A stretch of 64,000 nucleotides of DNA from Rariglobus hedericola (lineage in GTDB: Bacteria; Verrucomicrobiota; Verrucomicrobiia; Opitutales; Opitutaceae). The position numbers and the translations under genes were made by a program. The notes beneath the pieces were generated by a model. The model searched no databases, was not told the origin of the DNA, and was given only the letters and a program-made list of their open reading frames with translations. Within the stretch, counting starts at the first letter, position 1. Each line of letters starts with the position of its first letter. Location of the stretch: assembly GCF_007559335.1 (NCBI RefSeq), contig NZ_VMBG01000001.1:1054001-1118000 (forward strand). Direction: 5' to 3'. This document shows, piece by piece, positions 1 through 64,000 of the stretch.

Positions 1-252
1 GCCCTGTTCGAACGCACAGAAACGCTCAAGCAGGCCGACCTGTTGGCGAGCACGGGGCGCCGGGCGGAAGCGATCAAATTAATGCTGCACGCCGTTAACG
101 TGGACCTCGCCCGCAAGGATGCGCAGATCCTCCTGGATAGCCTCACCGAAGTGGCCGCCCGCCTCGCGCCACTGGAACCGCGCCAGGCCGCCTTCCTGCG
201 CGAACAAGCCGAAGCGCTCATTCGCCAGTCCCGCCAACCCGCCGCCGCCTGA
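1..252 (+). CDS. C-terminal part of an unrecognised protein (5' end outside window)
   Basis: An open frame runs from base 1 to a TGA at 250-252, so this is the last 83 residues of a gene that begins before the window; internal TTG/GTG codons need not be the start. The peptide is helical and Ala/Arg/Leu-rich, resembling the tail of a TPR-type protein, and ends in a Pro/Ala tract. It is convergent with the glycosyltransferase at 412-1518. No family can be named from this fragment. Confidence 0.55.
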   Translation, partial: ALFERTETLKQADLLASTGRRAEAIKLMLHAVNVDLARKDAQILLDSLTEVAARLAPLEPRQAAFLREQAEALIRQSRQPAAA

Positions 253-287
253 TTTCTTCCCCGCCCGCAGGGCAACTCCAGAACCCC

Positions 288-332
288 GCCCAAGCCAGTT
301 TGTAACTTAATACGTTACAAACTGACTTGGGC
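288..332. terminator. Long hairpin between convergent genes
   Basis: A 19-nt arm at 288-306 pairs with 314-332 with one mismatch around a 7-nt loop. It sits between two convergent genes, so it probably ends transcription from either side. Neither flank has a clean T-run, which lowers confidence in a classical intrinsic terminator. Confidence 0.5.
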
Positions 333-411
333 GTTGTCTCCAAAAAAACGGCTAAGTGCGCACCGGAAATCCTTCGCTGGCTTACTTCTCGGATCGGCGC
401 GGGTGCGCCCG

Positions 412-1518
412 CTAGGCCAGGGCTTCACGGTAACTGACCGCGAGGGTTGCGCTGGCACCGTCGCGTTTGCCTCCGGAAATATCCTGCGCTAGGCGCAGCA
501 GTTTTACGCCGATGTCCTTGCGTCCGAGATCGGCCCAGTGATTCGCGAGGAAAAGCACGGCTTTAAATTTCAGCGGGGTGAGCGACTCGGGGGGTAGATA
601 AGCAACATCGGGCGCGGAGAGCACCGACTCCTGCCATTTGACGGCGTCGATCGAACAGCCGTCGTGCACCGCGATTTCAGCCTTCAAGTGCGCAGCGAGC
701 GGGTGCAAGCCGGGTTCGATATGGTCGGGTAGCAAGGCGCGAGCTTTGTCGTATTTTCCCGCGAAGAACCAGGCCTGCGCCGCCTTGAGCGTCGCCGCGC
801 GTTCGAGACGTTTGCGGCTGGCGCGGGAGCGGCGGGCACATTCTTCATATTCGCGGGCGGCTTGGGAAAACTGCTGCGTATCGAAAAAAGTGGAGGCGTA
901 AAAATAACGCAGGTTCGGATCGCCGTCCGGGTCACGGTGCAGTGCATCTTCGATGATGCGGCGGTTACGCTCGGTCTTGCCAGCCAGCACGGCGGACGAC
1001 GCATAACCAGAATGATTAAACACAATATTCGTATCGATGATCGGGATACCGGCGCGCTCCAGGCTCGTGTTGACCTGTTCGTGAATGGGCCGCTCGAAAC
1101 GCACGCGCGCATCGCGGGGAAACAGCCGCACGATGTGCACCGAGACATGCGCACCGGTGGCGGCAAGTTCGTTTTTTTGAACCAGGTTATAGGCGGAGCG
1201 CGCAGGGCTCGAAATCATTTCGTGGATGCGGATGCGGCTGGCCACGGGGAGAACTTCGTCGGCATCGAGCACCAGGATCCACTCCCCGCGCGCCTCGGCG
1301 AGGGCGAGGTTGCGGGCGGAGGAAAAATCTCCGGTCCATTCCGCATTGATGATGCGCGCGCCATGTTGGCGGGCGATTTCACAGGTGGAATCGGTCGAGC
1401 CGGTATCAACGACCACGATATCGGAGGCCAGGTCCCGGACGGAGTCGAGGCAGGCGGGCAAATTCGCGGCTTCGTTGCGCACGATCATGCAGAGGCTGAG
1501 ACGGGGTGCGGAGTTCAT
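412..1518 (-). CDS. Family 2 glycosyltransferase with TPR-like C-terminal half
   Basis: A 368-residue cytoplasmic protein. The N-terminal half is a GT-A family 2 domain: the nucleotide-binding start SLCMIVRNEA (residues 8-17), VVVDTGSTD near 36-44, and a DAD metal-binding motif at 85-87. Residues about 200-340 are helical repeats of TPR type. It lies directly downstream of two flagellin genes in the same direction, separated by a terminator. Such enzymes next to flagellins often O-glycosylate flagellin; that substrate is inferred from position only. Cell-surface polysaccharide synthesis is the alternative. Confidence 0.8.
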   Translation of the reverse strand: MNSAPRLSLCMIVRNEAANLPACLDSVRDLASDIVVVDTGSTDSTCEIARQHGARIINAEWTGDFSSARNLALAEARGEWILVLDADEVLPVASRIRIHEMISSPARSAYNLVQKNELAATGAHVSVHIVRLFPRDARVRFERPIHEQVNTSLERAGIPIIDTNIVFNHSGYASSAVLAGKTERNRRIIEDALHRDPDGDPNLRYFYASTFFDTQQFSQAAREYEECARRSRASRKRLERAATLKAAQAWFFAGKYDKARALLPDHIEPGLHPLAAHLKAEIAVHDGCSIDAVKWQESVLSAPDVAYLPPESLTPLKFKAVLFLANHWADLGRKDIGVKLLRLAQDISGGKRDGASATLAVSYREALA

Positions 1519-1549
1519 GGAAAGACTGTCCCTCTTTTATCGGCACACC

Positions 1550-1590
1550 TTGGAAAAAAATAACCCCCGCACGCTCGAAACGTGCGGGGG
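1550..1590 (-). terminator. Intrinsic terminator after flagellin 1
   Basis: A 10-bp perfect stem (1564-1573 with 1581-1590, CCCCCGCACG arm, 7-nt loop) is followed on the minus strand by a T-rich run (complement of 1550-1563). It lies just past the stop of the flagellin at 1636-2430 and upstream of the glycosyltransferase. Confidence 0.85.
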
Positions 1591-1635
1591 CCACTTGGTC
1601 GATTGCCTGTTGGCGTTATCTATCCCGGCTACTCC

Positions 1636-2430
1636 TTACTGAAGGAGACGCAGGGCGGTCTGGGCGGACCCGTTGGCCTGTGCCAACATGGCGGTGCCGG
1701 CCTGGACGAGGGTGTTCCAGCGGGCGAGCTGCGTGGATTCCTCGGCCACATCCACATCGACGATGCGGCTGTTGGCGGCTTCGAGGTTGGCCTTGTTGGT
1801 GGTCAACACCTCCGCGGCGAACCCGAGGCGGCTTTGCTCGGCACCGTTGGTGGCGCGAAGCGTGGCGGTTGCATCGATGGCGGTGTTGATCTGGGTGATG
1901 CTCACGGCGGCGAGATTGGCCGCACCCGTGATACTGGTGGTGCCAGTGGCGAGAGCCTTGGACGAGAGAGCAACAGTCTGCGAACCGTCTTCGCTGACCT
2001 GCGCAGTGAGCGCATTGGCGAAGAGGTTGATACCGTTGAACTTTTCGGCCGCAAGGGACGTGAGCTGGAGCTTCAACTGCGAGAACTCCGTATCGTAGTT
2101 CGCCACGTCGGTGGAACTCTTGGTGGGATCTTGGGCGAGGACCTTGAGCTCGCTGACGCGCTCAAGAACTTTGCCGGCGACCTTCAAGGCGCCGTCCTGC
2201 GTCTGCAGGTAGGACACCGAGTTGGCGACGTTGGTGGAAGCTGCACCCGAACGGCGGGCGGCGGCGGAGAGGCGCATGGAGACGGCCAAACCACCGGCGT
2301 CGTCGGAGGGGTTTACGATTTTCGATCCGCTCGAGAGCCGGTTGAGGCTCTTTTGCAGCATGGTGGAGGAGCTGGCCAGGTTGTTGGAGGCAACGGAGGC
2401 CGCGTAGTTGCTGTTAATGACGACTGACAT
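1636..2430 (-). CDS. fliC: Flagellin (copy 1)
   Basis: A 264-residue flagellin, the subunit of the extracellular filament. The start is the ATG at 2428-2430 because MSVVINSNYAA aligns with the second flagellin and an AAGGA Shine-Dalgarno lies about 11 nt upstream; a longer open frame to 2535 is not needed. The N-terminal D0/D1 helix (LNRLSSGSKIVNPSDDAGGL) and C-terminal D1/D0 helix (ending ANGSAQTALRLLQ) are present. The protein is short, so the variable D2/D3 domains are essentially absent. It is a close tandem paralogue of 2719-3519. Separate expression is likely, since a 288-bp gap with a hairpin divides the two genes. Export would use FliS and FliW. Confidence 0.95.
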   Translation of the reverse strand: MSVVINSNYAASVASNNLASSSTMLQKSLNRLSSGSKIVNPSDDAGGLAVSMRLSAAARRSGAASTNVANSVSYLQTQDGALKVAGKVLERVSELKVLAQDPTKSSTDVANYDTEFSQLKLQLTSLAAEKFNGINLFANALTAQVSEDGSQTVALSSKALATGTTSITGAANLAAVSITQINTAIDATATLRATNGAEQSRLGFAAEVLTTNKANLEAANSRIVDVDVAEESTQLARWNTLVQAGTAMLAQANGSAQTALRLLQ

Positions 2431-2666
2431 GGTAGTATCTTTCCTTGATGAGTGCGACTGTCCGTCGTCGCCACGAACCCGGATTAAAGCGGACCGGGTC
2501 AGGCCGAATCCGGACATGAGTCCGGAAAGTGTCACCCTGCGAGGGGTGTCAGCCTCAGTGGTAGGGCTGTAAACTCGTTGGAAAAACTAACGCGCATGGC
2601 GCGTCGTCCCGCTGCGAGGTCAGGGGCGTGCCGCGGCTGCACCGCAGGCATCCGTCATGTGAGGGA

Positions 2667-2704
2667 CTCCGCCCGCGCCCCGTTAGAGGCGGCGCGGGCC
2701 GGAG
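2667..2704 (-). terminator. G+C-rich hairpin after flagellin 2
   Basis: Bases 2667-2679 pair with 2691-2704 (one bulge), 15 bases past the flagellin 2 stop on the minus strand. There is no T-run after it, so it may stabilise the mRNA 3' end instead of terminating. Confidence 0.5.
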
Positions 2705-2718
2705 CGATCAGCGGCTGC

Positions 2719-3519
2719 TTACTGCAGCAGCTTGAGCGCGGTCTGGGCGCTCTGGTTGGCCTGCGAGAGCATCGCGGTGCCGGCCTGGACGAGGGTGTTC
2801 CAGCGGGCGAGCTGCGTGGACTCCTCGGCCACGTCCACATCGACGATGCGGCTGTTGGCGGCCTCGAGGTTGGCCTTGTTGGTGGTCAACACTTCGGCGG
2901 CGAAACCGAGGCGGCTCTGTTCGGCGCCGTTGGTGGCGCGGAAGGTCGCGATGCCATCGGTGGCGGCGGAGATGTTGGTGATCGTCACGGCGGCGAGATT
3001 GGCCGCGCCGTTGATGGCGGTCACACCGGCGTTGCCGGCGAGGTTCTTCGCGGAGAGAGCGACCGTCTGCGAACCATCTTCGCTGACTTGGGCGGTGAGC
3101 GCGTTGTTAAAGAGATTGATTCCGTTGAACTTCTCGGCGGCCAGCGAGGTCAGCTGGAGCTTGAGTTGCGAGAACTCGGTATCGTAGTTGGCGATATCCG
3201 TGGCGCTCTTGGTCGGATCGGTGGCGAGGACTTTGAGTTCGCCGATACGCTCGATCACCTTGCCGGCGACTTTGAGCACACCGTCCTGCGTTTGCAGCAG
3301 CGAACCGGAGTTGGCGACATTGATTGCGGCGGCGCCGGAGCGGCGGGCGGCTGCAGAGAGGCGCATGGAGACGGCCAGACCACCGGCATCATCGGCCGGG
3401 CTGACAATCTTCGAACCGCTGGACAAACGGTTCAGGCTTTTCTGGAGGTTGGCGGACGAGCTGGCGAGGTTGTTCGAGGCAACGGTCGCTGCGTAGTTGC
3501 TATTGATAACGACAGACAT
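2719..3519 (-). CDS. fliC: Flagellin (copy 2)
   Basis: A 266-residue flagellin. The ATG at 3517-3519 is preceded by AAGGAAG, a good Shine-Dalgarno. The N-terminal MSVVINSNYAATVASNNLAS and the C-terminal SQANQSAQTALKLLQ match conserved D0/D1 coiled-coil regions, and the middle is short. It is very similar along its length to the flagellin at 1636-2430; the differences cluster around residues 175-200, the expected surface-exposed region. The pair is a tandem duplication. The filament cap gene fliD is divergent to its right, giving a compact filament locus. Confidence 0.95.
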   Translation of the reverse strand: MSVVINSNYAATVASNNLASSSANLQKSLNRLSSGSKIVSPADDAGGLAVSMRLSAAARRSGAAAINVANSGSLLQTQDGVLKVAGKVIERIGELKVLATDPTKSATDIANYDTEFSQLKLQLTSLAAEKFNGINLFNNALTAQVSEDGSQTVALSAKNLAGNAGVTAINGAANLAAVTITNISAATDGIATFRATNGAEQSRLGFAAEVLTTNKANLEAANSRIVDVDVAEESTQLARWNTLVQAGTAMLSQANQSAQTALKLLQ

Positions 3520-3617
3520 GGTAATCTTCCTTGATTAAACTGCCCTTTCCGTAGGGCGACGTGGCCGGTGGTGAATCCGACCCGATTCATCAGCACATCC
3601 TTGCGCTGACATACCTG

Positions 3618-3645
3618 CTAACGGTCCGGTGTCGGGAAAACTTTA
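3618..3645 (-). promoter_or_regulatory. Candidate sigma-28 promoter for flagellin 2
   Basis: On the minus strand a perfect TAAAGTTT -35 element is followed after 12 bases by ACCGTTAG, a 5/8 match to GCCGATAA. Spacing is one base longer than usual and the leader is about 100 nt. Moderate support only. Confidence 0.35.
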
Positions 3646-3697
3646 AACAAACTCAAAAGTTTTTTCGATCTCCTCTCATGCACGAGGGAAAAAGCCC

Positions 3698-3724
3698 TTA
3701 ATACCACTCGGTAACGGCCGATAG
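3698..3724 (+). promoter_or_regulatory. Candidate sigma-28 promoter for fliD
   Basis: TTAA (3/4 of TAAA), 15 bases, then GCCGATAG (7/8 of the FliA -10 element), ending 42 bases before the fliD ATG. The same distance recurs at cheX. Confidence 0.6.
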
Positions 3725-3765
3725 ACGATATAACTCAAGTTGTCTTTATACTGTCTCCACGCGCC

Positions 3766-5502
3766 ATGGCCACCAACCAACTCTCCGGACTCGTCTCAGG
3801 CTTCGATTGGAAAACCTTCATCGATTCCACGATCGAATACTCCAGCGCGCCAATTACCCGCCTTCAGTCCGAACAATCCAAGAACAGTAGCAAGTCCAAC
3901 GCCCTCAGCACGCTCGATGGCAAGATGACAGTGCTGCAAAGCTCCATCAACGCCCTCACTGACAGCACTTCGTTTTATTCGCGCACGGCTAAACTCTCTT
4001 CGGCAGCCACCACCTGGTCGGCGGCCGCCGGCACCGGCACCGCCATCGGTGATTACAAGATCGCCGTCACCCAGCTCGCCACCGCCAGCCGCCTGCGCGG
4101 CACGACCGATATCGCCACCGGCATCAGCGCCTCAAACGACGTTTCAGGCATCACTCTTTCGACCATGCCGCTGAGCGCTCCCGTCACCGCCGGCACTTTC
4201 ACCATCAACGGCAATCAAATCACCATCGATCTGGCCGATTCGCTGCAGGACGTCTTCGACGCGATTTCGACCGCCACCGGCGGCACGGTCACGGGCGCCT
4301 ACGATTCCACGACCGATAAAATCACGCTCACCGGCAGCGGCGGTCCCATCACACTCGGCGCGGCCAACGACACGTCTAATTTTCTTTCGGCCCTGCGCCT
4401 CGCCAACAACGGCACCGCCACCGTTGCCAGCAGTTCTTCACTCGGTGCACTTCCACAAACCACCCGCCTCGATGCCGCCGGCCTGCGCACGCCCATCACC
4501 GCCGTCGATGGCTCGGGCAATGGCAGCTTCACGATCAACGGCGTGGAGATCACCTACAACACCACGACCGATTCCTTGAAGACTGTGATGGCGCGCATCA
4601 ACGCATCGAGCGCCGGTGTATCCGCTTCCTACGACGCCGCCACCGATCGCGTTTCACTCATTAATAAAACCACCGGCGACTCGGGTATATTCATCAGCGA
4701 AAGCAGCGGCGGCTTGCTCGGGGCCCTCGGCTTGACGGCCTCCACCGTCGAGCGCGGTAAAAACGCCCTCTACTCCATCAACGACGGCCCCGAGTTGATC
4801 AGCGCCACCAACACCGTGACTTCCGGAAGTCATGGCATCGACGGACTTTCGCTGACCGTCGGCGCCACCGGCACCGACACCGTTTCCGTGAGCGGTGACA
4901 CCGCCGCGATGAAGAGCAAAATCAACGCGTTCATCTCAGCCTTTAACTCTGTGCAGAGTTTTATCGAGGAGCAGACGAAGATTACTTCCGTCAACGGCAA
5001 GGTCACCGCCGCAACCCTGTCCAACGAGCGCGAGGTTCAATCCTGGTCGCAGACACTTCGTCGCAATGCCTTCGCCGGAATCGACGGACTCGACAGCACC
5101 ATCAGCCGCTTGGAAGGACTCGGTATCGACTTCACGTCGGGCACGAACGAACTCACCATTAAAAGCCAGTCCACACTTGATGCCGCACTCACCAACCGCC
5201 CGGATGACGTCGCCGCTTTTTTCAGCACGTCCTCGACCGGTTTCGCCGCGCGTATCAAAGCGTCCGTCGATCTCATCGCCGGCACCGACTTTGGAAAAGG
5301 CTACATCGACAACCAACTCACGAAGATCACCGCCAACAACAAAAGCATCGATGACCAGATTGCCGCCATCCAACGCCAGCTCGACCAGCAACGCGAATTA
5401 CTGACCGCCAGTTTCATCGCCATGGAAAACGCCCAGCAGTCCTACAACAATATGCAGACCCAGCTGACCAAGGCCTTCTCGTCCACCTCATCCTCTTCTT
5501 AA
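3766..5502 (+). CDS. fliD: Flagellar filament cap protein FliD
   Basis: A 578-residue filament cap (HAP2) that sits at the growing filament tip and folds incoming flagellin. The N-terminal FliD_N region (about residues 5-105, SGLVSGFDWKTFIDSTIEY) and the C-terminal FliD_C region with its coiled-coil end (about 330-570) are recognisable; the middle is Thr/Ser-rich. ATG at 3766 is the first good start after a sigma-28-type promoter. The next gene begins three bases after the stop, so fliD, the lipoprotein, the FlgM-like gene and fliS probably form one late operon. Confidence 0.93.
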   Translation: MATNQLSGLVSGFDWKTFIDSTIEYSSAPITRLQSEQSKNSSKSNALSTLDGKMTVLQSSINALTDSTSFYSRTAKLSSAATTWSAAAGTGTAIGDYKIAVTQLATASRLRGTTDIATGISASNDVSGITLSTMPLSAPVTAGTFTINGNQITIDLADSLQDVFDAISTATGGTVTGAYDSTTDKITLTGSGGPITLGAANDTSNFLSALRLANNGTATVASSSSLGALPQTTRLDAAGLRTPITAVDGSGNGSFTINGVEITYNTTTDSLKTVMARINASSAGVSASYDAATDRVSLINKTTGDSGIFISESSGGLLGALGLTASTVERGKNALYSINDGPELISATNTVTSGSHGIDGLSLTVGATGTDTVSVSGDTAAMKSKINAFISAFNSVQSFIEEQTKITSVNGKVTAATLSNEREVQSWSQTLRRNAFAGIDGLDSTISRLEGLGIDFTSGTNELTIKSQSTLDAALTNRPDDVAAFFSTSSTGFAARIKASVDLIAGTDFGKGYIDNQLTKITANNKSIDDQIAAIQRQLDQQRELLTASFIAMENAQQSYNNMQTQLTKAFSSTSSSS

Positions 5503-5504
5503 TA

Positions 5505-6170
5505 ATGCCCCCGCTCACCCGCATTCTCCTCGCCGCTTCCGCACTGTTCACGCTCACAGCCTGCTCGTCCGTCATCAAAACCGACGGCGCCAAGTCCGGC
5601 CCGTTTTATACCCCGGCCAACGTCCAGGGAGTCGCCCGCCTGCCGGAATCTCTCCGTCGCATCGCCATTCTCCCGTGCGCCGGCACCGATCCGCAACTCA
5701 CCGAGGACACCTTGCGCAACCTGGATCGCATCCTCGCCGCCACGCTCACACGTGCCGCGCGCGCCGAAGTGACTCCGTTCGATCGGGACGCCGTCGTCCA
5801 CCTCACCGGCCGTCCGAATTTTGTATCCACCTCTGTGTTACCGGCTAATTTCCTCAAGAAGGTGGCCGCGGCCACCGGCGCCGAGGCGATTCTCTTTGTC
5901 GACGCGACCGCCTACTCGCCCTACCCGCCCTTGGTGCTCGGCCTGCGCGCACGCCTCGTTGATGCCGCGACCGGCGAAGCATTGTGGAACTTCGATAATA
6001 TTTTCTCCACCTCTACACCCTCCGTCGCCAATTCCGCCCGCGCTCACAATTTCGGCCGCAGTTCCGCCACGGCCACCCCCGGCGATCTCAGCTATACAGT
6101 GCTGCAAAATCCGCCGGCCTTCGCCGACTACGTTGCCTCGGCAACTTGGGCCACGCTGCCGCCCCGTTGA
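5505..6170 (+). CDS. Outer-membrane lipoprotein, CsgG/LpoB-like fold (predicted)
   Basis: A 221-residue lipoprotein. A hydrophobic signal ends in the lipobox LTAC, so Cys20 should be lipidated. The body has the pattern RIAILPCAGTD ... NLDRILAATL ... AILFVDATAY ... VDAATGEALWNF, like CsgG, LpoB and related secretion or curli lipoproteins; this comparison is by eye and unverified. It lies three bases after fliD and upstream of the FlgM-like gene, so a role at the flagellar outer-membrane region or in filament export is possible. No precise function can be given. Confidence 0.7.
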   Translation: MPPLTRILLAASALFTLTACSSVIKTDGAKSGPFYTPANVQGVARLPESLRRIAILPCAGTDPQLTEDTLRNLDRILAATLTRAARAEVTPFDRDAVVHLTGRPNFVSTSVLPANFLKKVAAATGAEAILFVDATAYSPYPPLVLGLRARLVDAATGEALWNFDNIFSTSTPSVANSARAHNFGRSSATATPGDLSYTVLQNPPAFADYVASATWATLPPR

Positions 6171-6282
6171 AATTGAGCTAAAGATTATCCGTCTCCGTGC
6201 CGAAATCATCTATCGTAACCAACCTAACGGCGTTCCCTGTATTTCCAGTCGAGGGCTGACCGTTCCATATAGGAACCACATC

Positions 6283-6564
6283 ATGATCCACTCTACGTCC
6301 AAATCTTCCCAACCGGGCGAGATTACGCCCGCCACCAGCCGCCCAGCCGCAAAGCCGGCGCCGGCCATCCAGGAAAACGACACGCTCGACACCAGCGCCA
6401 GCACTTCGCTGCGCGAAGCCCTCGCCGCGCTCCCCGAAGTGCGCCCCGAGGCCGTCGAAAACGCCAAGTCGCTCCTCGCCGATCCCAACTATCCGCCCCG
6501 CGCCATCATCGAAGATATCGCCCGCTTGTTCGTGCAGTCGCAAGACCTCTCCAACGAAGCCTGA
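6283..6564 (+). CDS. flgM: FlgM-like anti-sigma-28 factor (tentative)
   Basis: A 93-residue protein; ATG at 6283 is preceded by AGGAA about 7 nt upstream. The first 40 residues are Pro/Ser/Thr-rich and look disordered. The C-terminal half has VRPEAVENAKSLLADPNY followed by PPRAIIEDIARLF, similar in size and pattern to the sigma-binding C-terminus of FlgM (R-x-E-x-V ... Y ... I-x-x-I-A). Its place between fliD and fliS supports a role as the secreted brake on FliA, whose gene is at 53347-54162. Similarity is short, so this is a working call. Confidence 0.55.
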   Translation: MIHSTSKSSQPGEITPATSRPAAKPAPAIQENDTLDTSASTSLREALAALPEVRPEAVENAKSLLADPNYPPRAIIEDIARLFVQSQDLSNEA

Positions 6565-6575
6565 TCCATCCATCC

Positions 6576-6995
6576 ATGAATCACGCCCACGAATTCGCCC
6601 GCATTTATCAGGCCCAGGCCGTCCTCACCACGAACCCGGGCAATCTGGTTCTCATGCTCTATGATGGAGCCACCCGCTTCATAAACCAGGCGATCGATGC
6701 TGACTCCGAATCCGATGAAACGGTGCGCATCCAGAGAATGCATACTTACATCGTCAAAGCTCAGAACATCCTGATCGAACTGCGCGCCAATCTCGATTTC
6801 AACGCCGGCGGTGATTACGCCCGCGATCTCGACCGGCTCTACGATTATTACATCCGCCGCCTCATGCAGGCCAATCTACAGAAATCCACTGAGCCGCTTA
6901 ACGAGGTCATCGGCCTCCTCGGGCAGTTACGTTCGGGCTGGGCCGAGATGCTCCTGAAACAAAGCGCCAACGAGCCCGTCTGCAGCGTCGCCTGA
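6576..6995 (+). CDS. fliS: Flagellin export chaperone FliS
   Basis: A 139-residue helical cytoplasmic chaperone that binds the flagellin C-terminus and prevents premature assembly. FliS hallmarks are clear: YQAQAVLTTNPGNLVLMLYDGATRFINQA at the N-terminus (quoted pattern spans residues 11-39 in part), IVKAQNILIELRANLD and YDYYIRRLMQANLQ. Length is typical. It follows the FlgM-like gene by 11 bases and precedes a small helical protein, the place FliT often occupies. Confidence 0.92.
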   Translation: MNHAHEFARIYQAQAVLTTNPGNLVLMLYDGATRFINQAIDADSESDETVRIQRMHTYIVKAQNILIELRANLDFNAGGDYARDLDRLYDYYIRRLMQANLQKSTEPLNEVIGLLGQLRSGWAEMLLKQSANEPVCSVA

Positions 6996-7005
6996 TGTTC
7001 GCACG

Positions 7006-7377
7006 ATGAAGTCCCCCGCCGCCACGCTCCGCCGCCTTCTGCAATCCCTCGAAGAACTGGGAGTGCGTGAAGACGGCGCGTTGGCGGCCCGCGATGGCAT
7101 CGCTTTTCTCGCACTCGAACGTTCCGCCGAGCCGCTGGTGCAACGCGTGGTCACGCTGACCGCCGAACCGGTCGACGATGTCCTCCGCACCCGCGGACAA
7201 TCCTTGGTCGCCTCCCGCAGTGAACGTCGCGTGCGTCTCATGCATCTGCTCGAAACGATGCGTGATGAGCTCGGTGGCCTGGACGCCGCTCGCGACCGGG
7301 CCCGTGCACTGAGACCCGCCTACGTCGCATCGCGTGTTCACACCGACACCCGACCGGCGTTTGCCGCCTGCGGTTGA
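7006..7377 (+). CDS. Small helical protein after fliS, FliT-like position
   Basis: A 123-residue Arg/Leu/Ala-rich, mostly helical protein starting 10 bases after fliS. It has no recognisable signature. FliT, the FliD export chaperone, is usually encoded here, so a chaperone role is plausible by position; sequence does not show it. It is convergent with the gene at 7391-7753. Confidence 0.55.
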   Translation: MKSPAATLRRLLQSLEELGVREDGALAARDGIAFLALERSAEPLVQRVVTLTAEPVDDVLRTRGQSLVASRSERRVRLMHLLETMRDELGGLDAARDRARALRPAYVASRVHTDTRPAFAACG

Positions 7378-7390
7378 TTCCGGTTCCGGC

Positions 7391-7753
7391 TTAAGCCGAA
7401 ACCATCGCCGGCGCGTCAATTTGCGCGGCTCGATCCAGCCAGGTTTGCGCAATGCGCTTCGCTTCGGCCGACCAATCAAACGGTCCCGACTTGGGATAAA
7501 TCGCGGTTTCAATCGTCTCCGCCGATCGCGCGGAGTCCGCGTGCCGCATCACCACGCGCACGCACAGCTGGCCGTCCGCCAGTTGATAGTTTTGCAGCAC
7601 GATTCCGCCGGCACTTCCGGCAAATGTCATGCGAGCCACGCCGCTGCGATAATCCGCCGAGCGAATCACGGCTCCAGAAGGAACCCCATCGCCCAACGCC
7701 GTCTCGATCAATGAGAGGAGAGATAACAGCCGTGGAGACAGGGAATCATTCAT
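7391..7753 (-). CDS. Hypothetical protein, 120 residues
   Basis: The open frame extends to 8059, but the ATG at 7751-7753 is preferred because a histidine kinase begins divergently at about 7835. The product has a helical N-terminus, a central beta-rich stretch (VARMTFAGSAGGIVLQNYQL, residues about 39-58) and a C-terminal helix with WLDRAAQ. No family recognised. It faces the fliS operon, with a short GCTTAAGC-centred hairpin between them. Confidence 0.5.
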   Translation of the reverse strand: MNDSLSPRLLSLLSLIETALGDGVPSGAVIRSADYRSGVARMTFAGSAGGIVLQNYQLADGQLCVRVVMRHADSARSAETIETAIYPKSGPFDWSAEAKRIAQTWLDRAAQIDAPAMVSA

Positions 7754-7805
7754 GGGCAGGTCGTCCCCTGTATTCGGCACGTCTGAATAAAAATTAAATT
7801 CTTTC

Positions 7806-7832
7806 TCAAGTTTTCCGCCAATCGTCCGATCT
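7806..7832 (+). promoter_or_regulatory. Candidate sigma-28 promoter for the kinase at 7835
   Basis: TCAAGTTT (7/8 of the -35 element), exactly 11 bases, then TCCGATCT (5/8). It nearly repeats the site at 17203-17229. If real, the transcript starts near 7839 and the kinase would begin at the GTG at 7859. Confidence 0.4.
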
Positions 7833-7834
7833 GC

Positions 7835-8653
7835 GTGTGTTGGCAGCCTCATGCGATCGTGTCCTCGACTCCTCCATTTCCCAACGAAAGCCTCGCCACA
7901 CTCGCGGGCGGAGTCGCCCACGAGTTCAACACCGTGCTTTCCATCGTGCTGGGCTACACGCAGCTGATTCCTGATCTCGTCGCCAATCCCGTGCGCCTGC
8001 ACGAGGCCTTGAACCTCATCACGCAAGCCGCCTCCCGCGGTGCCGACGTTGTTTATCAACTACAACTTTTCGCGCGAACCCAGGAATGTCCGCGCAGTGC
8101 ACAGGATCTGCACACGTTGATTCGCGACAGTGTCGCTCATTCCACCCGGCAGTGGCCGGTCACGATTCAGGTGCGCGTCGAGCTCTGCGACGAACGAGTG
8201 ATTCTGCCCCTCAACGCAGCCCAATTCATCCTGGCGCTACAGCACTTGCTGCAAAACGCGCGCGTCGCCCTGCCCGCTGATCGCGGCACGATCACATTGC
8301 GCACGACCGTGCACGCCGAGGCCTCGCCCCCGCTGCTCTGCCTGAGCGTGGAAGACAACGGCTCCGGCATGGACACGGCGATGCGCACGCGAGGACCCGA
8401 GCCCTTTTTCACCGGACACCCCGCCACGGGCATGCGAGGCCTCGGTCTCTCGGTCGTGCATGGCATCGTGCAGGCCCACGCCGGCCGGCTCGAAATTGAT
8501 TCCGCTCCGCAATGCGGCACGCGCATCAAAATCTGGCTGCCTTGGACGTGTAGCGATCCCGAGCACGCATCGTTTATGCCCGAAACAACCGAAGAACACA
8601 CTAGACGCCAACTGGCGGACGCCCGGGCCTACACTGATGTCAATACGGCGTAA
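7835..8653 (+). CDS. NtrB/FlgS-type histidine kinase (no transmembrane part)
   Basis: A 272-residue soluble kinase. The phospho-acceptor box is LAGGVAHEFNTVLSIVLGY with His29, of the NtrB/HisKA class. N-box LLQNARVAL, G1 box VEDNGSGMD and G2 box GMRGLGLSVVHGIV form the ATPase domain. No input domain is visible. GTG at 7835 gives the longest frame, but a GTG at 7859 may be the true start. The sigma-54 activator lies 119 bases downstream, so the two likely form the flagellar FlrBC/FlgSR-type pair controlling the sigma-54 class of genes. Confidence 0.85.
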   Translation: MCWQPHAIVSSTPPFPNESLATLAGGVAHEFNTVLSIVLGYTQLIPDLVANPVRLHEALNLITQAASRGADVVYQLQLFARTQECPRSAQDLHTLIRDSVAHSTRQWPVTIQVRVELCDERVILPLNAAQFILALQHLLQNARVALPADRGTITLRTTVHAEASPPLLCLSVEDNGSGMDTAMRTRGPEPFFTGHPATGMRGLGLSVVHGIVQAHAGRLEIDSAPQCGTRIKIWLPWTCSDPEHASFMPETTEEHTRRQLADARAYTDVNTA

Positions 8654-8772
8654 AAGCAGATTGAAAAAAATCCTCGCGACAAGATACTGCGTGAGTCCCC
8701 GCCCCTCGATTTGCTCCAGCGAATCACTGGGTCTGTCCGCTTCTCTTCAACTCCTCCGGCCATCCTCGCTCC

Positions 8773-10329
<1,557 letters not shown>

Positions 10330-10475
10330 GTGGTCTTCTCAGGACATACAGTGACCGGAGCGTTGCCTTGATGGCGCGCCCGGGAAGGTCGTGCGTCGCT
10401 GGTTTTCCAGCATGTGGAAACGCGGGGGAATGCTCATGCCTGCGCAAGAAAATGCGCACACATCCAAGATTTCAC

Positions 10476-10501
10476 TAAATCCGGCGTAATCCGGCCGATT
10501 A
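10476..10501 (+). promoter_or_regulatory. Candidate sigma-28 promoter for cheX
   Basis: TAAA, 14 bases, then GCCGATTA (7/8 of the FliA -10 element), ending 43 bases before the cheX start, the same distance as at fliD. Spacing is one base short of the usual 15. Confidence 0.5.
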
Positions 10502-10543
10502 AATGAGGCACCATCCGCGCCCCATCTTTTTCACCCATACAAC

Positions 10544-11074
10544 ATGCCTACGAGCGATCACATCAGCGAATCGGTCTTTAAAGATACCATCACCCACGCG
10601 GTGCAGAACGTTTTTAAAACCATGTTCAATGCCACCGCATTGCTGGCGGAGGAGCCGCAAACCGCTGCGCACGACGCGACCGAGAACACCCGCGACATCC
10701 TGATCGAGGGCCAGCTGGTGGTCGGCACCGTCGGTTTCATCGGCGACATCTCCGGCCTCATCTATCTTTATATGAGCGCTCCATTCGCCAACCAACTCGC
10801 CGGCCACATACTCGGCATGACCGAGGAGGAACTCGAGGAATCCGGCGATGAGGTCGTCAACGATGCGGTGGGCGAGGTCACCAACATGACCGTCGGGGTG
10901 TTTAAAAACCAGCTCTGCGACCACGGCTACCCATGCAAGCTCACCATCCCGTCCATTCTCCGCGGCAGTAATTTCTCCATCGAACCGATCACATCCGCCT
11001 CACGTCGCATCTACCGTTTCAAGATCGGCACCAACATCCTGGTGGCCGACCTTCTCATGAAACAGGGCGACTGA
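10544..11074 (+). CDS. cheX: CheX-type CheY-P phosphatase
   Basis: A 176-residue protein of the CheC/CheX/FliY family, which removes phosphate from CheY-P. The catalytic Glu-x-x-Asn signature is present as GDEVVNDAVGEVTNM, Glu103 and Asn106. Length is close to the family. The next gene, 22 bases downstream, starts with a receiver domain, which could be a substrate. A sigma-28-type promoter precedes it, fitting co-expression with chemotaxis genes. Confidence 0.85.
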   Translation: MPTSDHISESVFKDTITHAVQNVFKTMFNATALLAEEPQTAAHDATENTRDILIEGQLVVGTVGFIGDISGLIYLYMSAPFANQLAGHILGMTEEELEESGDEVVNDAVGEVTNMTVGVFKNQLCDHGYPCKLTIPSILRGSNFSIEPITSASRRIYRFKIGTNILVADLLMKQGD

Positions 11075-11095
11075 ACCTTTTAAGCTGTATCCAAC

Positions 11096-12253
11096 ATGCG
11101 CTACAAAATCCTCACTGTGGACGATTCCAAAACCGTCCGTATCATCGTCAAAAAGGCCTTTAAGTCCTACGATTGTGACATCATCGAAGCCGCCAACGGC
11201 GTCGAGGGTCTCGCCACTGCCGCCAAGGAATCTCCCGATGTGATCCTGCTCGATGTGACCATGCCGGTCATGGATGGCGTCGAGATGCTCACCAAGCTCA
11301 AGTCCGACCCCGCGCTCAAGGGCATTCCCGTCATCATGCTCACTGCGGAAGGCGGTCGCGACAACGTGCTCAAAATCGCCAAGATCGGCGTGCGCGATTA
11401 CATCGTAAAGCCGTTCAAGGAGGAGCTCCTCGTTGAGAAGGTCGGTCGCATCATCGATCTCAAGCCCATCGGCGATGGTGCCCAGGCCAAGGCCAAAAGC
11501 ATCTTCGATCCCGCCAGCATCCTCGTCGTCGAGGACAAACCCGCGATCGTCCAGCAGATCCAGGATGGCATTAAACACACCCCGTGGAAAATCATCGGCG
11601 TCAACACCACTGGCGAGGCCATCGATCACTGCAGCAAGACACCGCCGGATGTCGTCATCATCTCGCTGTCGTTGCCCGATGAAGCCGCCTTCACCTTGTT
11701 CCGCCTTCTGCGCACCAACGTGAAGACCAAATACACGCCCATTTTCGGTCTCGTTGTGAAGACCGACACCACCGTGCTCCAGCAGGCCCAGCAGGTCGGC
11801 TTCAGTTCCATCGTCACCAAGCCCATCGAGGCCCAGGATCTTGAGGCCAAGATCGCCAAGGCCATGAATCTCGACACGTCCGAGCGTTATTTCGCGACCG
11901 AGGACAACATCCTGCTCATGCGCCTGCCGGAAAACACCACCCCGGGGGTCGTCGCCGAGGTCACCCAATACCTCAAGCCCAAGACCGCCGACGCCGTTGA
12001 CAGCGGCATCTGCCGGGTCGTCGTCGATCTTCATGCTCTCAAGCACTTCGACATGACGGTAATCAAACTGCTGTTCACCACCATGCAGACGTTCCGCGAG
12101 CTTGCCCTCCAATACGTCCTGGTTGGCAACAGCCAGATCGTCACCGAGTGCAAGGGCTTCGAGGACACGAAGGGTTGGCAATTCGTCGATTCGGTCGAGG
12201 ACGCCAAGGCCCAGCTCAACAAAGGTGCCCCCGTGCTGGCGACCGCCGGTTGA
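11096..12253 (+). CDS. Receiver - pseudo-receiver - STAS-like protein
   Basis: A 385-residue soluble protein. Domain 1 (1-120) is a full CheY-like receiver with Asp9/Asp10, phospho-acceptor Asp53, Thr83 and Lys105. Domain 2 (about 138-255) has a receiver fold, but at the phospho-acceptor position IISLSLPD carries Ser190, so it should not be phosphorylated normally. Domain 3 (about 265-375) looks like a STAS domain (CRVVVDLHALKHFDMTVIKL). It follows cheX closely, so CheX may dephosphorylate it. A scaffold or switch role linking chemotaxis to another system is inferred. Confidence 0.75.
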   Translation: MRYKILTVDDSKTVRIIVKKAFKSYDCDIIEAANGVEGLATAAKESPDVILLDVTMPVMDGVEMLTKLKSDPALKGIPVIMLTAEGGRDNVLKIAKIGVRDYIVKPFKEELLVEKVGRIIDLKPIGDGAQAKAKSIFDPASILVVEDKPAIVQQIQDGIKHTPWKIIGVNTTGEAIDHCSKTPPDVVIISLSLPDEAAFTLFRLLRTNVKTKYTPIFGLVVKTDTTVLQQAQQVGFSSIVTKPIEAQDLEAKIAKAMNLDTSERYFATEDNILLMRLPENTTPGVVAEVTQYLKPKTADAVDSGICRVVVDLHALKHFDMTVIKLLFTTMQTFRELALQYVLVGNSQIVTECKGFEDTKGWQFVDSVEDAKAQLNKGAPVLATAG

Positions 12254-12310
12254 TTTTAACCCACATCCCTTTCGGGCGATATCCGACTGGTATCCGCCCG
12301 ACCCTGCGAC

Positions 12311-12343
12311 CCCGCGCTCTCTTTTTGAGGGCGCGGGTTTTTT
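12311..12343 (+). terminator. Intrinsic terminator after the REC-STAS gene
   Basis: CCCGCGCTCTC, a TTTTT loop, GAGGGCGCGGG and then six T. It ends the cheX operon and separates it from the gene at 12474. Confidence 0.9.
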
Positions 12344-12404
12344 GTTATCCACGTCCGCGGCCCGATGACGTCGAAAGGCAGTTACCTTAAATGGATTTCG
12401 TCCT

Positions 12405-12431
12405 TCAGAAACCGCCACTGCGGGCCGATTA
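12405..12431 (+). promoter_or_regulatory. Possible sigma-28 promoter for the 12474 operon
   Basis: GCCGATTA at 12424-12431 matches 7/8 of the FliA -10 element and ends 43 bases before the ATG, as at cheX. The -35 position (TCAG) is poor. Confidence 0.35.
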
Positions 12432-12473
12432 CGAGCGCAGGTCGATTGTCGTCTCCTAACCGGAAACGTCATC

Positions 12474-13025
12474 ATGTATATTTTTGAACACCACACGCCC
12501 ATTCTGCAGAGTCAGTTGGTCCGTTTGCTGGTTTGCGCGCTCCTGCCCGCGTGCATCCAGGAAGCGAGCGCCGGCAGTCTCACGACGCGACCGCGCGTCC
12601 GCAGTGATGCCGGCGCTGCCCGCTCGTCTCCCGCGCCGCTCTCCTCTCCTTATCTGCTCGTCTGCCTGCCACCCCCGCTCCGGTTTGCCGAGCCGGTGGA
12701 AATCGGCGATGTCGCCCACCGCACCGCCCACATCGTGGGACCACCGCATCCCGCCGGCATCACCGAGGAAATCGCCGCCAGCAACCACGACGCCGCACTC
12801 ACCACCGCACCCGCGGCTCCGGCAACGGTTAATCCCGCTGAAACCAGCCCGGATGTTATTCCACCCGTGGTCGCACCGCTCGGCGTGCCCGGAGTCACCA
12901 TCCTGCCGGACGACACACCCCGCGATATCCGCGCCGAGGATGTCTTGATGTATTTTCAATACGCACGACCGGCACCGCCCAACACCCTGCCCCCGCCCAG
13001 TTCAGCCACCTATCAGCAAAAATGA
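12474..13025 (+). CDS. Proline-rich hypothetical protein
   Basis: A 183-residue protein that overlaps the next gene by four bases (ATGA), good evidence of translational coupling. A hydrophobic stretch near residues 15-28 (LVRLLVCALLPACIQ) may be a membrane anchor or signal. The rest is Pro/Ala/Thr-rich and probably disordered, ending in a Pro-rich tail. No domain is recognised. As first gene of the operon with the TPR and FlgN-like genes, an envelope or flagellar accessory role is possible. Confidence 0.5.
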   Translation: MYIFEHHTPILQSQLVRLLVCALLPACIQEASAGSLTTRPRVRSDAGAARSSPAPLSSPYLLVCLPPPLRFAEPVEIGDVAHRTAHIVGPPHPAGITEEIAASNHDAALTTAPAAPATVNPAETSPDVIPPVVAPLGVPGVTILPDDTPRDIRAEDVLMYFQYARPAPPNTLPPPSSATYQQK

Positions 13026-14323
13026 AATCGTTCCTCCTCATTCTCGGTGGTCTCGTTTCCGTGCCGGCCATTTATGCCAGCACGGAAACGCACGCGGCTG
13101 CTCCGGTGCCTCACGCCGAGGTTGAGTCAGCGCCGACGCACGCCGCGCCCGAGCATGGACCGGAGAAATCTGCGCCCAGTGAAGCTCACGCCACCACGCC
13201 CGCCGCCACCTCCGAGGAGATCGCGAGTTTGCTTCGTATCGGTGAGGCCAAGAGTCAGCAGCAGGACTGGGCGTCCGCCGAACTCGCCTACGGTCAGGTG
13301 CTCGCCGCCGGCCGGTTGGCGACCAATGCCCAAGTCCGGGCCGGGCTTCTCGGTCTCGCTCGAGTGTATCGTGGTGATCGCCGGCTCACCAAAGCCACCG
13401 CCGTTTACGAGCGTTACATCAAAGAATATCCCGATGATGAACAACTCCCCGTGGTTTATCTGGAACTCGGTCGCTGCTTGCGCGCACTCGGCGCACATCG
13501 ACTGGCCATCGCCCGGTTTTACAGCGTGTTGAACTCCACGTTGAAACTTCCCGAGGAGGGCTCCGATAATTACCGCCAGCTCGCCCGCACCGCTCAGTTC
13601 GAAATTGCCGAGACTTATTTCCAATCCGGCGATTACGAGCAGTCCTATCGTTTTTTCTCCCGTCTGCGCCTGCTCGATCTGGCTCCTGCCGATCGTGCAC
13701 GCGCCGCTTTCAAATCCGCATATTCGCTTAACTTGAAGGGCGACTTCGAAAAAACCGTCACTCAACTCCGCGCCTACCTGTCGCTTTATCCGGAAGGCGA
13801 AGACGCGCCCGAGTCCCGTTATCTGCTTTCCGTTTCATTGCGCCGGCTCGGCCGAAATCAGGAGTCACTCGCCGCCACGATGGATCTGTTAAAAATCGAA
13901 AAATCCCGCACCGACGCCAATCCCAAGACGTGGAGCTACTGGCAGCGCAAGACCGGCAACCAGCTAGCCAACGAATTCTACGAACAGGGCGAAATCACCA
14001 CCGCACTCGCCATTTATCAATGCCTGCGTGAACTCGGCGGCCCGCCCGACTGGCTTCTTCCCGTGCAATACCAGATCGGTCTCTGTCAGGAGCGTCTGCA
14101 CCAACCTGAACTCGCGCGCGCGACGTATCAGAGCATCCTTGACTCCCTGCGTCTCCCGTCGGCTGATAGCACCAGAAACTCCGCCGTCTCCACCGATATA
14201 ACCACCATGGTTACTTGGCGGATACAGCACCTTGACTGGCTCGAACCCACGGAAAAACGACTGATGCTTTTCAGCACGCCCTCCACGTCTTCGCCTCCCG
14301 CCGTCGCTTCCACCACCCCCTGA
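13022..14323 (+). CDS. Secreted TPR-repeat protein
   Basis: A 433-residue protein with a signal peptide (MKSFLLILGGLVSVPAIYAS), a His/Ala/Pro-rich linker, then tandem TPR motifs from about residue 65 to 390, for example WASAELAYGQVLAAGR, AVYERYIKEYPDDEQL and ELARATYQSIL. It resembles periplasmic TPR scaffolds. It overlaps the preceding gene and lies 20 bases before a FlgN/FliT-like gene. A periplasmic protein-interaction role is expected; the partner is unknown. Confidence 0.75.
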   Translation: MKSFLLILGGLVSVPAIYASTETHAAAPVPHAEVESAPTHAAPEHGPEKSAPSEAHATTPAATSEEIASLLRIGEAKSQQQDWASAELAYGQVLAAGRLATNAQVRAGLLGLARVYRGDRRLTKATAVYERYIKEYPDDEQLPVVYLELGRCLRALGAHRLAIARFYSVLNSTLKLPEEGSDNYRQLARTAQFEIAETYFQSGDYEQSYRFFSRLRLLDLAPADRARAAFKSAYSLNLKGDFEKTVTQLRAYLSLYPEGEDAPESRYLLSVSLRRLGRNQESLAATMDLLKIEKSRTDANPKTWSYWQRKTGNQLANEFYEQGEITTALAIYQCLRELGGPPDWLLPVQYQIGLCQERLHQPELARATYQSILDSLRLPSADSTRNSAVSTDITTMVTWRIQHLDWLEPTEKRLMLFSTPSTSSPPAVASTTP

Positions 14324-14342
14324 TTATTTATCCCTACGCCCC

Positions 14343-14732
14343 ATGTCGGACCTCCTTCGCGACCACCTGCAGATTTGTGACGAACTTCATCAACTCGCCT
14401 TGGAGGAAAACCGTTTCCTGAAGCAGCACCAGCGCGTGCCCGACCTCGCGTTGCTGCAGCGTCATCAAGCCCTCGTCGACCGTCTTGAAGCCAGTCTCGC
14501 GGGCTTGCGCACCGGTGCCGCCTCCGCGATTCCCGCCGATCCCGAGGCCCGCGCCAGCCGCGCCGCCGTCGTTGAACAGGCCCGCGGACGCCTGCTCCAA
14601 ATTCTCCACCTGCAACGCGAAAACGAACAGCTCGTCCTTCGCCACAGCCTGGGCCCCGCGCGCACCGTCGCGCCGGTCACGCCACCGCCCGCGAGCCGCC
14701 TGCAAAAACTCTATGAGCAACACTCAGGTTGA
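14343..14732 (+). CDS. Small coiled-coil protein, FlgN/FliT-like
   Basis: A 129-residue Leu/Gln/Arg-rich helical protein (LALEENRFLKQHQ; LLQILHLQRENEQLVLRH) with the general look of FlgN/FliT export chaperones. Similarity is compositional, and a clearer FlgN is encoded at 46186-46677. The last 20 bases overlap the next kinase gene, which suggests co-translation. Confidence 0.5.
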   Translation: MSDLLRDHLQICDELHQLALEENRFLKQHQRVPDLALLQRHQALVDRLEASLAGLRTGAASAIPADPEARASRAAVVEQARGRLLQILHLQRENEQLVLRHSLGPARTVAPVTPPPASRLQKLYEQHSG

Positions 14733-17157
14733 CTCTCTGCCCAGCCCTCACCGGATCGCGCTGCTCACCACGGACAACGCGCTGATCGGCCGTCTGCAGG
14801 CGAGCGGTCTCGTGCCCAACCTGATCGTCGTCAGCTCGGTGGCTGCGATGGACACAGCCATCCAAACGCTAAAGCCCGACGCGATTTTTCTCACCGCGTT
14901 GAGCGACAGCGAATCACTCACCTACCTCATTCGCACGTTGCATCCGCGGTTGTCGCGACGTCGCATCGTCGCGCTGAGCCACTCGGATGACAGCGAGGAT
15001 GTCGTCGCCTGCCTTCGCTGCGGCGCCGATGATTTTTTCTCACTGCGCGATCCTTCACAGTTTCTCCTGCGGCTCGAACGCATCCTCAACAATCTGCGCA
15101 GCGGCACACCGCGCCGGTCGATGGACACGCGCTTCAAAACCCTCGCCGACTCCGCACCCGCCCTGGTGTGGATCACCGACGAAACCGGCAGCTTCATCCA
15201 CTTCAACCGCCCGTGGCTCGAGTTCACCGGCCGTTCTTTCGATACCGAAATCAATCATGGCTGGTTTCAGGGATTGCCCGCCGAGGATCGCGACCGTTTT
15301 CGCAAGGCCTTCGGTGACTGTTTCCAAAAACGGGATCCGTTCCGTCTCGATTTTCGTCTCCGGCGTCACGACGGACTTTATCGATGGATCACCTGCCAGG
15401 GCATCCCGCATTACGAGGAGGACGGCGTGTTCACCGGCTACATCGGCTCCGGTCTCGACGTGAGCGATCAACACGAGGCCGAGACCCTCCTCGCCTACCG
15501 CGCCATCACGCAGGCCGCGCTCGCCGGCTTCGGTCGCTACGCCCTCAGCCAGCACACCATTCAGGAAATCAAGCAGGAGGCCACCCGCCTGCTCTGCGAT
15601 ACACTCCAGCTCGATTACAGCGAAGTCCTCCTGTTCGATCCGATGGACTCCGACCAACTGGTGCCCATGTTCACCAGCGGCCTGCCCAACGGTTTTCAGC
15701 ACGGGCCCATGACCGCCGGTGAAGCGCGCATTTCCGGCGATAATCATTTAAGGCTCGATGACGATGCCGGCATTTTCCCCGGTCGTGAAAATCACGCCGC
15801 CCTTAATGTGCGCAGCGCCCTCGCCGCTCCGATCAACAACGGCGTGCGCATCGTCGGCTTCCTGACCGGTCTGAGCACCGAGCAGCGTTCCTTCGGTCGC
15901 GAAGCGTTCGACGTGCTCCAGGCGCTCGTGACGACCATCAGCACCGTTCATCAGCGCAACCTCGCCGAACTGGCCCTGCAGGAAAGCGAAACGAAGCTCC
16001 TTCAATCCCAAAAAATGGAGGCCGTCGGCCAGCTCGCCGGCGGCGTCGCCCACGACTTCAACAATCTGCTCACCGCCGTGCGTTGTTACGGCGACATGTT
16101 GCACGACGAGCTCACCGAGATCGCTCCGCAACTGAAGGCACGCACCTCCGAGATTCTGAAAGCCACCGCCCGTGCCAGTTCGCTCACTCGGCAACTCCTC
16201 GCCTTCAGCCGCAAACAGGTTCTGCAACCCGAGGTGCTCGACATGAACGGCGTCATCGCCGATCTCCGCGATCTCGTGCGTTCCCTGCTCAGCGAAAACG
16301 TCACGCTCGATGTCACCTTCCTGCCCGAAGACTCCTGCTTCGAAGCTGATCGCAACCAGATAGACCAGGTCGTCCTCAACCTCTGCCTCAACGCCCGCGA
16401 TGCCATGCCGCAGAACGGCGTGCTTTCATTGATCATCCAGGGCTTGGAGGTCACCGGCGCGAACACGCACCAGCTGGCGCCCGGCAACTACGTGCAGCTC
16501 ACCGTGCGCGACACCGGCATCGGCATGGACGCGACGGTTAAATCCCAGCTCTTCCAGCCATTCTTCACCACCAAGCCCGTCGGTCGCGGCACCGGTCTCG
16601 GCCTCGCCACGTGCGCCGTCATCGTAAAAAACTGCAACGGCTTCATCACTTTCGAAAGCGCTCCCGGCAAAGGCACCAGCTTCCACTTGTTCCTCCCGCG
16701 CATCGATTCTGCCCGCGCCCAGTTCTTTCTGGAATCCGAACAATACACGCTCACCGGCAAGGAACGCCTCCTCATCGTGGAGGACGACGAAGCCATCCGG
16801 CACATCACCCAAGCGATTCTTGAATCGCTTGGCTATAAAGTGACGGTGCTTAATGGCAGCGTCGAGGCGTTGAAGTTCTATCAGGACAATCCCGACAGCG
16901 TCTTCGACTTGTTACTCAGCGACGTGATCATGCCCGAAATGAACGGCTTGGAACTCGCCCGCCACATCCAGGCCCATTTCCAGCCGGGGCTTCGGCCGAT
17001 GTTTATGTCCGGCTATCTGGGCGACACCGCGACCGTGCAGGCCGTGGCCGACTACAACCTGCCTTTTCTCGAAAAGCCGTTCACCATGGACAGCCTCGCC
17101 CGCAAAGTCCGCGAGACGCTGGACTCGCCACCGGTTTCCCTGCCTTTGGAGGGTTAA
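14713..17157 (+). CDS. Hybrid histidine kinase (pseudo-REC, PAS, GAF, HisKA, HATPase, REC)
   Basis: 814 residues from the ATG at 14713, chosen because it gives the full N-terminal domain and overlaps the upstream gene by only 20 bases. Order: N-terminal receiver-like domain (about 10-125) whose acceptor position is Thr (DAIFLTALSD), PAS/PAC (about 135-260), GAF (about 285-420), HisKA with His447 in GGVAHDFNNLLTA, HATPase (GIGMD; GRGTGLGLAT), C-terminal receiver with Asp737 (LLSDVIMPEMNG). No membrane segment, so it should sense cytoplasmic signals. It resembles PAS-type hybrid kinases with an NtrB-like core. Its phosphotransfer target is not in view. Confidence 0.85.
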   Translation: MSNTQVDSLPSPHRIALLTTDNALIGRLQASGLVPNLIVVSSVAAMDTAIQTLKPDAIFLTALSDSESLTYLIRTLHPRLSRRRIVALSHSDDSEDVVACLRCGADDFFSLRDPSQFLLRLERILNNLRSGTPRRSMDTRFKTLADSAPALVWITDETGSFIHFNRPWLEFTGRSFDTEINHGWFQGLPAEDRDRFRKAFGDCFQKRDPFRLDFRLRRHDGLYRWITCQGIPHYEEDGVFTGYIGSGLDVSDQHEAETLLAYRAITQAALAGFGRYALSQHTIQEIKQEATRLLCDTLQLDYSEVLLFDPMDSDQLVPMFTSGLPNGFQHGPMTAGEARISGDNHLRLDDDAGIFPGRENHAALNVRSALAAPINNGVRIVGFLTGLSTEQRSFGREAFDVLQALVTTISTVHQRNLAELALQESETKLLQSQKMEAVGQLAGGVAHDFNNLLTAVRCYGDMLHDELTEIAPQLKARTSEILKATARASSLTRQLLAFSRKQVLQPEVLDMNGVIADLRDLVRSLLSENVTLDVTFLPEDSCFEADRNQIDQVVLNLCLNARDAMPQNGVLSLIIQGLEVTGANTHQLAPGNYVQLTVRDTGIGMDATVKSQLFQPFFTTKPVGRGTGLGLATCAVIVKNCNGFITFESAPGKGTSFHLFLPRIDSARAQFFLESEQYTLTGKERLLIVEDDEAIRHITQAILESLGYKVTVLNGSVEALKFYQDNPDSVFDLLLSDVIMPEMNGLELARHIQAHFQPGLRPMFMSGYLGDTATVQAVADYNLPFLEKPFTMDSLARKVRETLDSPPVSLPLEG

Positions 17158-17183
17158 CTTCATTCGCCAGGATTTTTTCTGAG

Positions 17184-17204
17184 GGGAAATGCACATTTCC
17201 CCTC
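17184..17204. repeat. Short inverted repeat after the hybrid kinase
   Basis: GAGGGGAAAT and ATTTCCCCTC flank a 4-nt centre, 25 bases past the kinase stop. The T-run lies before it, not after, so it is not a standard plus-strand terminator. Confidence 0.4.
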
Positions 17205-17229
17205 AAGTTCGCGTTTGCTGGTCCGATCA
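17203..17229 (+). promoter_or_regulatory. Candidate sigma-28 promoter before the second kinase operon
   Basis: TCAAGTTC, exactly 11 bases, then TCCGATCA; each half matches 6/8 of the FliA consensus. Very like the site at 7806-7832. It would drive the receiver remnant and the kinases from 17437 on. Confidence 0.4.
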
Positions 17230-17264
17230 TAGGTATTTAAACCTTCCTGTTCGCGCCTGCCCGC

Positions 17265-17447
17265 ATGGCCAACCGCCGTGATGACCGGATCCCTCAGGTT
17301 TCGTGCGATATGAACCCAAGCCAGCCGGCTTTTCGCAAGGAGCACGTTCTCGTCGCCGACGATGACGAAGCCGTTGGCACGCCCGTGAGCGACTTAATCA
17401 AGCCCGCCCGGCTTCGTCTGACCGGCACCGAAAGCCATGAAGTCTGA
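17265..17447 (+). pseudogene. Remnant of a receiver-domain gene
   Basis: A 60-residue frame containing EHVLVADDDEAV (residues 26-37), the typical start of a receiver domain with its acidic pocket, followed by a short unrelated tail instead of the rest of the domain. The phospho-acceptor and the switch residues are missing. It overlaps the start of the kinase at 17437 by 11 bases. It most likely records the loss of a response regulator gene by internal deletion; a functional micro-protein is less likely. Confidence 0.6.
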
Positions 17448-19137
17448 CTTCCCTGACGACGCTTCCCTCGCTCGCTGGCGCGAGCGTATTTTAACGGCCA
17501 CCGGCTTTGCCGCCGAACGCATTCTCAACAGTAACCTCGAGGCAGATGCATTCACCGACGCCCTCCGTATTCTTGGCGAAAGCGTCGAGGTGGACCGCGC
17601 CTACGTCTTCCGCTTTCACCCCGGGGAAATTGAAGGCGAAACCCTTTGTTCCCAACTCCACGAATGGTGCCGCCCCGGCGTCATCTCACAGATCGACAAC
17701 CCCGAACTGCAGAATTTCTGCTTCGCCGACGTCGGCTGCCGACGTTGGTTTGAAGAACTCGCCGCCAACCACGCCATCAGCGGCAACGTCTGCGATTTCC
17801 CGTTCGAGGAACAGCCACTTCTGCTGGCGCAGACCATCTGCTCGCTCGCCGTCATGCCCATATTCACGCACGGCGCGGTGTGGGGATTCATCGGCTTCGA
17901 TCACTGCGAACGCAAAAACGTCTGGACCGAGGACACTCTCGGTTGCCTGCGGGTCGCCGCCCGGGTTTTCGGCGCCGCCTTCGAACGGTGTAACTACAAA
18001 CGTCAAAGTGACGAGCTCGCCGCTGAATACCGCCTGCTGCTCGAAGATGTAAGCGAGGTGGTTTTCCGCGTGGATGCCTCGGGATACATCACGCGACTGA
18101 GTCCGGCCTGGGCGGGTTTCACCGGCCACGACCCCGCAGCCTGTCTGGCCCGCCCGATGACCGACTTCCTTCATCCTGACCTGAAATGCAGATGGGTAAA
18201 AAACGCGGATGAACTCATCCGGGGCGTGAAAACAGTGTGTCAGGACGAGCTTTGTTTCCTGCACGCCGACGGCACGTCACGCTGGGCGCTGGGGCGCGCG
18301 GGCATACGACGCGACAACACGGGAGCCACACTCGGCTTCGCAGGCACCTTCGTCGACATCACCGCCATGAAAGCCACCGAGGCCGCGCTGATCGAGGCGC
18401 ACGCCGCGGCCGAATCCGCCAACCAGGCCAAGAGCGATTTCATCGCCACCATGAGCCATGAGTTGCGCACCCCGCTCAACGCCGTGCTCGGTCTCAGCGA
18501 GTCTCTGCTGGAGTCGGGTCCTTCCTTCGATCCGGAAAAAATCCGTCGCTACATGGAGCTGATCAATCGCGGCGGGCGACAGCTCCTCGCGCTCATCAAC
18601 GACATCCTTGACCTAGCCAGTCTGGACTCGGGCCGCAGCCTGCCCGTCATGACGGCGATTCACGCCGATTCCCTGTGTGACGCCGTGGTCGTGGCGCTGG
18701 CCTTGTCGGCTCGTGAAAACAAACTGGATCTGCGAATCGAGGCCCCCGCGGACCTTATCTTTTACGGAGATCGCGGTCTGCTGATGCAGGCCCTTCACAA
18801 CCTCATTCACAATGCCATCAAGTTCACCCTGCCCGGCGGTCGCATCGTGGTCGCCGCCTGCGTCCGTCCCGGTGGCATCATGATCTCCGTGAAGGATACC
18901 GGAGCAGGTATTCCCGCCGATAAATTCGACCGGCTCTTCAAACCGTTTTCCCAAGTCGGCGCCTCCCTCTCCCGCCGGTTTTCAGGAACCGGCCTCGGTC
19001 TCGTGCTCGTCGAACGCATCGCCCGGCTCCACCGCGGGCACGTCAGTGTAGAAAGCACCGTGGGGAAAGGCAGCACGTTCACCCTCGATCTCCCGTCCGC
19101 TTCACCCCCGCAGCCCGCCCCTCCGTTCCAGCCATGA
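17437..19137 (+). CDS. Histidine kinase (GAF, PAS, HisKA, HATPase)
   Basis: A 566-residue soluble kinase. GAF domain at about 25-180 (VEVDRAYVFRFHPGE; VMPIFTHGAVWGFIGFDH), PAS at about 195-310, HisKA with His341 (MSHELRTPLNAVLGLSESL), HATPase (N-box LIHNAIKF, G1 VKDTGAGIP, G2 GTGLGLVLVERI). The stop overlaps the next gene by four bases, so the two are probably made together and may work together: the next protein begins with a receiver. Confidence 0.87.
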   Translation: MKSDFPDDASLARWRERILTATGFAAERILNSNLEADAFTDALRILGESVEVDRAYVFRFHPGEIEGETLCSQLHEWCRPGVISQIDNPELQNFCFADVGCRRWFEELAANHAISGNVCDFPFEEQPLLLAQTICSLAVMPIFTHGAVWGFIGFDHCERKNVWTEDTLGCLRVAARVFGAAFERCNYKRQSDELAAEYRLLLEDVSEVVFRVDASGYITRLSPAWAGFTGHDPAACLARPMTDFLHPDLKCRWVKNADELIRGVKTVCQDELCFLHADGTSRWALGRAGIRRDNTGATLGFAGTFVDITAMKATEAALIEAHAAAESANQAKSDFIATMSHELRTPLNAVLGLSESLLESGPSFDPEKIRRYMELINRGGRQLLALINDILDLASLDSGRSLPVMTAIHADSLCDAVVVALALSARENKLDLRIEAPADLIFYGDRGLLMQALHNLIHNAIKFTLPGGRIVVAACVRPGGIMISVKDTGAGIPADKFDRLFKPFSQVGASLSRRFSGTGLGLVLVERIARLHRGHVSVESTVGKGSTFTLDLPSASPPQPAPPFQP

Positions 19138-20651
19138 CCAAGATACGCATACTTATCGTTGACGACGAGGAGGCCAATCGCGTCACGCTCGAAGCCGTTC
19201 TTTCCCGAGAACCCAACTACCATCTCCACTTCGCGACCAACGGTGCCGAGGCACTGCTGCTTGCTGAAAAAATCGTGCCCGATCTGGTGCTGCTGGATGT
19301 GATGATGCCCGACATGGACGGCTTTGCCGTCTGCCGTCACATCCGAGCCCATCCGCGTCTCAGTCCCGTCCCCATCATCATGCTCACGGCGCTGAACGAC
19401 CAGGCATCGCGCCTCGTCGGCATCAACGCCGGAGCCGATGACTTCATTTCAAAACCTTACGCCTTCGCGGAACTCCGCGCGCGTGTGCGCACAATCACCC
19501 GGCTCAATCGTTTCCGGGTTATCGCCGAACAACGCGCCCGCTTTGAGCGCCTCTTTGCCATCACACCGTCGGCCATCGTCATCGTCTCCCCCGACGGAGT
19601 TATCTCCGCAGTCAACGATCTCGCCGCCGCGTTGCTCGCGCCCCTTGATGTCTCTCCGGTGGAAAACCGTCCACTCTTCACTGGCATGCCTGCCGATGCC
19701 GCCGCCCGACTCGCGGAAATCATCGCCATCACCTGCCGCGACGATACCCCGGGCCCCGCTTCCGAGTTCTCCGTCTCCTTCTCAGAATGCGCCCGCGTCT
19801 TTTCCGTCAAGTCAACGCGCCTCAAGGAAAACGGCCACGTCTTTGCATTGCTTGTCCTTCACGACATCACCGCCGAGGTGCGCGCACGTGAAGAACTCGT
19901 CACGTTGAACACCCGGCTCGATGCCCTCGTGCGAGACCGCACCGCGCAACTCGAAACCGCCAACGAGCTACTGCTCTCCTACACCGCGTTTGTATCCCAC
20001 GATTTGCGCTCTCCTCTGTCTGTAATCCGCGCCTACCTGTCGATGCTCGCGGACGGCGCCATACCCGTTTCCGCAGAGGCTCGCTCCATGATCAAGGAAG
20101 CCTTCGTAGCCAGCGGCATGATGGAAGACATGATCGCCAACATCCTCACGATGGCATCCGACGACCACCACGCGCGCCTGCCCGACAAAGCCATCGATCC
20201 ACGTCCCATTCTTGAAAAACTAGCGTGGAAACTCGCCTCCTTTGTGCCCAAACCGCGCCCTACGATCACCGTGGGCCCGCTCCCCCTGATCTTCGCCTCC
20301 GCACCGTTGGTTGAACGCGTGTTCTACAATCTGATTTCCAACGCCATCAAATACGCCGCCAAGGATCGGGCGATCGTCATCGAGATCGGCTCCACGACCA
20401 CCGCGACCGGCACCGCCATCCACGTGCGCGACAACGGCGTCGGCTTCGATTCCGCTCATGCTGAAAAACTATTCCGCTCCTTTTCACGTCTTCCCGGCTC
20501 GGAGGTATGCGACGGCATGGGACTCGGCCTTTCCCTTATCTCCCGTCTGATCGGCGCACATCACGGTCGTATCTGGGCCGATGGTCGCCCCGGCGAGGGC
20601 GCCACGTTCTTCGTGGAATTTAAAGAAAATGCCACCGTCGTCGCCGCATGA
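19134..20651 (+). CDS. Receiver-PAS-histidine kinase
   Basis: A 505-residue soluble protein: receiver with Asp55 (LVLLDVMMPDMDG), PAS-like domain (about 140-255), coiled coil (about 258-280), HisKA with His289 (FVSHDLRSPLSVIRAYL) and HATPase (NLISNAIKYA; DNGVGFD; GMGLGLSLISRL). An N-terminal receiver controlling a kinase suggests it takes phosphate from an upstream kinase. It is joined by 4-base overlaps to kinase 17437-19137 and to the Cache lipoprotein gene. Confidence 0.87.
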   Translation: MTKIRILIVDDEEANRVTLEAVLSREPNYHLHFATNGAEALLLAEKIVPDLVLLDVMMPDMDGFAVCRHIRAHPRLSPVPIIMLTALNDQASRLVGINAGADDFISKPYAFAELRARVRTITRLNRFRVIAEQRARFERLFAITPSAIVIVSPDGVISAVNDLAAALLAPLDVSPVENRPLFTGMPADAAARLAEIIAITCRDDTPGPASEFSVSFSECARVFSVKSTRLKENGHVFALLVLHDITAEVRAREELVTLNTRLDALVRDRTAQLETANELLLSYTAFVSHDLRSPLSVIRAYLSMLADGAIPVSAEARSMIKEAFVASGMMEDMIANILTMASDDHHARLPDKAIDPRPILEKLAWKLASFVPKPRPTITVGPLPLIFASAPLVERVFYNLISNAIKYAAKDRAIVIEIGSTTTATGTAIHVRDNGVGFDSAHAEKLFRSFSRLPGSEVCDGMGLGLSLISRLIGAHHGRIWADGRPGEGATFFVEFKENATVVAA

Positions 20652-21679
20652 TACGCCTTCACTTCCGTTCACTCCTCCCGGCCGCCGGCATTATGCTCGG
20701 TCTCTCCTGCCTGCTGGTAGCATGCAATCCCGCCCATAAAACAAGCGACGTTTCCCACGAAGTTTCCTTCGTCGCCGAGAAGCTCGACACGGACTTTCTC
20801 CACGTTCGCACCGAAGTTGAAAAACTCGCCGCCCAAGTCGCCGCACTTTATCCGCGCCGCAAGGAACTCGCCGCCCTGGCCGATGCGTCTCTCTACGCGT
20901 TTTCGCCCGACGGTTCTTTCTATAAAAAGACGCACACCGGTGGCGCATCCTTGTGGATCTCCGCCGTGGTTCCCATCACGCCCGAGGTTCGCGAAGTGGC
21001 GTATTTCACCGAGGCGATCGATCCCGAACTCGTGCGCCTGTGCCGTGACAATGCCGCGATCTGCCAGGCCTACTACAACGACCGTCACTCGCTCAACCGC
21101 ATGTATCCCTGGCTCGACGTGGTCGCCCAGTTTCCGGCGCGCATGAACATACCTGAGTTCAACTTTTATTACCTCGCCGATGCCGTGCACAACCCGGGTA
21201 AAACGGGCGTCTGGGTCGACGAACCCTACGTCGATCCCGCCGGCGGTGGCTGGATGGTCAGCGCCATCGCTCCGGTATATGTCGACGGCGTGCTGGAGGG
21301 CGTGGCCGGACTCGACGTGAGCATCTCCGCCTTGGTCGACCTCTACTTCAGTAAATCCGACGATTCCGTCGTGATCATATCCCGTTCAGGCGTGATCGTC
21401 GCCGCCACCGAGGCCGCCATCCAGGATTTGGAGATGCCACCTCTGCGGAACCATAAATACCTCGAGACCGTGAAGCTGGATACGTTCAGACCGGACGAAT
21501 ACAACATCCGCAAGAGCACCCTGCGCCCGATTCGCGAACTCGCGAGGCGCCTGCTCGACGGACACGAAACCCACATCGAACTCGAGCTGAATGGCCGCCC
21601 GCACATCGCCTGCGCCGCCCCGGTCACCGCGATAGGCTGGATCGTAATCGAATTATCGTCACCTCACCACGCACGGTGA
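20648..21679 (+). CDS. Cache-domain sensory lipoprotein
   Basis: A 343-residue lipoprotein: signal peptide ending in lipobox LVAC, so anchored in a membrane and facing the periplasm. The body is a double-Cache-type ligand-binding module (WISAVVPITPEVREVAYFTE; GWMVSAIAPVYVDGVLEGVAGLDVS in part, residues about 200-225). No kinase or methyl-accepting part follows. It overlaps genes on both sides by four bases, and the next gene is a membrane kinase with a periplasmic domain, so it may hand ligand information to that kinase. Confidence 0.8.
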   Translation: MIRLHFRSLLPAAGIMLGLSCLLVACNPAHKTSDVSHEVSFVAEKLDTDFLHVRTEVEKLAAQVAALYPRRKELAALADASLYAFSPDGSFYKKTHTGGASLWISAVVPITPEVREVAYFTEAIDPELVRLCRDNAAICQAYYNDRHSLNRMYPWLDVVAQFPARMNIPEFNFYYLADAVHNPGKTGVWVDEPYVDPAGGGWMVSAIAPVYVDGVLEGVAGLDVSISALVDLYFSKSDDSVVIISRSGVIVAATEAAIQDLEMPPLRNHKYLETVKLDTFRPDEYNIRKSTLRPIRELARRLLDGHETHIELELNGRPHIACAAPVTAIGWIVIELSSPHHAR

Positions 21680-24174
21680 ACTCCACCGCCTCACCCAAAT
21701 CCGTATTATGGCCGGCCGCCTTGCTTGCCGCCGTGGCACTGGGTGTGGTCATCGCGGGCGCGTTCATCATCAATCGCCAGTTGCGTGATCACGAACGCCA
21801 GCGCGCGTCCCACGAAGCCCGCCAGCTTGCCTTTGGTATTTCGCGACAAGTCTCCGATCAATTGTGGCGCGTGCACGAGGATTTCGTTTTCTCCCTCACC
21901 AATCTGCCTTACGAGCGCCTGCTCGACCATGGAGAGGTTTCGTCCGCGACGTTGGTGCCGCTGCGCCGGTTTCTTTCCCTCAATCCCAATCTGCTTCGCA
22001 CGCTCATCGTCACCGGTCCCGACGGACAAAGCCGCTCACTGACATTAACCGGGAAAAACGAATTCCATCTCTCCCCTCTGGCGGAAACCGGCCTCCCCAC
22101 GGCGACGCCAGAAAAAATCATCATCGGCGGCGTCATCCAGGAGGGAACCGGATCCATCCGCGCCTACGTTTCCGCCGTGGTCGACCCGCGCCTTTTCTGG
22201 ACCGAGGCGCTCACCACGTTTTCACTCAGTCATCCGGGTTTCTGGGCCGGACTGCTCGACACCGATGGACGTGTGGTGGCCACTCGTAATAACGGCCGGG
22301 CGGCCGCTGCCCCCGTGTTCACCCCGTCCGATACCCTCGCATTGCAGAACGACGCGAGCGAAGGCTTCGAGGGCCGCGGATTCTATGAAGTCATGCTGGA
22401 TGGAGAATCTCATCACTTCATATCCGCCTACGCACCTGCGAGCCTCGAGACGTGGCGCGGCTTGGTGATGATTTCCATCGATGAGCAAACCGTGCTCGGT
22501 CCCGCGGGCGACGCCCTCAACTTGCTCGCCATCATGGCCGGCGTGCTCGTTCTGGTGTTCCTTGCGGTTTTTTATCTCTTCACCCGGCACTCTCTGCGCA
22601 ACCAGATCCAGCTCGAAGACAGCCGGCGGCGCATCGCGACCGTGCTGAACACGGTCCAAAGCGGCATCCTGCTCATTCATTCCCACACCGGCCGCATCAC
22701 TGAGGTAAACGCCTCCGCCATCGCCCTGCTCGGTATATCCGCAGATGAGGTCCTCGGGCAGCCGATCGACACCATCCTCCCGCCCGCTTCCACCGCCGCG
22801 TTCTTCAGGGCGGGCGCCGGCGCCGGCTTTGAAGTGAAGATCAGCCTTCGCTCTGGGAGCGTCCGGCATGTGCTCGCGACGAGCGGCGAGTTGAATGTAT
22901 CCGGAAGCCACTACCGGCTCTGTTCCTTCGTCGACATCACCCCGCTTAAGGAAACCGAGTCGCGGCTCCAGGAAACCCTGCGGCGCGCCGAGCAATCCGC
23001 CCGCGACGCCGAGGCAGCCAATACGGCCAAAAGCGCCTTCCTAGCGATGATGAGCCATGAATTGCGCACACCGCTCAACTCCATACTCGGTCTCTCCGAA
23101 TCCCTGATCGAACGCCTGCACGGACCGCTCAGCGACAAGCAGGATCGTTACCTGCATCTCGTGCTCACCAGTGGTCGCCACCTGCTTTCGCTCATCAATG
23201 ACATCCTCGACCTCGCCAAAATCGAGTCCGGCCGCGAAGACCTGCAACTTGTCCCCTGCCAGATCGGCGCGTTCTGCAACAGCGCCTTGGAAGTCATCCA
23301 GCCCATGGTAACGAAACGGGGGCAATCCATCTCGGTCGAGCTGCCTTCCAGCCCGCTTTATGTTAGTGCCGATGGTCGCCGACTTCAGCAGATCTTGGTG
23401 AACCTGCTTGGTAACGCCGTCAAGTTCACCCCCGTTGGCGGCCGTCTAGGTCTGCGCGTCGAAGCCACCTCCAGCCACGTTACCCTGTGCGTGTGGGATG
23501 AGGGCATCGGTATTGGCAGCACGGATCTCGCGCGTATTTTCAAGCCGTTCGTGCAACTCGATGCCCGTCTCGCGCGCGAATACGGCGGCACCGGCCTCGG
23601 TCTCGCTTTGGTCAAACAACTGGTCGCCCTCCACCACGGGAACATCGATGTCACCAGCACCGCCGGCGAGGGTTCCTGCTTCACCGTCACTCTGCCGCTA
23701 TGCGCGCCACCCGCGCCGCCGCTGTCGAACCCACCGTTCGCTGATCCAGAAGAGTCTTCACTGGTTGTTCCTGACCCAGCTGCCGGCAAAATCCTCGTCC
23801 TGCTCGCCGAGGATACCGAGTTCAACATCATCCCCATCCGCGACTACTTGCAGATCATGGGTTGCCGCGTGGAGATCGCCGAAAACGGAGCGGTCGCCGT
23901 TCAAAAAACCGTCAGCCTGCGACCCGACATCGTGCTCATGGATGTGCAAATGCCCGTGATGGACGGTATCGAGGCGATCAAGAACATCCGCTCGTTGCCC
24001 GATGCCGTCCTCGCCGCCATTCCGATCATTGCGGTGACCGCGTTGGCCATGCCCAGCGACCGCGAACTCTGCCTGAACGCCGGTGCCACGGACTACATCG
24101 CCAAGCCCATAAGCCTGAGGATGCTTTACACCCGCATCATGGAGATCCTGACCGATGAGCGATCATCTCCATAA
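21676..24174 (+). CDS. Membrane hybrid histidine kinase (Cache, PAS, HisKA, HATPase, REC)
   Basis: 832 residues from a GTG that overlaps the previous stop. A TM helix (about 10-32), an extracytoplasmic Cache-like domain (about 35-270), a second TM helix (about 278-300), PAS (about 312-420), HisKA with His461 (MSHELRTPLNSILGLSESL), HATPase (NLLGNAVKF; DEGIGIG; GTGLGLALVKQL) and a C-terminal receiver with Asp756 (IVLMDVQMPVMDG). Last gene of a five-member overlapping chain. It is the only member of the chain that spans the membrane and so the likely entry point of an outside signal. Confidence 0.87.
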   Translation: MNSTASPKSVLWPAALLAAVALGVVIAGAFIINRQLRDHERQRASHEARQLAFGISRQVSDQLWRVHEDFVFSLTNLPYERLLDHGEVSSATLVPLRRFLSLNPNLLRTLIVTGPDGQSRSLTLTGKNEFHLSPLAETGLPTATPEKIIIGGVIQEGTGSIRAYVSAVVDPRLFWTEALTTFSLSHPGFWAGLLDTDGRVVATRNNGRAAAAPVFTPSDTLALQNDASEGFEGRGFYEVMLDGESHHFISAYAPASLETWRGLVMISIDEQTVLGPAGDALNLLAIMAGVLVLVFLAVFYLFTRHSLRNQIQLEDSRRRIATVLNTVQSGILLIHSHTGRITEVNASAIALLGISADEVLGQPIDTILPPASTAAFFRAGAGAGFEVKISLRSGSVRHVLATSGELNVSGSHYRLCSFVDITPLKETESRLQETLRRAEQSARDAEAANTAKSAFLAMMSHELRTPLNSILGLSESLIERLHGPLSDKQDRYLHLVLTSGRHLLSLINDILDLAKIESGREDLQLVPCQIGAFCNSALEVIQPMVTKRGQSISVELPSSPLYVSADGRRLQQILVNLLGNAVKFTPVGGRLGLRVEATSSHVTLCVWDEGIGIGSTDLARIFKPFVQLDARLAREYGGTGLGLALVKQLVALHHGNIDVTSTAGEGSCFTVTLPLCAPPAPPLSNPPFADPEESSLVVPDPAAGKILVLLAEDTEFNIIPIRDYLQIMGCRVEIAENGAVAVQKTVSLRPDIVLMDVQMPVMDGIEAIKNIRSLPDAVLAAIPIIAVTALAMPSDRELCLNAGATDYIAKPISLRMLYTRIMEILTDERSSP

Positions 24175-24266
24175 ACCCCGCTTCCGATAAATCGCTCTTC
24201 GGAATATGTCTCTTCGCTTTACACACGCCCCCCGGCCTCCTCATTCCAGCGGGAACGATGAAAAGC

Positions 24267-24294
24267 AAAACGGCCCGGCATAAGCCGGGCCGTT
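24267..24294. terminator. Bidirectional intrinsic terminator
   Basis: AAAACGGCCCGGC, loop ATAA, GCCGGGCCGTTT. It lies between the convergent kinase operon and the chemoreceptor gene and carries T-runs on both strands. Confidence 0.9.
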
Positions 24295-24319
24295 TGATCC
24301 GTATCTTTTCGTAGATGAA

Positions 24320-25750
24320 CTAGACTCCGCCCCGCACCACCCGATCGAGCGAATCCGCCACGTCGCGCATGGCATCTGTGCGTCGAGTCAGCTCGTTGGC
24401 CGAAGCCGATGTCTGTTCAGCCATGGCCGCGTTTTGCTGGGTAAGTTTGTCCAGATCCGAAACCGAGCGCGCCACTTGGCCAAGCCCGGTGCGCTGCTCT
24501 ACGGAAGCAGCCGCGATCTCGGTGATGATATCCGCCACCTCACGCACGCGGGCGACAATTTCACCCAAATTAACACCCACTTTTCCGGTCAGTTCCGCAC
24601 CCGTGGCGCTGCGCTTCTGAGCGTCTTCGATCTTGATAGCGGTCTCTCTTGCGGCAGCAGCGCTGCGTTGCGCCAGCGCCCGCACCTCGTCGGCCACCAC
24701 CGCGAATCCCGCACCCGCCTCCCCTGCACGGGCCGCCTCGACCGCCGCGTTCAACGCAAGAATGTTCGTCTGAAACGCGATCTCGTCGATCGTCTTGAGG
24801 ATCGCCGCGATGTTATCCGATGCCGTGCGGATGGCCGCCATGGCACCGCTGAGCTCGGCCATCCCGGTGGTGCCCGCTTCAGCGGCATCGCGCGCACGGC
24901 TGGAAAGACCTCGTGCCTGCTCGGCGCGATCGGCATTGGCCGAGGTGACGCTGGAGATTTCCTCCAACGCGGCGGAACTGGTCTCCAACGCGGCCGCGCT
25001 AGATGAAGCCCCGGTCGCCAGCGAGATGCTGGCCTGTGCAAATTGTGCGGAGGCACTGCGCACACCCTCGGTCTCCTGGCCCAACGAGGCCGAGAGACGC
25101 AGAACCGGCCGCACCACTTGATAGCGGGCGATCAGAAAGGCGGCACCTCCACCCACCAGCAGCGATGCGCCAAACACGATGAAATTGAGCCGGCGTTGAC
25201 GGCCTGATTCGTCCTTCATCGACTTGAGATCGTTGGTCAGTTCCTGCACGGTCGCCTGCTCGAGAGCAGCCAGCGCCTTGACCGTCTTTCCCACGACACT
25301 GTTGAAATCGGCAATGCGTTTTTGCACCTCGGCATCAGCGGCGCCTTTCGCCGCCACGGCGGCAAAAACAGGCTGTGCCTGCTCCGTAAACAACTGCAGC
25401 GCGTCGGTTGCGGTTTTCACCTCTTCGGTCCCCGAATCCAACGCGATGTGATGGCGTTCCGCCAGTTTCAACAAATCGGCCGTGTGCGCGGCTGCGGTTT
25501 TCACCGACACGAGCATATCGGCATCGCCCGTGAGCATCGCGTTCTGGTGATTCTGCACAGCCGCGTCGAAAACGAAACGGGCTTCCCGGATCTCAAGCGC
25601 ACCAGGCACGGCCTCGTTGGCCAGCAGGATGAGCTCTCCTTCCTTGTGAAGGTCCCCGATGGTGCCGAGGGTGACGGTCAGCGTATAACCGAGCGCAAAC
25701 ACCGAAACGGCGGCGGCGATTTTAAGACCAATACTAAAGGAACGGGACAT
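24320..25750 (-). CDS. Methyl-accepting chemotaxis protein
   Basis: A 476-residue receptor: TM1 (about 8-28), a four-helix-bundle type periplasmic domain (about 30-185), TM2 (about 188-210), and a long cytoplasmic coiled coil with the conserved tip [20 protein letters not shown] followed by [21 protein letters not shown]. It transmits ligand state to CheA/CheW, which are not in this window. It is the last gene of a minus-strand unit with a binding protein and a porin, which suggests it senses the same class of solute. Confidence 0.93.
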
Positions 25751-25858
25751 GATGGGTGAGTTACGGACGGATTAAAAAATTAAACCCGTCGCACGGCCCT
25801 GCCTGCATGCCCCCAAGGGGGGCACGCCTACCGGAATGCAGCGCGACGGGATGAGGGG

Positions 25859-26275
25859 TTATTTGATGGAAAGCACCTTCACGCGGTCGGTGACTGCGGA
25901 GGCGGATACATAGCCCAGTGCACCCGGTGTCTTGGCGACATACTCGATCATGGCTGCCTCGTCGGCGGCCTGCATCGGCATGAAGCCCTTGCCGGTGAAA
26001 ACCAGTTTCTTCCAATATTTTTCAAACTGGTCGGCGGAACGCTGCGCATAGGTCTGCATGACCGAATCATGCGCTGGTCCGGCGGTGAGCACGGCCAGCT
26101 TGATGAGGCCGCCGCCGTCCCACTTGGTTTTGTTACCCAGCAGCACAGCTTTGAGATCGTCTGCTGAAAGCGACGCATCGGCACCTTGGGGATTGACGAT
26201 AAAGGCCACGTCGTCAGCGCGTGCCGCGGCGGTCATGCCGAGCAGAAGAGCGAGGAATAAAAAATAACGGGACAT
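25859..26275 (-). CDS. Small periplasmic PstS-like binding protein
   Basis: A 138-residue protein with a signal peptide (MSRYFLFLALLLGMTAAARA); the ATG at 26275 is preferred over one 30 bases upstream. It is a single-lobe PBP-like domain of the phosphate-binding type (ADDLKAVLLGNKTKWDGG; TPGALGYVSASAVTD). It is about half the length of a full PstS and has no transporter genes beside it. It lies between the porin and the chemoreceptor, so a sensing role as a shuttle to the receptor is plausible. Confidence 0.75.
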   Translation of the reverse strand: MSRYFLFLALLLGMTAAARADDVAFIVNPQGADASLSADDLKAVLLGNKTKWDGGGLIKLAVLTAGPAHDSVMQTYAQRSADQFEKYWKKLVFTGKGFMPMQAADEAAMIEYVAKTPGALGYVSASAVTDRVKVLSIK

Positions 26276-26312
26276 GGAATGGTTGGGTTGAGGTGAAGGT
26301 CGCAACTCACGC

Positions 26313-27440
26313 TTAGAAGCTGAGGGTCGTTTTCAGCACCAAGTAGTTCCACGTCTTGTCTGACGCACCGGGATTAAGGTCGCCGGAAGAACCGAGATTA
26401 TTAATGCCGTCCATGAAGTGGACTTCGGCTTTCACTAACCACCAAGGTTGGATCGCATACGAAGCGGCGAAGGCGGCATCTTTGTCGACCCCCGATGTCT
26501 CATAGTCGCTGTAGCAATAGTAGACGCCGAAACCAAGCTTGTCCGTGGCCTGATAGGTAAGCTGCGCATAAGCGTGATCCTCGGTCGAAGAAGAGCTCGG
26601 CACAGGAAAATTGGTCACATCAACCGTTACGTCGGAATGTTTGTATTCGACGGTGGCGATCCATTTTCCCCGGGTGTATTCAATCGATAAAACCTGCGCC
26701 TGGTAATCTATCTCGGTAATCGCAGGACCGGTTTGACTGTCGATCTTCGGAGCTTTCTGAAACGTATAACCGAAGCGAAGTCCGTCGACCGGAGCATTCC
26801 AGACCAGCGAGGCACCATAGACCTGCTGGATGTCCAGCTTGCTGGAACCCAAACCCTTCATGAAGGGCATGTCTTTATCCAACGGCTGCATCATGCCGGC
26901 ATAGGCTTGGTAATCAAAGCTGCCGGCTTTCCCGCCGGGAATGTTTCCATAAACCGAAGCACCATCGTAGTTGGCACCGAACGAACGGCCCGCGCGCGGA
27001 TAAAAATTAAGCGGAAGGGAGGCAAAAACACGAACCTGATCGAGGTCCTGCACTTCGTTATAAAAACCGCTGGGGAGTTTGTTGCGCCCCACACGCACAC
27101 CGACTTCTTGCCGGAAGGAGTAGTCGATATTGGCGAAATCCACTGTCAGATCCGAGTAGCCCGCGAGTTCGTAGGCGTAAAGCTGGGCGGCCAGTTTGAG
27201 GCCGTTGTCGAAACGTTTCGTTCCGTTGACCGTCAGTTCGGTCTGATTCAGATCAAGCGAGTCCTTGGTATCGCCGATGTAGTTATAATCAGGCGAGTAG
27301 GAAGCCGTGGAACTCAGGGAGCCGTGAATGGCGACACCACCCATGTCAACGGCGTGCGAGGAAAGTGCGGAGCACGCCGTGACAAGAAGGGCGATATGAC
27401 GACGAGAGTTGCGATGAATAAGGGTTTTGTAGGGATGCAT
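26313..27440 (-). CDS. Outer-membrane porin
   Basis: 375 residues from the ATG at 27440, which gives a signal peptide (HIALLVTACSALSSHA); an upstream start would add an unlikely leader. The body shows alternating beta-strands (LKLAAQLYAYEL, IATVEYKHSDV, DKLGFGVYYCYSDY) and ends in a C-terminal Phe (LVLKTTLSF), the outer-membrane barrel signature. First gene of the unit with the binding protein and chemoreceptor. A sigma-28-type promoter lies 21 bases upstream. Confidence 0.8.
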   Translation of the reverse strand: MHPYKTLIHRNSRRHIALLVTACSALSSHAVDMGGVAIHGSLSSTASYSPDYNYIGDTKDSLDLNQTELTVNGTKRFDNGLKLAAQLYAYELAGYSDLTVDFANIDYSFRQEVGVRVGRNKLPSGFYNEVQDLDQVRVFASLPLNFYPRAGRSFGANYDGASVYGNIPGGKAGSFDYQAYAGMMQPLDKDMPFMKGLGSSKLDIQQVYGASLVWNAPVDGLRFGYTFQKAPKIDSQTGPAITEIDYQAQVLSIEYTRGKWIATVEYKHSDVTVDVTNFPVPSSSSTEDHAYAQLTYQATDKLGFGVYYCYSDYETSGVDKDAAFAASYAIQPWWLVKAEVHFMDGINNLGSSGDLNPGASDKTWNYLVLKTTLSF

Positions 27441-27460
27441 GGATAGTTGGGTCGCACTCC

Positions 27461-27487
27461 ATAACGACCCACCTCCCGCGTTCTTTA
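27461..27487 (-). promoter_or_regulatory. Candidate sigma-28 promoter for the porin-receptor operon
   Basis: Minus strand: TAAAGAAC, exactly 11 bases, GTCGTTAT. The -35 core TAAAG is perfect; the -10 matches 5/8. The motA site has nearly the same -10 (GTCGTTAA). Confidence 0.45.
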
Positions 27488-27515
27488 ACTTAACCCAATG
27501 ATGCAAAGTTATCTC

Positions 27516-27542
27516 TAAATCGAAATCGATACGGACCGATAT
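27516..27542 (+). promoter_or_regulatory. Candidate sigma-28 promoter for the heme chemoreceptor
   Basis: TAAA, exactly 15 bases, ACCGATAT (6/8 of GCCGATAA), ending 18 bases before the ATG. Back to back with the porin promoter in the same 120-bp divergent region. Confidence 0.55.
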
Positions 27543-27560
27543 GCTTCCAATTCAAATCTC

Positions 27561-29087
27561 ATGAAACTCGGAACCAAAATCGTGCTCATCGCCATCCTTG
27601 CCATCGTCACCAGCGTCGGTGCGGGGCTGTATGTTCAAAGTCACATCATCCATCGGCAAGGCATCGAGCTCACCCGCGAAACCATGCGGACTGCGGTGAT
27701 CGAGGCCGAAAATGTTCGGCAGACTATTTCCAAGCTCGGCAACAGTGGCGCCTTCGACCGGCCAAAACTACTTGCCGATTACAAGAAGTCCGGCGACCTC
27801 GAAGGGTCGGCACTTTATCGGACGATTCCGGTCATCGCGGCCATCCACGCCATCGAAAAAATCGCCGCTGAAAACCAGTGGGAATTCCGCGTGCCGAAGC
27901 ACCAGGCGCGCAACTCCCGCAACCTGCCCACTGCCGAGGAAGAACCCATCCTCACCTTGCTCGAGAGCGGCTCCACCGCTGAATACTTCACGGTCGACAA
28001 AGCGAAAAACCAGATGATTTTCGCCCGTCCGATCAAGCTCACCGCCGACTGCCTCGCGTGCCACGGTGACCCAAAAAACAGTCCCACCGGCGACGGCAAA
28101 GACATCCTTGGTTACGCGATGGAGAATTGGAAAGAGGGCGAGGTCCACGGTGCGTTCCTCCTCAAATCCAGTCTCAATCGCGTGGATCACGTCGCCCGGG
28201 CCGGCATGATGCAGACGCTCCTCTGGGTCCTTCCGATCGCCGTGGTGATCTCTGCCTGCACCACACTCTACACACGGCGCCGTATCATCGGTCCGCTGGA
28301 ATCTTCCATCGAGGTCGTCAACTCAGCCAGCGCCCAGACGTCATCCGCCGCCCGCGAAATTTCCTCCGCCTCGCAACAACTCGCCGCCGGTGCCAGCCAG
28401 CAGGCCGCCTCCCTTGAGGAAACCCACGCCGCCATTGAGCAGATCTCGGGCATGACCGCGCAAAACGTCACCCACGCACAAAACACCCGCTCGCTCGCCG
28501 GCGAGACCCGCGCCGCCGCTGATAACGGCACCGCCGACATGCAGGCCATGAACCGTGCTATGGACGAGATCAAGGCCGCCTCTCTCGGCATCGCAAAAAT
28601 CATCAAGACCATTGATGAAATCGCCTTCCAGACCAACATCCTCGCGCTCAACGCCGCCGTCGAGGCCGCGCGCGCAGGCGAGGCCGGCGCCGGTTTCTCC
28701 GTGGTCGCCGACGAGGTCCGCGCCCTCGCCCAGCGTTCCGCCACCGCTGCTCGCGAAACCGCCGCCAGCATCGCCGACTCCATCCAGAAGAGTGACCACG
28801 GCGTCAGCATGAGCGCCAAGGTCACCGTCGGCCTCACCGATATCGCCGAGAAAGCCCGGCGCATGGACACGCTCGTTGCCGCCATCGCCTCCGGTTCGTC
28901 CGAACAGCACGCCAGTATCGCGCAGGTCAACGGCGCCATCGGCGAAATCGACAAGGTCACCCAGGTCAACGCCTCCGCCTCCGAGGAAACCGCCGCCGCC
29001 GCCCAACAGCTCAACGCCCAGTCGATCGAGCTCAATGCAGCCGTCGTCAACCTCTCCCTGCTCATCTCCGGCGCCGCCAAATCTTAA
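27561..29087 (+). CDS. Chemoreceptor with periplasmic c-type heme (DUF3365/Tll0287-like) domain
   Basis: A 508-residue receptor: TM1 (about 6-26), periplasmic domain (about 30-220) of the DUF3365/Tll0287-like type with the heme c motif CLACH (Cys164, Cys167, His168), TM2 (about 222-240), then a signalling coiled coil with tip [20 protein letters not shown]. Covalent heme outside the membrane suggests sensing of redox state, oxygen, NO or electron acceptors. It heads a plus-strand series with an OprP-type porin, a Cache protein and another receptor. Cytochrome c maturation would be required. Confidence 0.88.
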
Positions 29088-29135
29088 TCGGATCCGCCCT
29101 CAAGTCGCGCCGTTTCCACCCGATACCTAAACACC

Positions 29136-30284
29136 ATGATTACCAAAAAGCTCCGCCGGCTGCTCCTCGTTGCATTAGCCCCGATCCCCGCCCTGCTTCC
29201 CGCCGCCACAGTCGAGGAACGCCTGCAGGAACTCGAAAACAAAGTCAGCTCGCTCTCCACTGAAAACACCGCCCTGCGCCAGCAACTCGGTGTGGATTCC
29301 GCCAAAGGTTCGCCCGTCTTCATCACGGCATTCGGCAAGGAAAAGTCGCTCGCCGTCGGCGGCTACCTGCAATTTCAGGGTGAGTTTGGCGATTCGCCTG
29401 ACAGCCGTTTTCCCGCCGAGGACCGCCTGCTCATTCGTCGCGCCCGACTCGGCATCAAGGGATCGTTCGTTGAGAACGTTGATTTTGTCATGCAGGCCGA
29501 ATTCGGCAGCGGCACCCTCTCGCCGTCCGCCGGCTATCGTGCGCAACTCTCCGACGTCTACGTCGTCTGGAACAAGTTCGAACAGGCCAACGTCACCCTC
29601 GGCCAATTCAAAACCCCCTACGGTTACGAACAGCTCGCCGCGGATACCAAGCTGCCGCTCATCGAGCGCTCCTTGCCCAGCGACAAGCTCACCCTTTCCC
29701 GCCAGATCGGCGCGATGGTGTCAGGCGACTTCCTCGACAAACGCCTTCACTACGCCACCGGCCTTTTCAACGGCACCGGGGTCAACACCAATACCAACGA
29801 CAACGACTCCTTCACCTACGCCGGTCGCGTCAACGGCGTGCTCGTCAACAAATCCAAGTTCAAGCTCACCGCCGGCACCAACGTTTTCCAGACCCACGAC
29901 ACGGCCACGGCCCCCGGTTTCACCGGCAGTCGCAGCGGTCTCGGCTTCGACCTGCAGGCGGCCTCCGGTCCGCTTACGCTCGCCGCCGAATGGCTGCAAA
30001 CCAGCTCCGATCCCGATGTCGGCGCGAAATCAAAGTCCGATGGTTGGTCCGCGCTCGCCGGCTACCAGATCATTCCGAAAAAACTCCAGGCCGTCGTGCG
30101 CTACGAGACCTTCGATCCCAAGGACACGGTGGCTGGTGACAGCAGCGATCTTTGGACCCTCGGCTTCAACTACTTTCTCAAGGGGGACGAGCTGAAGCTC
30201 AGCCTCAACTACCTCCTGGGTGATCCCGCCGGCCCGCTCTCCGACCAGGGCCGTCTCCTCGCCCGCGTCCAGGTCATTTTTTAA
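29136..30284 (+). CDS. OprO/OprP-type phosphate-selective porin
   Basis: A 382-residue outer-membrane protein: signal peptide (LLLVALAPIPALLPAA), a short coiled coil (VEERLQELENKVSSLSTEN, about residues 26-44) as in OprO/P trimers, then a 16-strand type barrel ending in Phe (ARVQVIF). Motifs RLLIRRARLGIKG and LGQFKTPYGYEQL are typical of the family. Substrates in the family are phosphate or polyphosphate but vary. It is 48 bases after the heme receptor and 24 before a Cache protein. Confidence 0.88.
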   Translation: MITKKLRRLLLVALAPIPALLPAATVEERLQELENKVSSLSTENTALRQQLGVDSAKGSPVFITAFGKEKSLAVGGYLQFQGEFGDSPDSRFPAEDRLLIRRARLGIKGSFVENVDFVMQAEFGSGTLSPSAGYRAQLSDVYVVWNKFEQANVTLGQFKTPYGYEQLAADTKLPLIERSLPSDKLTLSRQIGAMVSGDFLDKRLHYATGLFNGTGVNTNTNDNDSFTYAGRVNGVLVNKSKFKLTAGTNVFQTHDTATAPGFTGSRSGLGFDLQAASGPLTLAAEWLQTSSDPDVGAKSKSDGWSALAGYQIIPKKLQAVVRYETFDPKDTVAGDSSDLWTLGFNYFLKGDELKLSLNYLLGDPAGPLSDQGRLLARVQVIF

Positions 30285-30308
30285 CCAAACCCCGTCATCT
30301 CTGAATCC

Positions 30309-30848
30309 ATGAAAATCCGCATCCTCCTTCTCTCCCTCGTGCTGGGCTCCGGCTTGCTGCACGCCGCCGATATCGACGCCGCCACCCAGGAAAAAATCCA
30401 CGCCAAGGTCGCCGAGATCAAAGCCTGGGCATCCGACCCCGCCCTCGCCGGAGCTGTCGCCGCTCAAAACGCCTCGCTCCCCGCCGACTATGCCGCGATG
30501 ACGCAGGACAAATGGAAATCCCTCACCGTGCTCGACCCGTTCGTGCGCTCCTTCTCCAAGAATCCCGCCGGCCTCTTTCTTAAGTCCAAGAAGGCCGACT
30601 GGGTGGCCGAGGCGTTCGTCTCCGATGCTCACGGACTGAAGGTCGCCTTTCTCTCCAAGCCTTCCGGCTGGATCCACGCCGGCAAGCCCAAGCACGACCA
30701 GCCCATGGCAGGCCATGACTGGCAGGGCGCCGTCGAGCTCGACGACTCCACCGGTCTCCAGCAGGTCCAGATCTCCGTGCCGGTCATTAAAGACGGCGCC
30801 GCGATCGGTGCGCTGGTCGTCGGAGTCGCCCTGTCCAAGCTGGAATAA
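30309..30848 (+). CDS. Stand-alone periplasmic Cache-like sensor protein
   Basis: A 179-residue protein with a signal peptide ([19 protein letters not shown]) and a single Cache/PDC-like domain ([41 protein letters not shown], about 150-175). It has no membrane anchor beyond the signal. The chemoreceptor 29 bases downstream lacks a Cache domain, so this protein may act as its diffusible ligand-binding partner; that pairing is inference. Confidence 0.7.
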
Positions 30849-30877
30849 TCCCCCCATCCGCTTTGCGGAGTCCGCCT

Positions 30878-32293
30878 ATGAAACGTTTCAGCCTGCCCCT
30901 TCAACTGGGTCTCTACATCGCCGCTTCCGTCCTGCTCACCCTCGCCGTGGCCGCCGGTTTGTATTCACTGGTTCGTTACACACAGAGGGACTCCGAAGGA
31001 CACATCGACATCATCCGAACCAGCAAGGACAGCGCCTATCGCCTGCTCGAGGAATCCTCGCTGGCCCATGCCGCCCTCAACACCTCCCTGCGCATCAAGG
31101 ACCCGGACGAACTTGAGTCGGCGCTTGCCAAACTCAAGACCGGCACCGAAGCGATCAACGCGCTCATCACCACCTTCGGTGAACCGGGAACTCCCTTAAA
31201 AACCGCCTACGGGCGGGAGACCGAGGCAGGGACCAAAAGCATCGGGTTTCTCCTCGCCGGTGAAAACGCCCGCGCGTTTGAAAACCTTCTGGAAGCGGTC
31301 AATCCCGCCCACGACAGTTTCCTCAGCGCGTTGAAGGCCTACAATGACCTCTGCGACGCCCGCGTGCGTGAGTCGGAAAACGAAGCCGCCGTCATGCTCG
31401 CCAGACGTCTCAAAATCGTCTTCAGCCTCTCTGCCGCCGGTCTGCTCATGATCATCGTGCTCGGCTGGTTTTTCCGCCGTCGCATCACCGCCCGGCTGCG
31501 CGTCGTCACCACCGAGATCGCCACCGCCGCCGATCTGGTGGCCAGCCATGCCAGCCGTGCCGCCGAGATGAGCGAGACCCTTTCCCGCGACGCCTGCAGC
31601 CAGGCCGCTTCCCTCGAGGAAACCAGCGCCTCGCTCAACGAGATCAGCAGCCTGTCGAAGGCCAACCACGAGCAGTCGCAGACCGCCGCCACCGTTGCCG
31701 CGGAAGCACGCTCCGCCGCCGAAGAAGGCACCCGCGAAATCGCCGCGCTCCAAATCGCCATGCGCGACATCGAGTCTTCCAGCGACGCCATCGGTAAAAT
31801 TATCAAGGGCATCGACGAGATCGCCTTCCAGACCAACATCCTCGCCCTCAACGCCGCCGTCGAGGCCGCCCGCGCGGGTGAGGCCGGCGCAGGGTTTGCC
31901 GTCGTCGCCGACGAAGTGCGCGCCCTGGCCCAGCGCGCCGCCGCCGCCTCTCGCGACACCGCCGATCGTATCTCTGAATCCATCGAACGCAGCCGTCGCG
32001 GTGCCGCCCTCGGCAATCGCGCCGCCAAATGCCTCGAAACCATCGTCAGTCGCGCCGCCCAGGTCGACGATATCACCCGCCAGATTGCCACCGCCCTCAA
32101 CGAACAGGATCAGGGTATTCATCAGGTGAATGCCGCCATCAGCCAGATCGACACCCTGACCCAGTCCGGAGCCGCCAACGCCGAGCAAGGCGCCGCCAGC
32201 GCGACCGAACTCCAAGGCCAGTCCGCAATCCTCGGCAAATCTGTCGTCACCCTCGAACAGCTCGCCGGCGTCTCGGCTGCGGCCACGACCTGA
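30878..32293 (+). CDS. Methyl-accepting chemotaxis protein
   Basis: 471 residues. ATG at 30878 is chosen over one 15 bases upstream because GGAG lies 8 bases before it. TM1 (about 10-32), helical periplasmic domain (about 35-185), TM2 (about 187-208), then the signalling coiled coil with [20 protein letters not shown] and [21 protein letters not shown]. Final gene of the heme-receptor, porin, Cache unit. Confidence 0.92.
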
Positions 32294-32519
32294 TTCTTGG
32301 CGTGGCAGATGATTCTGCGCGAGGTTCTCACGCACGCTCCCGCCCGGCTTGAGCCTGTGCTCAGGTTCGCTCGGGGGTTGGACGTCAAACATTTCAGAAT
32401 ACACCATAAAACCATCACGATGCGCTCAACTTCTTAATCGACGCGACGAACATAAGGGCAAACCACACCGGGATAATGCAGTCGATTAGGCTGCTTTCCC
32501 AGGTGCCCACCTTATCATC

Positions 32520-34028
32520 ATGAAAAACTGGACCATCGGAAAACGTATTATTGTCGGCGGGGGCACTCTCCTTGCCCTCTTGCTGATTGTCGCCGCCATC
32601 GGCTTCACCGGGCTTGAACGCATCCACACAAAAAGCATCGAATCGCTCAAGGAGGATGCGATCCCCGGCATCACCAACATCGCCGAAATCGCCACCAATA
32701 CGCTGCGCGCCCATGTGCGCATGCTCACGGCGGGCACGGCGACGACTGTTGAAGCCCGCGAACAAAACCTGGCCACCATGGGCAAGCTTGCCACGGAGAT
32801 TCAAGGCTTCCTTGAAACTTACGAAAAATACATAACCCAGGATGAGGACCGGAATAACTTTGAACTGCTCAAAAAGAAGCGTGAAGCCTACGTTCTGGAG
32901 CGCGCCCGCTACGTCGAACTGGTGCGTGCCGGCAAGCGTGACGAAGCCCACGCCTTCGCCGCGGAAGCGCTGGAGAAAACCTACGGAGAGTATCGCGACC
33001 TCACCCTGCTCATGCTTCACTTCAACGAAGATAATGCCGCGAAGGCAACCGACGATTTGGTTTCCATCGCCCGCCGCTCCGTGACCGCTTCGCTCATCGT
33101 CGCCATCGCCAGCCTGGCCATCGCGCTCGCCTTGGGTTGGATCATCATACGCAGCATCAACCGTGCGCTCCGCGAAATGGCGCAGACGCTCGACGACGCC
33201 TCCTCGCAAGTCGGTGCCGCCGCCGCCCAAGTCTCCGCCAGCAGCCAGTCCCTCGCCGAGGGCTCCAGCGAACAGGCCGCCAGCTTGGAAGAAACCAGTT
33301 CGTCCCTCGAAGAGTTCTCTTCGATGACCAAGCGCAACGCCGACAACGCAACCTCCGCCAAATCCCTCTCCGGTGAGACCCGCGCCTCCGCCGAGACTGG
33401 CAACACCGACATGACCGAGATGCGCCAGGCCATGGACGCCATCAAGACGTCCTCGAACGACATCGCCAAAATCATCAAGACGATCGACGAGATCGCCTTC
33501 CAGACGAACATACTCGCGCTCAACGCGGCCGTCGAAGCCGCGCGCGCCGGCGAAGCCGGTGCCGGATTCGCCGTCGTGGCCGATGAAGTGCGCAACCTCG
33601 CCCAACGCTCCGCCCAGTCCGCCAAGGAGACTGCCAGCAAGATCGAAACCGCCATCCAAAGCGGCGAACACGGTGTGCGCATTTCCGACAAAGTCGCCGC
33701 CTCACTCGGCATCATCATGGAAAAAGCCCGCCAGGTAGATGAAATCGTCGCCGAAATCGCGGTCGCCTCCCAAGAGCAGACTCAAGGCATCAGTCAGATC
33801 AACACCGCGATGAGCCAGATGGACAAAGTCACCCAGTCCAACGCCGGCAGCGCCGAGGAAACCGCCGCCGCCGCCGAAGAGCTCAACAGCCAGGCCGCCG
33901 TGTTGCAGGACAACGTCAGCCAGCTCCGTCATCTCGTCGGTGGCACCCAGGCGTCCCCCGTGCCCTCCACGCAAGTTCGCCCGACCACCAAAATCGGCAC
34001 CGCCCGCGGCCACGCCATGCCCGCCTGA
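32520..34028 (+). CDS. Methyl-accepting chemotaxis protein with four-helix-bundle sensor
   Basis: A 502-residue receptor: TM1 (about 11-31), 4HB_MCP-type periplasmic domain (about 33-188), TM2 (about 190-212), cytoplasmic signalling domain with conserved tip [20 protein letters not shown]. It stands alone after a 226-bp gap and ends in a strong terminator just before the cassette array. Confidence 0.93.
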
Positions 34029-34052
34029 TCTCGCTTCGCCAACCCGCAGACA

Positions 34053-34090
34053 AAAAAGGCCGGACGTCATAAGTGACGCCCGGCCTTTTT
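34053..34090 (+). terminator. Intrinsic terminator after the last chemoreceptor
   Basis: AAAAAGGCCGG ... CCGGCCTTTTT with an inner stem (ACGTCA/TGACGC) around TAAG. It closes the chemoreceptor transcript immediately left of the cassette array and resembles the terminator on the other side (42924-42963). Confidence 0.92.
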
Positions 34091-34185
34091 ATTCATCAAA
34101 TTATTTGCCGCGTTTTGCGTTCAACCCCCGCTTTCCACGGTGCAATCACGAGACGTGACAACTAATGTCATTCTTGCAGCGCGCA

Positions 34186-34572
34186 CTATTGGGCCGGATT
34201 GGTGGATTCAGGAAGTGGGCTGATTTCCATTTTATCGATCAAGCCCTGCGCAACAGTGAACCGATGCCCAACGTGGACATCGGCCAAGATTGTCCCCGCC
34301 AAGTCGCGAACAACCTGATGAACATCGACTAAAATCCTTCCGTCATCTTCCAGATAAAATGCTACTGGATCCACGTGTGGGTTGATCTCGCTCCATTGCT
34401 CCGTCCAATAAGCACGAATTTCTTCCGGCCCACGGACAAACCCACCCTTAAACGCTTTCGGCCAAGCTACATCTGGTTTCATGGTAGCGAGAGCAGCGTC
34501 GATGTCTCGCGCGTTGAATGCGGTGTAGGCCGCACGGAGCAGTGCGATTTCTGATGCAGATGGATTTGGCAT
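34186..34572 (-). CDS. SnoaL/NTF2-like protein at the array edge
   Basis: A 128-residue single-domain protein of the SnoaL-like NTF2 fold (IALLRAAYTAFNARDIDAAL; MKPDVAWPKAFKGG; GPEEIRAYWTEQWS). The family includes enzymes and binding proteins, so no reaction is named. It lies beyond the degenerate last attC site (34621-34695) with no attC after it. It is either flanking chromosomal DNA or a cassette fixed in place by loss of its recombination site. Confidence 0.75.
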   Translation of the reverse strand: MPNPSASEIALLRAAYTAFNARDIDAALATMKPDVAWPKAFKGGFVRGPEEIRAYWTEQWSEINPHVDPVAFYLEDDGRILVDVHQVVRDLAGTILADVHVGHRFTVAQGLIDKMEISPLPESTNPAQ

Positions 34573-34620
34573 AGGCGAAGCGCTGAAGGGATATAAAAGA
34601 GGCTAAATGACGACTGCCTT

Positions 34621-34695
34621 GCGAAATGCTTTAGATCAGACATGACCGTAGCCGGCGTGACAGTGCGGGTCATTGTCTGTAACGACTGGTTGGGC
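34621..34695 (-). repeat. attC site A, last in array, degenerate
   Basis: Right core GTTGGGC is intact, but the opposite core reads GCGAAAT instead of GCCCAAC. Inner boxes are kept (CTTTAGATCAGACAT, TGTCTGTAACGACTG). It is the shortest site and probably inactive. Confidence 0.75.
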
Positions 34696-34702
34696 TCCGT
34701 TT

Positions 34703-35194
34703 TCATTTCTTCTCTAATTCGTAAAATGGTGTTTTGGAGTCTATTTTATATAGCTCACCGCCGTCCTTCAGGCTTCTGAATACATCAGGTAAAGGAAGTA
34801 GAGTATCTAAATAAGTCAGTGATTCTTTTCCGTCTAAGACGAAAAGACCGGAGCGTCCCGCCCATGTGCTGCAAAATCCACATAAAGTAACCATCCCGCC
34901 TTTATTGTCACCTTTCACAATCTCGACCAGATATCCAGGCGAATGACCACAAAAGGGGACGTCGTTGCTTCGGGATAATTCTTTCTTTAATAATTCGGCC
35001 AATTTTTCCGATTCTTTAAGCGTAAGATCACGGGTGCCGATTACATCTGCCTGCTTGTCGCCGTAAAATGTAGGCATGAATTTTTCGGTGAATCGAACAC
35101 CGCGTGGATCAATCGCATAGACGCGATAGCGGATCGATTCCGCTTTTACTGCGGAGATCAATAGAACGAATAAGACTAAAGCTCGAATTTTCAT
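34703..35194 (-). CDS. Cassette 16: secreted hypothetical protein
   Basis: A 163-residue protein with a signal peptide (MKIRALVLFVLLISAVKA). Two Cys pairs (PFCGHS and LCGFC) could form disulfides. No family recognised. The stop TGA lies in the conserved box directly before attC A. Confidence 0.7.
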   Translation of the reverse strand: MKIRALVLFVLLISAVKAESIRYRVYAIDPRGVRFTEKFMPTFYGDKQADVIGTRDLTLKESEKLAELLKKELSRSNDVPFCGHSPGYLVEIVKGDNKGGMVTLCGFCSTWAGRSGLFVLDGKESLTYLDTLLPLPDVFRSLKDGGELYKIDSKTPFYELEKK

Positions 35195-35200
35195 TATATT

Positions 35201-35288
35201 GCCTACCGTTCTGGGTCAGACATGCGGGCCCTGTGCTATCGCATTCATGGGGAGCGTAAACCGCATTGTCTGTAGCCGCTGGTTGGGC
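35201..35288 (-). repeat. attC site B
   Basis: Cores GCCTACC and GTTGGGC; the first differs from RYYYAAC at one base. Inner boxes GGGTCAGACAT and TTGTCTGTAGC are conserved; the centre is unlike other sites. Confidence 0.8.
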
Positions 35289-35298
35289 TCCGTGGTTT

Positions 35299-35850
35299 TC
35301 ATTTCTTTTCTTCGGTGAAAATTTGGACTTTCACATCGACTGTCCATGACTGTGGTTTTGTGGGAAATGGATTCAGGAAAAATGAACTGTATTCAGAAGC
35401 CTCTAATAATACATCGAAATGACTCTGATCTAATTTGGTGATGGTTCCTGTGATCAAACTCTTACTTGAATTCCCTTCTCCGCCACTCTTTCGCTCTCGC
35501 GTAAATATTAATGAACTATCGCTTCGGCTTCTTACGGTGACAGGTTCGACCCACATTGGCGGCCTGTCATGATAGCCTAAAACTAGATAAAAAATTTGGG
35601 TCTCTGGGTCTTTGCAGATAGAGAAAAAATCTGGCCTATTCGGGTTCGTTGAGACGCCTTGAAGCAGCGTGTTCTCGACAATAGAAGAATTCGCGATCCA
35701 TTCGGGCGGAGAACCTGAATAGGAAAATACCCCAGAATGCATATCGAAAGGCCCTAAAAATACCACTGGGTGAATCTTCTTTTGAGTGGGCGCGCTACAT
35801 CCAGATATGAAAAATACTGTAAGCGCCAGAATTGATACGATTATTTTCAT
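35299..35850 (-). CDS. Cassette 15: hypothetical lipoprotein
   Basis: A 183-residue protein with a type II signal: lipobox FISGC, Cys18. The remainder is beta-rich with no known motif. The start lies 7 bases from the attC C core, and the stop TGA is part of the conserved box before attC B. Confidence 0.7.
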   Translation of the reverse strand: MKIIVSILALTVFFISGCSAPTQKKIHPVVFLGPFDMHSGVFSYSGSPPEWIANSSIVENTLLQGVSTNPNRPDFFSICKDPETQIFYLVLGYHDRPPMWVEPVTVRSRSDSSLIFTRERKSGGEGNSSKSLITGTITKLDQSHFDVLLEASEYSSFFLNPFPTKPQSWTVDVKVQIFTEEKK

Positions 35851-35856
35851 TTTTTG

Positions 35857-35946
35857 CCCAACGTTCCGGGTCAGACATGCCGAGCCAAAGACTTTAAAAG
35901 CTGAAAGGGGAAGCGCCGAGGTATTGTCTGTAGCCGCTGGTTGGGC
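35857..35946 (-). repeat. attC site C
   Basis: Cores GCCCAAC and GTTGGGC are fully complementary. The central region (CATGCCGAGCC ... GCTGAAAG) is nearly the same as in site F. Confidence 0.9.
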
Positions 35947-35956
35947 TCCGTGGTTT

Positions 35957-36289
35957 TCATTTCATTGGTTCACAATTAAATACAACCGTTCGAAATGTTG
36001 CTTCTCCATCCATATAAATACGGATAAAGTCATAAGATCGCTCTGGCTCTCGTGGCCATGCTGAAAGAATCTTTCTTATTTCCGCTTCATCGGCATATCG
36101 GGCCATATAGTAAAGCCGACCAGTGGATTCATTTTCTAGTGATATAGAAAACACTCGAACTGGCTTTTTAAAATCCGACTGCGCGATTTTCGACTGCGCG
36201 ATTTTCAAAGCAGCATCGAATTGGAGGATTTCTTCTGCGCTGCAAAATGTCGACAACGAAATAAATAACAGGGTGATGAGTGATTTCAT
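35957..36289 (-). CDS. Cassette 14: secreted hypothetical protein
   Basis: 110 residues from the ATG at 36289 (an upstream start would lie inside the attC core). Signal peptide MKSLITLLFISLSTFCSA. It contains a small in-frame duplication, KIAQSKIAQS, from a perfect 15-bp tandem repeat at 36177-36206. Stop TGA is in the conserved pre-attC box. Confidence 0.65.
   Translation of the reverse strand: MKSLITLLFISLSTFCSAEEILQFDAALKIAQSKIAQSDFKKPVRVFSISLENESTGRLYYMARYADEAEIRKILSAWPREPERSYDFIRIYMDGEATFRTVVFNCEPMK
36177..36206. repeat. 15-bp perfect tandem duplication
   Basis: GACTGCGCGATTTTC occurs twice in a row inside cassette 14 and adds five residues in frame. Confidence 0.85.
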
Positions 36290-36295
36290 TTTATT

Positions 36296-36393
36296 GCCCA
36301 ACGCTTTAGATCAGACATGCGGTTTGCTGGCGCGACGGGTGCGAAGCAGCCGGCGTGACAGCAAACTGCATTGTCTGTAACGCCTGGTTCGGC
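36296..36393 (-). repeat. attC site D
   Basis: Cores GCCCAAC and GTTCGGC. Inner boxes conserved; 98 bp. Confidence 0.88.
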
Positions 36394-36400
36394 TCCGTTT

Positions 36401-36619
36401 TCATTCGTCTATTCCGATGGTTATGATCTTCGCAACCGGAACAGCGGCAAAATAGGATACAGCACCAGCTGCCAATATTGGCAGAAATGCGCCAAGGGCC
36501 ATTCCTGCCATGCCGCTCATCATCAGCGCAGTAATTAGCAGTGCAACTGCCCCATAACCTAGGAGAAGAATTCCGATAGATCGGAAAATACAAACGAGAA
36601 CTTTTTGGTATCGTTTCAT
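36401..36619 (-). CDS. Cassette 13: small membrane protein
   Basis: 72 residues from the ATG at 36619. Two hydrophobic helices (about 10-32 and 40-65) with Gly/Ala-rich cores and a basic N-terminus. No family recognised. The stop is the conserved TGA before attC D. Confidence 0.6.
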   Translation of the reverse strand: MKRYQKVLVCIFRSIGILLLGYGAVALLITALMMSGMAGMALGAFLPILAAGAVSYFAAVPVAKIITIGIDE

Positions 36620-36631
36620 GATTTTTATTTT

Positions 36632-36730
36632 GCCGAACGTCAAAGATCAGACACGACCGCAGCTGGCGCGGTGCGTGCGACAGCACGATCCGTGACAGCT
36701 GTGATCGTTGTCTGTAACGACTGGTTCGGC
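36632..36730 (-). repeat. attC site E
   Basis: Cores GCCGAAC and GTTCGGC, compensatory changes that keep pairing. The centre resembles sites O and K (ACGACCGCAGCTGGCGCG). Confidence 0.9.
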
Positions 36731-36740
36731 TCCGTGGTTT

Positions 36741-37139
36741 TCATTTGATTCTGATGTATGAAATTACGCTTTCAGGATTTTCCCATTCGGAAATCGGCTT
36801 ATCGCTCCACTCAAGCACGACCTTGTAGGTAACTTTATGGTATTTCTCTTTCATCTTTTCGATAGCTTCTTTCCCGATTGTTTGGCCGCCCACCTTTTCT
36901 TTTCTTCCTTTTTGTGCGGCACTAAACCAGCCGGAGCCAACAATAGAACTTTGATCGAGATTCCAAGAGCCATCGCCATCAGTAGACCAGCCTTCGCAAA
37001 TTATAGTGAATCTTAGCGGAGCACCTGAGTCATTAAAGCAACTGACGACTAACGACCCATCGGACGCAGAATATGATTCTGAGCGTGGTGCTCCCAGCAG
37101 GAAGGACGGCAAGAGTAGCAGTAGAGTTAGGTATTTCAT
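36741..37139 (-). CDS. Cassette 12: secreted hypothetical protein
   Basis: A 132-residue protein with a signal peptide (MKYLTLLLLLPSFLLG) and a beta-rich N-terminal half (SLVVSCFNDSGAPLRFTIIC). No family recognised. Ends in the conserved TGA box. Confidence 0.68.
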   Translation of the reverse strand: MKYLTLLLLLPSFLLGAPRSESYSASDGSLVVSCFNDSGAPLRFTIICEGWSTDGDGSWNLDQSSIVGSGWFSAAQKGRKEKVGGQTIGKEAIEKMKEKYHKVTYKVVLEWSDKPISEWENPESVISYIRIK

Positions 37140-37147
37140 GTTTTATT

Positions 37148-37238
37148 GCCCAACGTTTCGTATCAGACATGCCGAGCCGGAGACTTTAAATGCTGAAAGT
37201 GGAGGCGCCGAGGCATTGTCTGTAGCCGCTGGTTAGGC
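37148..37238 (-). repeat. attC site F
   Basis: Cores GCCCAAC and GTTAGGC. The centre is nearly identical to site C. The right core contains the stop codon of the next gene. Confidence 0.9.
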
Positions 37239-37685
37239 GAGTTTGATTTTCCCGACTCTTTCTTCGAATGATCCATAAATTGCGACATCGGCTCCGTAGA
37301 AGCCCTGTAACGTGGAGATCCTGAGCAGGGTGCGCTGAATCAAACTACTCAAATTTGCCGGAATGCGGCGCGCATCCTCTCCAAGCCAATCGATAAGGGC
37401 GATGTAGCAACTCGCGCCATCAGGGTCCAGAGCGCTATCATCCGAGAGCAAGTAGCGCGAATAGGCCTGAAGGTAATAGCAGCATGGGATAAATGGCATC
37501 CACATAACATCCTCCTGATAGAGCATCGAATTCTCGCCGAACATCATTTCCGCTTCTTCTAGCGATTTACCAAAGAAATGTTTGTGGGCGGAAGTCGTGT
37601 CCAACGTCCACTCCTCGCTGTGCCATTCTGATTCGCGTGGCAGCTTGGTGAGCAAATCACTGGGCAATACTTTCGGAAGGCGCAT
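37233..37685 (-). CDS. Cassette 11: hypothetical cytoplasmic protein
   Basis: A 150-residue protein with no signal or TM helix, Trp/Tyr-rich in the middle (MWMPFIPCCYYLQAYSRYL). Its last two codons, GCC TAA, are bases of the attC R'' core, so the recombination site supplies the stop. Function unknown. Confidence 0.7.
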   Translation of the reverse strand: MRLPKVLPSDLLTKLPRESEWHSEEWTLDTTSAHKHFFGKSLEEAEMMFGENSMLYQEDVMWMPFIPCCYYLQAYSRYLLSDDSALDPDGASCYIALIDWLGEDARRIPANLSSLIQRTLLRISTLQGFYGADVAIYGSFEERVGKIKLA

Positions 37686-37691
37686 TTTTTT

Positions 37692-37790
37692 GCCTAACGC
37701 TTTAGATCAGACATTTCGTGCGGTGGCACACAAAGCGGCTCCGCCGCGACTGTGACAGTGCACGAAATTGTCTGTAATGACTGGTTCGGC
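37692..37790 (-). repeat. attC site G
   Basis: Cores GCCTAAC and GTTCGGC, 99 bp. Member of a near-identical set with H, J, M and N (TTTCGTGCGGTGGCACAC in the arm). Confidence 0.92.
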
Positions 37791-37813
37791 TCCGTGGTTT
37801 TTATTTTCCAAAA

Positions 37814-38074
37814 TCATGAGGTCTGCTTTAGCTTTCGATAGGCAGCTAATAGTCTTCCGCGATTACCCCAGTCCTCCGTCTCATCCTCGACTTTTGGATT
37901 TATGAAAGTCCCATCATCAGATATGATAGGAATAGACTCTAATCCCATCGCTGCGGCTGCTTTTTTCTGCTCCGGCGTTTCGCTTCGAATGCCAAGCATC
38001 TCTTTTGTATGCATCCAGTCGGCATCGAAGACCTGTTCGAATGCGGCGATAAACTCTTTTGTTTCGGGGCTCAT
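37814..38074 (-). CDS. Cassette 10: small hypothetical protein
   Basis: An 86-residue soluble, charged protein (MSPETKEFIAAFEQVFDADW; ends RLLAAYRKLKQTS). No motif recognised. The stop lies 24 bases before the attC G core, the longest 3' gap in the array. Confidence 0.6.
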   Translation of the reverse strand: MSPETKEFIAAFEQVFDADWMHTKEMLGIRSETPEQKKAAAAMGLESIPIISDDGTFINPKVEDETEDWGNRGRLLAAYRKLKQTS

Positions 38075-38080
38075 AATTTT

Positions 38081-38179
38081 GCCGAACGTTATCGGTCAGA
38101 CATTTCGTGCGGTGGCACACAAAGCGGCTCCGCCGCGACTGTGACACTGCACGAAATTGTCTGTAACGACTGGTTGGGC
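38081..38179 (-). repeat. attC site H
   Basis: Cores GCCGAAC and GTTGGGC, 99 bp, same set as G, J, M and N. Confidence 0.92.
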
Positions 38180-38190
38180 CTCCGTGGTTT

Positions 38191-38667
38191 TCATTTTTTG
38201 GGTCTTCTATCGGGCCAATCCCACGCTTTATGATTCAGTCGCTTATCTGGAGGAAGTGGACCAAAAGAAAAGGTGGAGGCTGTAGAAAGATACTTCTGCG
38301 GTATTTCTTCTCTTTCAATAAAAGCTTTGATGATAATACGCGCATCGCGCATTTGGAGAACCTGGGATGTATCAACTTCGATATAGCCATCCATACTCTC
38401 AATTCCGGTTTTTACGCCTGTGCAGATACTGCGGCCCCAAGTCAGATGCTTAAAATTGCGTTCTGAGTCATAGGTTCTCGTTTCAATAGTAAGTTGATTT
38501 TTGGACCCCGCGCATTGGACGTAGCTGCCATCCTTCAGCTCAAAAACGATGAAATCGGGGCCTTTATTTGCGAAGTAGGATAATCGGGATAAAACGATCT
38601 CCCAGTCGTATAGAAATATGACTCCACCGTTCGCTGGATGGAGGAGGACTTTTCCCGGGAATGGCAT
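38191..38667 (-). CDS. Cassette 9: hypothetical protein
   Basis: 158 residues from the ATG at 38667; the longer frame would run through attC I. The sequence is beta-rich (PANGGVIFLYDWEIVLSRL; FIVFELKDGSYVQC) with no signal peptide. Unrecognised. Ends in a TGA in the conserved box. Confidence 0.65.
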   Translation of the reverse strand: MPFPGKVLLHPANGGVIFLYDWEIVLSRLSYFANKGPDFIVFELKDGSYVQCAGSKNQLTIETRTYDSERNFKHLTWGRSICTGVKTGIESMDGYIEVDTSQVLQMRDARIIIKAFIEREEIPQKYLSTASTFSFGPLPPDKRLNHKAWDWPDRRPKK

Positions 38668-38677
38668 TTTATTTTTT

Positions 38678-38780
38678 GCCCAACGCTCAAGGTGAGACGC
38701 GATCTGCGCTGGCGCGGAGCGTGCTGCTCGGAGCACGATCCGTGACAGTGAGGATCGTTGTCTCTGGCGCCTGGTTCGGC
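38678..38780 (-). repeat. attC site I
   Basis: Cores GCCCAAC and GTTCGGC, 103 bp. Inner boxes GAGACGC/TGTCTCTGGC carry paired changes relative to the other sites. Confidence 0.85.
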
Positions 38781-39118
38781 TCATTTTTATTCTTCAATTT
38801 GATTAAAATCCAAAAAAATCGGCCGCTCTCCGTTCCGAATCTATTTACTTGGTAGTAGTAGCCGGGTTCGGCCGGTGCGTCTACTCTCACGTCCTTCTCA
38901 TTTTCCTTCCAGCTAAGATTAATCGATTGGTTGGGATTTCCGACAAATCCCCCCACGTCGTTGTAAGGGCCCTCCGAAGGCCCTCCATACCTAACGACTG
39001 TGGCTGCTTCGGTATTATATTGGGCCAAGATCTCGGCCTGACTGCGCCCGACGAACTCGCTGCGGTAGCAGCCTGATAGAGCAATCACGGATGCGATAAA
39101 AATAACTACGTTTTTCAT
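38687..39118 (-). CDS. Cassette 8: lipoprotein reading into its attC
   Basis: 143 residues from the ATG at 39118. Lipobox ALSGC near residue 15 predicts a lipoprotein; the following SQAEILAQYNTEAATVV resembles small SmpA/OmlA-like lipoproteins, loosely. There is no stop before the attC: after KLKNKN the frame continues EPNQAPETT through site I and ends at 38687, so about 35 residues of the tail are attC-encoded. Confidence 0.6.
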   Translation of the reverse strand: MKNVVIFIASVIALSGCYRSEFVGRSQAEILAQYNTEAATVVRYGGPSEGPYNDVGGFVGNPNQSINLSWKENEKDVRVDAPAEPGYYYQVNRFGTESGRFFWILIKLKNKNEPNQAPETTILTVTDRAPSSTLRASADRVSP

Positions 39119-39122
39119 TTTT

Positions 39123-39221
39123 GCCGAACGCTTTAGATCAGACATTTCGTGCGGTGGCACACAAAGCGGCTCCGCCGCGACTGTGACACTGCACGAAATT
39201 GTCTGTAACGACTGGTTCGGC
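39123..39221 (-). repeat. attC site J
   Basis: Cores GCCGAAC and GTTCGGC, 99 bp, same set as G, H, M and N. Confidence 0.92.
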
Positions 39222-39228
39222 TCAGTTT

Positions 39229-39660
39229 TCATTTCTTCTCCTGAAGTATCAACATGAAGCTACCGCGATCGAATGCATGAAAGTGCTCTGTTTTGCATAT
39301 CCTCACAAAATGCCCGTGGTATACCGCAGGCTGCGTCGAGCTTAGCGATCCAATATACGTGCTGATCCAAACCCCTTCGCGGCCCTTAGTCTTACGTATC
39401 ACTGAAAAGGAGCTCTCATCCTTTTCGATTACGGAAACCTTCCCATCGCCCTCCTTGATAATAACTAGACCTTCCGGGTTAACTTCGATGACAATCGATT
39501 CCGATTGCGCCAGCGAGATAGCTTGATCGTTCAGCTGCCCCTGCTCAACCAGCAGATATGTGCCAGGCTGAATCTGTAGCACTGGCTGAGGCGGTGGTGG
39601 TTCAAGCCCATACGAACTCGTATATAAAAGAATGCTAAGTAGTAGGGCTGTGATTTTCAT
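39229..39660 (-). CDS. Cassette 7: secreted hypothetical protein
   Basis: A 143-residue protein: signal peptide (MKITALLLSILLYTSSYG), a Pro run (EPPPPQP), then beta-rich sequence (SIVIEVNPEGLVIIKEGDGK). No family recognised. Ends in TGA of the conserved box. Confidence 0.68.
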   Translation of the reverse strand: MKITALLLSILLYTSSYGLEPPPPQPVLQIQPGTYLLVEQGQLNDQAISLAQSESIVIEVNPEGLVIIKEGDGKVSVIEKDESSFSVIRKTKGREGVWISTYIGSLSSTQPAVYHGHFVRICKTEHFHAFDRGSFMLILQEKK

Positions 39661-39666
39661 ATTTTT

Positions 39667-39764
39667 GCCGAACGTTTGAGGTCAGACACGACTATGGCTG
39701 GCGCGGAGGCTGCGCAGCAGCATCCGTGACAGCCATAGTCGTTGTCTGTAGTGACTGGTTGGGC
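39667..39764 (-). repeat. attC site K
   Basis: Cores GCCGAAC and GTTGGGC, 98 bp. Confidence 0.88.
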
Positions 39765-40273
39765 TCCGTGGTTTGAAATACTATAGACTCCCGATTGGTC
39801 ATCAGCATCGCGAAATAAGATGCTGCCGCGTGGGCATCGGAAAATAAATTCTGATTCCGCTCCGAAACTTGTCTGAATATATGTGCGACAAAGCTGGTTC
39901 TTTCGGTGCACACGGCAGCTATAAAATGCGATGCCGTGATTTCTTTCTTTTTGCCTTGTTTGGCCCAGCGTCCCGCACGCTCTAAAATAAATTGAAGGCG
40001 GGGAGTATGGGGCAACGTGACAGGAATCGGCCTTCCGGTGATAACCTGGGCTCCCTTTTCGAGCTCGGCCCAAAATGCGCCCTGATCAATAGGCAACTGA
40101 CGAAGTATAGCGGCGGCATGGCTTGATTCTGGCAGATCTCGCAGACTAAGAAAAACATGCTCAACGCCAACATAATCATGCGAATAACGCCGAGCACGTT
40201 CATGGGCGGCTTTGATAACCGTCGAAAGCTCTGAGCTGATCTTTGGCTTAAAAAAGTGTGCGAACGGGTTCAT
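39692..40273 (-). CDS. Cassette 6: Clp N-terminal (R) domain protein reading into its attC
   Basis: 193 residues from the ATG at 40273; an upstream start lies in the attC core. Residues about 10-125 form a Clp_N double repeat as in ClpA/B/C (AHERARRYSHDYVGVEHVFL; HTPRLQFILERAGRWAK; ITASHFIAAV) with no AAA+ module, so it may act as an adaptor or decoy for a Clp protease. There is no stop before the recombination site: after IVFQT the frame reads TEPNQSLQTT, translated from attC K. Confidence 0.78.
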   Translation of the reverse strand: MNPFAHFFKPKISSELSTVIKAAHERARRYSHDYVGVEHVFLSLRDLPESSHAAAILRQLPIDQGAFWAELEKGAQVITGRPIPVTLPHTPRLQFILERAGRWAKQGKKKEITASHFIAAVCTERTSFVAHIFRQVSERNQNLFSDAHAAASYFAMLMTNRESIVFQTTEPNQSLQTTTMAVTDAAAQPPRQP

Positions 40274-40279
40274 TATTTT

Positions 40280-40382
40280 GCCCAACGTTTGAGGTCAGAC
40301 ACGAATCGCGCTGGCGCGGAATGTGCAGCTCGGAGCACATTCCGTGACAGTGCGGTTCGTTGTCTGTAGTGATTGGTTAGGC
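40280..40382 (-). repeat. attC site L
   Basis: Cores GCCCAAC and GTTAGGC, 103 bp. The centre is nearly identical to site P (CGAATCGCGCTGGCGCGG). Confidence 0.9.
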
Positions 40383-40832
40383 TCCGTTTTCAACTTCTTG
40401 AAGAATTTGGATTAACTTAGCGGGATAGCTTCTGATTTCCTCGTTGGATTCCTGCATATTTCGTAACTCCCGTCGCACGCCAAACCAATATTTTAGTCCT
40501 AAATCTTCTGAGTATTTAGTGGATTCGATATCCTTATAAAAACCCTCAAGCTGCGTGATCTGCCCGTTGCATGTGACTATTGCGGACTCAATACTCTTCT
40601 TGTATCTGGGGTCTCGTTTGCTAGACGCCAACTGCAGGGCGGTCTCGAATGATTTAAGATGTGATCTAGCCTCGATGATTTGGAGTCGAATGCCACTGAG
40701 TGTATCGTCGCGCATTTGCTCAAAGACCTGCTCTGTCTGGAGGCTGCCCATCGAGCGACTTTCGTTCCAAGCCAATGCGGATATTATCAGGGCGCCGAAG
40801 GCTATGATATTTGAGATATTTGGCTTGGTCAT
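40377..40832 (-). CDS. Cassette 5: membrane-anchored helical protein
   Basis: A 151-residue protein with one N-terminal TM helix (about 7-22) and a long helical body (LQIIEARSHLKSFETALQLA). Function unknown. The last codons GGA GCC TAA overlap the attC R'' core. Confidence 0.68.
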   Translation of the reverse strand: MTKPNISNIIAFGALIISALAWNESRSMGSLQTEQVFEQMRDDTLSGIRLQIIEARSHLKSFETALQLASSKRDPRYKKSIESAIVTCNGQITQLEGFYKDIESTKYSEDLGLKYWFGVRRELRNMQESNEEIRSYPAKLIQILQEVENGA

Positions 40833-40841
40833 ATGCTTTAT

Positions 40842-40940
40842 GCCTAACGCTTTAGATCAGACATTTCGTGCGGTGGCACACAAAGCGGCTCCGCCGGGAC
40901 TGTGACACTGCACGAAATTGTCTGTAACGACTGGTTGGGC
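40842..40940 (-). repeat. attC site M
   Basis: Cores GCCTAAC and GTTGGGC, 99 bp, same set as G, H, J and N. Confidence 0.92.
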
Positions 40941-40951
40941 TCCGTAGGTTT

Positions 40952-41414
40952 TCATTTCTGGGCGAGCTTTAAATACACGATTATCGGGAAAATCGAGGAC
41001 AGTGAAAATATGACACCTGCCGTAACTAAAAAAACATCCTGAAATCTAATTCCTCTGAATAAGCGAGATTCGCTAAAACTGATGGGGTCAAAATACACAT
41101 CCGTCACATCCCCCCTTCTTAAATAAACACATTCCGGATTTGTTCGAGGTCGATATCAGGGAATTCCATTTTCCGGTATAGGCTCTATCATCAACGACAT
41201 AATGATACTTAACCTTATACTCTATCGCAATTCGTGATCGTCCTTTGCCTTTGGTTCGGTGGGATTCTTCGGATACCTCCTCAATCAATCCATTGGTTTT
41301 TGGCCACTTGCGGGAAGCGAGCGCGCGCTTGACGTCCGGAATTCCTGCGTAGATCGCAATCACGCCAAATGCGACGAATACGAAAGCGATCAAAATGGCG
41401 GCGGATAATGGCAT
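40952..41414 (-). pseudogene. Cassette 4: DUF3592-like membrane protein, frameshifted
   Basis: The frame starting at 41414 encodes a TM helix (about 5-25) and a DUF3592-like domain (PDVKRALASRKWPKTNGLIE; AIEYKVKYHYVVDDRAYTG), but shifts out of frame at a run of six G (41110-41115, C on the plus strand). In another frame it continues GDVTDVYFDP, then a second TM helix (LVTAGVIFSLSSIFPIIVYL) and ends in the conserved TGA at 40952-40954. Removing one G would restore a complete protein, so this is a recent mutation, a slippery site or a sequencing error. Confidence 0.7.
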
Positions 41415-41424
41415 TTAATTTTTT

Positions 41425-41523
41425 GCCCAACGCTTTAGATCAGACATTTCGTGCGGTGGCACACAAAGCGGCTCCGCCGCGACTGTGACACCGCACGAAA
41501 TTGTCTGTAACGACTTGTTAGGC
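41425..41523 (-). repeat. attC site N
   Basis: Cores GCCCAAC and GTTAGGC, 99 bp, same set as G, H, J and M. Confidence 0.92.
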
Positions 41524-41931
41524 TCCGTTTTTGTTTTCAAAGGATATACGATTAAATCCGAGCTTTTTCAGATCGTCTAGTATCCGAGTAAATATCTGAA
41601 AATCATCAACCTCCATGATGATCTTAATGACTCTGGTTCGATCTTCGTTAGTCAGCTTTTCTTTCAGTTCCGTCACCTTGAATCCTGCGCCATCAAGCGA
41701 TATCTCACCTGCTGATCTGACCCTAATAAATATCGGTTCCGATTTTTCTGGATCTGGCTTTGGTAGAATTGAATTGGGGACTAGCGAGCTATCTATGACG
41801 ACTTCTTTCTGCTTAAGATCGATAACTGTCTTCGCTCCGATTTTGTGCGCTTCGCGCATGTCGATGTATGCAAATACACCGACGATCAATAGCGCCACTG
41901 CGCCTAGCGATATCCAAATCATTTTATTCAT
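41518..41931 (-). CDS. Cassette 3: ExbD/TolR-like protein
   Basis: A 137-residue protein with one N-terminal TM helix (about 5-22) and a C-terminal domain with ExbD/TolR pattern (IFIRVRSAGEISLDGAGFKV, a helix LKEKLTNEDR, IKIIMEVDDFQIFTRILDDL, LGFNRISFENK). True ExbD has an Asp in the TM helix for proton use; none is evident here, so it may be a non-energising relative. The last two codons GCC TAA come from the attC core. Confidence 0.65.
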   Translation of the reverse strand: MNKMIWISLGAVALLIVGVFAYIDMREAHKIGAKTVIDLKQKEVVIDSSLVPNSILPKPDPEKSEPIFIRVRSAGEISLDGAGFKVTELKEKLTNEDRTRVIKIIMEVDDFQIFTRILDDLKKLGFNRISFENKNGA

Positions 41932-41934
41932 TTT

Positions 41935-42037
41935 GCCTAACGACTAAGATCAGACACGACCGCAGCTGGCGCGGAATGTGCGGCTCGGAGCACATTCCGT
42001 GACAGCTGTGGTCGTTGTCTGTAACGCCTGGGTAGGC
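41935..42037 (-). repeat. attC site O
   Basis: Cores GCCTAAC and GGTAGGC (one base off GTTRRRY). The centre resembles sites L and P in one part and E in another. Confidence 0.82.
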
Positions 42038-42210
42038 TCTATAGTCATTCGATGACTAGGGAGATACACAGGCGAGGGTTTGGTGGTTTGGGTGGATCGA
42101 AATTGGATCGAGGCGGTGCCGCTGGGTTCGGACTTGAGAAACGTAAGAAGGCTTCGCCCCGTGGCTTCCACGCTTGCGGTCTGTCTTTGGTTTGAATTTC
42201 CGACTTTCAT
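41950..42210 (-). CDS. Cassette 2: doubtful open frame in a short cassette
   Basis: The only ATG-started frame (86 residues) reads straight into attC O and has no recognisable feature. A second frame ending in a normally placed TGA has no start codon and an upstream in-frame stop. The roughly 220-bp cassette may be gene-less, carry a decayed gene or act through RNA. Confidence 0.25.
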   Translation of the reverse strand: MKVGNSNQRQTASVEATGRSLLTFLKSEPSGTASIQFRSTQTTKPSPVYLPSHRMTIEPTQALQTTTTAVTECAPSRTFRASCGRV

Positions 42211-42253
42211 ATAACTCTGGCTACTCGCTCGCTGCTTCCGTGAATTCCGTTTT

Positions 42254-42355
42254 GCCTACCGTTTGAAGTCAGACACGAATCGCGCTGGCGCGGAATGTGC
42301 GGCTCGGAGCACATTCCGTGACAGTGCGGTTCGTGTCTGTAGTGACTGGTTGGGC
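42254..42355 (-). repeat. attC site P, first in array
   Basis: Cores GCCTACC and GTTGGGC, 102 bp, centre nearly identical to site L. Confidence 0.85.
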
Positions 42356-42362
42356 TCCGTTT

Positions 42363-42647
42363 TCATACGGTGATACTGCCATCGAGCCATCCGGAAATCA
42401 GCGATGCTCCGTCCTTCGCTTTCCACACGAACTCACGATCAATCGGATAATATGCGAAGATGCCTTCTTCTTCTTTTTTGACGGCGAAAGAAATGCCATC
42501 GACTCCAGGGCCGCCAACTTCGAGCCAACCGCCATCTTCATGTAACTTCCAATCTGCGGACGTGCGCAGAAGCCAATATTGTTCGGTCGCAGAATAGAAT
42601 CCAGCTTCGGGTATCTGTCTGACAGAGAAGGCTTCGAATGCGCTCAT
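42363..42647 (-). CDS. Cassette 1: small hypothetical protein
   Basis: A 94-residue soluble protein (GGWLEVGGPGVDGISFAVKK; IFAYYPIDREFVWKAKDG). No signal or TM helix; unrecognised. It is the cassette nearest the putative attI-like end. Start ATG lies 7 bases from the boundary core; stop TGA is in the conserved box. Confidence 0.62.
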   Translation of the reverse strand: MSAFEAFSVRQIPEAGFYSATEQYWLLRTSADWKLHEDGGWLEVGGPGVDGISFAVKKEEEGIFAYYPIDREFVWKAKDGASLISGWLDGSITV

Positions 42648-42989
42648 TTTATTTGCCCAACAGTGTTATTCGCACAGACTCAGTGCGGCTTTTGCAGGTT
42701 TTTGGAAAGAGGGCAGTAAGCATTTTCTGGTTTGTAAGTCATTGAATTCTAAATGGGTAATTTTCGGGTGCGGCTTTTGCCGGGTTGATATCTGACCGGT
42801 AAAACCGGGACTCGACGTTGCGGTGTCCTCAAGGCTGACACGGACTTATTTTCATCTGAGTTGCGACTTTAAAAACTAAATCGCGAGCGGCAATTCGCTA
42901 TGTCCGGGAGTTTGAAGGCACACGACAAAGGCCGGGCATCCAAAGAAGCGCCCAGCCTTTGTCTCCCCCCGCCTGAAAGCACACTGCGG
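42648..42989. other. Gene-free edge of the array with attI-like core
   Basis: A single core GCCCAAC (42655-42661; GTTGGGC on the minus strand) is not followed by attC inner boxes, as expected of an attI or insertion point. Beyond it there is no integrase frame on either strand. A 13-bp direct repeat GTGCGGCTTTTGC occurs at 42683-42695 and 42768-42780. The csrA terminator lies at the right end. No convincing promoter was seen. Confidence 0.5.
42924..42963 (-). terminator. Terminator of the flgF-csrA operon
   Basis: GACAAAGGC(C)GGGC pairs with GCCC(A)GCCTTTGTC. It is 27 bases past the csrA stop and resembles the terminator on the left side of the cassette array. Confidence 0.8.
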
Positions 42990-43244
42990 TTATGGCGCCG
43001 GTTTGGGCGGCGCGACGATCTTGGGCAGCGCGAGTTTGGGTAGGGCGGCTTTTTGTCCGGGGGCCACGGCGGCGGATTGGTTGGTCGCGGCGATGTCGGC
43101 GAGCACTTCCTTCCGGAACACCGGCACCTCGCGCGGGGCGGAAATACCGATCTTCACCGTGTCACCATCGATGCGCGATATGCGGATCTCGATGTTGTCA
43201 CCGATGACGATCGATTCATTTACCTTGCGGCTGAGAACGAGCAT
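42990..43244 (-). CDS. csrA: CsrA translational regulator with Pro/Ala-rich tail
   Basis: 84 residues. The CsrA/RsmA core is typical ([38 protein letters not shown]), with the RNA-binding Arg in APREVPVFR. The tail from about residue 55 is an Ala/Pro/Lys-rich extension about 25 residues longer than in E. coli CsrA. It lies 12 bases after fliW, whose product sequesters CsrA until flagellin accumulates; flagellin mRNA is the usual target. Confidence 0.93.
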
Positions 43245-43256
43245 GGCGGATGGCGT

Positions 43257-43694
43257 TTAGCTGGCGGTGACGAGCGGGTGGCGGACGTTGAAGCGGGCAT
43301 GGTTGGACAGCACCACTTGCTTGGCAAGACCCGTGCGCCGGTTGATCACGAGCGGACTGACCAGATTGACCGTCGCGGTGGCCGGCAGGGAGCGACTCAC
43401 CGTGACGATATTGAGGATGAGCGCATCTTCGGGACCGGTTATGCCGAGAAAAGCCGCATCCTCGTCAAAGAGCTCCAACTCGTAATCGGGAATGACGCCG
43501 CCCGGCTCGATCACGACGAACTGGATCGTCTCGGGCCCGTGCAATAAGAGCCACCGAAACGGCGCCTGCTCGGGGTCGAGCAACAGTTCGAACGATTTGA
43601 ACTCGGAGAAACCGATCAGCCCTTGAGGCAAGCTGAAGCTCGGAAACGGGGCCTCGGGGGACGGGGCAACCAGGGAATCGGAAGTGACTTTCAT
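43257..43694 (-). CDS. fliW: Flagellar assembly factor FliW
   Basis: A 145-residue protein that binds CsrA and flagellin, coupling flagellin translation to secretion. Family patterns are clear: FSLPQGLIGFSEFKSFELL, WLLLHGPETIQFVVIEP, and TVNLVSPLVINRRTGLAKQVVL (around residues 108-129). It sits between flgL and csrA, the common order. Length is typical. Confidence 0.92.
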   Translation of the reverse strand: MKVTSDSLVAPSPEAPFPSFSLPQGLIGFSEFKSFELLLDPEQAPFRWLLLHGPETIQFVVIEPGGVIPDYELELFDEDAAFLGITGPEDALILNIVTVSRSLPATATVNLVSPLVINRRTGLAKQVVLSNHARFNVRHPLVTAS

Positions 43695-43709
43695 GGTGTC
43701 GGGAAAAAA

Positions 43710-44606
43710 TTAACGGAGATAATCGAGTAGGGAAAGGTTCATGATCTTACTGGCGGACGCGAGAGCCGCTTGATACGAGGTCGTGGTCTGGCTGAGTTTG
43801 ACCATGGTGCCGGCGAGATCGGCATCGGCCTCGGCGGAGGCGAGGTTCTCCAGACTGTCGGCACGCGATGTTTGCTGGGTCTTGGCCACATCGAGCCGCA
43901 GCTGAATGGCGCCGTTTTCGCTGATCGCACCCAGGATCGTGTCGGTCGAACCCTCCAGCCCTACTCCCGCGGCATGCACCGTGGTCGTGTCGTTGACGTT
44001 GAGCGCATCGCGCAACGCGACCAGCCGGTTGATCAAATCGCGGATGCCCTCGTTGGTCGCACCATCGGTGCGCGGAGCAATCGTCGCAGTCTCCGAAAGC
44101 GGGATCGAGGCCCGCTCCAGATTGCCGGCGTAGGTTGCGGCGGTGATCTGACCGGCGCCATCGCGGGCCACGGTGAATGGCGCGGTGTCGAGCGCGGTGC
44201 CGGCAAACAGATAGTCGTTTCCAAAGCGGGTGTTGCCCAGATGCACGGCCTGTTCGAGCAGCTGGTTGACCTCGGAGCCATAAGCGCGCGCCGATTCCAG
44301 GTTCAACACACCGCCGCCCAGCGTGGAGAGTTCGCCGGCGCGGGTGAGCAGATTATTGAGGCCGGTGAGCCCGCTGTAGCTCGCCTGCGCGAGGTTCGTG
44401 CCGACATCGATGTTTCGTTTATACTGGAGGATCTGGCTCTGCTCGTTGCCGATCGAGAGCATGCGCCCCATCGCAGCGGGATCATCGGAAGGGAGGAAGA
44501 TGCGCTGATTGGTCGAAACCTGTTTCTGCAACTGGGCCTGCTGCGTGCCCAGTTTTTGCAGTTGGGAGATGACGTTTTCCGAGGTGCTACGAGTGGGGAC
44601 GCGCAT
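43710..44606 (-). CDS. flgL: Hook-filament junction protein FlgL
   Basis: A 298-residue flagellin-like junction protein (HAP3). N-terminal D0/D1 (ISQLQKLGTQQAQLQKQVST; FLPSDDPAAMGRMLS) and C-terminal helix (TSYQAALASASKIMNLSLLDY) are characteristic. It follows flgK by 106 bases and precedes fliW by 15. It connects hook and filament outside the cell. Confidence 0.92.
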   Translation of the reverse strand: MRVPTRSTSENVISQLQKLGTQQAQLQKQVSTNQRIFLPSDDPAAMGRMLSIGNEQSQILQYKRNIDVGTNLAQASYSGLTGLNNLLTRAGELSTLGGGVLNLESARAYGSEVNQLLEQAVHLGNTRFGNDYLFAGTALDTAPFTVARDGAGQITAATYAGNLERASIPLSETATIAPRTDGATNEGIRDLINRLVALRDALNVNDTTTVHAAGVGLEGSTDTILGAISENGAIQLRLDVAKTQQTSRADSLENLASAEADADLAGTMVKLSQTTTSYQAALASASKIMNLSLLDYLR

Positions 44607-44712
44607 AAAATAAGGTGGTGGGGAAAGTTTAAGTTGAAGGGGACGGAAGCGGAATCAGGCCGGAGGGATGGGGCTTAAACTTAATCTTTTCGCTTAATGA
44701 GCCGGGCTTCGC

Positions 44713-46131
44713 TCAGGCGCCGAGCCGGTTGACGACGGTGTCGAGCAATTCGTCGATCACCTGGATGAAACGGGACGAGGCCTGGAAAGAGCGTTGGTAT
44801 TTCACGAGGTCGGCGAGTTCTTCATCCATCGAGACGCCGCTGACCGAATCACGCTGGGTGGTCACGATGCTCTGAATGTTGATCTGGTCGTCGTATTGAT
44901 CGGAGGTGCGCGCCGAGATGGAGCCGAAGTTACTGACCATACTGGCGTAATACTGCGCGAACGTGCCGTCGATGGCGTCGCCGCCGGCGGTGGTGAATTT
45001 CTTGCCGGCCAGCTGCGCGACGGCGAGCGCCAGTGTATTGCTGCCGGCCGCGCCGCCGTCGGAAGCTTTGAGATTCGTCGCTGTGAGTCCGGCCTGCAGT
45101 TTGATGGTGCCGGCGGTGGTTCCGGCAGAGGCGAAAAAATCGCCGGTGGCGCCGGTTGGATTGTAGGCGGCATTCACCGAATCGACGAGTTGGCCCGCCA
45201 TGTTGTCGAGCTGGTCGCGCAGCAGCTGCACGGTGATGTCACGGGCCTGAAGATTGCCGTGAATAGCACCGGCGGTCACATCCACGGTGGTGGCCGGACT
45301 ACCGGCCGTGAGCGCGGAACCGGTGAGCGTGACCGGGCCGGTGACCGCGGCGAGCTGCACCAACGGAATCTCGGTGCCGCCGGCATCGCGCACATACACG
45401 TCGATCTGACCGGCGGCGGAGGCCGAAGAACGTGTTTCAAAATTAATCTTGGTCGCAAGTTTTTCGAGCGCGGCCTGGCGTTGATCGCGCAGATCGGCGG
45501 CGGAGCCCGGGGTGTTGATTTCGAAATGGCCGATCTCGCCGTTCAACTTGGCGATGGTCGAAAGCAATGTGTTCACTTCGCCCACATCGGTATCGAGTTG
45601 TTCGGTGAGATCGCTCTGGAGCTGGTCCAGACGCGTGTCCACCTGCTGCAAGGTGTCGGTGAGGATCGACGCCTGTTGCACCAACGTCTGGCGCACGCCC
45701 ATGTCGGTCGGGCTGGTCGCAAACGAATCAAACGCGGAGAAGAAATCGCCGAGCGCACCGGCTATGCCACCACCGGTGGATGAAGATGTGGAGCTGGCGC
45801 TGGCGGAACGATCAATGGACTGCCCCAAGGCGGCCTCGGCTTTTTGGTAAGCCGACTGGCGCGATGAAAGCGACGCCGTCAGCGCGATCTCCCTTGCGGC
45901 CTGGCGATCCAGCAACGTGTCGCGGATTTGCTGCACCTGCTTCGCCTCAACGCCCAGTGACTGCGCGCCGAGCGGAGTCTGCACCGTGCCGCGATCACCC
46001 AGCAAAACGCGCTGGCGGGCATAGTTGGCGTTGTTGACGTTGGCGATGTTGCGACCGGCGGTCTCAAGGGCACGCGACTGCGCGTTGAGGGCTTTGACAC
46101 CGGAGGCGAGACTACCGAAGAGGCCGGACAT
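44713..46131 (-). CDS. flgK: Hook-filament junction protein FlgK
   Basis: A 472-residue HAP1. The N-terminus LFGSLASGVKALNAQSRALE ... TAGRNIANVNNANYARQRV and the C-terminus VSMDEELADLVKYQRSFQAS ... FIQVIDELLDTVVNRLGA are diagnostic of the rod-hook-FlgK axial family. Shorter than E. coli FlgK (547). Its chaperone gene flgN lies 54 bases upstream. Confidence 0.94.
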   Translation of the reverse strand: MSGLFGSLASGVKALNAQSRALETAGRNIANVNNANYARQRVLLGDRGTVQTPLGAQSLGVEAKQVQQIRDTLLDRQAAREIALTASLSSRQSAYQKAEAALGQSIDRSASASSTSSSTGGGIAGALGDFFSAFDSFATSPTDMGVRQTLVQQASILTDTLQQVDTRLDQLQSDLTEQLDTDVGEVNTLLSTIAKLNGEIGHFEINTPGSAADLRDQRQAALEKLATKINFETRSSASAAGQIDVYVRDAGGTEIPLVQLAAVTGPVTLTGSALTAGSPATTVDVTAGAIHGNLQARDITVQLLRDQLDNMAGQLVDSVNAAYNPTGATGDFFASAGTTAGTIKLQAGLTATNLKASDGGAAGSNTLALAVAQLAGKKFTTAGGDAIDGTFAQYYASMVSNFGSISARTSDQYDDQINIQSIVTTQRDSVSGVSMDEELADLVKYQRSFQASSRFIQVIDELLDTVVNRLGA

Positions 46132-46185
46132 TGTTTTTTAAATTTGAAGTGAAAAGAGAGCGAAGAGCTGTGAAGACGTGCGCCT

Positions 46186-46677
46186 TTAACCGGCGGCCTG
46201 CCAGGCGGGTTGTTCGCCGCCGATGCTCACCGAGCCGTGCGGAGAATAGGTTCGCGTAAACGCGGCCGGGCGCAGCGCACGCAGCGTGTCCTGATGAATC
46301 TCCATCGCGCGATGGATCATCTGGTGGTTGCGCTTCACGCCATTGCGGACGCGGCGGATGAGGTGGTTGATCTCGTCGATCAACGCGGAGAGCAACGGGC
46401 GCACCTCGTCGGGAAAGAGCGAAAGGAGCTGACGCAGCGTGGAGGTCGCCGGCTGTTTTTTGGATTCCGCAAAGTGCTGCACCGCGTCTTCACGACGGTC
46501 ACGCAGCTCGGCGGTGACGCGCACCTGCGCCTCGATTTCGTGGGCGTAGGACAGCACGGCATCGGGATCGCCGCGCAGGAGATTATCCTGTTGTTCGGTG
46601 AAGAGCTGCAGGAGACCGCCGTAGGCTTGTAGCTCGGAGCGGAGGTTTTCGACGAGGATTTCCCAGTCAGGATGCAT
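46186..46677 (-). CDS. flgN: FlgN-type export chaperone
   Basis: A 163-residue helical protein (WEILVENLRSELQAYGGLLQ; LTEQQDNLLRGDPDAVLSYA in part) with FlgN family pattern, the chaperone for FlgK and FlgL. Position directly before flgK and flgL supports it. It follows flgJ by 18 bases. Confidence 0.85.
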   Translation of the reverse strand: MHPDWEILVENLRSELQAYGGLLQLFTEQQDNLLRGDPDAVLSYAHEIEAQVRVTAELRDRREDAVQHFAESKKQPATSTLRQLLSLFPDEVRPLLSALIDEINHLIRRVRNGVKRNHQMIHRAMEIHQDTLRALRPAAFTRTYSPHGSVSIGGEQPAWQAAG

Positions 46678-46695
46678 GAGGAGGAATTTTTAAAA

Positions 46696-47088
46696 TTACG
46701 TGGAGGGTGAAGATACGTCGGCGTCCGTCGTGGCGGGTGCCGGCGGCGCGAGTTGTTTTTCAAGCATGCGGGCGATACCGAGACCGCCCGAGGCTCCAAG
46801 CGAACTGCACAACGTGTCGGTGAGCATGTAGCCGTAAACACTGCCGCCTCCGCCACCGGACGAGCTGCCCGAACCTCCGAGACCACCGCTCATCATCGGC
46901 TCGATGCTCGGGCCGAGCAGCTGGCGCAGAATGATCGCTTCAAATTGTCCGGCGGCTTTTTTGACGTCGGCCGGCGTGGGCTTGGCGGGCAGGTTTTTGG
47001 TCGAAGGCATGCCCATGGGGCCGCCTAATTCACGGGACCAGCTGGCTTCAGGCGCGGCGGCGACGGCGGATGTGGCGGAGATCGACAT
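46696..47088 (-). CDS. flgJ: Rod-binding protein FlgJ, N-terminal domain only
   Basis: 130 residues from the ATG at 47088, just after the flgI stop; a longer frame overlaps flgI. The rod-binding motif KKAAGQFEAIILRQLLGPS is clear, then a Gly/Ser run, then YGYMLTDTLCSSLGASGGLGIARML. The muramidase domain found in E. coli FlgJ is absent, as in many bacteria, so peptidoglycan must be opened by another enzyme. Confidence 0.88.
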   Translation of the reverse strand: MSISATSAVAAAPEASWSRELGGPMGMPSTKNLPAKPTPADVKKAAGQFEAIILRQLLGPSIEPMMSGGLGGSGSSSGGGGGSVYGYMLTDTLCSSLGASGGLGIARMLEKQLAPPAPATTDADVSSPST

Positions 47089-47092
47089 GGGG

Positions 47093-48193
47093 TTAGTTGA
47101 TGACGAGTTCGGCCTGGAGCGCGCCCGCACGTTTGAGGGTTTGGAAGATGGCCATCATCTCACGGGTGGAGACGCCGAGGGCGTTGAGCGCCGAAGCCAG
47201 GCGGTCGATGCTCGGTGTTTCGTTGATCACCGAAAAGCCGCCCTTGGATTCCTTCACGTCGGTCTGCGTGGACGGCAGGACAACGGTCTGCCCGGAGTTG
47301 TTAAATGAGTTGGGCTGCGAGACGCCGAGATTGGAAGATACGGTGATGGTCAACGCGCCGTGGCTAATCGCCACCTGCGAAAGACGCACCGATGACGTGG
47401 CGACAATGGTGCCGGTGCGTTCGTTGATGATGATGCGCGCCTGCAAGTCCGGCACGACCTCGATGGCTCCCACGTCGGAAAGGAAGGCGACCTCGCGCCC
47501 GGCATAGGTTGCGGGAAGTTTCACATCGATACTGGCTGCATCGCGGGCGCCGGCGGCGCCTGGATACACGACATTGATCGCATCGGCCATGCGGGCGGCC
47601 GAGGTAAAGTCGGGGTTGTGCAATTGAAACGTGAGCATGCCATCCCGCACGAAAACCGCCGGGATCTCCCGCTCGACGATCGCGCCGTTGCTGATCACGC
47701 CGACGGTGGGATGATTTTTCTGCACCGTCGCCCCACCCGCGCCACCGGCACCGCCGAGAAAACCGCCGATCGCAATCGGGCCCTGTGAAACGGCGTAAAC
47801 ACGACCGTCAGCACCAAGTAACGGCGTCTGCAAAAGCACGCCGCCCTGAAGCGACTTGGCATCACCCATCGAGGCAACGGTGACATCGATGCGGGAGCCC
47901 GGCTTAAGAAACGCCGCGATGTCCGCAGTGATCATCACCGCGGCGGCGTTCTTGGCCTTGATCTGCGAGGAATCCACCGTGAGACCGCTGCGTTGAAGAA
48001 TGTTGGCCACGGAGCGCAACGTCGTGACGGCGTTGGAATCACCATCGCCGGCCAGGCCGACCACGATGCCGTAGCCGACGAGTTGATTGTCCCGACTGCC
48101 GTCGACGTGCGAAAGGTCTTTCACGCGCGAGGCGGACACCGACGTGGCGAACGAACCCGCCAGACCGAGAGAAATTAAAAAACGAAAGATCAT
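47093..48193 (-). CDS. flgI: Flagellar P-ring protein FlgI
   Basis: A 366-residue periplasmic P-ring subunit with signal peptide (FRFLISLGLAGSFATSVSA). Typical blocks: RDNQLVGYGIVVGLAGDGD, AAVMITADIAAFLKPGSRID, and near the C-terminus DLASALNALGVSTREMMAIF-like sequence. P and L rings imply a two-membrane envelope. Between flgH and flgJ. Confidence 0.95.
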   Translation of the reverse strand: MIFRFLISLGLAGSFATSVSASRVKDLSHVDGSRDNQLVGYGIVVGLAGDGDSNAVTTLRSVANILQRSGLTVDSSQIKAKNAAAVMITADIAAFLKPGSRIDVTVASMGDAKSLQGGVLLQTPLLGADGRVYAVSQGPIAIGGFLGGAGGAGGATVQKNHPTVGVISNGAIVEREIPAVFVRDGMLTFQLHNPDFTSAARMADAINVVYPGAAGARDAASIDVKLPATYAGREVAFLSDVGAIEVVPDLQARIIINERTGTIVATSSVRLSQVAISHGALTITVSSNLGVSQPNSFNNSGQTVVLPSTQTDVKESKGGFSVINETPSIDRLASALNALGVSTREMMAIFQTLKRAGALQAELVIN

Positions 48194-48202
48194 GACGGGA
48201 AA

Positions 48203-48817
48203 TCAGTAGGGACGGAGCTTTTCGTAGAGTTTGGTGAGCCAGCCTTTTTTCTTCGCATCGGTGAGGCTGCCCTCGCTGATGAATTCGACGCGCGCATCGG
48301 CGATGTTACTCGATAAAACCGTATTGCCCGGGTTCACATCGTCGCCGCGAACGACGCCGTGGAGGACGACGTGCTGGGTTTCGCCATCAAAGGAAACGCG
48401 GCGCGCGCCCTCGATGACGAGGTTGCCATTGGGCAGCACGGCTGTGACGAGCACGGCGGCACGCGACGTGACGTTTTGCGAAGCACTGACCTCGCCTCCG
48501 CCGGAAAAATCGTTTTTCCCGCCCAGCTTGATGCCGGGCAGCGCGCCATTGTGCGTGCCCAGATTGCTGACTGCGGCGGGAAACAACCACTGGTCGACGC
48601 CTGCATCGACGCTGGCGGCGGAATCGGTTTTCTTGCGTTGCGACGATTGCGTGCTGGCGGATTCCTGCACGACGACCGTGAGAATATCGCCCACCGACGC
48701 GGCCTTGCGATCGGCCGTGATGGCGCGCTCGGTGGAGCCGGGCGCAGTCCAAAGACTGTCGGCGGAGAGACGTCCCATCAGCAGGGTCGAAACGAGAATG
48801 ATGATAAAAGATTTCAT
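48203..48817 (-). CDS. flgH: Flagellar L-ring protein FlgH without lipobox
   Basis: A 204-residue L-ring subunit. Family blocks SLWTAPGS, ADRKAASVGDILTVVVQESA, GNLVIEGARRVSFDGETQHV and DVNPGNTVLSSNIADARVEF are present. The signal peptide MKSFIIILVSTLLMGRLSAD lacks the lipobox Cys found in classical FlgH lipoproteins, and no Cys occurs anywhere. It should be cleaved by signal peptidase I and held in the outer membrane without lipid. Confidence 0.93.
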   Translation of the reverse strand: MKSFIIILVSTLLMGRLSADSLWTAPGSTERAITADRKAASVGDILTVVVQESASTQSSQRKKTDSAASVDAGVDQWLFPAAVSNLGTHNGALPGIKLGGKNDFSGGGEVSASQNVTSRAAVLVTAVLPNGNLVIEGARRVSFDGETQHVVLHGVVRGDDVNPGNTVLSSNIADARVEFISEGSLTDAKKKGWLTKLYEKLRPY

Positions 48818-48821
48818 GATG

Positions 48822-49547
48822 TTAGAAGCGCACCTCGGCGCGGTTTTCGGCGATCACCTTGGCGGTGAATTCGCGTTTGGATTCGATGTTGCGCACCCGC
48901 ACAGCGTCACCGTGCGAACCGTCCTGCATGGCGAGCGCCTTCATGGTGATGACCAGCGTGCCATCACTCGCGACCACCTCGACCATCTGGCCGCGATGCA
49001 CGAGCGAACGACGGATCACATCGCGCCACATGAGCGGCCGGCCGGCGGCAACATCACGGGAGAAAACATAATCCGCACCGGCGACCGAGAGCGGAAGTGA
49101 ATCGCGCTCGCGTAATACATCGACGCGACGCGTTTCCAAGCCCTCCAGCACGACGGCCGCACCGCGTTTGACGGGCGTGGCGGCGGTAAGACCCTCGCGC
49201 CACACGTTCGCACGCACGGCTAGGGTTTCCTCGCGAAGGATGACCGTGTCGCGGGTATAACGCACCCGGACGAGCATCGAAGACGCAAGTGCTTCAGGGT
49301 AATCCACCACGGTGGTCACGACCGGCGGCTCCCCGGTCTTGTCAGCTTGGGTGGACGCAGGAATCGCCGGGGCCGTCCACGGACGCAGCAGATCAACCTC
49401 AAGCGTATCGGTGACCGCATAATGCGCCGAGAGATCGGTCGTCAGCGTCTTGAGCAAAGCTGCGCGATCAAACGTATCCACTGAATCTGCACGCAACAGT
49501 GCGGCAGTGAAAAAAAGCAGGGTGAAAAATAAACGAGGAAAAGACAT
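48822..49547 (-). CDS. flgA: P-ring assembly chaperone FlgA
   Basis: 241 residues from the ATG at 49547; a TTG five codons upstream overlaps the flgG stop and is less likely. Signal peptide (FPRLFFTLLFFTAALLRA), then the SAF-like FlgA domain (VKRGAAVVLEGLETRRVDV; LSVAGADYVFSRDVAAGRPL; VEVVASDGTLVITMKALAMQ). It is a periplasmic helper for FlgI polymerisation. Confidence 0.9.
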   Translation of the reverse strand: MSFPRLFFTLLFFTAALLRADSVDTFDRAALLKTLTTDLSAHYAVTDTLEVDLLRPWTAPAIPASTQADKTGEPPVVTTVVDYPEALASSMLVRVRYTRDTVILREETLAVRANVWREGLTAATPVKRGAAVVLEGLETRRVDVLRERDSLPLSVAGADYVFSRDVAAGRPLMWRDVIRRSLVHRGQMVEVVASDGTLVITMKALAMQDGSHGDAVRVRNIESKREFTAKVIAENRAEVRF

Positions 49548-49558
49548 GGCGGGAAGGA

Positions 49559-50341
49559 TCAACGCTTCATCTGGGCGATGTTTTGCAGCATCTCGTCGGA
49601 GGTCTGGATCGACTTGCTGTTGATTTCGTAGGCGCGCTGGGCGATGATGAGATTCACCATTTCCTCCACGATGTTGACGTTGGATGTCTCCGTGTAGCCC
49701 TGCAGCACGGTGCCGAACCCTTGCTCGCCGGGCGAACCGGTCTCGGGTGTGCCGCTGGCGGGAGTTTCCTCGTAAAGATTGCCACCGAGACTGCCGAGGC
49801 CGGACGGATTGGCGAAACGCGTGAGCGTGATCCGGAACGTCTGGGAGCCGTTGGGGCCCTGATAAGTGACATCACCGTTTTCGGAGATGTTGATGTTCGT
49901 CGTGCCGGTGGGAACGGATTGGAAACCGTTGAGCACGGGCAAACCGTCTGTGGTGGTGATGGCACCGGTGGGCGAGAGTTTCAACGTGCCGTCGCGGGTG
50001 TAAGCCGAGGTGCCATCGGGACGCTGAACCTCGAGAAATCCGTCGCCCTGAATGGCGAGGTCGAGCTTCTCGCCGGTCGCGGTGACCTGGCCCTGGGTGA
50101 AGACCTTCGAGGTGGAGGCGACCCGCGAACCGTTGCCGATCTCCACGCCGGTGGGCACCAGATTGCCGCCGCCCGACTCGGCGCCGGCACTGCGCGGCTT
50201 CTGGTAGAGCAAGTCTTGAAACTCGATCTTGCTGCGCTTGAAACCGGGCGTATTCACATTCGCCAGATTATTGGAGATCGTATTGAGGTTGAGCTGCTGG
50301 GCTTCCATGCCGGTGGCGGCAGAGTAAAGGGAGAGATTCAT
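49559..50341 (-). CDS. flgG: Distal rod protein FlgG
   Basis: A 260-residue distal rod subunit. N-terminus LYSAATGMEAQQLNLNTISN followed by LANVNTPGFKRSKIEFQDLL and C-terminus EEMVNLIIAQRAYEINSKSI followed by QTSDEMLQNIAQMKR are diagnostic. Length matches E. coli (260). Follows flgF by 47 bases. Confidence 0.96.
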   Translation of the reverse strand: MNLSLYSAATGMEAQQLNLNTISNNLANVNTPGFKRSKIEFQDLLYQKPRSAGAESGGGNLVPTGVEIGNGSRVASTSKVFTQGQVTATGEKLDLAIQGDGFLEVQRPDGTSAYTRDGTLKLSPTGAITTTDGLPVLNGFQSVPTGTTNINISENGDVTYQGPNGSQTFRITLTRFANPSGLGSLGGNLYEETPASGTPETGSPGEQGFGTVLQGYTETSNVNIVEEMVNLIIAQRAYEINSKSIQTSDEMLQNIAQMKR

Positions 50342-50388
50342 GGGAAAAGAGGTGCGGCGTGGAGTGAGTTAAAATGGTTGGTGAAAAA

Positions 50389-51138
50389 TCAGCCGAGGGC
50401 ATCGAGCGTTTTCTGCATGGTCTGATCGTAGCTTTGAATGAGCTTCTGGTTGGCTTCGTAAGCGCGGGAAATATTCACCAGGTTCACCATCTCGTGCAGA
50501 GCGGCGACGTTGCTCGATTCGAGGTAACCCTGAAGAACCTGCGGCTTCTCGACGGTCGTGGGATCGGGGCCGCCGTTGGCCACAAACAAACCGGCGGAAA
50601 TGGGAACGAGCTTTTTTTCGTCGGCAAATTTCACGACGCTGATTCGTCCCACCGGGGTGTCGCCTTGGCGGATCATGCCATCCGTGTTGATGACGATGGT
50701 TCCGCCTTGGGGCAGCAGTTGCAGCGGGAATCCGCTGTCAGAGAGAATTGGCTGATCCTGCGACGTCACAATCGTGCGATCAGGGCGCAGATGAAGTTCG
50801 CCGGCGCGCGTGTAGCCCTTGCGACCGTCGTTCATCTGAACCTCGAAGAAGCCTTCGCCCTGCAGGGCAACATCGAGCTCGCGGCGGGTCGGCTCAGTTT
50901 CGCCACTTTGAAAATTAATGCCGTAAGTCGCCTTGGGGAAATACATCGGCTCGCCCTCGCCATGCCCGATCTTCTGGCGTGGATTGGTCTGCACTTCACC
51001 GGCCGCAACCATGGAAAACTCAACCGTGCGCTTCTTGTATCCGGAAACCTGACTCGACGTGATGTTCTGCGTCACGGCATCCTGCCAGCGTTCGAGAGCG
51101 GCAAGCGAAGAGGCACTTTGATAGAGTCCGATACTCAT
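50389..51138 (-). CDS. flgF: Proximal rod protein FlgF
   Basis: A 249-residue rod protein. N-terminus GLYQSASSLAALERWQDAVT followed by QNITSSQVSGYKKRTVEFSM and C-terminus ALHEMVNLVNISRAYEANQK are typical. First gene of the flgF-csrA operon. A sigma-54-type site ends about 15 bases before the ATG, with no Shine-Dalgarno in between, so the transcript may be almost leaderless. Confidence 0.93.
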   Translation of the reverse strand: MSIGLYQSASSLAALERWQDAVTQNITSSQVSGYKKRTVEFSMVAAGEVQTNPRQKIGHGEGEPMYFPKATYGINFQSGETEPTRRELDVALQGEGFFEVQMNDGRKGYTRAGELHLRPDRTIVTSQDQPILSDSGFPLQLLPQGGTIVINTDGMIRQGDTPVGRISVVKFADEKKLVPISAGLFVANGGPDPTTVEKPQVLQGYLESSNVAALHEMVNLVNISRAYEANQKLIQSYDQTMQKTLDALG

Positions 51139-51152
51139 GGATAGCAGAGCTT

Positions 51153-51168
51153 AGCACCCGCAATGCCA
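51153..51168 (-). promoter_or_regulatory. Candidate sigma-54 promoter for flgF
   Basis: Minus strand TGGCAT-N5-GTGCT with the GG and GC doublets exactly 10 bases apart. The -12 GC lies 16-17 bases before the ATG. A sigma-70-like pair (TTGTTA, 17 bases, TATATA; 51179-51207) lies just upstream and could be an alternative. Confidence 0.55.
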
Positions 51169-51360
51169 CGTTTGCATTTATATAATCAACATTGGGTTAC
51201 GTAACAATAATTACGATAGGCAACTTTTGCCTTCAACCTGCTGACCGCGTCGCTTGCTGCTGTAAAAAGCCAGCTTTCGCATCGATGCGGGATCGCGTGC
51301 AACGCCACGCACGCACGGCAAACCTGTGAGAACCGACGGGTTTTCTAGCGCCCGTTTAAT

Positions 51361-51603
51361 TCAGCTCGTGCTGGGGTAAAGGCAGTCCACTTCGATGCGC
51401 TCTCCGCAACTGCACGTCACGATCAAGCGCACGACCTTGTCGCCATCCTTCACGCACTCCACGGAATGACCCGCGGCAGAAGCCGCGCGATCAGCCGGAC
51501 CGGAATGCGCATGCTGCAAACGCGCGAGGCCTTCACCCGAAGCCGTTTCACGGCCGAGCGACGGTTGATCATGTTGCGCGCGATTGGAGAGGAACGATTT
51601 CAT
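51361..51603 (-). CDS. Small Cys-motif protein after motB
   Basis: An 80-residue protein whose ATG overlaps the motB stop by four bases, so it is translationally coupled. The N-terminal half is polar and probably disordered; the C-terminal half has VVRLIVTCSCGERIEVDC, three Cys in a CxC-x8-C arrangement that could hold a metal. Role unknown; linkage suggests the motor. Confidence 0.6.
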   Translation of the reverse strand: MKSFLSNRAQHDQPSLGRETASGEGLARLQHAHSGPADRAASAAGHSVECVKDGDKVVRLIVTCSCGERIEVDCLYPSTS

Positions 51604-52379
51604 GGAGTGGTCGGGGAAGCGGGTTTGAGCGACGATGGCTTTTTTGCTCCGCGCACACCGAGCGAAAGGCTGAGCGTAATGCGTTGATTGCCCTCCGAAT
51701 CCTCGGCCTGAAACGGCACGGGGCGTGTGTCGGCGAAGCCGGTGACGCGCTCAATCAAATCGGGAGAGACCGCGTAATGTGTAAGGGCACGACGCGCGGC
51801 ATTGGCGCGATCGGATGAAAGTTCCCACGGACCGTAGTCAGGATTGGTCAACACGAGGCCCTTGCGCGTGTGTCCCTCGATGACGACGTGGAATTTATTC
51901 CGGTCGATCAGCCAGGACAGACCTTGCATCGCAAAATCGCCCCACGGGGTAAACTCCGCCGAGCCTTCCTTAAAGAGCGGTTTACGCGCGCGATCAAACA
52001 GCGTGATGCGCATGCCGTCGCTGGTCACCTGGATATCGATGGGCTTGTCCTGCAAGTCCTCGTCGAGGTGGAGCAACCGGTAAAAATCCTTGGCCAGGGA
52101 ATTAAGGAACTGGAGATCGATCTCGGCCGCTTCGGTGGCGGATTTTTTGGAATCGGAGTCCTGGCCGGCGCCGTTTTTGGAACTTAATTGGTTCGAATCC
52201 TTGTCGAGCACACCCGACGAAGCCTGCAGCGGGGAGTTGAACGGGTTCTGAAAATAACGCGACGTGGCCACGAGGATTTTCTGATCTTGGGAGGAAATCC
52301 ACAGCACCATGAACAACGCCATCATCGCGGTGACAAAGTCCGCGTAGGCTACCTTCCAAGCTCCTCCTTTTCCGGCCAT
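51600..52379 (-). CDS. motB: Motor stator protein MotB
   Basis: A 259-residue stator subunit. N-terminal TM helix (YADFVTAMMALFMVLWI) carries the proton-binding Asp14, equivalent to E. coli Asp32. A linker (about 45-90) and a C-terminal OmpA-like peptidoglycan-binding domain follow (FHVVIEGHTRKGLVL; LSSDRANAARRALTHY). It pairs with MotA, encoded 39 bases upstream. Confidence 0.94.
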   Translation of the reverse strand: MAGKGGAWKVAYADFVTAMMALFMVLWISSQDQKILVATSRYFQNPFNSPLQASSGVLDKDSNQLSSKNGAGQDSDSKKSATEAAEIDLQFLNSLAKDFYRLLHLDEDLQDKPIDIQVTSDGMRITLFDRARKPLFKEGSAEFTPWGDFAMQGLSWLIDRNKFHVVIEGHTRKGLVLTNPDYGPWELSSDRANAARRALTHYAVSPDLIERVTGFADTRPVPFQAEDSEGNQRITLSLSLGVRGAKKPSSLKPASPTTP

Positions 52380-52418
52380 GGTGAGTTGCGCGTTGAGCGG
52401 GTTAAGAGAGGGGCGTGG

Positions 52419-53282
52419 TCACTTGACCGCAGGCATGGCCTTAAGAATATTTTCCAGCTCCTCGGAGCCGGGCTGGACCGTGCTGTCGAGACCACGACGC
52501 GCCACCTCGACGGCGGTAAGCGGCGCCAGGCCTTTGGCAAAGCCGGCGACGGCACTCATGATGCAACGCAGCGTTTGATTTTCCGCGGCGTTGATTCCGG
52601 CGATACGCGCACCCAGCGGAATGACAAAACCGTAGGCGACGAAGATGCCGAGCAACGTGCCGGTGAGCGCGGCCGCGACCTTCTCGCCGACGGCTTCGGG
52701 ACCTTCGGCAATGGCCGACATCGTGTTGATGATGCCGAGCACCGCCGCGACGATACCGATGGCGGGCAACGAATCTCCCACCATGCCAAGCAGGTGAACC
52801 GGGTGGCCCTTTTCCTCATCCTTGGCGCGCAACTCCGCCGTCATGAGCTCCTCGAGCTGGTCGGGTTTTATTTTTCCATCGATGACCGGCTTGATGCCGT
52901 TGAGCAGAAATTCCATGTGCTCCTTGTTTCCGGTGAACGAAGGATAACGGGTAAAAATCGAGCTCTGACCGGGGTTCATGACGTGTTCTTCGAGAGCGAT
53001 GAGACCATTGCGACGACCAACCATGAACACTTCGTAAAGCATCTTCAGGATTTCCACATAGTCGCCGCGCCCGGTGGATTTTCCGAAGAGCGCCTGTTTG
53101 ATCTTATGAATGAGCTCGATCATTGTGTGCATCGGGCTGGCGATGACAACGACGCCCAAGGCGACACCGAGGATGACCACGAATTCCGACACGTGGAGCA
53201 GCACCAGCGGGTTGCCACCCGCGATCATAAATCCGCCCAATGTGGACGCGATGACGATGAAGGCTCCGATTAAGATTAACAT
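52419..53282 (-). CDS. motA: Motor stator protein MotA
   Basis: A 287-residue inner-membrane stator protein with four TM helices (about 1-21, 30-50, 160-180, 195-220) and a large cytoplasmic loop. Family block AAVLGIINTMSAIAEGPEAV and GTLLGIFVAYGFVIPLGARI are clear. It couples ion flow to rotation with MotB. A sigma-28-type promoter lies immediately upstream. Confidence 0.94.
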   Translation of the reverse strand: MLILIGAFIVIASTLGGFMIAGGNPLVLLHVSEFVVILGVALGVVVIASPMHTMIELIHKIKQALFGKSTGRGDYVEILKMLYEVFMVGRRNGLIALEEHVMNPGQSSIFTRYPSFTGNKEHMEFLLNGIKPVIDGKIKPDQLEELMTAELRAKDEEKGHPVHLLGMVGDSLPAIGIVAAVLGIINTMSAIAEGPEAVGEKVAAALTGTLLGIFVAYGFVIPLGARIAGINAAENQTLRCIMSAVAGFAKGLAPLTAVEVARRGLDSTVQPGSEELENILKAMPAVK

Positions 53283-53296
53283 GGGTGTGTGCCTGA

Positions 53297-53323
53297 TTAA
53301 CGACGCACGTCCGCCAAGCTTTA
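53297..53323 (-). promoter_or_regulatory. Candidate sigma-28 promoter for motAB
   Basis: Minus strand TAAAGCTT (7/8), exactly 11 bases, GTCGTTAA (6/8 of GCCGATAA), ending 15 bases before the motA ATG. Confidence 0.6.
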
Positions 53324-53346
53324 GAGCTTAATGCGGGCAGAAGTGA

Positions 53347-54162
53347 TCACCGGTCGCGCTCGCGCTGAATCATGGCGCGGAGAGAAAGGACGGTTTGTGA
53401 ATGGATCTGGCAGATGCGGGACTCGGTGAGACTAAAAACCGCGGCGATTTCCGCGAGGCGCAGGTTTTCGTGGTAATACATCGCGAGAATTTTGCGCGGG
53501 ATCGGCGGCAGCGCTTCGATGCAGCGGGCGACCAGTTGCATGAGTTCTTCCTGCTCGAGACGGTCGCGCACCGGAATCTCGGATTGATCGGCGATGATCT
53601 CGTGCAACGACGCTCCCCCGCCCTCCTCGTTTTCACCGGGCTGGTCGATCGCCACGAAACAGACGGGACGGGATTCCTCGACCCACTTGGCGTAATCCTT
53701 GGCGGAGAGACCGAGCTCGGCGCGAATTTCCTCCTCAGAGGCGGCACGCTTCACGCGTTGCTCGATGGTGTTGATGGACTCCTTGATTTTTTTGGCCTTG
53801 GCGCGGGCGCGGCGCGGGCACCAGTCCATGCGGCGCAACTCGTCGAGGATCGCACCGCGTATCCGCGTATTCGCGTAACCGGCGAAGGTCGTGTTCTGGC
53901 TCGGGTCGTATTTGCGCACCGCGGCCAGCAGACCGGTGATACCGACGCTGTAGAGATCGTCGGCATCCACATGCGCGGGCAGGTTGATTTTGATGCGGTC
54001 GACGACGTTTCGAACGAGCGGCAGGTAACGTTCAATGAGTTCGTTCTCACTGACGGGGCCGGTCGAAACGGTTTGATAGACACGCCAGGCCGCACCCGCA
54101 GTGGCAGGAGCTTGGGTGGGTTCGGCGGCGGTGGTGGCTGGTTCGGATAACACTGAGTTCAT
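53347..54162 (-). CDS. fliA: Flagellar sigma-28 factor FliA
   Basis: A 271-residue sigma factor of the FliA/WhiG group. Region 2 (LIERYLPLVRNVVDRIKINL; DDLYSVGITGLLAAVRKYDP; FAGYANTRIRGAILDELRRM), region 3 (ASEEEIRAELGLSAKDYAKW) and region 4 HTH (ENLRLAEIAAVFSLTESRIC) are all present. It should read the TAAAG/GCCGATAA-like promoters listed here. It follows a small membrane protein and flhF. Confidence 0.95.
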   Translation of the reverse strand: MNSVLSEPATTAAEPTQAPATAGAAWRVYQTVSTGPVSENELIERYLPLVRNVVDRIKINLPAHVDADDLYSVGITGLLAAVRKYDPSQNTTFAGYANTRIRGAILDELRRMDWCPRRARAKAKKIKESINTIEQRVKRAASEEEIRAELGLSAKDYAKWVEESRPVCFVAIDQPGENEEGGGASLHEIIADQSEIPVRDRLEQEELMQLVARCIEALPPIPRKILAMYYHENLRLAEIAAVFSLTESRICQIHSQTVLSLRAMIQRERDR

Positions 54163-54190
54163 GGCTTTGTTCGTGAGTTCCTAGATGACG

Positions 54191-54466
54191 TTAAAGTGAG
54201 CGGGCACGGGCCGGTGCAGCGGCGGCGGGAGCCGGTGCAGGCGCGGGAGAAAGTTCAGCGGCGCGGGCCTCGACACGGCGGCGTTCGATGGTGTCCGCGA
54301 GGGCCTTGACCACCACCGACCAGAACCAGCGAAACAACAGGGCTCCGACCAGGCAGCCGATGGCCGCATCGCGTAATACCAGCCCGGAATCGCGTCCGGC
54401 GCTGAGACCGGCGATGGCCGCTATGACAAATCCGACGAAGCCGCCGGTGAGAAAAACAAACTTCAT
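54191..54466 (-). CDS. Small membrane protein between flhF and fliA
   Basis: A 91-residue protein whose ATG overlaps the flhF stop by four bases. Two TM helices (FVFLTGGFVGFVIAAIAGL; AIGCLVGALLFRWFWSVVV) and an Ala/Pro-rich cytoplasmic tail. It occupies the place where flhG usually lies but is unrelated to that MinD-type ATPase. Function unknown. Confidence 0.65.
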   Translation of the reverse strand: MKFVFLTGGFVGFVIAAIAGLSAGRDSGLVLRDAAIGCLVGALLFRWFWSVVVKALADTIERRRVEARAAELSPAPAPAPAAAAPARARSL

Positions 54467-55551
54467 GACAGGTGGGGAACGGGTGCTCCCGGCAAGGTGC
54501 GGCGCATGACAGCCCCGACGACGTCGGGGACGAGGTCTCCGGTCAGACCGGAGCCGGTGGAGAGAAAGAGCGGGCTGAGTTCTCCCTCGATGAGGAAGTC
54601 CCACAGGCGTCCCCAGTGCTCGAGTTCATCGAGGTGGGTGAAAACGAGATGGGTCGCACCGAGATCGCGGCCCGCCGCATATGCATCGCGCAGCACCGGC
54701 TGGTCATAGAGCGCGTTGAGGATGAGCACACGGCCCTCGATTTGCGCCGTGTCCAGATAACGCAGCAGCGGCCGATTATCCTGCGGACGACGCACCGACA
54801 TCGCGGGCATGTCCACGTAGGCAAACTCCGTTCCAGACTGCGGAAGCGGACTGTCGGGCACGGCATGCTCAAGGACCAAACCCAGCGCCTCGCAAAACAC
54901 GCCGAGCCCTTCCGAAGGATTCGGCCGGTCAAACTCGGCTTTGAAGACGCGGCCCGTGCGATGATGGGAAAACATTTCGCGAGCGAGCCACTTGCACAGC
55001 GCGGTGGTGCGTCCCGATCCCGGCGAACCGATGAACGCGGCGCGCGACGGCAGCGGACGCGGCGCACGGCGACGTGCCGCCGCACCCAACGTCGTGCCCA
55101 CATCAACGAGCACGCGATGGAGCGGCTTCATGTCATGGCCGGACAATTCCGGCGCGGCTTCCAAACGACCGACCAACGATGCCGAAAAACCCGAGCGACG
55201 CAGCAAGTCGCCAAGACCGGCCGGCATATCGCGAGAACCTAGACGCGAACGATCCAAGGAAAACGGATTCGCCATCGAGGCCGGACGATCATCGGCGGGC
55301 AGACCCAGCGCGGGCTGCATGGCCACCGGCAGTTCGGGCGTGGCGATTTGTGCAATGACCTCCAGGCGAGGCCGGCCGAGCAAACCAGCGAGCCCCTGCG
55401 ACGGAAGTTGGCGCACCGACAACACGCGGGCGTTCTCGCCCAACTGCTCACGAATCGCCTTCACGGCTTCGTCCGCCGAGCGCACCACCAGCTTGTAAGT
55501 GGCAGGGGCGGCGGCCTGGGCGACGGTCGTTTCATTAAGCGCGATTGGCAT
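54463..55551 (-). CDS. flhF: FlhF-like SRP-family GTPase with degenerate motifs
   Basis: 362 residues from the ATG at 55551, just downstream of a sigma-54-type site. The N-terminal B domain (YKLVVRSADEAVKAIREQLG; ARVLSVRQL) and C-terminal NG domain fit FlhF, which sets flagellar position and number. The P-loop reads GSPGSGRTT (175-183) with Arg181 for the usual Lys, the DTAG block is replaced by DMPA, and the TKLD block reads THLDE. GTP hydrolysis may be weak or lost. No flhG is adjacent. Confidence 0.82.
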   Translation of the reverse strand: MPIALNETTVAQAAAPATYKLVVRSADEAVKAIREQLGENARVLSVRQLPSQGLAGLLGRPRLEVIAQIATPELPVAMQPALGLPADDRPASMANPFSLDRSRLGSRDMPAGLGDLLRRSGFSASLVGRLEAAPELSGHDMKPLHRVLVDVGTTLGAAARRRAPRPLPSRAAFIGSPGSGRTTALCKWLAREMFSHHRTGRVFKAEFDRPNPSEGLGVFCEALGLVLEHAVPDSPLPQSGTEFAYVDMPAMSVRRPQDNRPLLRYLDTAQIEGRVLILNALYDQPVLRDAYAAGRDLGATHLVFTHLDELEHWGRLWDFLIEGELSPLFLSTGSGLTGDLVPDVVGAVMRRTLPGAPVPHLS

Positions 55552-55567
55552 GGGAATGCAGATGTTT

Positions 55568-55583
55568 AGCTGTGCGCGTGCCA
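55568..55583 (-). promoter_or_regulatory. Candidate sigma-54 promoter for flhF-fliA
   Basis: Minus strand TGGCAC-N5-CAGCT: perfect -24 box and correct 10-base spacing to the GC doublet, which lies 18-19 bases before the flhF ATG. An A+T-rich stretch lies upstream, and a terminator separates it from flhA. Confidence 0.6.
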
Positions 55584-55697
55584 ACCGGTTTTATGATTAT
55601 GTTAATCATTTTATACCATAGTTTTATAAATTTTAATTTTTCCAGATAGCTGATTTTTTACGGCCTCAAAAATCGATGCGGCAAAAACTTCCGGGCA

Positions 55698-55732
55698 CAA
55701 AAAAGCGCCGCATGACAACGCATGCGGCGCTT
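55698..55732 (-). terminator. Intrinsic terminator after flhA
   Basis: A 12-bp perfect stem (AAGCGCCGCATG, 55703-55714 with 55721-55732) followed by a T-run on the minus strand. It ends the flhB-flhA transcript. Confidence 0.9.
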
Positions 55733-55749
55733 GGAAAACGGAGTTAAAC

Positions 55750-57927
55750 TCAAGCCGCGCGGGCGAGCTCGACACGGGGAGCCGCAGCCATCGGCGGCAG
55801 CGTGATGATGCCCAGATTTTCGATCTCGGTGGTATTGGGCAGCTCTTGGTAGGACAGCACCACCAGACGCGGGAACGAGGGTTCAAGAAAGCGTTTGAGC
55901 GCGAGCCGGATCTCCGTGCCCGTGACCAGCACCGGCGAAATGCCGGCCTGCGAAAACTCCCCGGAGAGTCGCGTGAGCTCCTGCAAGAGATGACGACCAC
56001 TGGTCGGATCGATCGAGAGCCCCACCTCGCCGGGCGTGCGATGGACTTTCGTGGCGAGCAATTGCTCCATGCGCGGATCAAGCGTGGCGGCCTTGATGAC
56101 GCCGGAGCGGCACTCGAGCTCGGGCACGAAATAAAGCCCCAGGCGGCGGCGGATGAGTTCGCTGAGGTCGTCGGGGTTCTTCGTCAACGCGGCGAAATCG
56201 CCGATGCCTTCGAGAATGAGCGGCAGGTTGAGGATCGAGATGTTTTCGCGCAGGAGATTCTGCAAGACGCGCTGGATGATGCCGAGGTTCACCAGATCGG
56301 GCAGCAACTCGCTGACGAGCGCCGGATTCTTTTCCTTGAGGTGATCGACGAGCGTCTGCACTTCCTGACGGCCGAGGAGCAAATGCGCGACGCCCTTCAA
56401 CGACTCGGAAAGATGCGTGATCATGACGGACGAAGGATCGACGACCGTGTAGCCGTTTAACTCGGCGGATTTGCGTTCGCCGTCCTCGATCCACACAGCC
56501 TCGAGGTTGAAGACCGGCTCGCGCGTCGGCAGGCCGCGCAGCTTCACTTTGCTGCCGGTCACATTCATCGCCATCAGACGGCCCGGCTGCACCTGGCCGC
56601 GGCCAATGGATTTTCCGCGAAGGAGGAAACGGTATTCGTTGGATTCCAGCTCCAGGTTGTCGCGCACCGAAATTGGCGGCACGAGAATGCCCTGCGCCTT
56701 GGCGAGGGTCTTGCGAACGCCGGTCACGCGGGACAACAAATCGCCGCCCTGCCGCGCATCCGCCAGCGGAAGCAAACCGTAGCCGATCTCGATCGCAAAT
56801 ACATCGAGATCGATGAGCTTCCGGAAGTCGTCACTCAGACCACCCTTGCCCGGAGCGGCGACTTCACCGGCGGCGCCCGGCTTGCCGGATTTGGTCGCGG
56901 TGGCGCCCGCGGCATTGGCGGCCTCGGCTTTCGCCGCGACGGCTTCTGATTTTTTCACGGTTTGGGCGACGTAGTAGATGAGTCCGCCCAAAATCAAAAA
57001 CGGCAGCGCGGGCATGCCCGGCATCAGGCCGAACAGCGCCAGCATGGCGCCGGTGATCTTGAGCGCCTTGGGATAACGCAGGAGTTGTCCGCCGATCTGT
57101 TCGCCAAGATCGCCGGTGCCCGAGGCACGCGTGACGAGCAACGCCGCGCCGACCGAAACGATCAGCGCAGGTATCTGCGAAACAAGGCCATCACCGATGG
57201 ACAATAGCGTGAATTTTGCCGCCGCTTCGCCGAGCGACATGCCCATCTGCATCGCACCGATGGCGAAACCGCCGACGATGTTCACCACGGTGATCAGAAT
57301 GCCCGCAATGGCATCACCGCGCACAAACTTGGATGCACCGTCCATCGAGCCGTAGAAGTCTGCCTCCTTTTGAATTTTGAGACGACGGGCGGTGGCGGTC
57401 TGTTCATCGATGATACCGGCGTTGAGCTCGGCATCGATGGCCATCTGTTTGCCGGGCATAGCATCAAGGGTAAAACGTGCGCTCACCTCGGCGATACGGC
57501 CGGCGCCCTTCGTGATGACCACGAAGTTGATCACGATCAAAATCAGGAACACCACGAAGCCCACGACGTAGTTGCCCTGAATCACAAACTTGCCGAACGA
57601 CTCGATGATGTTGCCCGCGTGACCCTCCGTTAAAATGAGGCGCGTCGAACAGACATTCAATGCGAGTCGGTAGAGCGTGAGGCCCAGCAGCAGCGTGGGA
57701 AATCCGGAAAACTCCGGAGCGTCTTTGACATAGACGACGATCAACAGCACCAGCAGCGAAAGGCCGATCTGCAAGGCGAGCATCAGATCGAGCATCAGCG
57801 CCGGCACCGGCACGATGAGCATCAGCACGATGGCGAACAGCGCGCCGATGAAGATGAGATCGGCGCGTTTAAGCAGACCGCCGGAAGCGACTGGCGAGGC
57901 GGAGGCGGTGATGGAAGCAGTGGCCAT
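55750..57927 (-). CDS. flhA: Flagellar export gate protein FlhA
   Basis: A 725-residue inner-membrane export gate component. Eight TM helices lie in the first about 340 residues with the FHIPEP-type loop (ARFTLDAMPGKQMAIDAELN). An Ala/Lys/Gly-rich linker follows (about 335-370), then the cytoplasmic nonamer-ring domain to the end. It docks chaperone-substrate complexes such as FliS-flagellin. Length is near the E. coli 692 plus the linker. Confidence 0.96.
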   Translation of the reverse strand: MATASITASASPVASGGLLKRADLIFIGALFAIVLMLIVPVPALMLDLMLALQIGLSLLVLLIVVYVKDAPEFSGFPTLLLGLTLYRLALNVCSTRLILTEGHAGNIIESFGKFVIQGNYVVGFVVFLILIVINFVVITKGAGRIAEVSARFTLDAMPGKQMAIDAELNAGIIDEQTATARRLKIQKEADFYGSMDGASKFVRGDAIAGILITVVNIVGGFAIGAMQMGMSLGEAAAKFTLLSIGDGLVSQIPALIVSVGAALLVTRASGTGDLGEQIGGQLLRYPKALKITGAMLALFGLMPGMPALPFLILGGLIYYVAQTVKKSEAVAAKAEAANAAGATATKSGKPGAAGEVAAPGKGGLSDDFRKLIDLDVFAIEIGYGLLPLADARQGGDLLSRVTGVRKTLAKAQGILVPPISVRDNLELESNEYRFLLRGKSIGRGQVQPGRLMAMNVTGSKVKLRGLPTREPVFNLEAVWIEDGERKSAELNGYTVVDPSSVMITHLSESLKGVAHLLLGRQEVQTLVDHLKEKNPALVSELLPDLVNLGIIQRVLQNLLRENISILNLPLILEGIGDFAALTKNPDDLSELIRRRLGLYFVPELECRSGVIKAATLDPRMEQLLATKVHRTPGEVGLSIDPTSGRHLLQELTRLSGEFSQAGISPVLVTGTEIRLALKRFLEPSFPRLVVLSYQELPNTTEIENLGIITLPPMAAAPRVELARAA

Positions 57928-57953
57928 GGGTATAGAAATTCGTTGGTGAAAAA

Positions 57954-59078
57954 TCAGGCGGTGGTGCGTGTGGCCGCACCCTCGGCGGCGGCGCGACGGA
58001 TCTTAAGATCGTGGAAATACAAGCGGTGCGTGCGGTAAACGAACGCGAGTATCTCGGCCACGGCCTGATAGAGATTATTGGGGATCGGCTCGCCGACCTT
58101 GCCCAGCGCGTAGAGCGTGCGCGCCACCGGCTTGTTCTCAATCACCGGCACGTTGTGTTGCGCCGCGAGCGCCTTGATGCGACGCGCAAACTGGTTTTCG
58201 CCCTTGGCCAGCAACATCGGGGCGCCATCGCGGCCCCGCTCGTATTTTAACGCGACGGCGTAGTGCGTCGGGTTGGTCACGATCACGTCAGCCGTGGGCA
58301 CGGCGGCGAGCATCTGTTTTTGCATGAGTCGGCGCGCCATGCGCTTCATCGCCGATTTCGTGTGCGCATCGCCCTCGGCCTGCTTGCTCTCATCCTTCAC
58401 TTCCTGGCGCGACATCATCAAATCCTGATGCGTCTTAAACTTCTCGTAAGAGTAGCTGATCGCCGCGACGATGCCCAGGGCCAGAATGATCTTGGAGAGA
58501 AACTCCATCGTGGCACGGCGCAGGAATTCGCCGAGGTAGCCGGCTTCGATCGGGCTCACAAAAATCGGGTCACTGATAAGCGAGCGCGCGCCCAGCCACA
58601 ACACGAGCCCGATGGAGATGAGTTTGAGGATATCGACGCCGGAGCGCACAAACGCGCTTTTGGAAAACACCCGGCCGATGCCCTTGCTGAAATCCAGATT
58701 CTCCAGCTTGAAGCCGATCGCCTTGGGCGACATGCGAAAACCGCTTTGGAAACCGCCCATGAGCAACGTCGCCAGGCCCACCGAAATGATCACGGGCAGC
58801 ATGACTTTCGAAAACACCTTGGCGCACTCGGCCACTTGCAAGGGCAGCGCACCCGCCTGCATCGGCGCGGCATCGAGATCACTCCACAACGAGGTCGCGA
58901 GTGAACTGATGTCGCGGGTTGATGCCGCCAGAAAGAATGCAATCACGCCAAACATCGCCGTCAGCGTTGCCACGACCTGCAGTTCCGCCGACTTCGCGAA
59001 CTGTCCGTTCTCAAACGCCTCGCTCAAGCGCTTCTCGCTCGGGAGTTCTGTTTTGGAGTCTTTGTCGGTGTCGGACAT
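57954..59078 (-). CDS. flhB: Flagellar export switch protein FlhB
   Basis: A 374-residue protein with four TM helices in the first about 215 residues and a C-terminal domain with the self-cleavage motif NPTH (VIVTNPTHYAVALKYERG). Cleavage switches export from rod/hook to filament substrates. It lies 26 bases before flhA. A sigma-54-type site ends 18 bases before the ATG. Confidence 0.96.
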   Translation of the reverse strand: MSDTDKDSKTELPSEKRLSEAFENGQFAKSAELQVVATLTAMFGVIAFFLAASTRDISSLATSLWSDLDAAPMQAGALPLQVAECAKVFSKVMLPVIISVGLATLLMGGFQSGFRMSPKAIGFKLENLDFSKGIGRVFSKSAFVRSGVDILKLISIGLVLWLGARSLISDPIFVSPIEAGYLGEFLRRATMEFLSKIILALGIVAAISYSYEKFKTHQDLMMSRQEVKDESKQAEGDAHTKSAMKRMARRLMQKQMLAAVPTADVIVTNPTHYAVALKYERGRDGAPMLLAKGENQFARRIKALAAQHNVPVIENKPVARTLYALGKVGEPIPNNLYQAVAEILAFVYRTHRLYFHDLKIRRAAAEGAATRTTA

Positions 59079-59096
59079 GTGGGCAACCGGTGCTAA

Positions 59097-59112
59097 TGCA
59101 GAGCCGATGCCA
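59097..59112 (-). promoter_or_regulatory. Candidate sigma-54 promoter for flhB-flhA
   Basis: Minus strand TGGCAT-N5-CTGCA, a 9/11 match with correct spacing; the GC doublet lies 20-21 bases before the flhB ATG. Confidence 0.6.
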
Positions 59113-59228
59113 GTCGCCTCAACAGCTTCGCATCATCATAATCATAAACGATTAAAACTTAAAATAATCCCACGCCGTTTCAGGTGTCCGCCAACGCAAC
59201 GGTCACGGGCAAAATCTGCCTCGCCGGA

Positions 59229-59990
59229 TTAACTCACCGCCGCGGGCAACAGTTCGAGCAAGCGAAGCGGCAGCGCGTAGAATTCGGGCCACAGATAACG
59301 CGTCAGCAATCCGCCCGAGCCCGCGAGCAACGCGAAGCCTGCGAGCGAGCGCAGCGAGTAGCTCAACACGAACACTTGCATGCGGGGCACCGCACGTCCC
59401 AAGACGGCAAAGGCGAGCGTCACTAAAAAGTTCAGCGCTATAAACGGCGCGGCGATACGCAGTCCCAGTTCAAGCACGCGGGACGTCGCCGTCACCAGAC
59501 GTTCCGGCGCATCGATTCCAAACGCCGCCGCTCCGGCGGGCGCGAAATCAAAGCTGCGCGCGAAGGCCGCCAGTGAGCCCAGGTGTCCGCCCGCGATGAA
59601 AAACATCATGCCGGCAAAGGTTACCAGCAGCGTCGCCACGGGTTCCTGCGCCGGTTGCGGAGCATCGATTCCGGGAATGGCGGTGAGGCCGATTTCGCTG
59701 GAGATCACACGTCCGCCCATTTCCACGGCGGCGAAAACCAGACGACCCACCCAGCCCATCACCAGGCCCAGAGCCACTTCACAGGCGGACGCCGCGATCA
59801 GTCCGCCGAGCGCGCCGGGAATAGCCGTCACGTGCGGCACCAGTGTGTAGAGTAACGTGGCCAGGCACACCGCGATGGCCGAGCGCAACATCACCGGCAG
59901 TGGCCGCCCTGCCAGCGTGGGGAACAACAGGATGAGTCCCAGCGCCCGCAGGAAGATCATCATCCACGCAAATAACAGATCGATCGGCAT
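59229..59990 (-). CDS. fliR: Flagellar export gate protein FliR
   Basis: A 253-residue protein with about six TM helices (MIFLRALGLILLFPTLAGRP; LGLVMGWVGRLVFAAVEMGG; PFIALNFLVTLAFAVLGRAV). It forms the export gate with FliP and FliQ. Nine bases after fliQ. The C-terminal block is shorter than in E. coli but within family range. Confidence 0.94.
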   Translation of the reverse strand: MPIDLLFAWMMIFLRALGLILLFPTLAGRPLPVMLRSAIAVCLATLLYTLVPHVTAIPGALGGLIAASACEVALGLVMGWVGRLVFAAVEMGGRVISSEIGLTAIPGIDAPQPAQEPVATLLVTFAGMMFFIAGGHLGSLAAFARSFDFAPAGAAAFGIDAPERLVTATSRVLELGLRIAAPFIALNFLVTLAFAVLGRAVPRMQVFVLSYSLRSLAGFALLAGSGGLLTRYLWPEFYALPLRLLELLPAAVS

Positions 59991-59999
59991 GGCGCTGCG

Positions 60000-60269
60000 T
60001 CACTGCCCCAGCCCGCCGATGCGTGAGATCATTTCCGCGGTAAACTCGGTCAGCGTGCGCAACAACCACGGCGCGAGCAGAATCATCAGCCCTGAAGTCG
60101 CGATAAGTTTGGGCGCAAAGGTCAGCGTCTGTTCCTGGATACTCGTGACCGACTGGATGAGGCTGGTGATCAAGCCCACGACCAGCGTGATCGCCAGGAA
60201 CGGCGCGACGATGTAGAGGGCAAACACCACCACCGTCTTAAAAATATCGACGGCCATTTCGGGATTCAT
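60000..60269 (-). CDS. fliQ: Flagellar export gate protein FliQ
   Basis: An 89-residue protein with two TM helices (VVVFALYIVAPFLAITLVVG; LIATSGLMILLAPWLLRTLT) and the family block GLITSLIQSVTSIQEQTLTF. Typical size and position between fliP and fliR. Confidence 0.95.
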   Translation of the reverse strand: MNPEMAVDIFKTVVVFALYIVAPFLAITLVVGLITSLIQSVTSIQEQTLTFAPKLIATSGLMILLAPWLLRTLTEFTAEMISRIGGLGQ

Positions 60270-60284
60270 GGCGGGATGAGGGCG

Positions 60285-61091
60285 TTAGATATGAAAGCTC
60301 TCGACGAGGCTCTTCACCACCAGATGCCAGCCGTCGACGAGGACGAAAAGCAGCAGCTTGAACGGCAGCGAAACGATCGACGGCGGCATCATCATCATGC
60401 CGAGCGCCATGAGCACCGATGACACGAGGAAATCAATGACGAGGAACGGCAGGAAAAGCAGGAAGCCCATTTGGAACGCAGTCTGGAGTTCGCTGATCAC
60501 AAACGCCGGCACCACCACACGGATCGGCAGGTCGCTGACCTTGGTCGGCGGAAACCGGCCCAGCTCGAGGAAGAACTCCAAATCGCGGGTGCGGGTTTGC
60601 TTGAGCATGAATTCCTTGAGCGGCGTGGTGGCCTTGTCGAGCGCCTCGCTGGAGGTGACTTGTTTCGCAAGATAGGGTTGGAGTGCTTCGTTGTTCACGC
60701 GTTCAAACACGGGCCCCATCAGAAACATCGTCAGAAACAATGAGAGTCCCACGATGATTTGATTGGAGGGAGCCGAGGGAACGCCGATCGCGGTGCGCAC
60801 AAAACCCAACACGATAACGATGCGCGTGAAGCTCGTCATCAACACGATCATCGAGGGCGCGAGCGTGAGCAGCGTCATCACCACGACGAGCTGGATGGCC
60901 ACGCTCACATCACCGGTGCCGGCGGAACCTTCGAGCCCGATGTTCAGGCGCAGCGGTGTCGATGCGGCCGGCGGCACGGGCAACGCCATCTCGGCGCCAG
61001 TGACCGGTGCAGGCTCGGCTTGGGCAAAACCGGCGGCTTGGAAAAAGCACACGCCGACCACACACACGAAAAGAAGATAGAGGCGTTTCAT
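60285..61091 (-). CDS. fliP: Flagellar export gate protein FliP
   Basis: A 268-residue inner-membrane protein with a cleavable signal (LYLLFVCVVGVCFFQAAGFA) and four TM helices. Family blocks: PSMIVLMTSFTRIVIVLGFV, FLTMFLMGPVFERVNNEALQ and PFLVIDFLVSSVLMALGMMM. The start overlaps the fliO stop by four bases. Confidence 0.96.
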   Translation of the reverse strand: MKRLYLLFVCVVGVCFFQAAGFAQAEPAPVTGAEMALPVPPAASTPLRLNIGLEGSAGTGDVSVAIQLVVVMTLLTLAPSMIVLMTSFTRIVIVLGFVRTAIGVPSAPSNQIIVGLSLFLTMFLMGPVFERVNNEALQPYLAKQVTSSEALDKATTPLKEFMLKQTRTRDLEFFLELGRFPPTKVSDLPIRVVVPAFVISELQTAFQMGFLLFLPFLVIDFLVSSVLMALGMMMMPPSIVSLPFKLLLFVLVDGWHLVVKSLVESFHI

Positions 61092-61558
61092 AACTCGGGG
61101 GTGTCGTCGTTTTCGTCGAGTGAACTGAGCATTTGAATCTGCCCAGCGGTCACCCCGAGCAGGAAGCGACGGCCTTCGCAGCCGGCGACGACGAGATACT
61201 GGCGGTTGCCGAGGGACTTGGTCTCCTCGATGCGAATGAGCCGGTCGGTGCGCCCGACGCGGGCCAGCGGCATGCCGCGGCGGCGAATCAGCATCCAGCC
61301 TCCGCCCATCGCGAGCAGGAGTGCGCCGGCCAGCATCCAGGAGCCGCCACGACCTTCATCGGTCGTTGACGCGGACGCCGGACGCGCTGGCGAATCCTTC
61401 GGATAAAGCACGGTGTCGGCCGAGCGTGCATCGGCAGGCGATGCGGACGGCTCGGCGGCACTCATCGGCTGCACCGTCTCCAAAACGGCGCAGCCGACTA
61501 CTACCACTATCAGCCAGCGGGTGACGCTGGGAATTGTTTGAAGGAGTTTCGGCAACAC
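61088..61558 (-). CDS. fliO: FliO-like export assembly protein
   Basis: A 156-residue protein from a GTG at 61558, overlapping fliP. An N-terminal hydrophobic segment (WLIVVVVGCAVLE), a polar stretch, a TM helix (SWMLAGALLLAMGGGWMLI, about 71-90) and a FliO-type cytoplasmic domain (RLIRIEETKSLGNRQYLVVA). The GTG lies only about 13 bases from a sigma-54-type -12 element, so the start could be further downstream. Confidence 0.82.
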   Translation of the reverse strand: MLPKLLQTIPSVTRWLIVVVVGCAVLETVQPMSAAEPSASPADARSADTVLYPKDSPARPASASTTDEGRGGSWMLAGALLLAMGGGWMLIRRRGMPLARVGRTDRLIRIEETKSLGNRQYLVVAGCEGRRFLLGVTAGQIQMLSSLDENDDTPEL

Positions 61559-61569
61559 CCGTTTGCTTT

Positions 61570-61585
61570 AGCGAGGTGCATGCCA
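61570..61585 (-). promoter_or_regulatory. Candidate sigma-54 promoter for fliOPQR
   Basis: Minus strand TGGCAT-N5-TCGCT with correct 10-base GG to GC spacing. It lies in the 150-bp gap between the REC-kinase stop and fliO. Confidence 0.55.
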
Positions 61586-61708
61586 TCGAAATCACAACAT
61601 CCGCTAACACTTAACATCCAATCGCTTAAAACTTTTATTATTAAACCTAACCGCCATTCTTCCGGTCACCGCGAAACCCGGGAGAAGGCCGACGGGAAAA
61701 AACTGCCG

Positions 61709-62860
61709 TCAGGCTCGCACCGGTTTGCGAGGCACCGGCAGATACACGCTCACCGTCGCGCCATAGCCGGCTGACGAGATCACTTCGACGGCCCCTTCGT
61801 GAAGATTCACGAGATCGCGCACCGCGGTGAGGCCGAGTCCGCTGCTTGAGAACTTGGTCGTGAAAAACGGCGCAAACATCCGTCCGGCGATTTCCGCGCT
61901 GATGCCCCCACCGTCGTCCGTGAGCTGGAGGAATGCATAATCTCCGTCAGCGCGCACGGGTGCTCCGGCCATCGCGGCCAGTTCGGCGGAACTCAACCGG
62001 CGGTGACCGGTCACGATCTTAAGCGAACCACGCTGGTTGCCGATGGACTCGGAGGCGTTGAGCGCGAGGTTGAAGAGAATCTGGCGCACACTCAATGGAG
62101 CCAGATCCAGATGCGGCAAATCCGTGGAGAGCTGGTAATCAATCGTGATGTTTTTCTTAACGATGGTGCGGATCAGCGTCTGCGATTCCCACACGATGGC
62201 GGAAAGTTCGGCCACCGGAGGACCACTCACCGCCGTCGATGAATACTGGAGAAACTCGCGGCATAAAGTGGAGCCCTTCATGCCGGCCTCCACGGCCTGG
62301 TCGAGCATCTGACGGGACTTGCTTCCGCGCGGCAGATCCATCGAGGCAATCTGGATGTAACCGAGCACGGCATGCAGGCGGTTGTTGAAATCGTGCACGA
62401 GGTGACGACTCATCACGCCGAGGCTCTCGGATTTTTGCACGGCGAGCATTTGTTGCTCGAGCCGGCGACGCTCGCCCTCCACTTGATGGCGGACGATTGC
62501 GCTTTGCAGGACGGATTGCAGCTCGCGACCTTCAAACGGGAAATGCACGCAACCATAGGATTTCATGGCGTCCGCATACGCATCATCCATCGCATTACCA
62601 CGACGCGCCACGGTCACCACGGGCAGGTTGTGCTCCGTGCGCAGACGGCTGTAAACGCACCCGCCGCCCTGCCCGCTCTCCAGATGAAGATCCAACAACA
62701 CCAGATCGGAATCCGCGCCACGCGAACCGATTTCGGCGGGATCATCGAGCACCGCGACCACATCGTAACCCAGTTCCCCGAGATAACGATCAAGCCCGTC
62801 ATCATCCGCGAGGGTTTTACCCAAAATTATGAGACGGCCGGCGCTCGATGACTTCATCAT
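61709..62860 (-). CDS. Receiver-histidine kinase in the fli operon
   Basis: A 383-residue soluble protein: receiver (about 8-125, Asp57 in LVLLDLHLE), coiled coil (about 125-145), HisKA of NtrB type with His156 (SRHLVHDFNNRLHAVLGYIQ) and HATPase (NLALNASESI; TDDGGGIS; SSGLGLTAV). It lies between fliN and fliO in the same direction. No partner regulator is adjacent; feedback between assembly and the NtrC-type activator is possible. Confidence 0.85.
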   Translation of the reverse strand: MMKSSSAGRLIILGKTLADDDGLDRYLGELGYDVVAVLDDPAEIGSRGADSDLVLLDLHLESGQGGGCVYSRLRTEHNLPVVTVARRGNAMDDAYADAMKSYGCVHFPFEGRELQSVLQSAIVRHQVEGERRRLEQQMLAVQKSESLGVMSRHLVHDFNNRLHAVLGYIQIASMDLPRGSKSRQMLDQAVEAGMKGSTLCREFLQYSSTAVSGPPVAELSAIVWESQTLIRTIVKKNITIDYQLSTDLPHLDLAPLSVRQILFNLALNASESIGNQRGSLKIVTGHRRLSSAELAAMAGAPVRADGDYAFLQLTDDGGGISAEIAGRMFAPFFTTKFSSSGLGLTAVRDLVNLHEGAVEVISSAGYGATVSVYLPVPRKPVRA

Positions 62861-62917
62861 TTTTTACGCACTGTATCCAACGGATGTCGGGTGGATCTTA
62901 TCAAAAGGGAGCGTGGC

Positions 62918-63184
62918 TCAAGACGGACGCGAACCAACCAGTTCGGTAATCTTGATACCGAAACTGTCCTCGACGACGACGACCTCGCCATAGGCGATCA
63001 GCTTGTCGTTGACATAGAGACCGACTGGATCGCTCGCGTGTTGGTTGAGCTGGATGATGGCGCCCGGCGCCAGCGCCAGGACTTCGCGCATGGGCAGCTG
63101 GCAGGAGCCGAGCTGGACGGTGACCTTGACCTTGACGTCAAGAACGAGATCGAGCGTGGACGTATCATCAATGAGCGTGGGCAT
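62918..63184 (-). CDS. fliN: Motor switch protein FliN
   Basis: An 88-residue SpoA-domain protein (VKVTVQLGSCQLPMREVLAL; PGAIIQLNQHASDPVGLYVN; GEVVVVEDSFGIKITEL). Short form without N-terminal extension. It forms the lower C-ring and overlaps the fliM 3' end by 17 bases. Confidence 0.94.
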   Translation of the reverse strand: MPTLIDDTSTLDLVLDVKVKVTVQLGSCQLPMREVLALAPGAIIQLNQHASDPVGLYVNDKLIAYGEVVVVEDSFGIKITELVGSRPS

Positions 63185-64000
63185 GGGAGGTTTCCTCTGT
63201 TTTTAGTTTTTCTGAGATTTTCACGACGACCTTGTCATCATCGAGACCGACGGTGCCGTTGAACTTGGGCACACCGGCGAGGCAGATTCGGGTTTTGTCG
63301 ACGATATCGACCGGCAGTTCGAGCACGTCACCGACTCGAAGCTGGGTGAGTTCGCGCAACGAAAGATCAAACGCGTCCCACTCGGCGTGGGTCGGCAGCG
63401 CGATGTGCGCATACACATCTTTCCATTCGGCGGTGGCTCGCGTCTGGGCGGGCGACGAATCGCGGTTACGTTTGGCCTGAATGGACTTCACCATCGGCTC
63501 GATCGTGTAGTATGGCACCCCGATCTGAATCGGCTCCGCACAGTCGCCGAAATCAAACTCGATGGTGAGCGCCAGCATGATGGCGTCCTTGGGTGAAGTC
63601 TGGAGAAACCGCCCGTTGTTTTCATGACCGATGATTTCCGGATGCAGATCGGTGTCGTGGTGCCATTGGCCGCACCACTCTTCGAGCACGATACGCAGGA
63701 TGTCCTCCAGCAGTGCGATTTCGATCTCGGTGAGATAACGATCCACCTTCACCGAGTGTCCGCGCCCCCCGAGCATGCGATCAACGAGCGTGAGTGCGAG
63801 GCGAGGATTGATGTCCAAAATACCCACGCCCTGCAACGGTTCGACCTTGAACAGACACAAGTGCGTCGGATTCGGCAGACCCTCGGTAAACTTCGCGTAG
63901 GTGAGCGTCGTGAGCTTCGACATCTTCATTGTGCACTCCATGCGCAGGAAAAGCGCGAGTCGTGCGGAAAGATAACGAATGAAATCCTCGTGAATGAGAC
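63168..64000 (-). CDS. fliM: Motor switch protein FliM, 5' end outside window
   Basis: The frame stays open to the window edge; the internal ATG at 63941 is not the start because upstream codons give HEDFIRYLSARLALFLR, typical FliM sequence. Seen here are the middle CheC-like domain (LTYAKFTEGLPNPTHLCLFK; DINPRLALTLVDRMLGGRGH) and the C-terminal SpoA domain (LTQLRVGDVLELPVDIVDKT). The CheY-P-binding N-terminus is not visible. Confidence 0.94.
   Translation of the reverse strand, partial: LIHEDFIRYLSARLALFLRMECTMKMSKLTTLTYAKFTEGLPNPTHLCLFKVEPLQGVGILDINPRLALTLVDRMLGGRGHSVKVDRYLTEIEIALLEDILRIVLEEWCGQWHHDTDLHPEIIGHENNGRFLQTSPKDAIMLALTIEFDFGDCAEPIQIGVPYYTIEPMVKSIQAKRNRDSSPAQTRATAEWKDVYAHIALPTHAEWDAFDLSLRELTQLRVGDVLELPVDIVDKTRICLAGVPKFNGTVGLDDDKVVVKISEKLKTEETSHAHAH

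Follow-up and report, generated by a model that had tools for sequence, protein, structure and literature searches.

A gene-cassette array without its own integrase gene, headed by a putative integron attI site, in Rariglobus hedericola

The window analysed here is the whole 64,000-nucleotide stretch of Rariglobus hedericola DNA, which contains an 8-kb integron gene-cassette array lacking a recombinase gene of its own. Sixteen mutually related attC sites (34619-42355, spanning 75-103 nt from R'' to R') alternate with small genes, every one encoded on the minus strand; the sites, confirmed by folds, covariation and box matching, and the common strand both bear out the original prediction made from this DNA. 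Its description of a single small gene between sites applies to most units, but the array contains at least one cassette without a clear gene (cassette 2, 42037-42252), and the gene of cassette 4 is probably frameshifted. The features are given below from head to tail, C5 being the contig that carries the only intact integron integrase of the genome.

42655..42670, minus strand, predicted attI core (plus-strand GCCCAACAGTGTTATT; first-cassette crossover point; identical to the C5 attI)
42662..42812, plus strand, putative relic of the attI-to-intI intergenic leader (blastn homology to C5; integrase coding region absent beyond)
42363..42647, minus strand, cassette 1 gene (94 aa; not assignable to a known family)
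42252..42355, minus strand, attC 1 (R' GGTAGGC)
41933..42037, minus strand, attC 2 (R'' GCCTACC), the site of cassette 2
41518..41931, minus strand, cassette 3 gene (137 aa; weakly similar to ExbD/TolR, E 1e-4, under the Pfam cut-off)
41423..41523, minus strand, attC 3
40952..41414, minus strand, two ORFs of cassette 4 (unit 40940-41423), probably a frameshifted DUF3592 gene (E 0.0055)
40840..40940, minus strand, attC 4
40377..40832, minus strand, cassette 5 gene (151 aa)
40278..40382, minus strand, attC 5
39692..40273, minus strand, cassette 6 gene (Clp N-terminal domain; ORF extends into its own attC)
39665..39764, minus strand, attC 6
39229..39660, minus strand, cassette 7 gene (143 aa)
39121..39221, minus strand, attC 7
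38687..39118, minus strand, cassette 8 gene (lipoprotein-like; ORF extends into its own attC)
38676..38780, minus strand, attC 8
38191..38667, minus strand, cassette 9 gene (158 aa)
38079..38179, minus strand, attC 9
37814..38074, minus strand, cassette 10 gene (86 aa)
37690..37790, minus strand, attC 10
37233..37685, minus strand, cassette 11 gene (150 aa)
37146..37238, minus strand, attC 11 (weak fold)
36741..37139, minus strand, cassette 12 gene (132 aa; start resembles a signal peptide)
36630..36730, minus strand, attC 12 (R'' unlike its own cassette start)
36401..36616, minus strand, cassette 13 gene (71 aa, membrane protein)
36294..36393, minus strand, attC 13
35957..36289, minus strand, cassette 14 gene (110 aa; start resembles a signal peptide)
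35854..35946, minus strand, attC 14 (weak)
35299..35850, minus strand, cassette 15 gene (183 aa, lipoprotein-like)
35199..35288, minus strand, attC 15 (weak)
34703..35194, minus strand, cassette 16 gene (163 aa)
34619..34695, minus strand, attC 16 (decayed; R' ATTTCGC)
34186..34572, minus strand, SnoaL-like gene (PF12680, E 1e-10), without a readable attC

The array had been delimited at 34621-42661; its right-hand relic runs on to about 42812, and at its left edge the SnoaL-like gene, absent from the 36 relatives searched, may be a further, 17th cassette. Pfam searches with the cassette proteins gave almost no matches, and none was found for ten of these proteins in a defence-gene library or for one used as query in an IMG/VR scan. 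The attC flank often provides the stop codon, and the sites are tightly spaced to the stop codons. An ATG in the flank (MKTEPNQ... frame) was considered as the putative start of a coupled translated leader; the flank reads otherwise in the same-genus genome G002, and the ATG is recorded here as an observation only.

The R boxes of the window attC sites are GTT[G/A/C]GGC and their complements, so that the RYYYAAC/GTTRRRY cores first proposed stand as a general rule but are only loosely kept: C occurs within RRR in several boxes, GGTAGGC/GCCTACC is a deviant pair, and the final R' is degenerate. Folded as single DNA strands, the good sites beat their shuffles by far (z -6 to -9). When the attC structure is imposed on the alignment, 85.6% of the paired cells can pair, compared with 22-35% when one arm is slid; both sides have changed in 14 pairs, and double changes in paired cells number 58 against 22.5 in shuffles. 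An extra unpaired base after L'', in the R''-L'' arm, marks the folds as attC, and the bottom strand gives the more stable fold in 74 of 76 sites genome-wide, a bias that is a known attC trait (PMC2727003). The weak sites are the one at 37146 and the last three of the array, and site quality falls with distance from attI (fold energy rho 0.74, p 0.001), as scored by a model trained on the same window sites.

At 14 of the 16 window sites the R'' box agrees with its own cassette at the 5' end (attC 12 is one of the two exceptions); at only three does it agree with the R' of the same attC. Genome-wide, R'' fits the start of its own cassette in 64 of 72 cases and the R' of the same attC in 21, and none of 20000 permutations of the box matching exceeded 38. 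This matching indicates that the window units are real mobile cassettes, inserted by G^TT crossover. It also bears on whether the sites might instead be hairpins of intergenic RNA, or repeats of some other family, among ordinary genes. The strong hairpins and their tight spacing to stop codons would suit such elements, but own-cassette matching, bottom-strand bias and the extra arm base are what cassette recombination would produce, an Rfam search gave nothing above gathering scores, and the attI head and the absence of the array from this locus in relatives again point to recombination; we consider RNA hairpins next to impossible.

At the head of the array, 42655-42812 can be aligned over its full length with the attI-to-intI region of C5 (C5:5585-5757; blastn E = 2e-13) at 68% identity, with a local alignment score of 73, whereas none of 1000 shuffles scored above 34. 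On this homology and the identity of its core to the C5 attI, the site at 42655 is identified as a putative attI heading a relic integron platform. The homology ends at about the intI start, and when IntI was searched by tblastn at low stringency over 33000-44000, no integrase remnant appeared past the head, in agreement with the predicted lack of a nearby tyrosine recombinase gene. The 13-mer GTGCGGCTTTTGC occurs twice in the head (42683-42695 and 42768-42780); as a genome-wide operator it was discarded, its search as one pattern giving the C5 head as sole match. The window head yielded no sigma-70-like promoter. The flanking transcripts had been described as terminated, and GC-rich terminator-like hairpins (family D8) do lie at 34046-34088 and 42918-42960, but a terminator scan did not call them.

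A search of the genome for intI recovered the single intact integron integrase (G000:C5:5764-7125; TIGR02249, 372 bits), which together with its own attI and its own divergent array makes up the C5 integron. About 80 attC sites occur in the whole genome, apparently in about five array loci (the window array and about four others), several of which stop at contig edges. The attC family beside the C5 intI is that of the window array, which, with the contig edges, could suggest that the window array is a C5 fragment split off by rearrangement or misassembly. The array is internal to a 2.4-Mb contig and has its own attI, however, and since attI and intI are both still present on C5, simple splitting of one integron cannot yield two heads; we therefore regard this origin as highly improbable.

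Cassettes might also have been placed by IntI in trans at an attG-type chromosomal site that was never a full integron, given the intact IntI of this genome and the off-target insertions documented by Loot et al. 2024 (as cited in PMC11023631). Such insertion predicts chance-like flanks, but the array head is a true attI, the next 150 bp or so are homologous to an integrase leader, and the first cassette joins an integron-head homologue, a configuration other than that of attG. Given the attI and relic intI leader at its head, neither a C5 fragment nor an off-target insertion is a probable origin for the array, the latter being very unlikely; head homology to the C5 attI-intI region argues instead for a platform minus intI. 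Having at least two attC sites and no nearby intI, the array is a CALIN by layout, as originally proposed; the accompanying suggestion of a part separated from its integrase is improbable in view of the attI and leader. The functional intI adjoining attI and array that a complete integron would have is missing.

In ten relatives the csrA-fliW locus carries neither the array nor any attC. A single 16-base attI core pattern is present in 56 of 150 family genomes, with one match for the reversed pattern as control; among 43 attI sites with checkable room, 36 lack an adjoining intI, as do 11 of 20 heads read in large-contig genomes. Several attI-headed arrays with one common integrase may be a family pattern. 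Loss of intI with retention of attI is seen in other heads of the family; that of G070, for instance, is 91% identical to the integrase-bearing head and breaks off inside intI.

The reading we propose, and hold with good confidence, is that of a sedentary chromosomal integron that has lost its integrase gene. An ancestor, either here or as a platform copied to here, would have had a divergent intI, an attI and a cassette array; cassettes would have been added singly at attI, with the folded bottom strand of attC undergoing the G^TT crossover; and the integrase coding region would have gone from about its start codon, leaving attI, leader and array beside csrA. Loss by deletion is suggested by the point at which homology to C5 ends. 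Because cassettes enter one by one at attI, the most recent part of the array presumably lies near 42655 and the oldest near 34619. Nearly as good a fit is given by an attI-leader module, with or without cassettes, that was copied or moved here after intI had been lost. Duplication of integrase-less platforms does occur, as indicated by two integrase-less heads in G017 (86% alike over 540 bp, past their divergence from the integrase-bearing head), and in the genome of the window two heads, C1 right and C4 left, are 73% alike over 270 bp beyond attI. The window head, only 68% identical to that of C5, has no close copy elsewhere in the genome, however, and boundary marks of a mobile module are absent, so that we consider a satellite born without intI unlikely and prefer integrase loss.

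Both the attI core and the majority of the attC sites appear intact and fall into the families found in the C5 integron, and the C5 IntI would therefore probably still be able to excise and insert cassettes here in trans. Other arrays of the genome are linked among themselves by shared cassettes; no window cassette was found in them, and current activity of the window array is accordingly unsupported. A distributed integron, in which one intI serves several dispersed platforms of attI and leader that have shed or never had intI, and in which the window array is a trans-maintained satellite rather than a dead remnant, is a tentative extension that we judge somewhat less probable than its converse.

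Integrase-less arrays are usually classified as decayed leftovers or off-target insertions. CALINs, an IntegronFinder class defined as clusters of attC sites lacking an integron integrase, average about 6 attC (PMC9024848), and a functional IntI acting in trans can mobilise them (PMC12444791). The window array resembles them in its sixteen tandem attC without nearby intI, but retains a recognisable attI and integrase leader, in a genome that also has one intact IntI and about four further arrays. In Xanthomonas, sedentary chromosomal integrons with inactivated intI represent one ancestral ilvD platform in decay (PMC12444791); there too the integrase is decayed or deleted and the array and attI region are kept, whereas here several attI-headed platforms occur per genome, mostly without intI, and the attI core is family-wide. 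In the Treponema phagedenis remnant (PMC3607928), attC and cassettes likewise persist after intI loss, but that genome is without any intI and no attI is reported, unlike the present genome with its intact IntI elsewhere. Insertions at attG (Loot et al. 2024, cited in PMC11023631) are likewise a route to arrays distant from intI, but the window array starts at a true attI and leader rather than at an unrelated site.

Outside class 1, attI sites are poorly described (PMC9024848). An attI head in sequence data offers a means of telling CALINs that arose by intI loss from off-target ones. By the one 16-base attI pattern, headed platforms account for many integrase-less arrays of the family; a genome often has several of them and a single integrase or none. 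If these platforms are active, cassette storage and expression would be spread across several chromosomal loci under one recombinase.

Sixteen related sites interleaved with small genes on the minus strand lie between csrA and a methyl-accepting chemotaxis gene, arranged as follows.

30863-32293, methyl-accepting chemotaxis gene
32520-34028, plus strand, methyl-accepting chemotaxis gene
34186-34572, SnoaL-like gene beyond the last attC
34619-42355, minus strand, array of sixteen attC sites and small cassette genes
42655-42812, array head
42990-43244, csrA

The two chemotaxis genes stand in tandem directly left of the array, inside a large flagellar/chemotaxis region (window 30863-34028). The sites, numbered from the docking site attI at the right, measure 75-103 nt from box to box, and the good ones fold as single-stranded DNA with z-scores of -6 to -9. 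When the attC structure is imposed on the alignment of the sixteen sites, 85.6% of cells pair (versus 22-35% with one arm slid by 1-3 columns), and covariation is seen as both-side changes in fourteen pairs, with double changes in 58 cells versus 22.5 in shuffles. Site 11 and the final three are weak. Folding and covariation bear out the original prediction of sixteen such sites alternating with small minus-strand genes. A match to a known family is lacking for most of the cassette proteins, as is usual in such arrays. Written in circular form, 74 of the 76 attC analyzed in the genome have the bottom strand as the more stable one, the strand used by integron integrases (PMC2727003).

Because cassettes are cut at G^TT, the TTRRRY part of an R' box in an integrated array comes with the following cassette. 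Movement of cassettes as units thus predicts that each R'' box agrees with the 5' end of the cassette it belongs to, rather than with the adjoining R'. Own-cassette matches number 14/16 in the window array, versus 3/16 for the adjoining R' (permutation p 1e-5), and 64/72 versus 21/72 when every array in the genome is counted (highest value in 20000 permutations, 38). The rare box variant GCCTACC/GGTAGGC occurs at both ends of one and the same cassette. The box matching is direct sequence evidence for one-by-one cassette insertion, and agrees with the predicted attC/gene-cassette layout of integrons.

Cassettes with unrelated genes have a common short flank directly before attC, ATGAAAAC(CAC)GGA in all arrays of R. 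hedericola (e.g. window 34695-34706, 35288-35301 and 36730-36744), and the arrays of the same-genus genome G002 (L066-L068) have their own, different common flank. The gene stop codon is often furnished by this flank, and stop codons cluster 10, 7 or 0 nt before R'', or 6 nt into it. It is as if new cassettes were given a genome-specific attC-plus-flank module.

Along the window array, fold stability drops with distance from attI (rho 0.74, p 0.001), as does the model score (rho -0.52, p 0.04). Across six arrays the correlation averages -0.43 (0/2000 permutations as low), the scoring model having been trained on these same sites, which makes the gradient scores non-independent. The R' box is gone from the last site. 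None of 36 relatives has a match to the SnoaL-like gene beyond that site, which is probably one more cassette, lacking a readable attC. The array would be youngest at attI.

The first cassette is directly preceded by GCCCAACAGTGTTATT, which stands unchanged at the same place in the intact integron on contig C5. The adjoining 150 bp align with the C5 intergenic region between attI and intI up to the end of that region (67.8% identity, blastn E 2e-13), with a local score of 73, whereas 1000 shuffles reach 34 at most. This homology wanes about at the expected integrase start codon, and a search beyond the head found no integrase fragment, as predicted. The relic head retains the 13-mer GTGCGGCTTTTGC, a word beside attI that recurs near the intI site, as in many heads of the family. 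The attI and leader homology to C5 argues that the window array was itself a complete integron platform or descends from one. Among the proposed origins of CALINs (clusters of attC sites lacking an integron integrase), namely off-target insertion, loss of intI and rearrangement (PMC8618304), intI loss is the best fit; the gene would have been deleted here, rather than never present.

In many heads of the family, intI is also preceded by an inverted repeat of the approximate form GCTTTTTGCGGTTG-N8-CCCGGCAAAAGC, the outer word of which varies between species and recurs beside attI (window 42655-42812; C5:5599-5764, L015; L019, L020, L022, L023, L024, L096 and L106). The attI and intI sides have a word of 9 or more bases in common in 37% of 49 non-redundant heads, versus 9% for mismatched heads. 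The repeat possibly serves integrase binding or intI regulation.

A genome-wide search for intI finds one intact integron integrase in the assembly, on another contig than the window array (C5:5764-7125; TIGR02249, 372 bits), divergent from its own array (C5:1-5623). It has phage-integrase and SAM-like domains, and its translation contains the residues that a tyrosine recombinase should have (GSGLR, HVLRHSF, LLGHTSVETTQKYLH). Another array is headed by a second, broken integrase gene of a different type (C5:58678-59970; L017 18678-19970). It is interrupted by a gap that holds a GIY-YIG-like ORF; the N-terminal part shares 54% identity with the G002 integrase, and the final 41 residues share 93% with the intact IntI.

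The genome contains ∼80 attC, found with a covariance model built from the sixteen window sites. The clusters outside the window all reach contig ends, as is typical of repeats, with heads at the edges C1 right, C4 left, C5 left and C5 right, and tails at C1 left, C2 right, C3 left and C4 right. Counting the window array, which lies inside its contig, presumed head-tail joining suggests about five loci. Cassettes shared among the other arrays are 93-100% alike, which fits inter-array traffic. A 168-172 bp cassette without an ORF of 40 codons, perhaps with a regulatory or RNA role, recurs at 93-100% identity at least five times across three arrays (C1, L061; C4 right, L065; C5 left, L015); a fourth array (C2) holds a more diverged copy.

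In relatives, the proposed comparison shows the array to be absent: the csrA-fliW regions of ten relatives have no attC, and the neighbour in the three nearest is a chemotaxis gene, histidine kinase or PhoH-type ATPase. The array is thus lineage-specific at this locus. G002 has one 47-kb array (>60 attC) adjoining an intact but different integrase. A search with the IntI protein brings up named loci of Opitutaceae, Opitutus, Candidatus Didemnitutus and other Verrucomicrobia.

Many attI heads of the family lack an integrase. A 16-base attI pattern, which requires an intact core and is thus no measure of attI decay frequency, matches 56/150 family genomes (reversed pattern, 1). Of the 43 minus-strand matches with 2.5 kb or more of contig on the integrase side, 7 lie within 2.5 kb of an integrase gene, by a threshold search that misses divergent integrases. 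Twenty heads were read in genomes in which the contig with attI makes up most or all of the chromosome, and eleven of them have no integrase over the examined stretch of at least 2.7 kb; most of these have attC within reach on the cassette side in the correct orientation, and for L119 and L122 the nearest attC model match is 1.5-3 kb off. Some duplicate the integrase-bearing head present in their own genome, such as that of G070 (91% identity over 300 bp, with the break inside intI). Two integrase-less heads of G017 (C1:180776, L111; C1:7080055, L113) are 86% alike over about 540 bp, beyond the breakpoint from the integrase-bearing head, so integrase-less platforms also duplicate.

Mobilisation of CALINs in trans by a functional IntI is accepted (PMC12444791), and the C5 IntI would still be able to act on the window array. 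None of the window cassettes was found in the genome's other arrays, so the window array may be frozen. In Xanthomonas, intI has decayed with arrays kept (PMC12444791), and Treponema phagedenis has a remnant without any intI (PMC3607928). Verrucomicrobiota are on the list of integron-bearing phyla (PMC8618304); in the open-access literature, we found no paper on integrons of the Opitutaceae, nor on several attI-headed arrays sharing one integrase. That the window array belongs to an already known kind of element is well supported. The prediction of a CALIN-type array stands by the field's definition of a CALIN, but must be extended: this CALIN keeps a recognisable head, with attI and an intI leader relic, and is one of several platforms with a single intact integrase among them. 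The kept head and the family pattern set it apart as a variant that deserves testing.

Follow-up and report, generated by a model that had tools for sequence, protein, structure and literature searches.

The window analysed here, a stretch of 64,000 nucleotides from Rariglobus hedericola, contains 16 attC sites in one array; they are 75-103 nt long and all have the same R''/L''/L'/R' layout. The R''/R' boxes and the imperfect palindrome repeat between single genes, which identifies an attC cassette array, and 12 of the 16 sites were recovered with a generic hairpin finder. No integrase gene was found in the window (the IntI model matches 9 places in the genome, 0 of the 9 within the window), and the array is a CALIN, that is, an attC cluster without a nearby intI. 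A scan of the whole genome with an attC-type pattern gave 78 matches, and a full IntI (372 bits) adjoins a different array of the same genome. On contig 5 (L036/L037), an intact integrase at C5:6193-7122 adjoins one array, and a second integrase, in pieces at C5:58678-59550, adjoins another. The flanking regions inspected around the window array were 42990-54200 and 24320-34028; as named by eye, the neighbours are csrA/fliW and flagellar genes to one side and, to the other, several methyl-accepting chemotaxis-like genes.

In the window, the stop of most cassette genes falls in the 5' flank of attC or in R''. According to a sequence-only reading of the stretch, a lipoprotein gene and a Clp N-domain (Clp-N) gene have no stop ahead of their attC, which then encodes a tail beginning EPNQ(S/A). 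Both ORFs are indeed present on the minus strand, and the tails comprise 31 residues in the lipoprotein and 24 in the Clp-N protein. The features are as follows.

34621..42355, minus strand: attC array of 16 sites with the common R''/L''/L'/R' layout
38687-39118, minus strand: lipoprotein ORF including the tail; ATG at 39118, no stop ahead of its attC
38783..39118, minus strand: lipoprotein gene body of 112 codons, from the ORF listing and codon usage
38782-38690, minus strand: attC-encoded lipoprotein tail of 31 residues, EPNQAPETTILTVTDRAPSSTLRASADRVSP; its stop, 38689-38687, is inside attC
38678..38780, minus strand: attC of the lipoprotein cassette, 103 nt, from R''/R' and the hairpin
39692-40273, minus strand: Clp-N ORF including the tail; ATG at 40273, no stop ahead of its attC
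39767..40273, minus strand: Clp N-domain gene body of 169 codons, from Pfam PF02861 and PDB matches
39766-39695, minus strand: attC-encoded Clp-N tail of 24 residues, EPNQSLQTTTMAVTDAAAQPPRQP; its stop, 39694-39692, is inside attC
39667..39764, minus strand: attC of the Clp-N cassette, 98 nt, from R''/R' and the hairpin

With the gene strand folded as RNA, the attC hairpins have energies of -42.3 kcal/mol (lipoprotein cassette) and -51.7 kcal/mol (Clp-N cassette). The Clp-N ORF scored 26.9 bits against PF02861 (cut-off 20.7), which places it in Clp_N, and PDB chains of ClpA/ClpC N-domains match the protein within residues 3-135; the match ends about 30 residues short of the tail. Because no ATPase domain is present in the ORF, it is not a full Clp ATPase. 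A single-sequence structure model of the protein had a mean pLDDT of 40 and was uninformative. The lipoprotein ORF contains what we take, by eye, to be a signal peptide with a lipobox-like LSGC. It had no Pfam or NCBIfam match, and no homologues of its body were found among plasmids; a search of 250 genomes of the family matched attC tails alone and never the body, and a search of the genome contigs collection gave a single match, which was spurious and covered only the signal peptide.

A frameshift or homopolymer sequencing error, with the true end in another frame, is an improbable origin of the lipoprotein tail. By eye, a run of T7 lies 31 nt ahead of attC and both other frames carry stops in the last 16 nt, as such an error would have it, but codon usage over the final 45 nt favours the annotated frame (0.31 vs -0.50 and -0.38) and the Clp-N gene would be left unexplained. 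A frameshift in this gene was rejected because codon usage gives it no support. The tails had also been expected to change when a cassette recombines. Integron crossover is located in R', which neither ORF reaches: their stops are at +70 and +91, upstream of R', and recombination therefore leaves both window tails unchanged.

Cassette genes that run into attC

Arrays were surveyed in this genome and in 13 relatives of the same family (14 genomes), which together yielded 349 sites. The intervals between adjacent sites comprised 287 cassettes of 180-2200 nt, of which 233 were coding (45 weak and 9 gene-less cassettes were left out), and genes at least 95% alike were merged to give 218 genes. With positions given relative to attC, the stop was upstream of -16 in 65 genes, in the flank (-16 to -1) in 88, at 0 to +3 (R'') in 21, and further into attC or beyond in 44. 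The same four classes held 9, 33, 7 and 6 of the 55 non-redundant coding cassettes of R. hedericola itself, and two of its six attC-entering genes are doubtful, one from a mis-called site and one from a gene-poor repeat cassette (L032:6474-6767 and L036:2233-2550); entry into attC is thus the exception in this genome. Pfam searches of 20 attC-entering genes gave T5orf172 as the one clear family, and NCBIfam searches of ten proteins gave Clp matches alone.

The 44 attC-entering genes do so in the EPNQ frame in 30 cases, in the GCC frame in 11 and in the AGC frame in 3. Cassette genes meet the module of the family (attC plus its 5' flank) in any of the three frames, and this module carries a set of stops that is fixed. 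The TGA of (A)TGAAAAC(CAC)GGA|GCC, at -13 or -10, commonly closes one frame; a second often ends at a TGA at -3 or at the TAA of GCCTAAC; and the third, EPNQ, meets no stop until close to the end of attC. The frames in which genes reach the flank are near-equal in number (AGC 57, GCC 56, EPNQ 40; p 0.17), and the gain of a tail is therefore set mainly by the stops of the module and not by a frame preference of the genes. Genes that arrive in the EPNQ frame without a stop of their own fuse to the module and gain roughly 25-30 residues. About 13 nt ahead of R'' are common to unrelated cassette genes of the family and often include their stop codon; this shared flank (-16 to -1) looks as if new genes had joined a ready-made module of stop plus attC, which bears on cassette formation.

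It is most improbable that the tail marks cassette proteins as a functional tag or degron, as had been suggested. The EPNQxLQ motif recurs in many tails, a point in favour of such a role, and a conserved C-terminal peptide of the kind expected of a proteolysis tag or degron was nevertheless not found. For each group of attC sites, synonymous and nonsense changes were counted in the unique variants between positions -2 and +66; synonymous changes in the EPNQ frame showed no excess (150 vs 154±9.5 expected), and the EPNQ peptide is accordingly not conserved. Homologous cassettes also bear differing tails: two homologous genes of the relative G051 (L083:14810-15265 and L083:10311-10787) have a common body and tails in two different frames, and in a homologous pair from different genera one gene stops at -7 and its partner enters attC. 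The genes that enter attC in the GCC frame (11/44) or the AGC frame (3/44) have unrelated tails.

The sequence-only reading had further allowed for 3' truncation during cassette formation and had looked to homologues for the natural C-terminus. The one case in which truncation could be assessed was a tailed T5orf172 gene of G051 (L083:9141-9878), for which four plasmid homologues were used (40 records found, six inspected) together with two copies from contigs of relatives, taken regardless of their surroundings. The G051 gene is about as long as these six homologues, all of which, when aligned, end at or before the start of its attC; it therefore looks complete, with only its stop missing. 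In this relative's gene the comparison lent truncation no support.

Openness of the EPNQ frame and its limits

For the analysis of reading frames, 280 distinct attC sites from the 14 genomes were used, leaving out identical copies, sites too near an edge and those whose R'' pattern had three or more mismatches. Past +60 the EPNQ frame remains open in 266 of them, the AGC frame in 145 and the GCC frame in 179; in the window array 16/16 sites keep the EPNQ frame open to +70 or further. The sites were grouped by shared 7-mers into 98 clusters, and the cluster representatives were compared with 200 structure-preserving shuffles, in which the outer 22 nt of each side were fixed and base pairs were permuted within the stem. 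The EPNQ frame was open in 87 of the 98 representatives vs 69.4±4.2 in the shuffles, none of which (0/200) reached 87, a null that overstates independence because site clusters share ancestry. The other frames were at the null, with 60 open representatives vs 58.1 (AGC) and 53 vs 49.4 (GCC). Nonsense variants were clearly depleted in the EPNQ frame only (6 vs 15.6±3.7 expected; AGC 17 vs 19.5, GCC 25 vs 13.6).

From these patterns the tails are read, with modest confidence, as a by-product of a frame that is probably kept free of stops as a path for ribosomes across the attC hairpin. Ribosomes that end a cassette gene would re-start at an ATGA, and in the tailed genes would never stop; they would translate through attC, keep the mRNA hairpin open and arrive at the start of the next cassette. 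Selection would act on the lack of stops and not on the peptide.

Several results count against a path of this kind. In 11 of the 14 genomes the EPNQ frame ranks first in openness; in G198 GCC equals it, and in G083 and G113 AGC exceeds it. These last two genomes speak against the preferred reading, as does the weak depletion of nonsense variants when the inner attC is taken alone (2 vs 5.3±2.1). Stops in the L' box, moreover, can close any frame that reaches it. Under a doubtful though serious alternative, pure accident, attC sites are GC-rich and related by descent, one frame happens to be stop-free, and captured genes read through it with nothing selected. The near-equal frames of genes at the flank and the lack of conservation of the peptide are as accident would predict, and so is the outgroup array, in which 12 hand-picked sites had no excess openness (9, 10 and 5 of 12 by frame). 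Against accident stand the excess of openness over the structure-preserving shuffles in the EPNQ frame alone and the confinement of nonsense depletion to that frame. A generic hairpin finder was also run on 40 stretches from other families of the phylum; no array was found there at strict settings, and lax settings gave mostly false sites.

The start of the reading frame within attC (the mini-ORF) was located from ATGA in the flank. Where ATGA occurs in the 20-nt flank, its ATG is in the EPNQ frame in 103/139 cases, at six offsets (-20, -17, -14, -11, -8 and -5), and this phase, kept at several lengths, likewise argues against accident. The phase bias is weak outside offsets -14, -11 and -4 (20, 10 and 8; p 0.04), and 18 ATGA at -4 are in the AGC frame, which counts against a stop-free path. 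Stops in the flank are part of an ATGA in 58/88 genes, and those further upstream in 15/65. An EPNQ-phase ATGA is present in the flank of 101/280 sites and the frame runs unbroken from it into R'' in 100 of the 101, which gives an ORF inside attC that starts at the stop of the upstream gene and, under the preferred reading, would be translated. Sites without such an ATGA are equally open (168/179), so the start of the mini-ORF and the openness of the frame are not tied to each other; this independence counts against the stop-free path and would also suit accident. The peptide typically starts MK(T)TEPNQ and has a median of 29 residues counted from its E. In the window the starts are as follows.

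39200..39232, minus strand: example of a mini-ORF start, MKTEPNQSLQT; the ATG of ATGA overlaps the TGA of the upstream gene 39660-39229
42366, 42048, 36744, 36404, 35960, 35302 and 34706, minus strand: other EPNQ-phase ATGA starts, worked out from the offsets

The window table has an EPNQ-phase ATGA at 7/16 sites by the offset list, plus one in the 22-nt flank overlap. The median distance from the stop of the EPNQ frame to the next ATG downstream is 20 nt, and the end of the frame falls within -30 to +40 nt of that ATG in 208/240 cases, vs 95 for AGC and 96 for GCC. Within the window the frame leaves 0-45 nt to the following ATG at 14/16 sites; of the remaining two, one is the last of the array and one continues in frame into the lipoprotein gene. 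At this latter site, the mini-ORF of the preceding attC and the lipoprotein gene form a single ORF of 181 codons (39232-38687) that links two cassettes. Shine-Dalgarno motifs were found in 0/56 cassette genes and 2/18 chromosomal genes, so that neither group uses them and the comparison is uninformative; there is therefore no demonstrated need for coupling, which again counts against a ribosome path.

Possible translation through attC and known systems

Extended to the whole family, the preferred reading becomes tentative: attC may double as a translated, stop-free corridor that keeps its phase to the preceding stop and ends just before the next start, the order of cassettes may tune translation through attC, and the protein tails may be its visible, fused form. 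A short ORF in attC of class 1 integrons was reportedly described by Jacquier et al. in 2009, which is known to us through a review. According to that review, such an ORF, with termination-reinitiation, is proposed to keep the hairpin open and to favour the next cassette (PMC8876359). The sites described here are similar in that an ORF in attC is entered from the stop of the preceding gene. They differ in extent and form. The class 1 ORF, as the review describes it, is occasional and concerns single cassettes (PMC8876359). In the family studied here, most attC sites of the 14 genomes keep the frame open; its ATG overlaps the preceding stop, forming ATGA in a constant phase, and some cassette genes fuse with the frame.

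As with ORF-11, ORF-17 and ORF-18 of attI1, a short ORF in a recombination site would aid the following gene, an effect that is predicted here; according to the same review, however, those ORFs lie in attI1 and serve the first cassette, whereas here there is one in each attC (PMC8876359). Translation across a cassette boundary has likewise been proposed for fused cassettes such as blaGES-1/aacA4, in which attC is largely lost (PMC4670013), whereas the attC sites described here are intact and would be part of the translated stretch. A literature search, with subscription papers mostly outside its scope, looked for tails encoded by attC and for an attC ORF shared by a whole family; among the matches listed, the class 1 review was the sole precedent (PMC8876359).

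How distal cassettes are translated past stable attC hairpins in long arrays is unsettled in the field. If the proposed path is real, a stop-free frame would be a simple answer, with each cassette carrying its own ribosome bridge, and attC would evolve under a coding-like constraint (no stops) besides its folding constraint. The EPNQ-like tails of hypothetical proteins encoded in arrays of this kind would then be explained as a by-product, and there would therefore be no need to seek a function for the tail.

The arrays of R. hedericola (L031, L032, L035 and L036) contain repeated copies of a gene-poor cassette about 170-174 nt long, for example the one ending at L036:4651, which encodes a short ORF, MNISGARN..., that crosses attC. 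The genome has 8 sites that bear this motif; the leader is in the GCC phase at 8/8 of them, 7 with ATGA. A related MNISGARN leader is present at 28/67 sites of the relative G150, where ATGA is in the EPNQ phase in 26/28. Examples from both genomes end 18 nt ahead of the end of R'.
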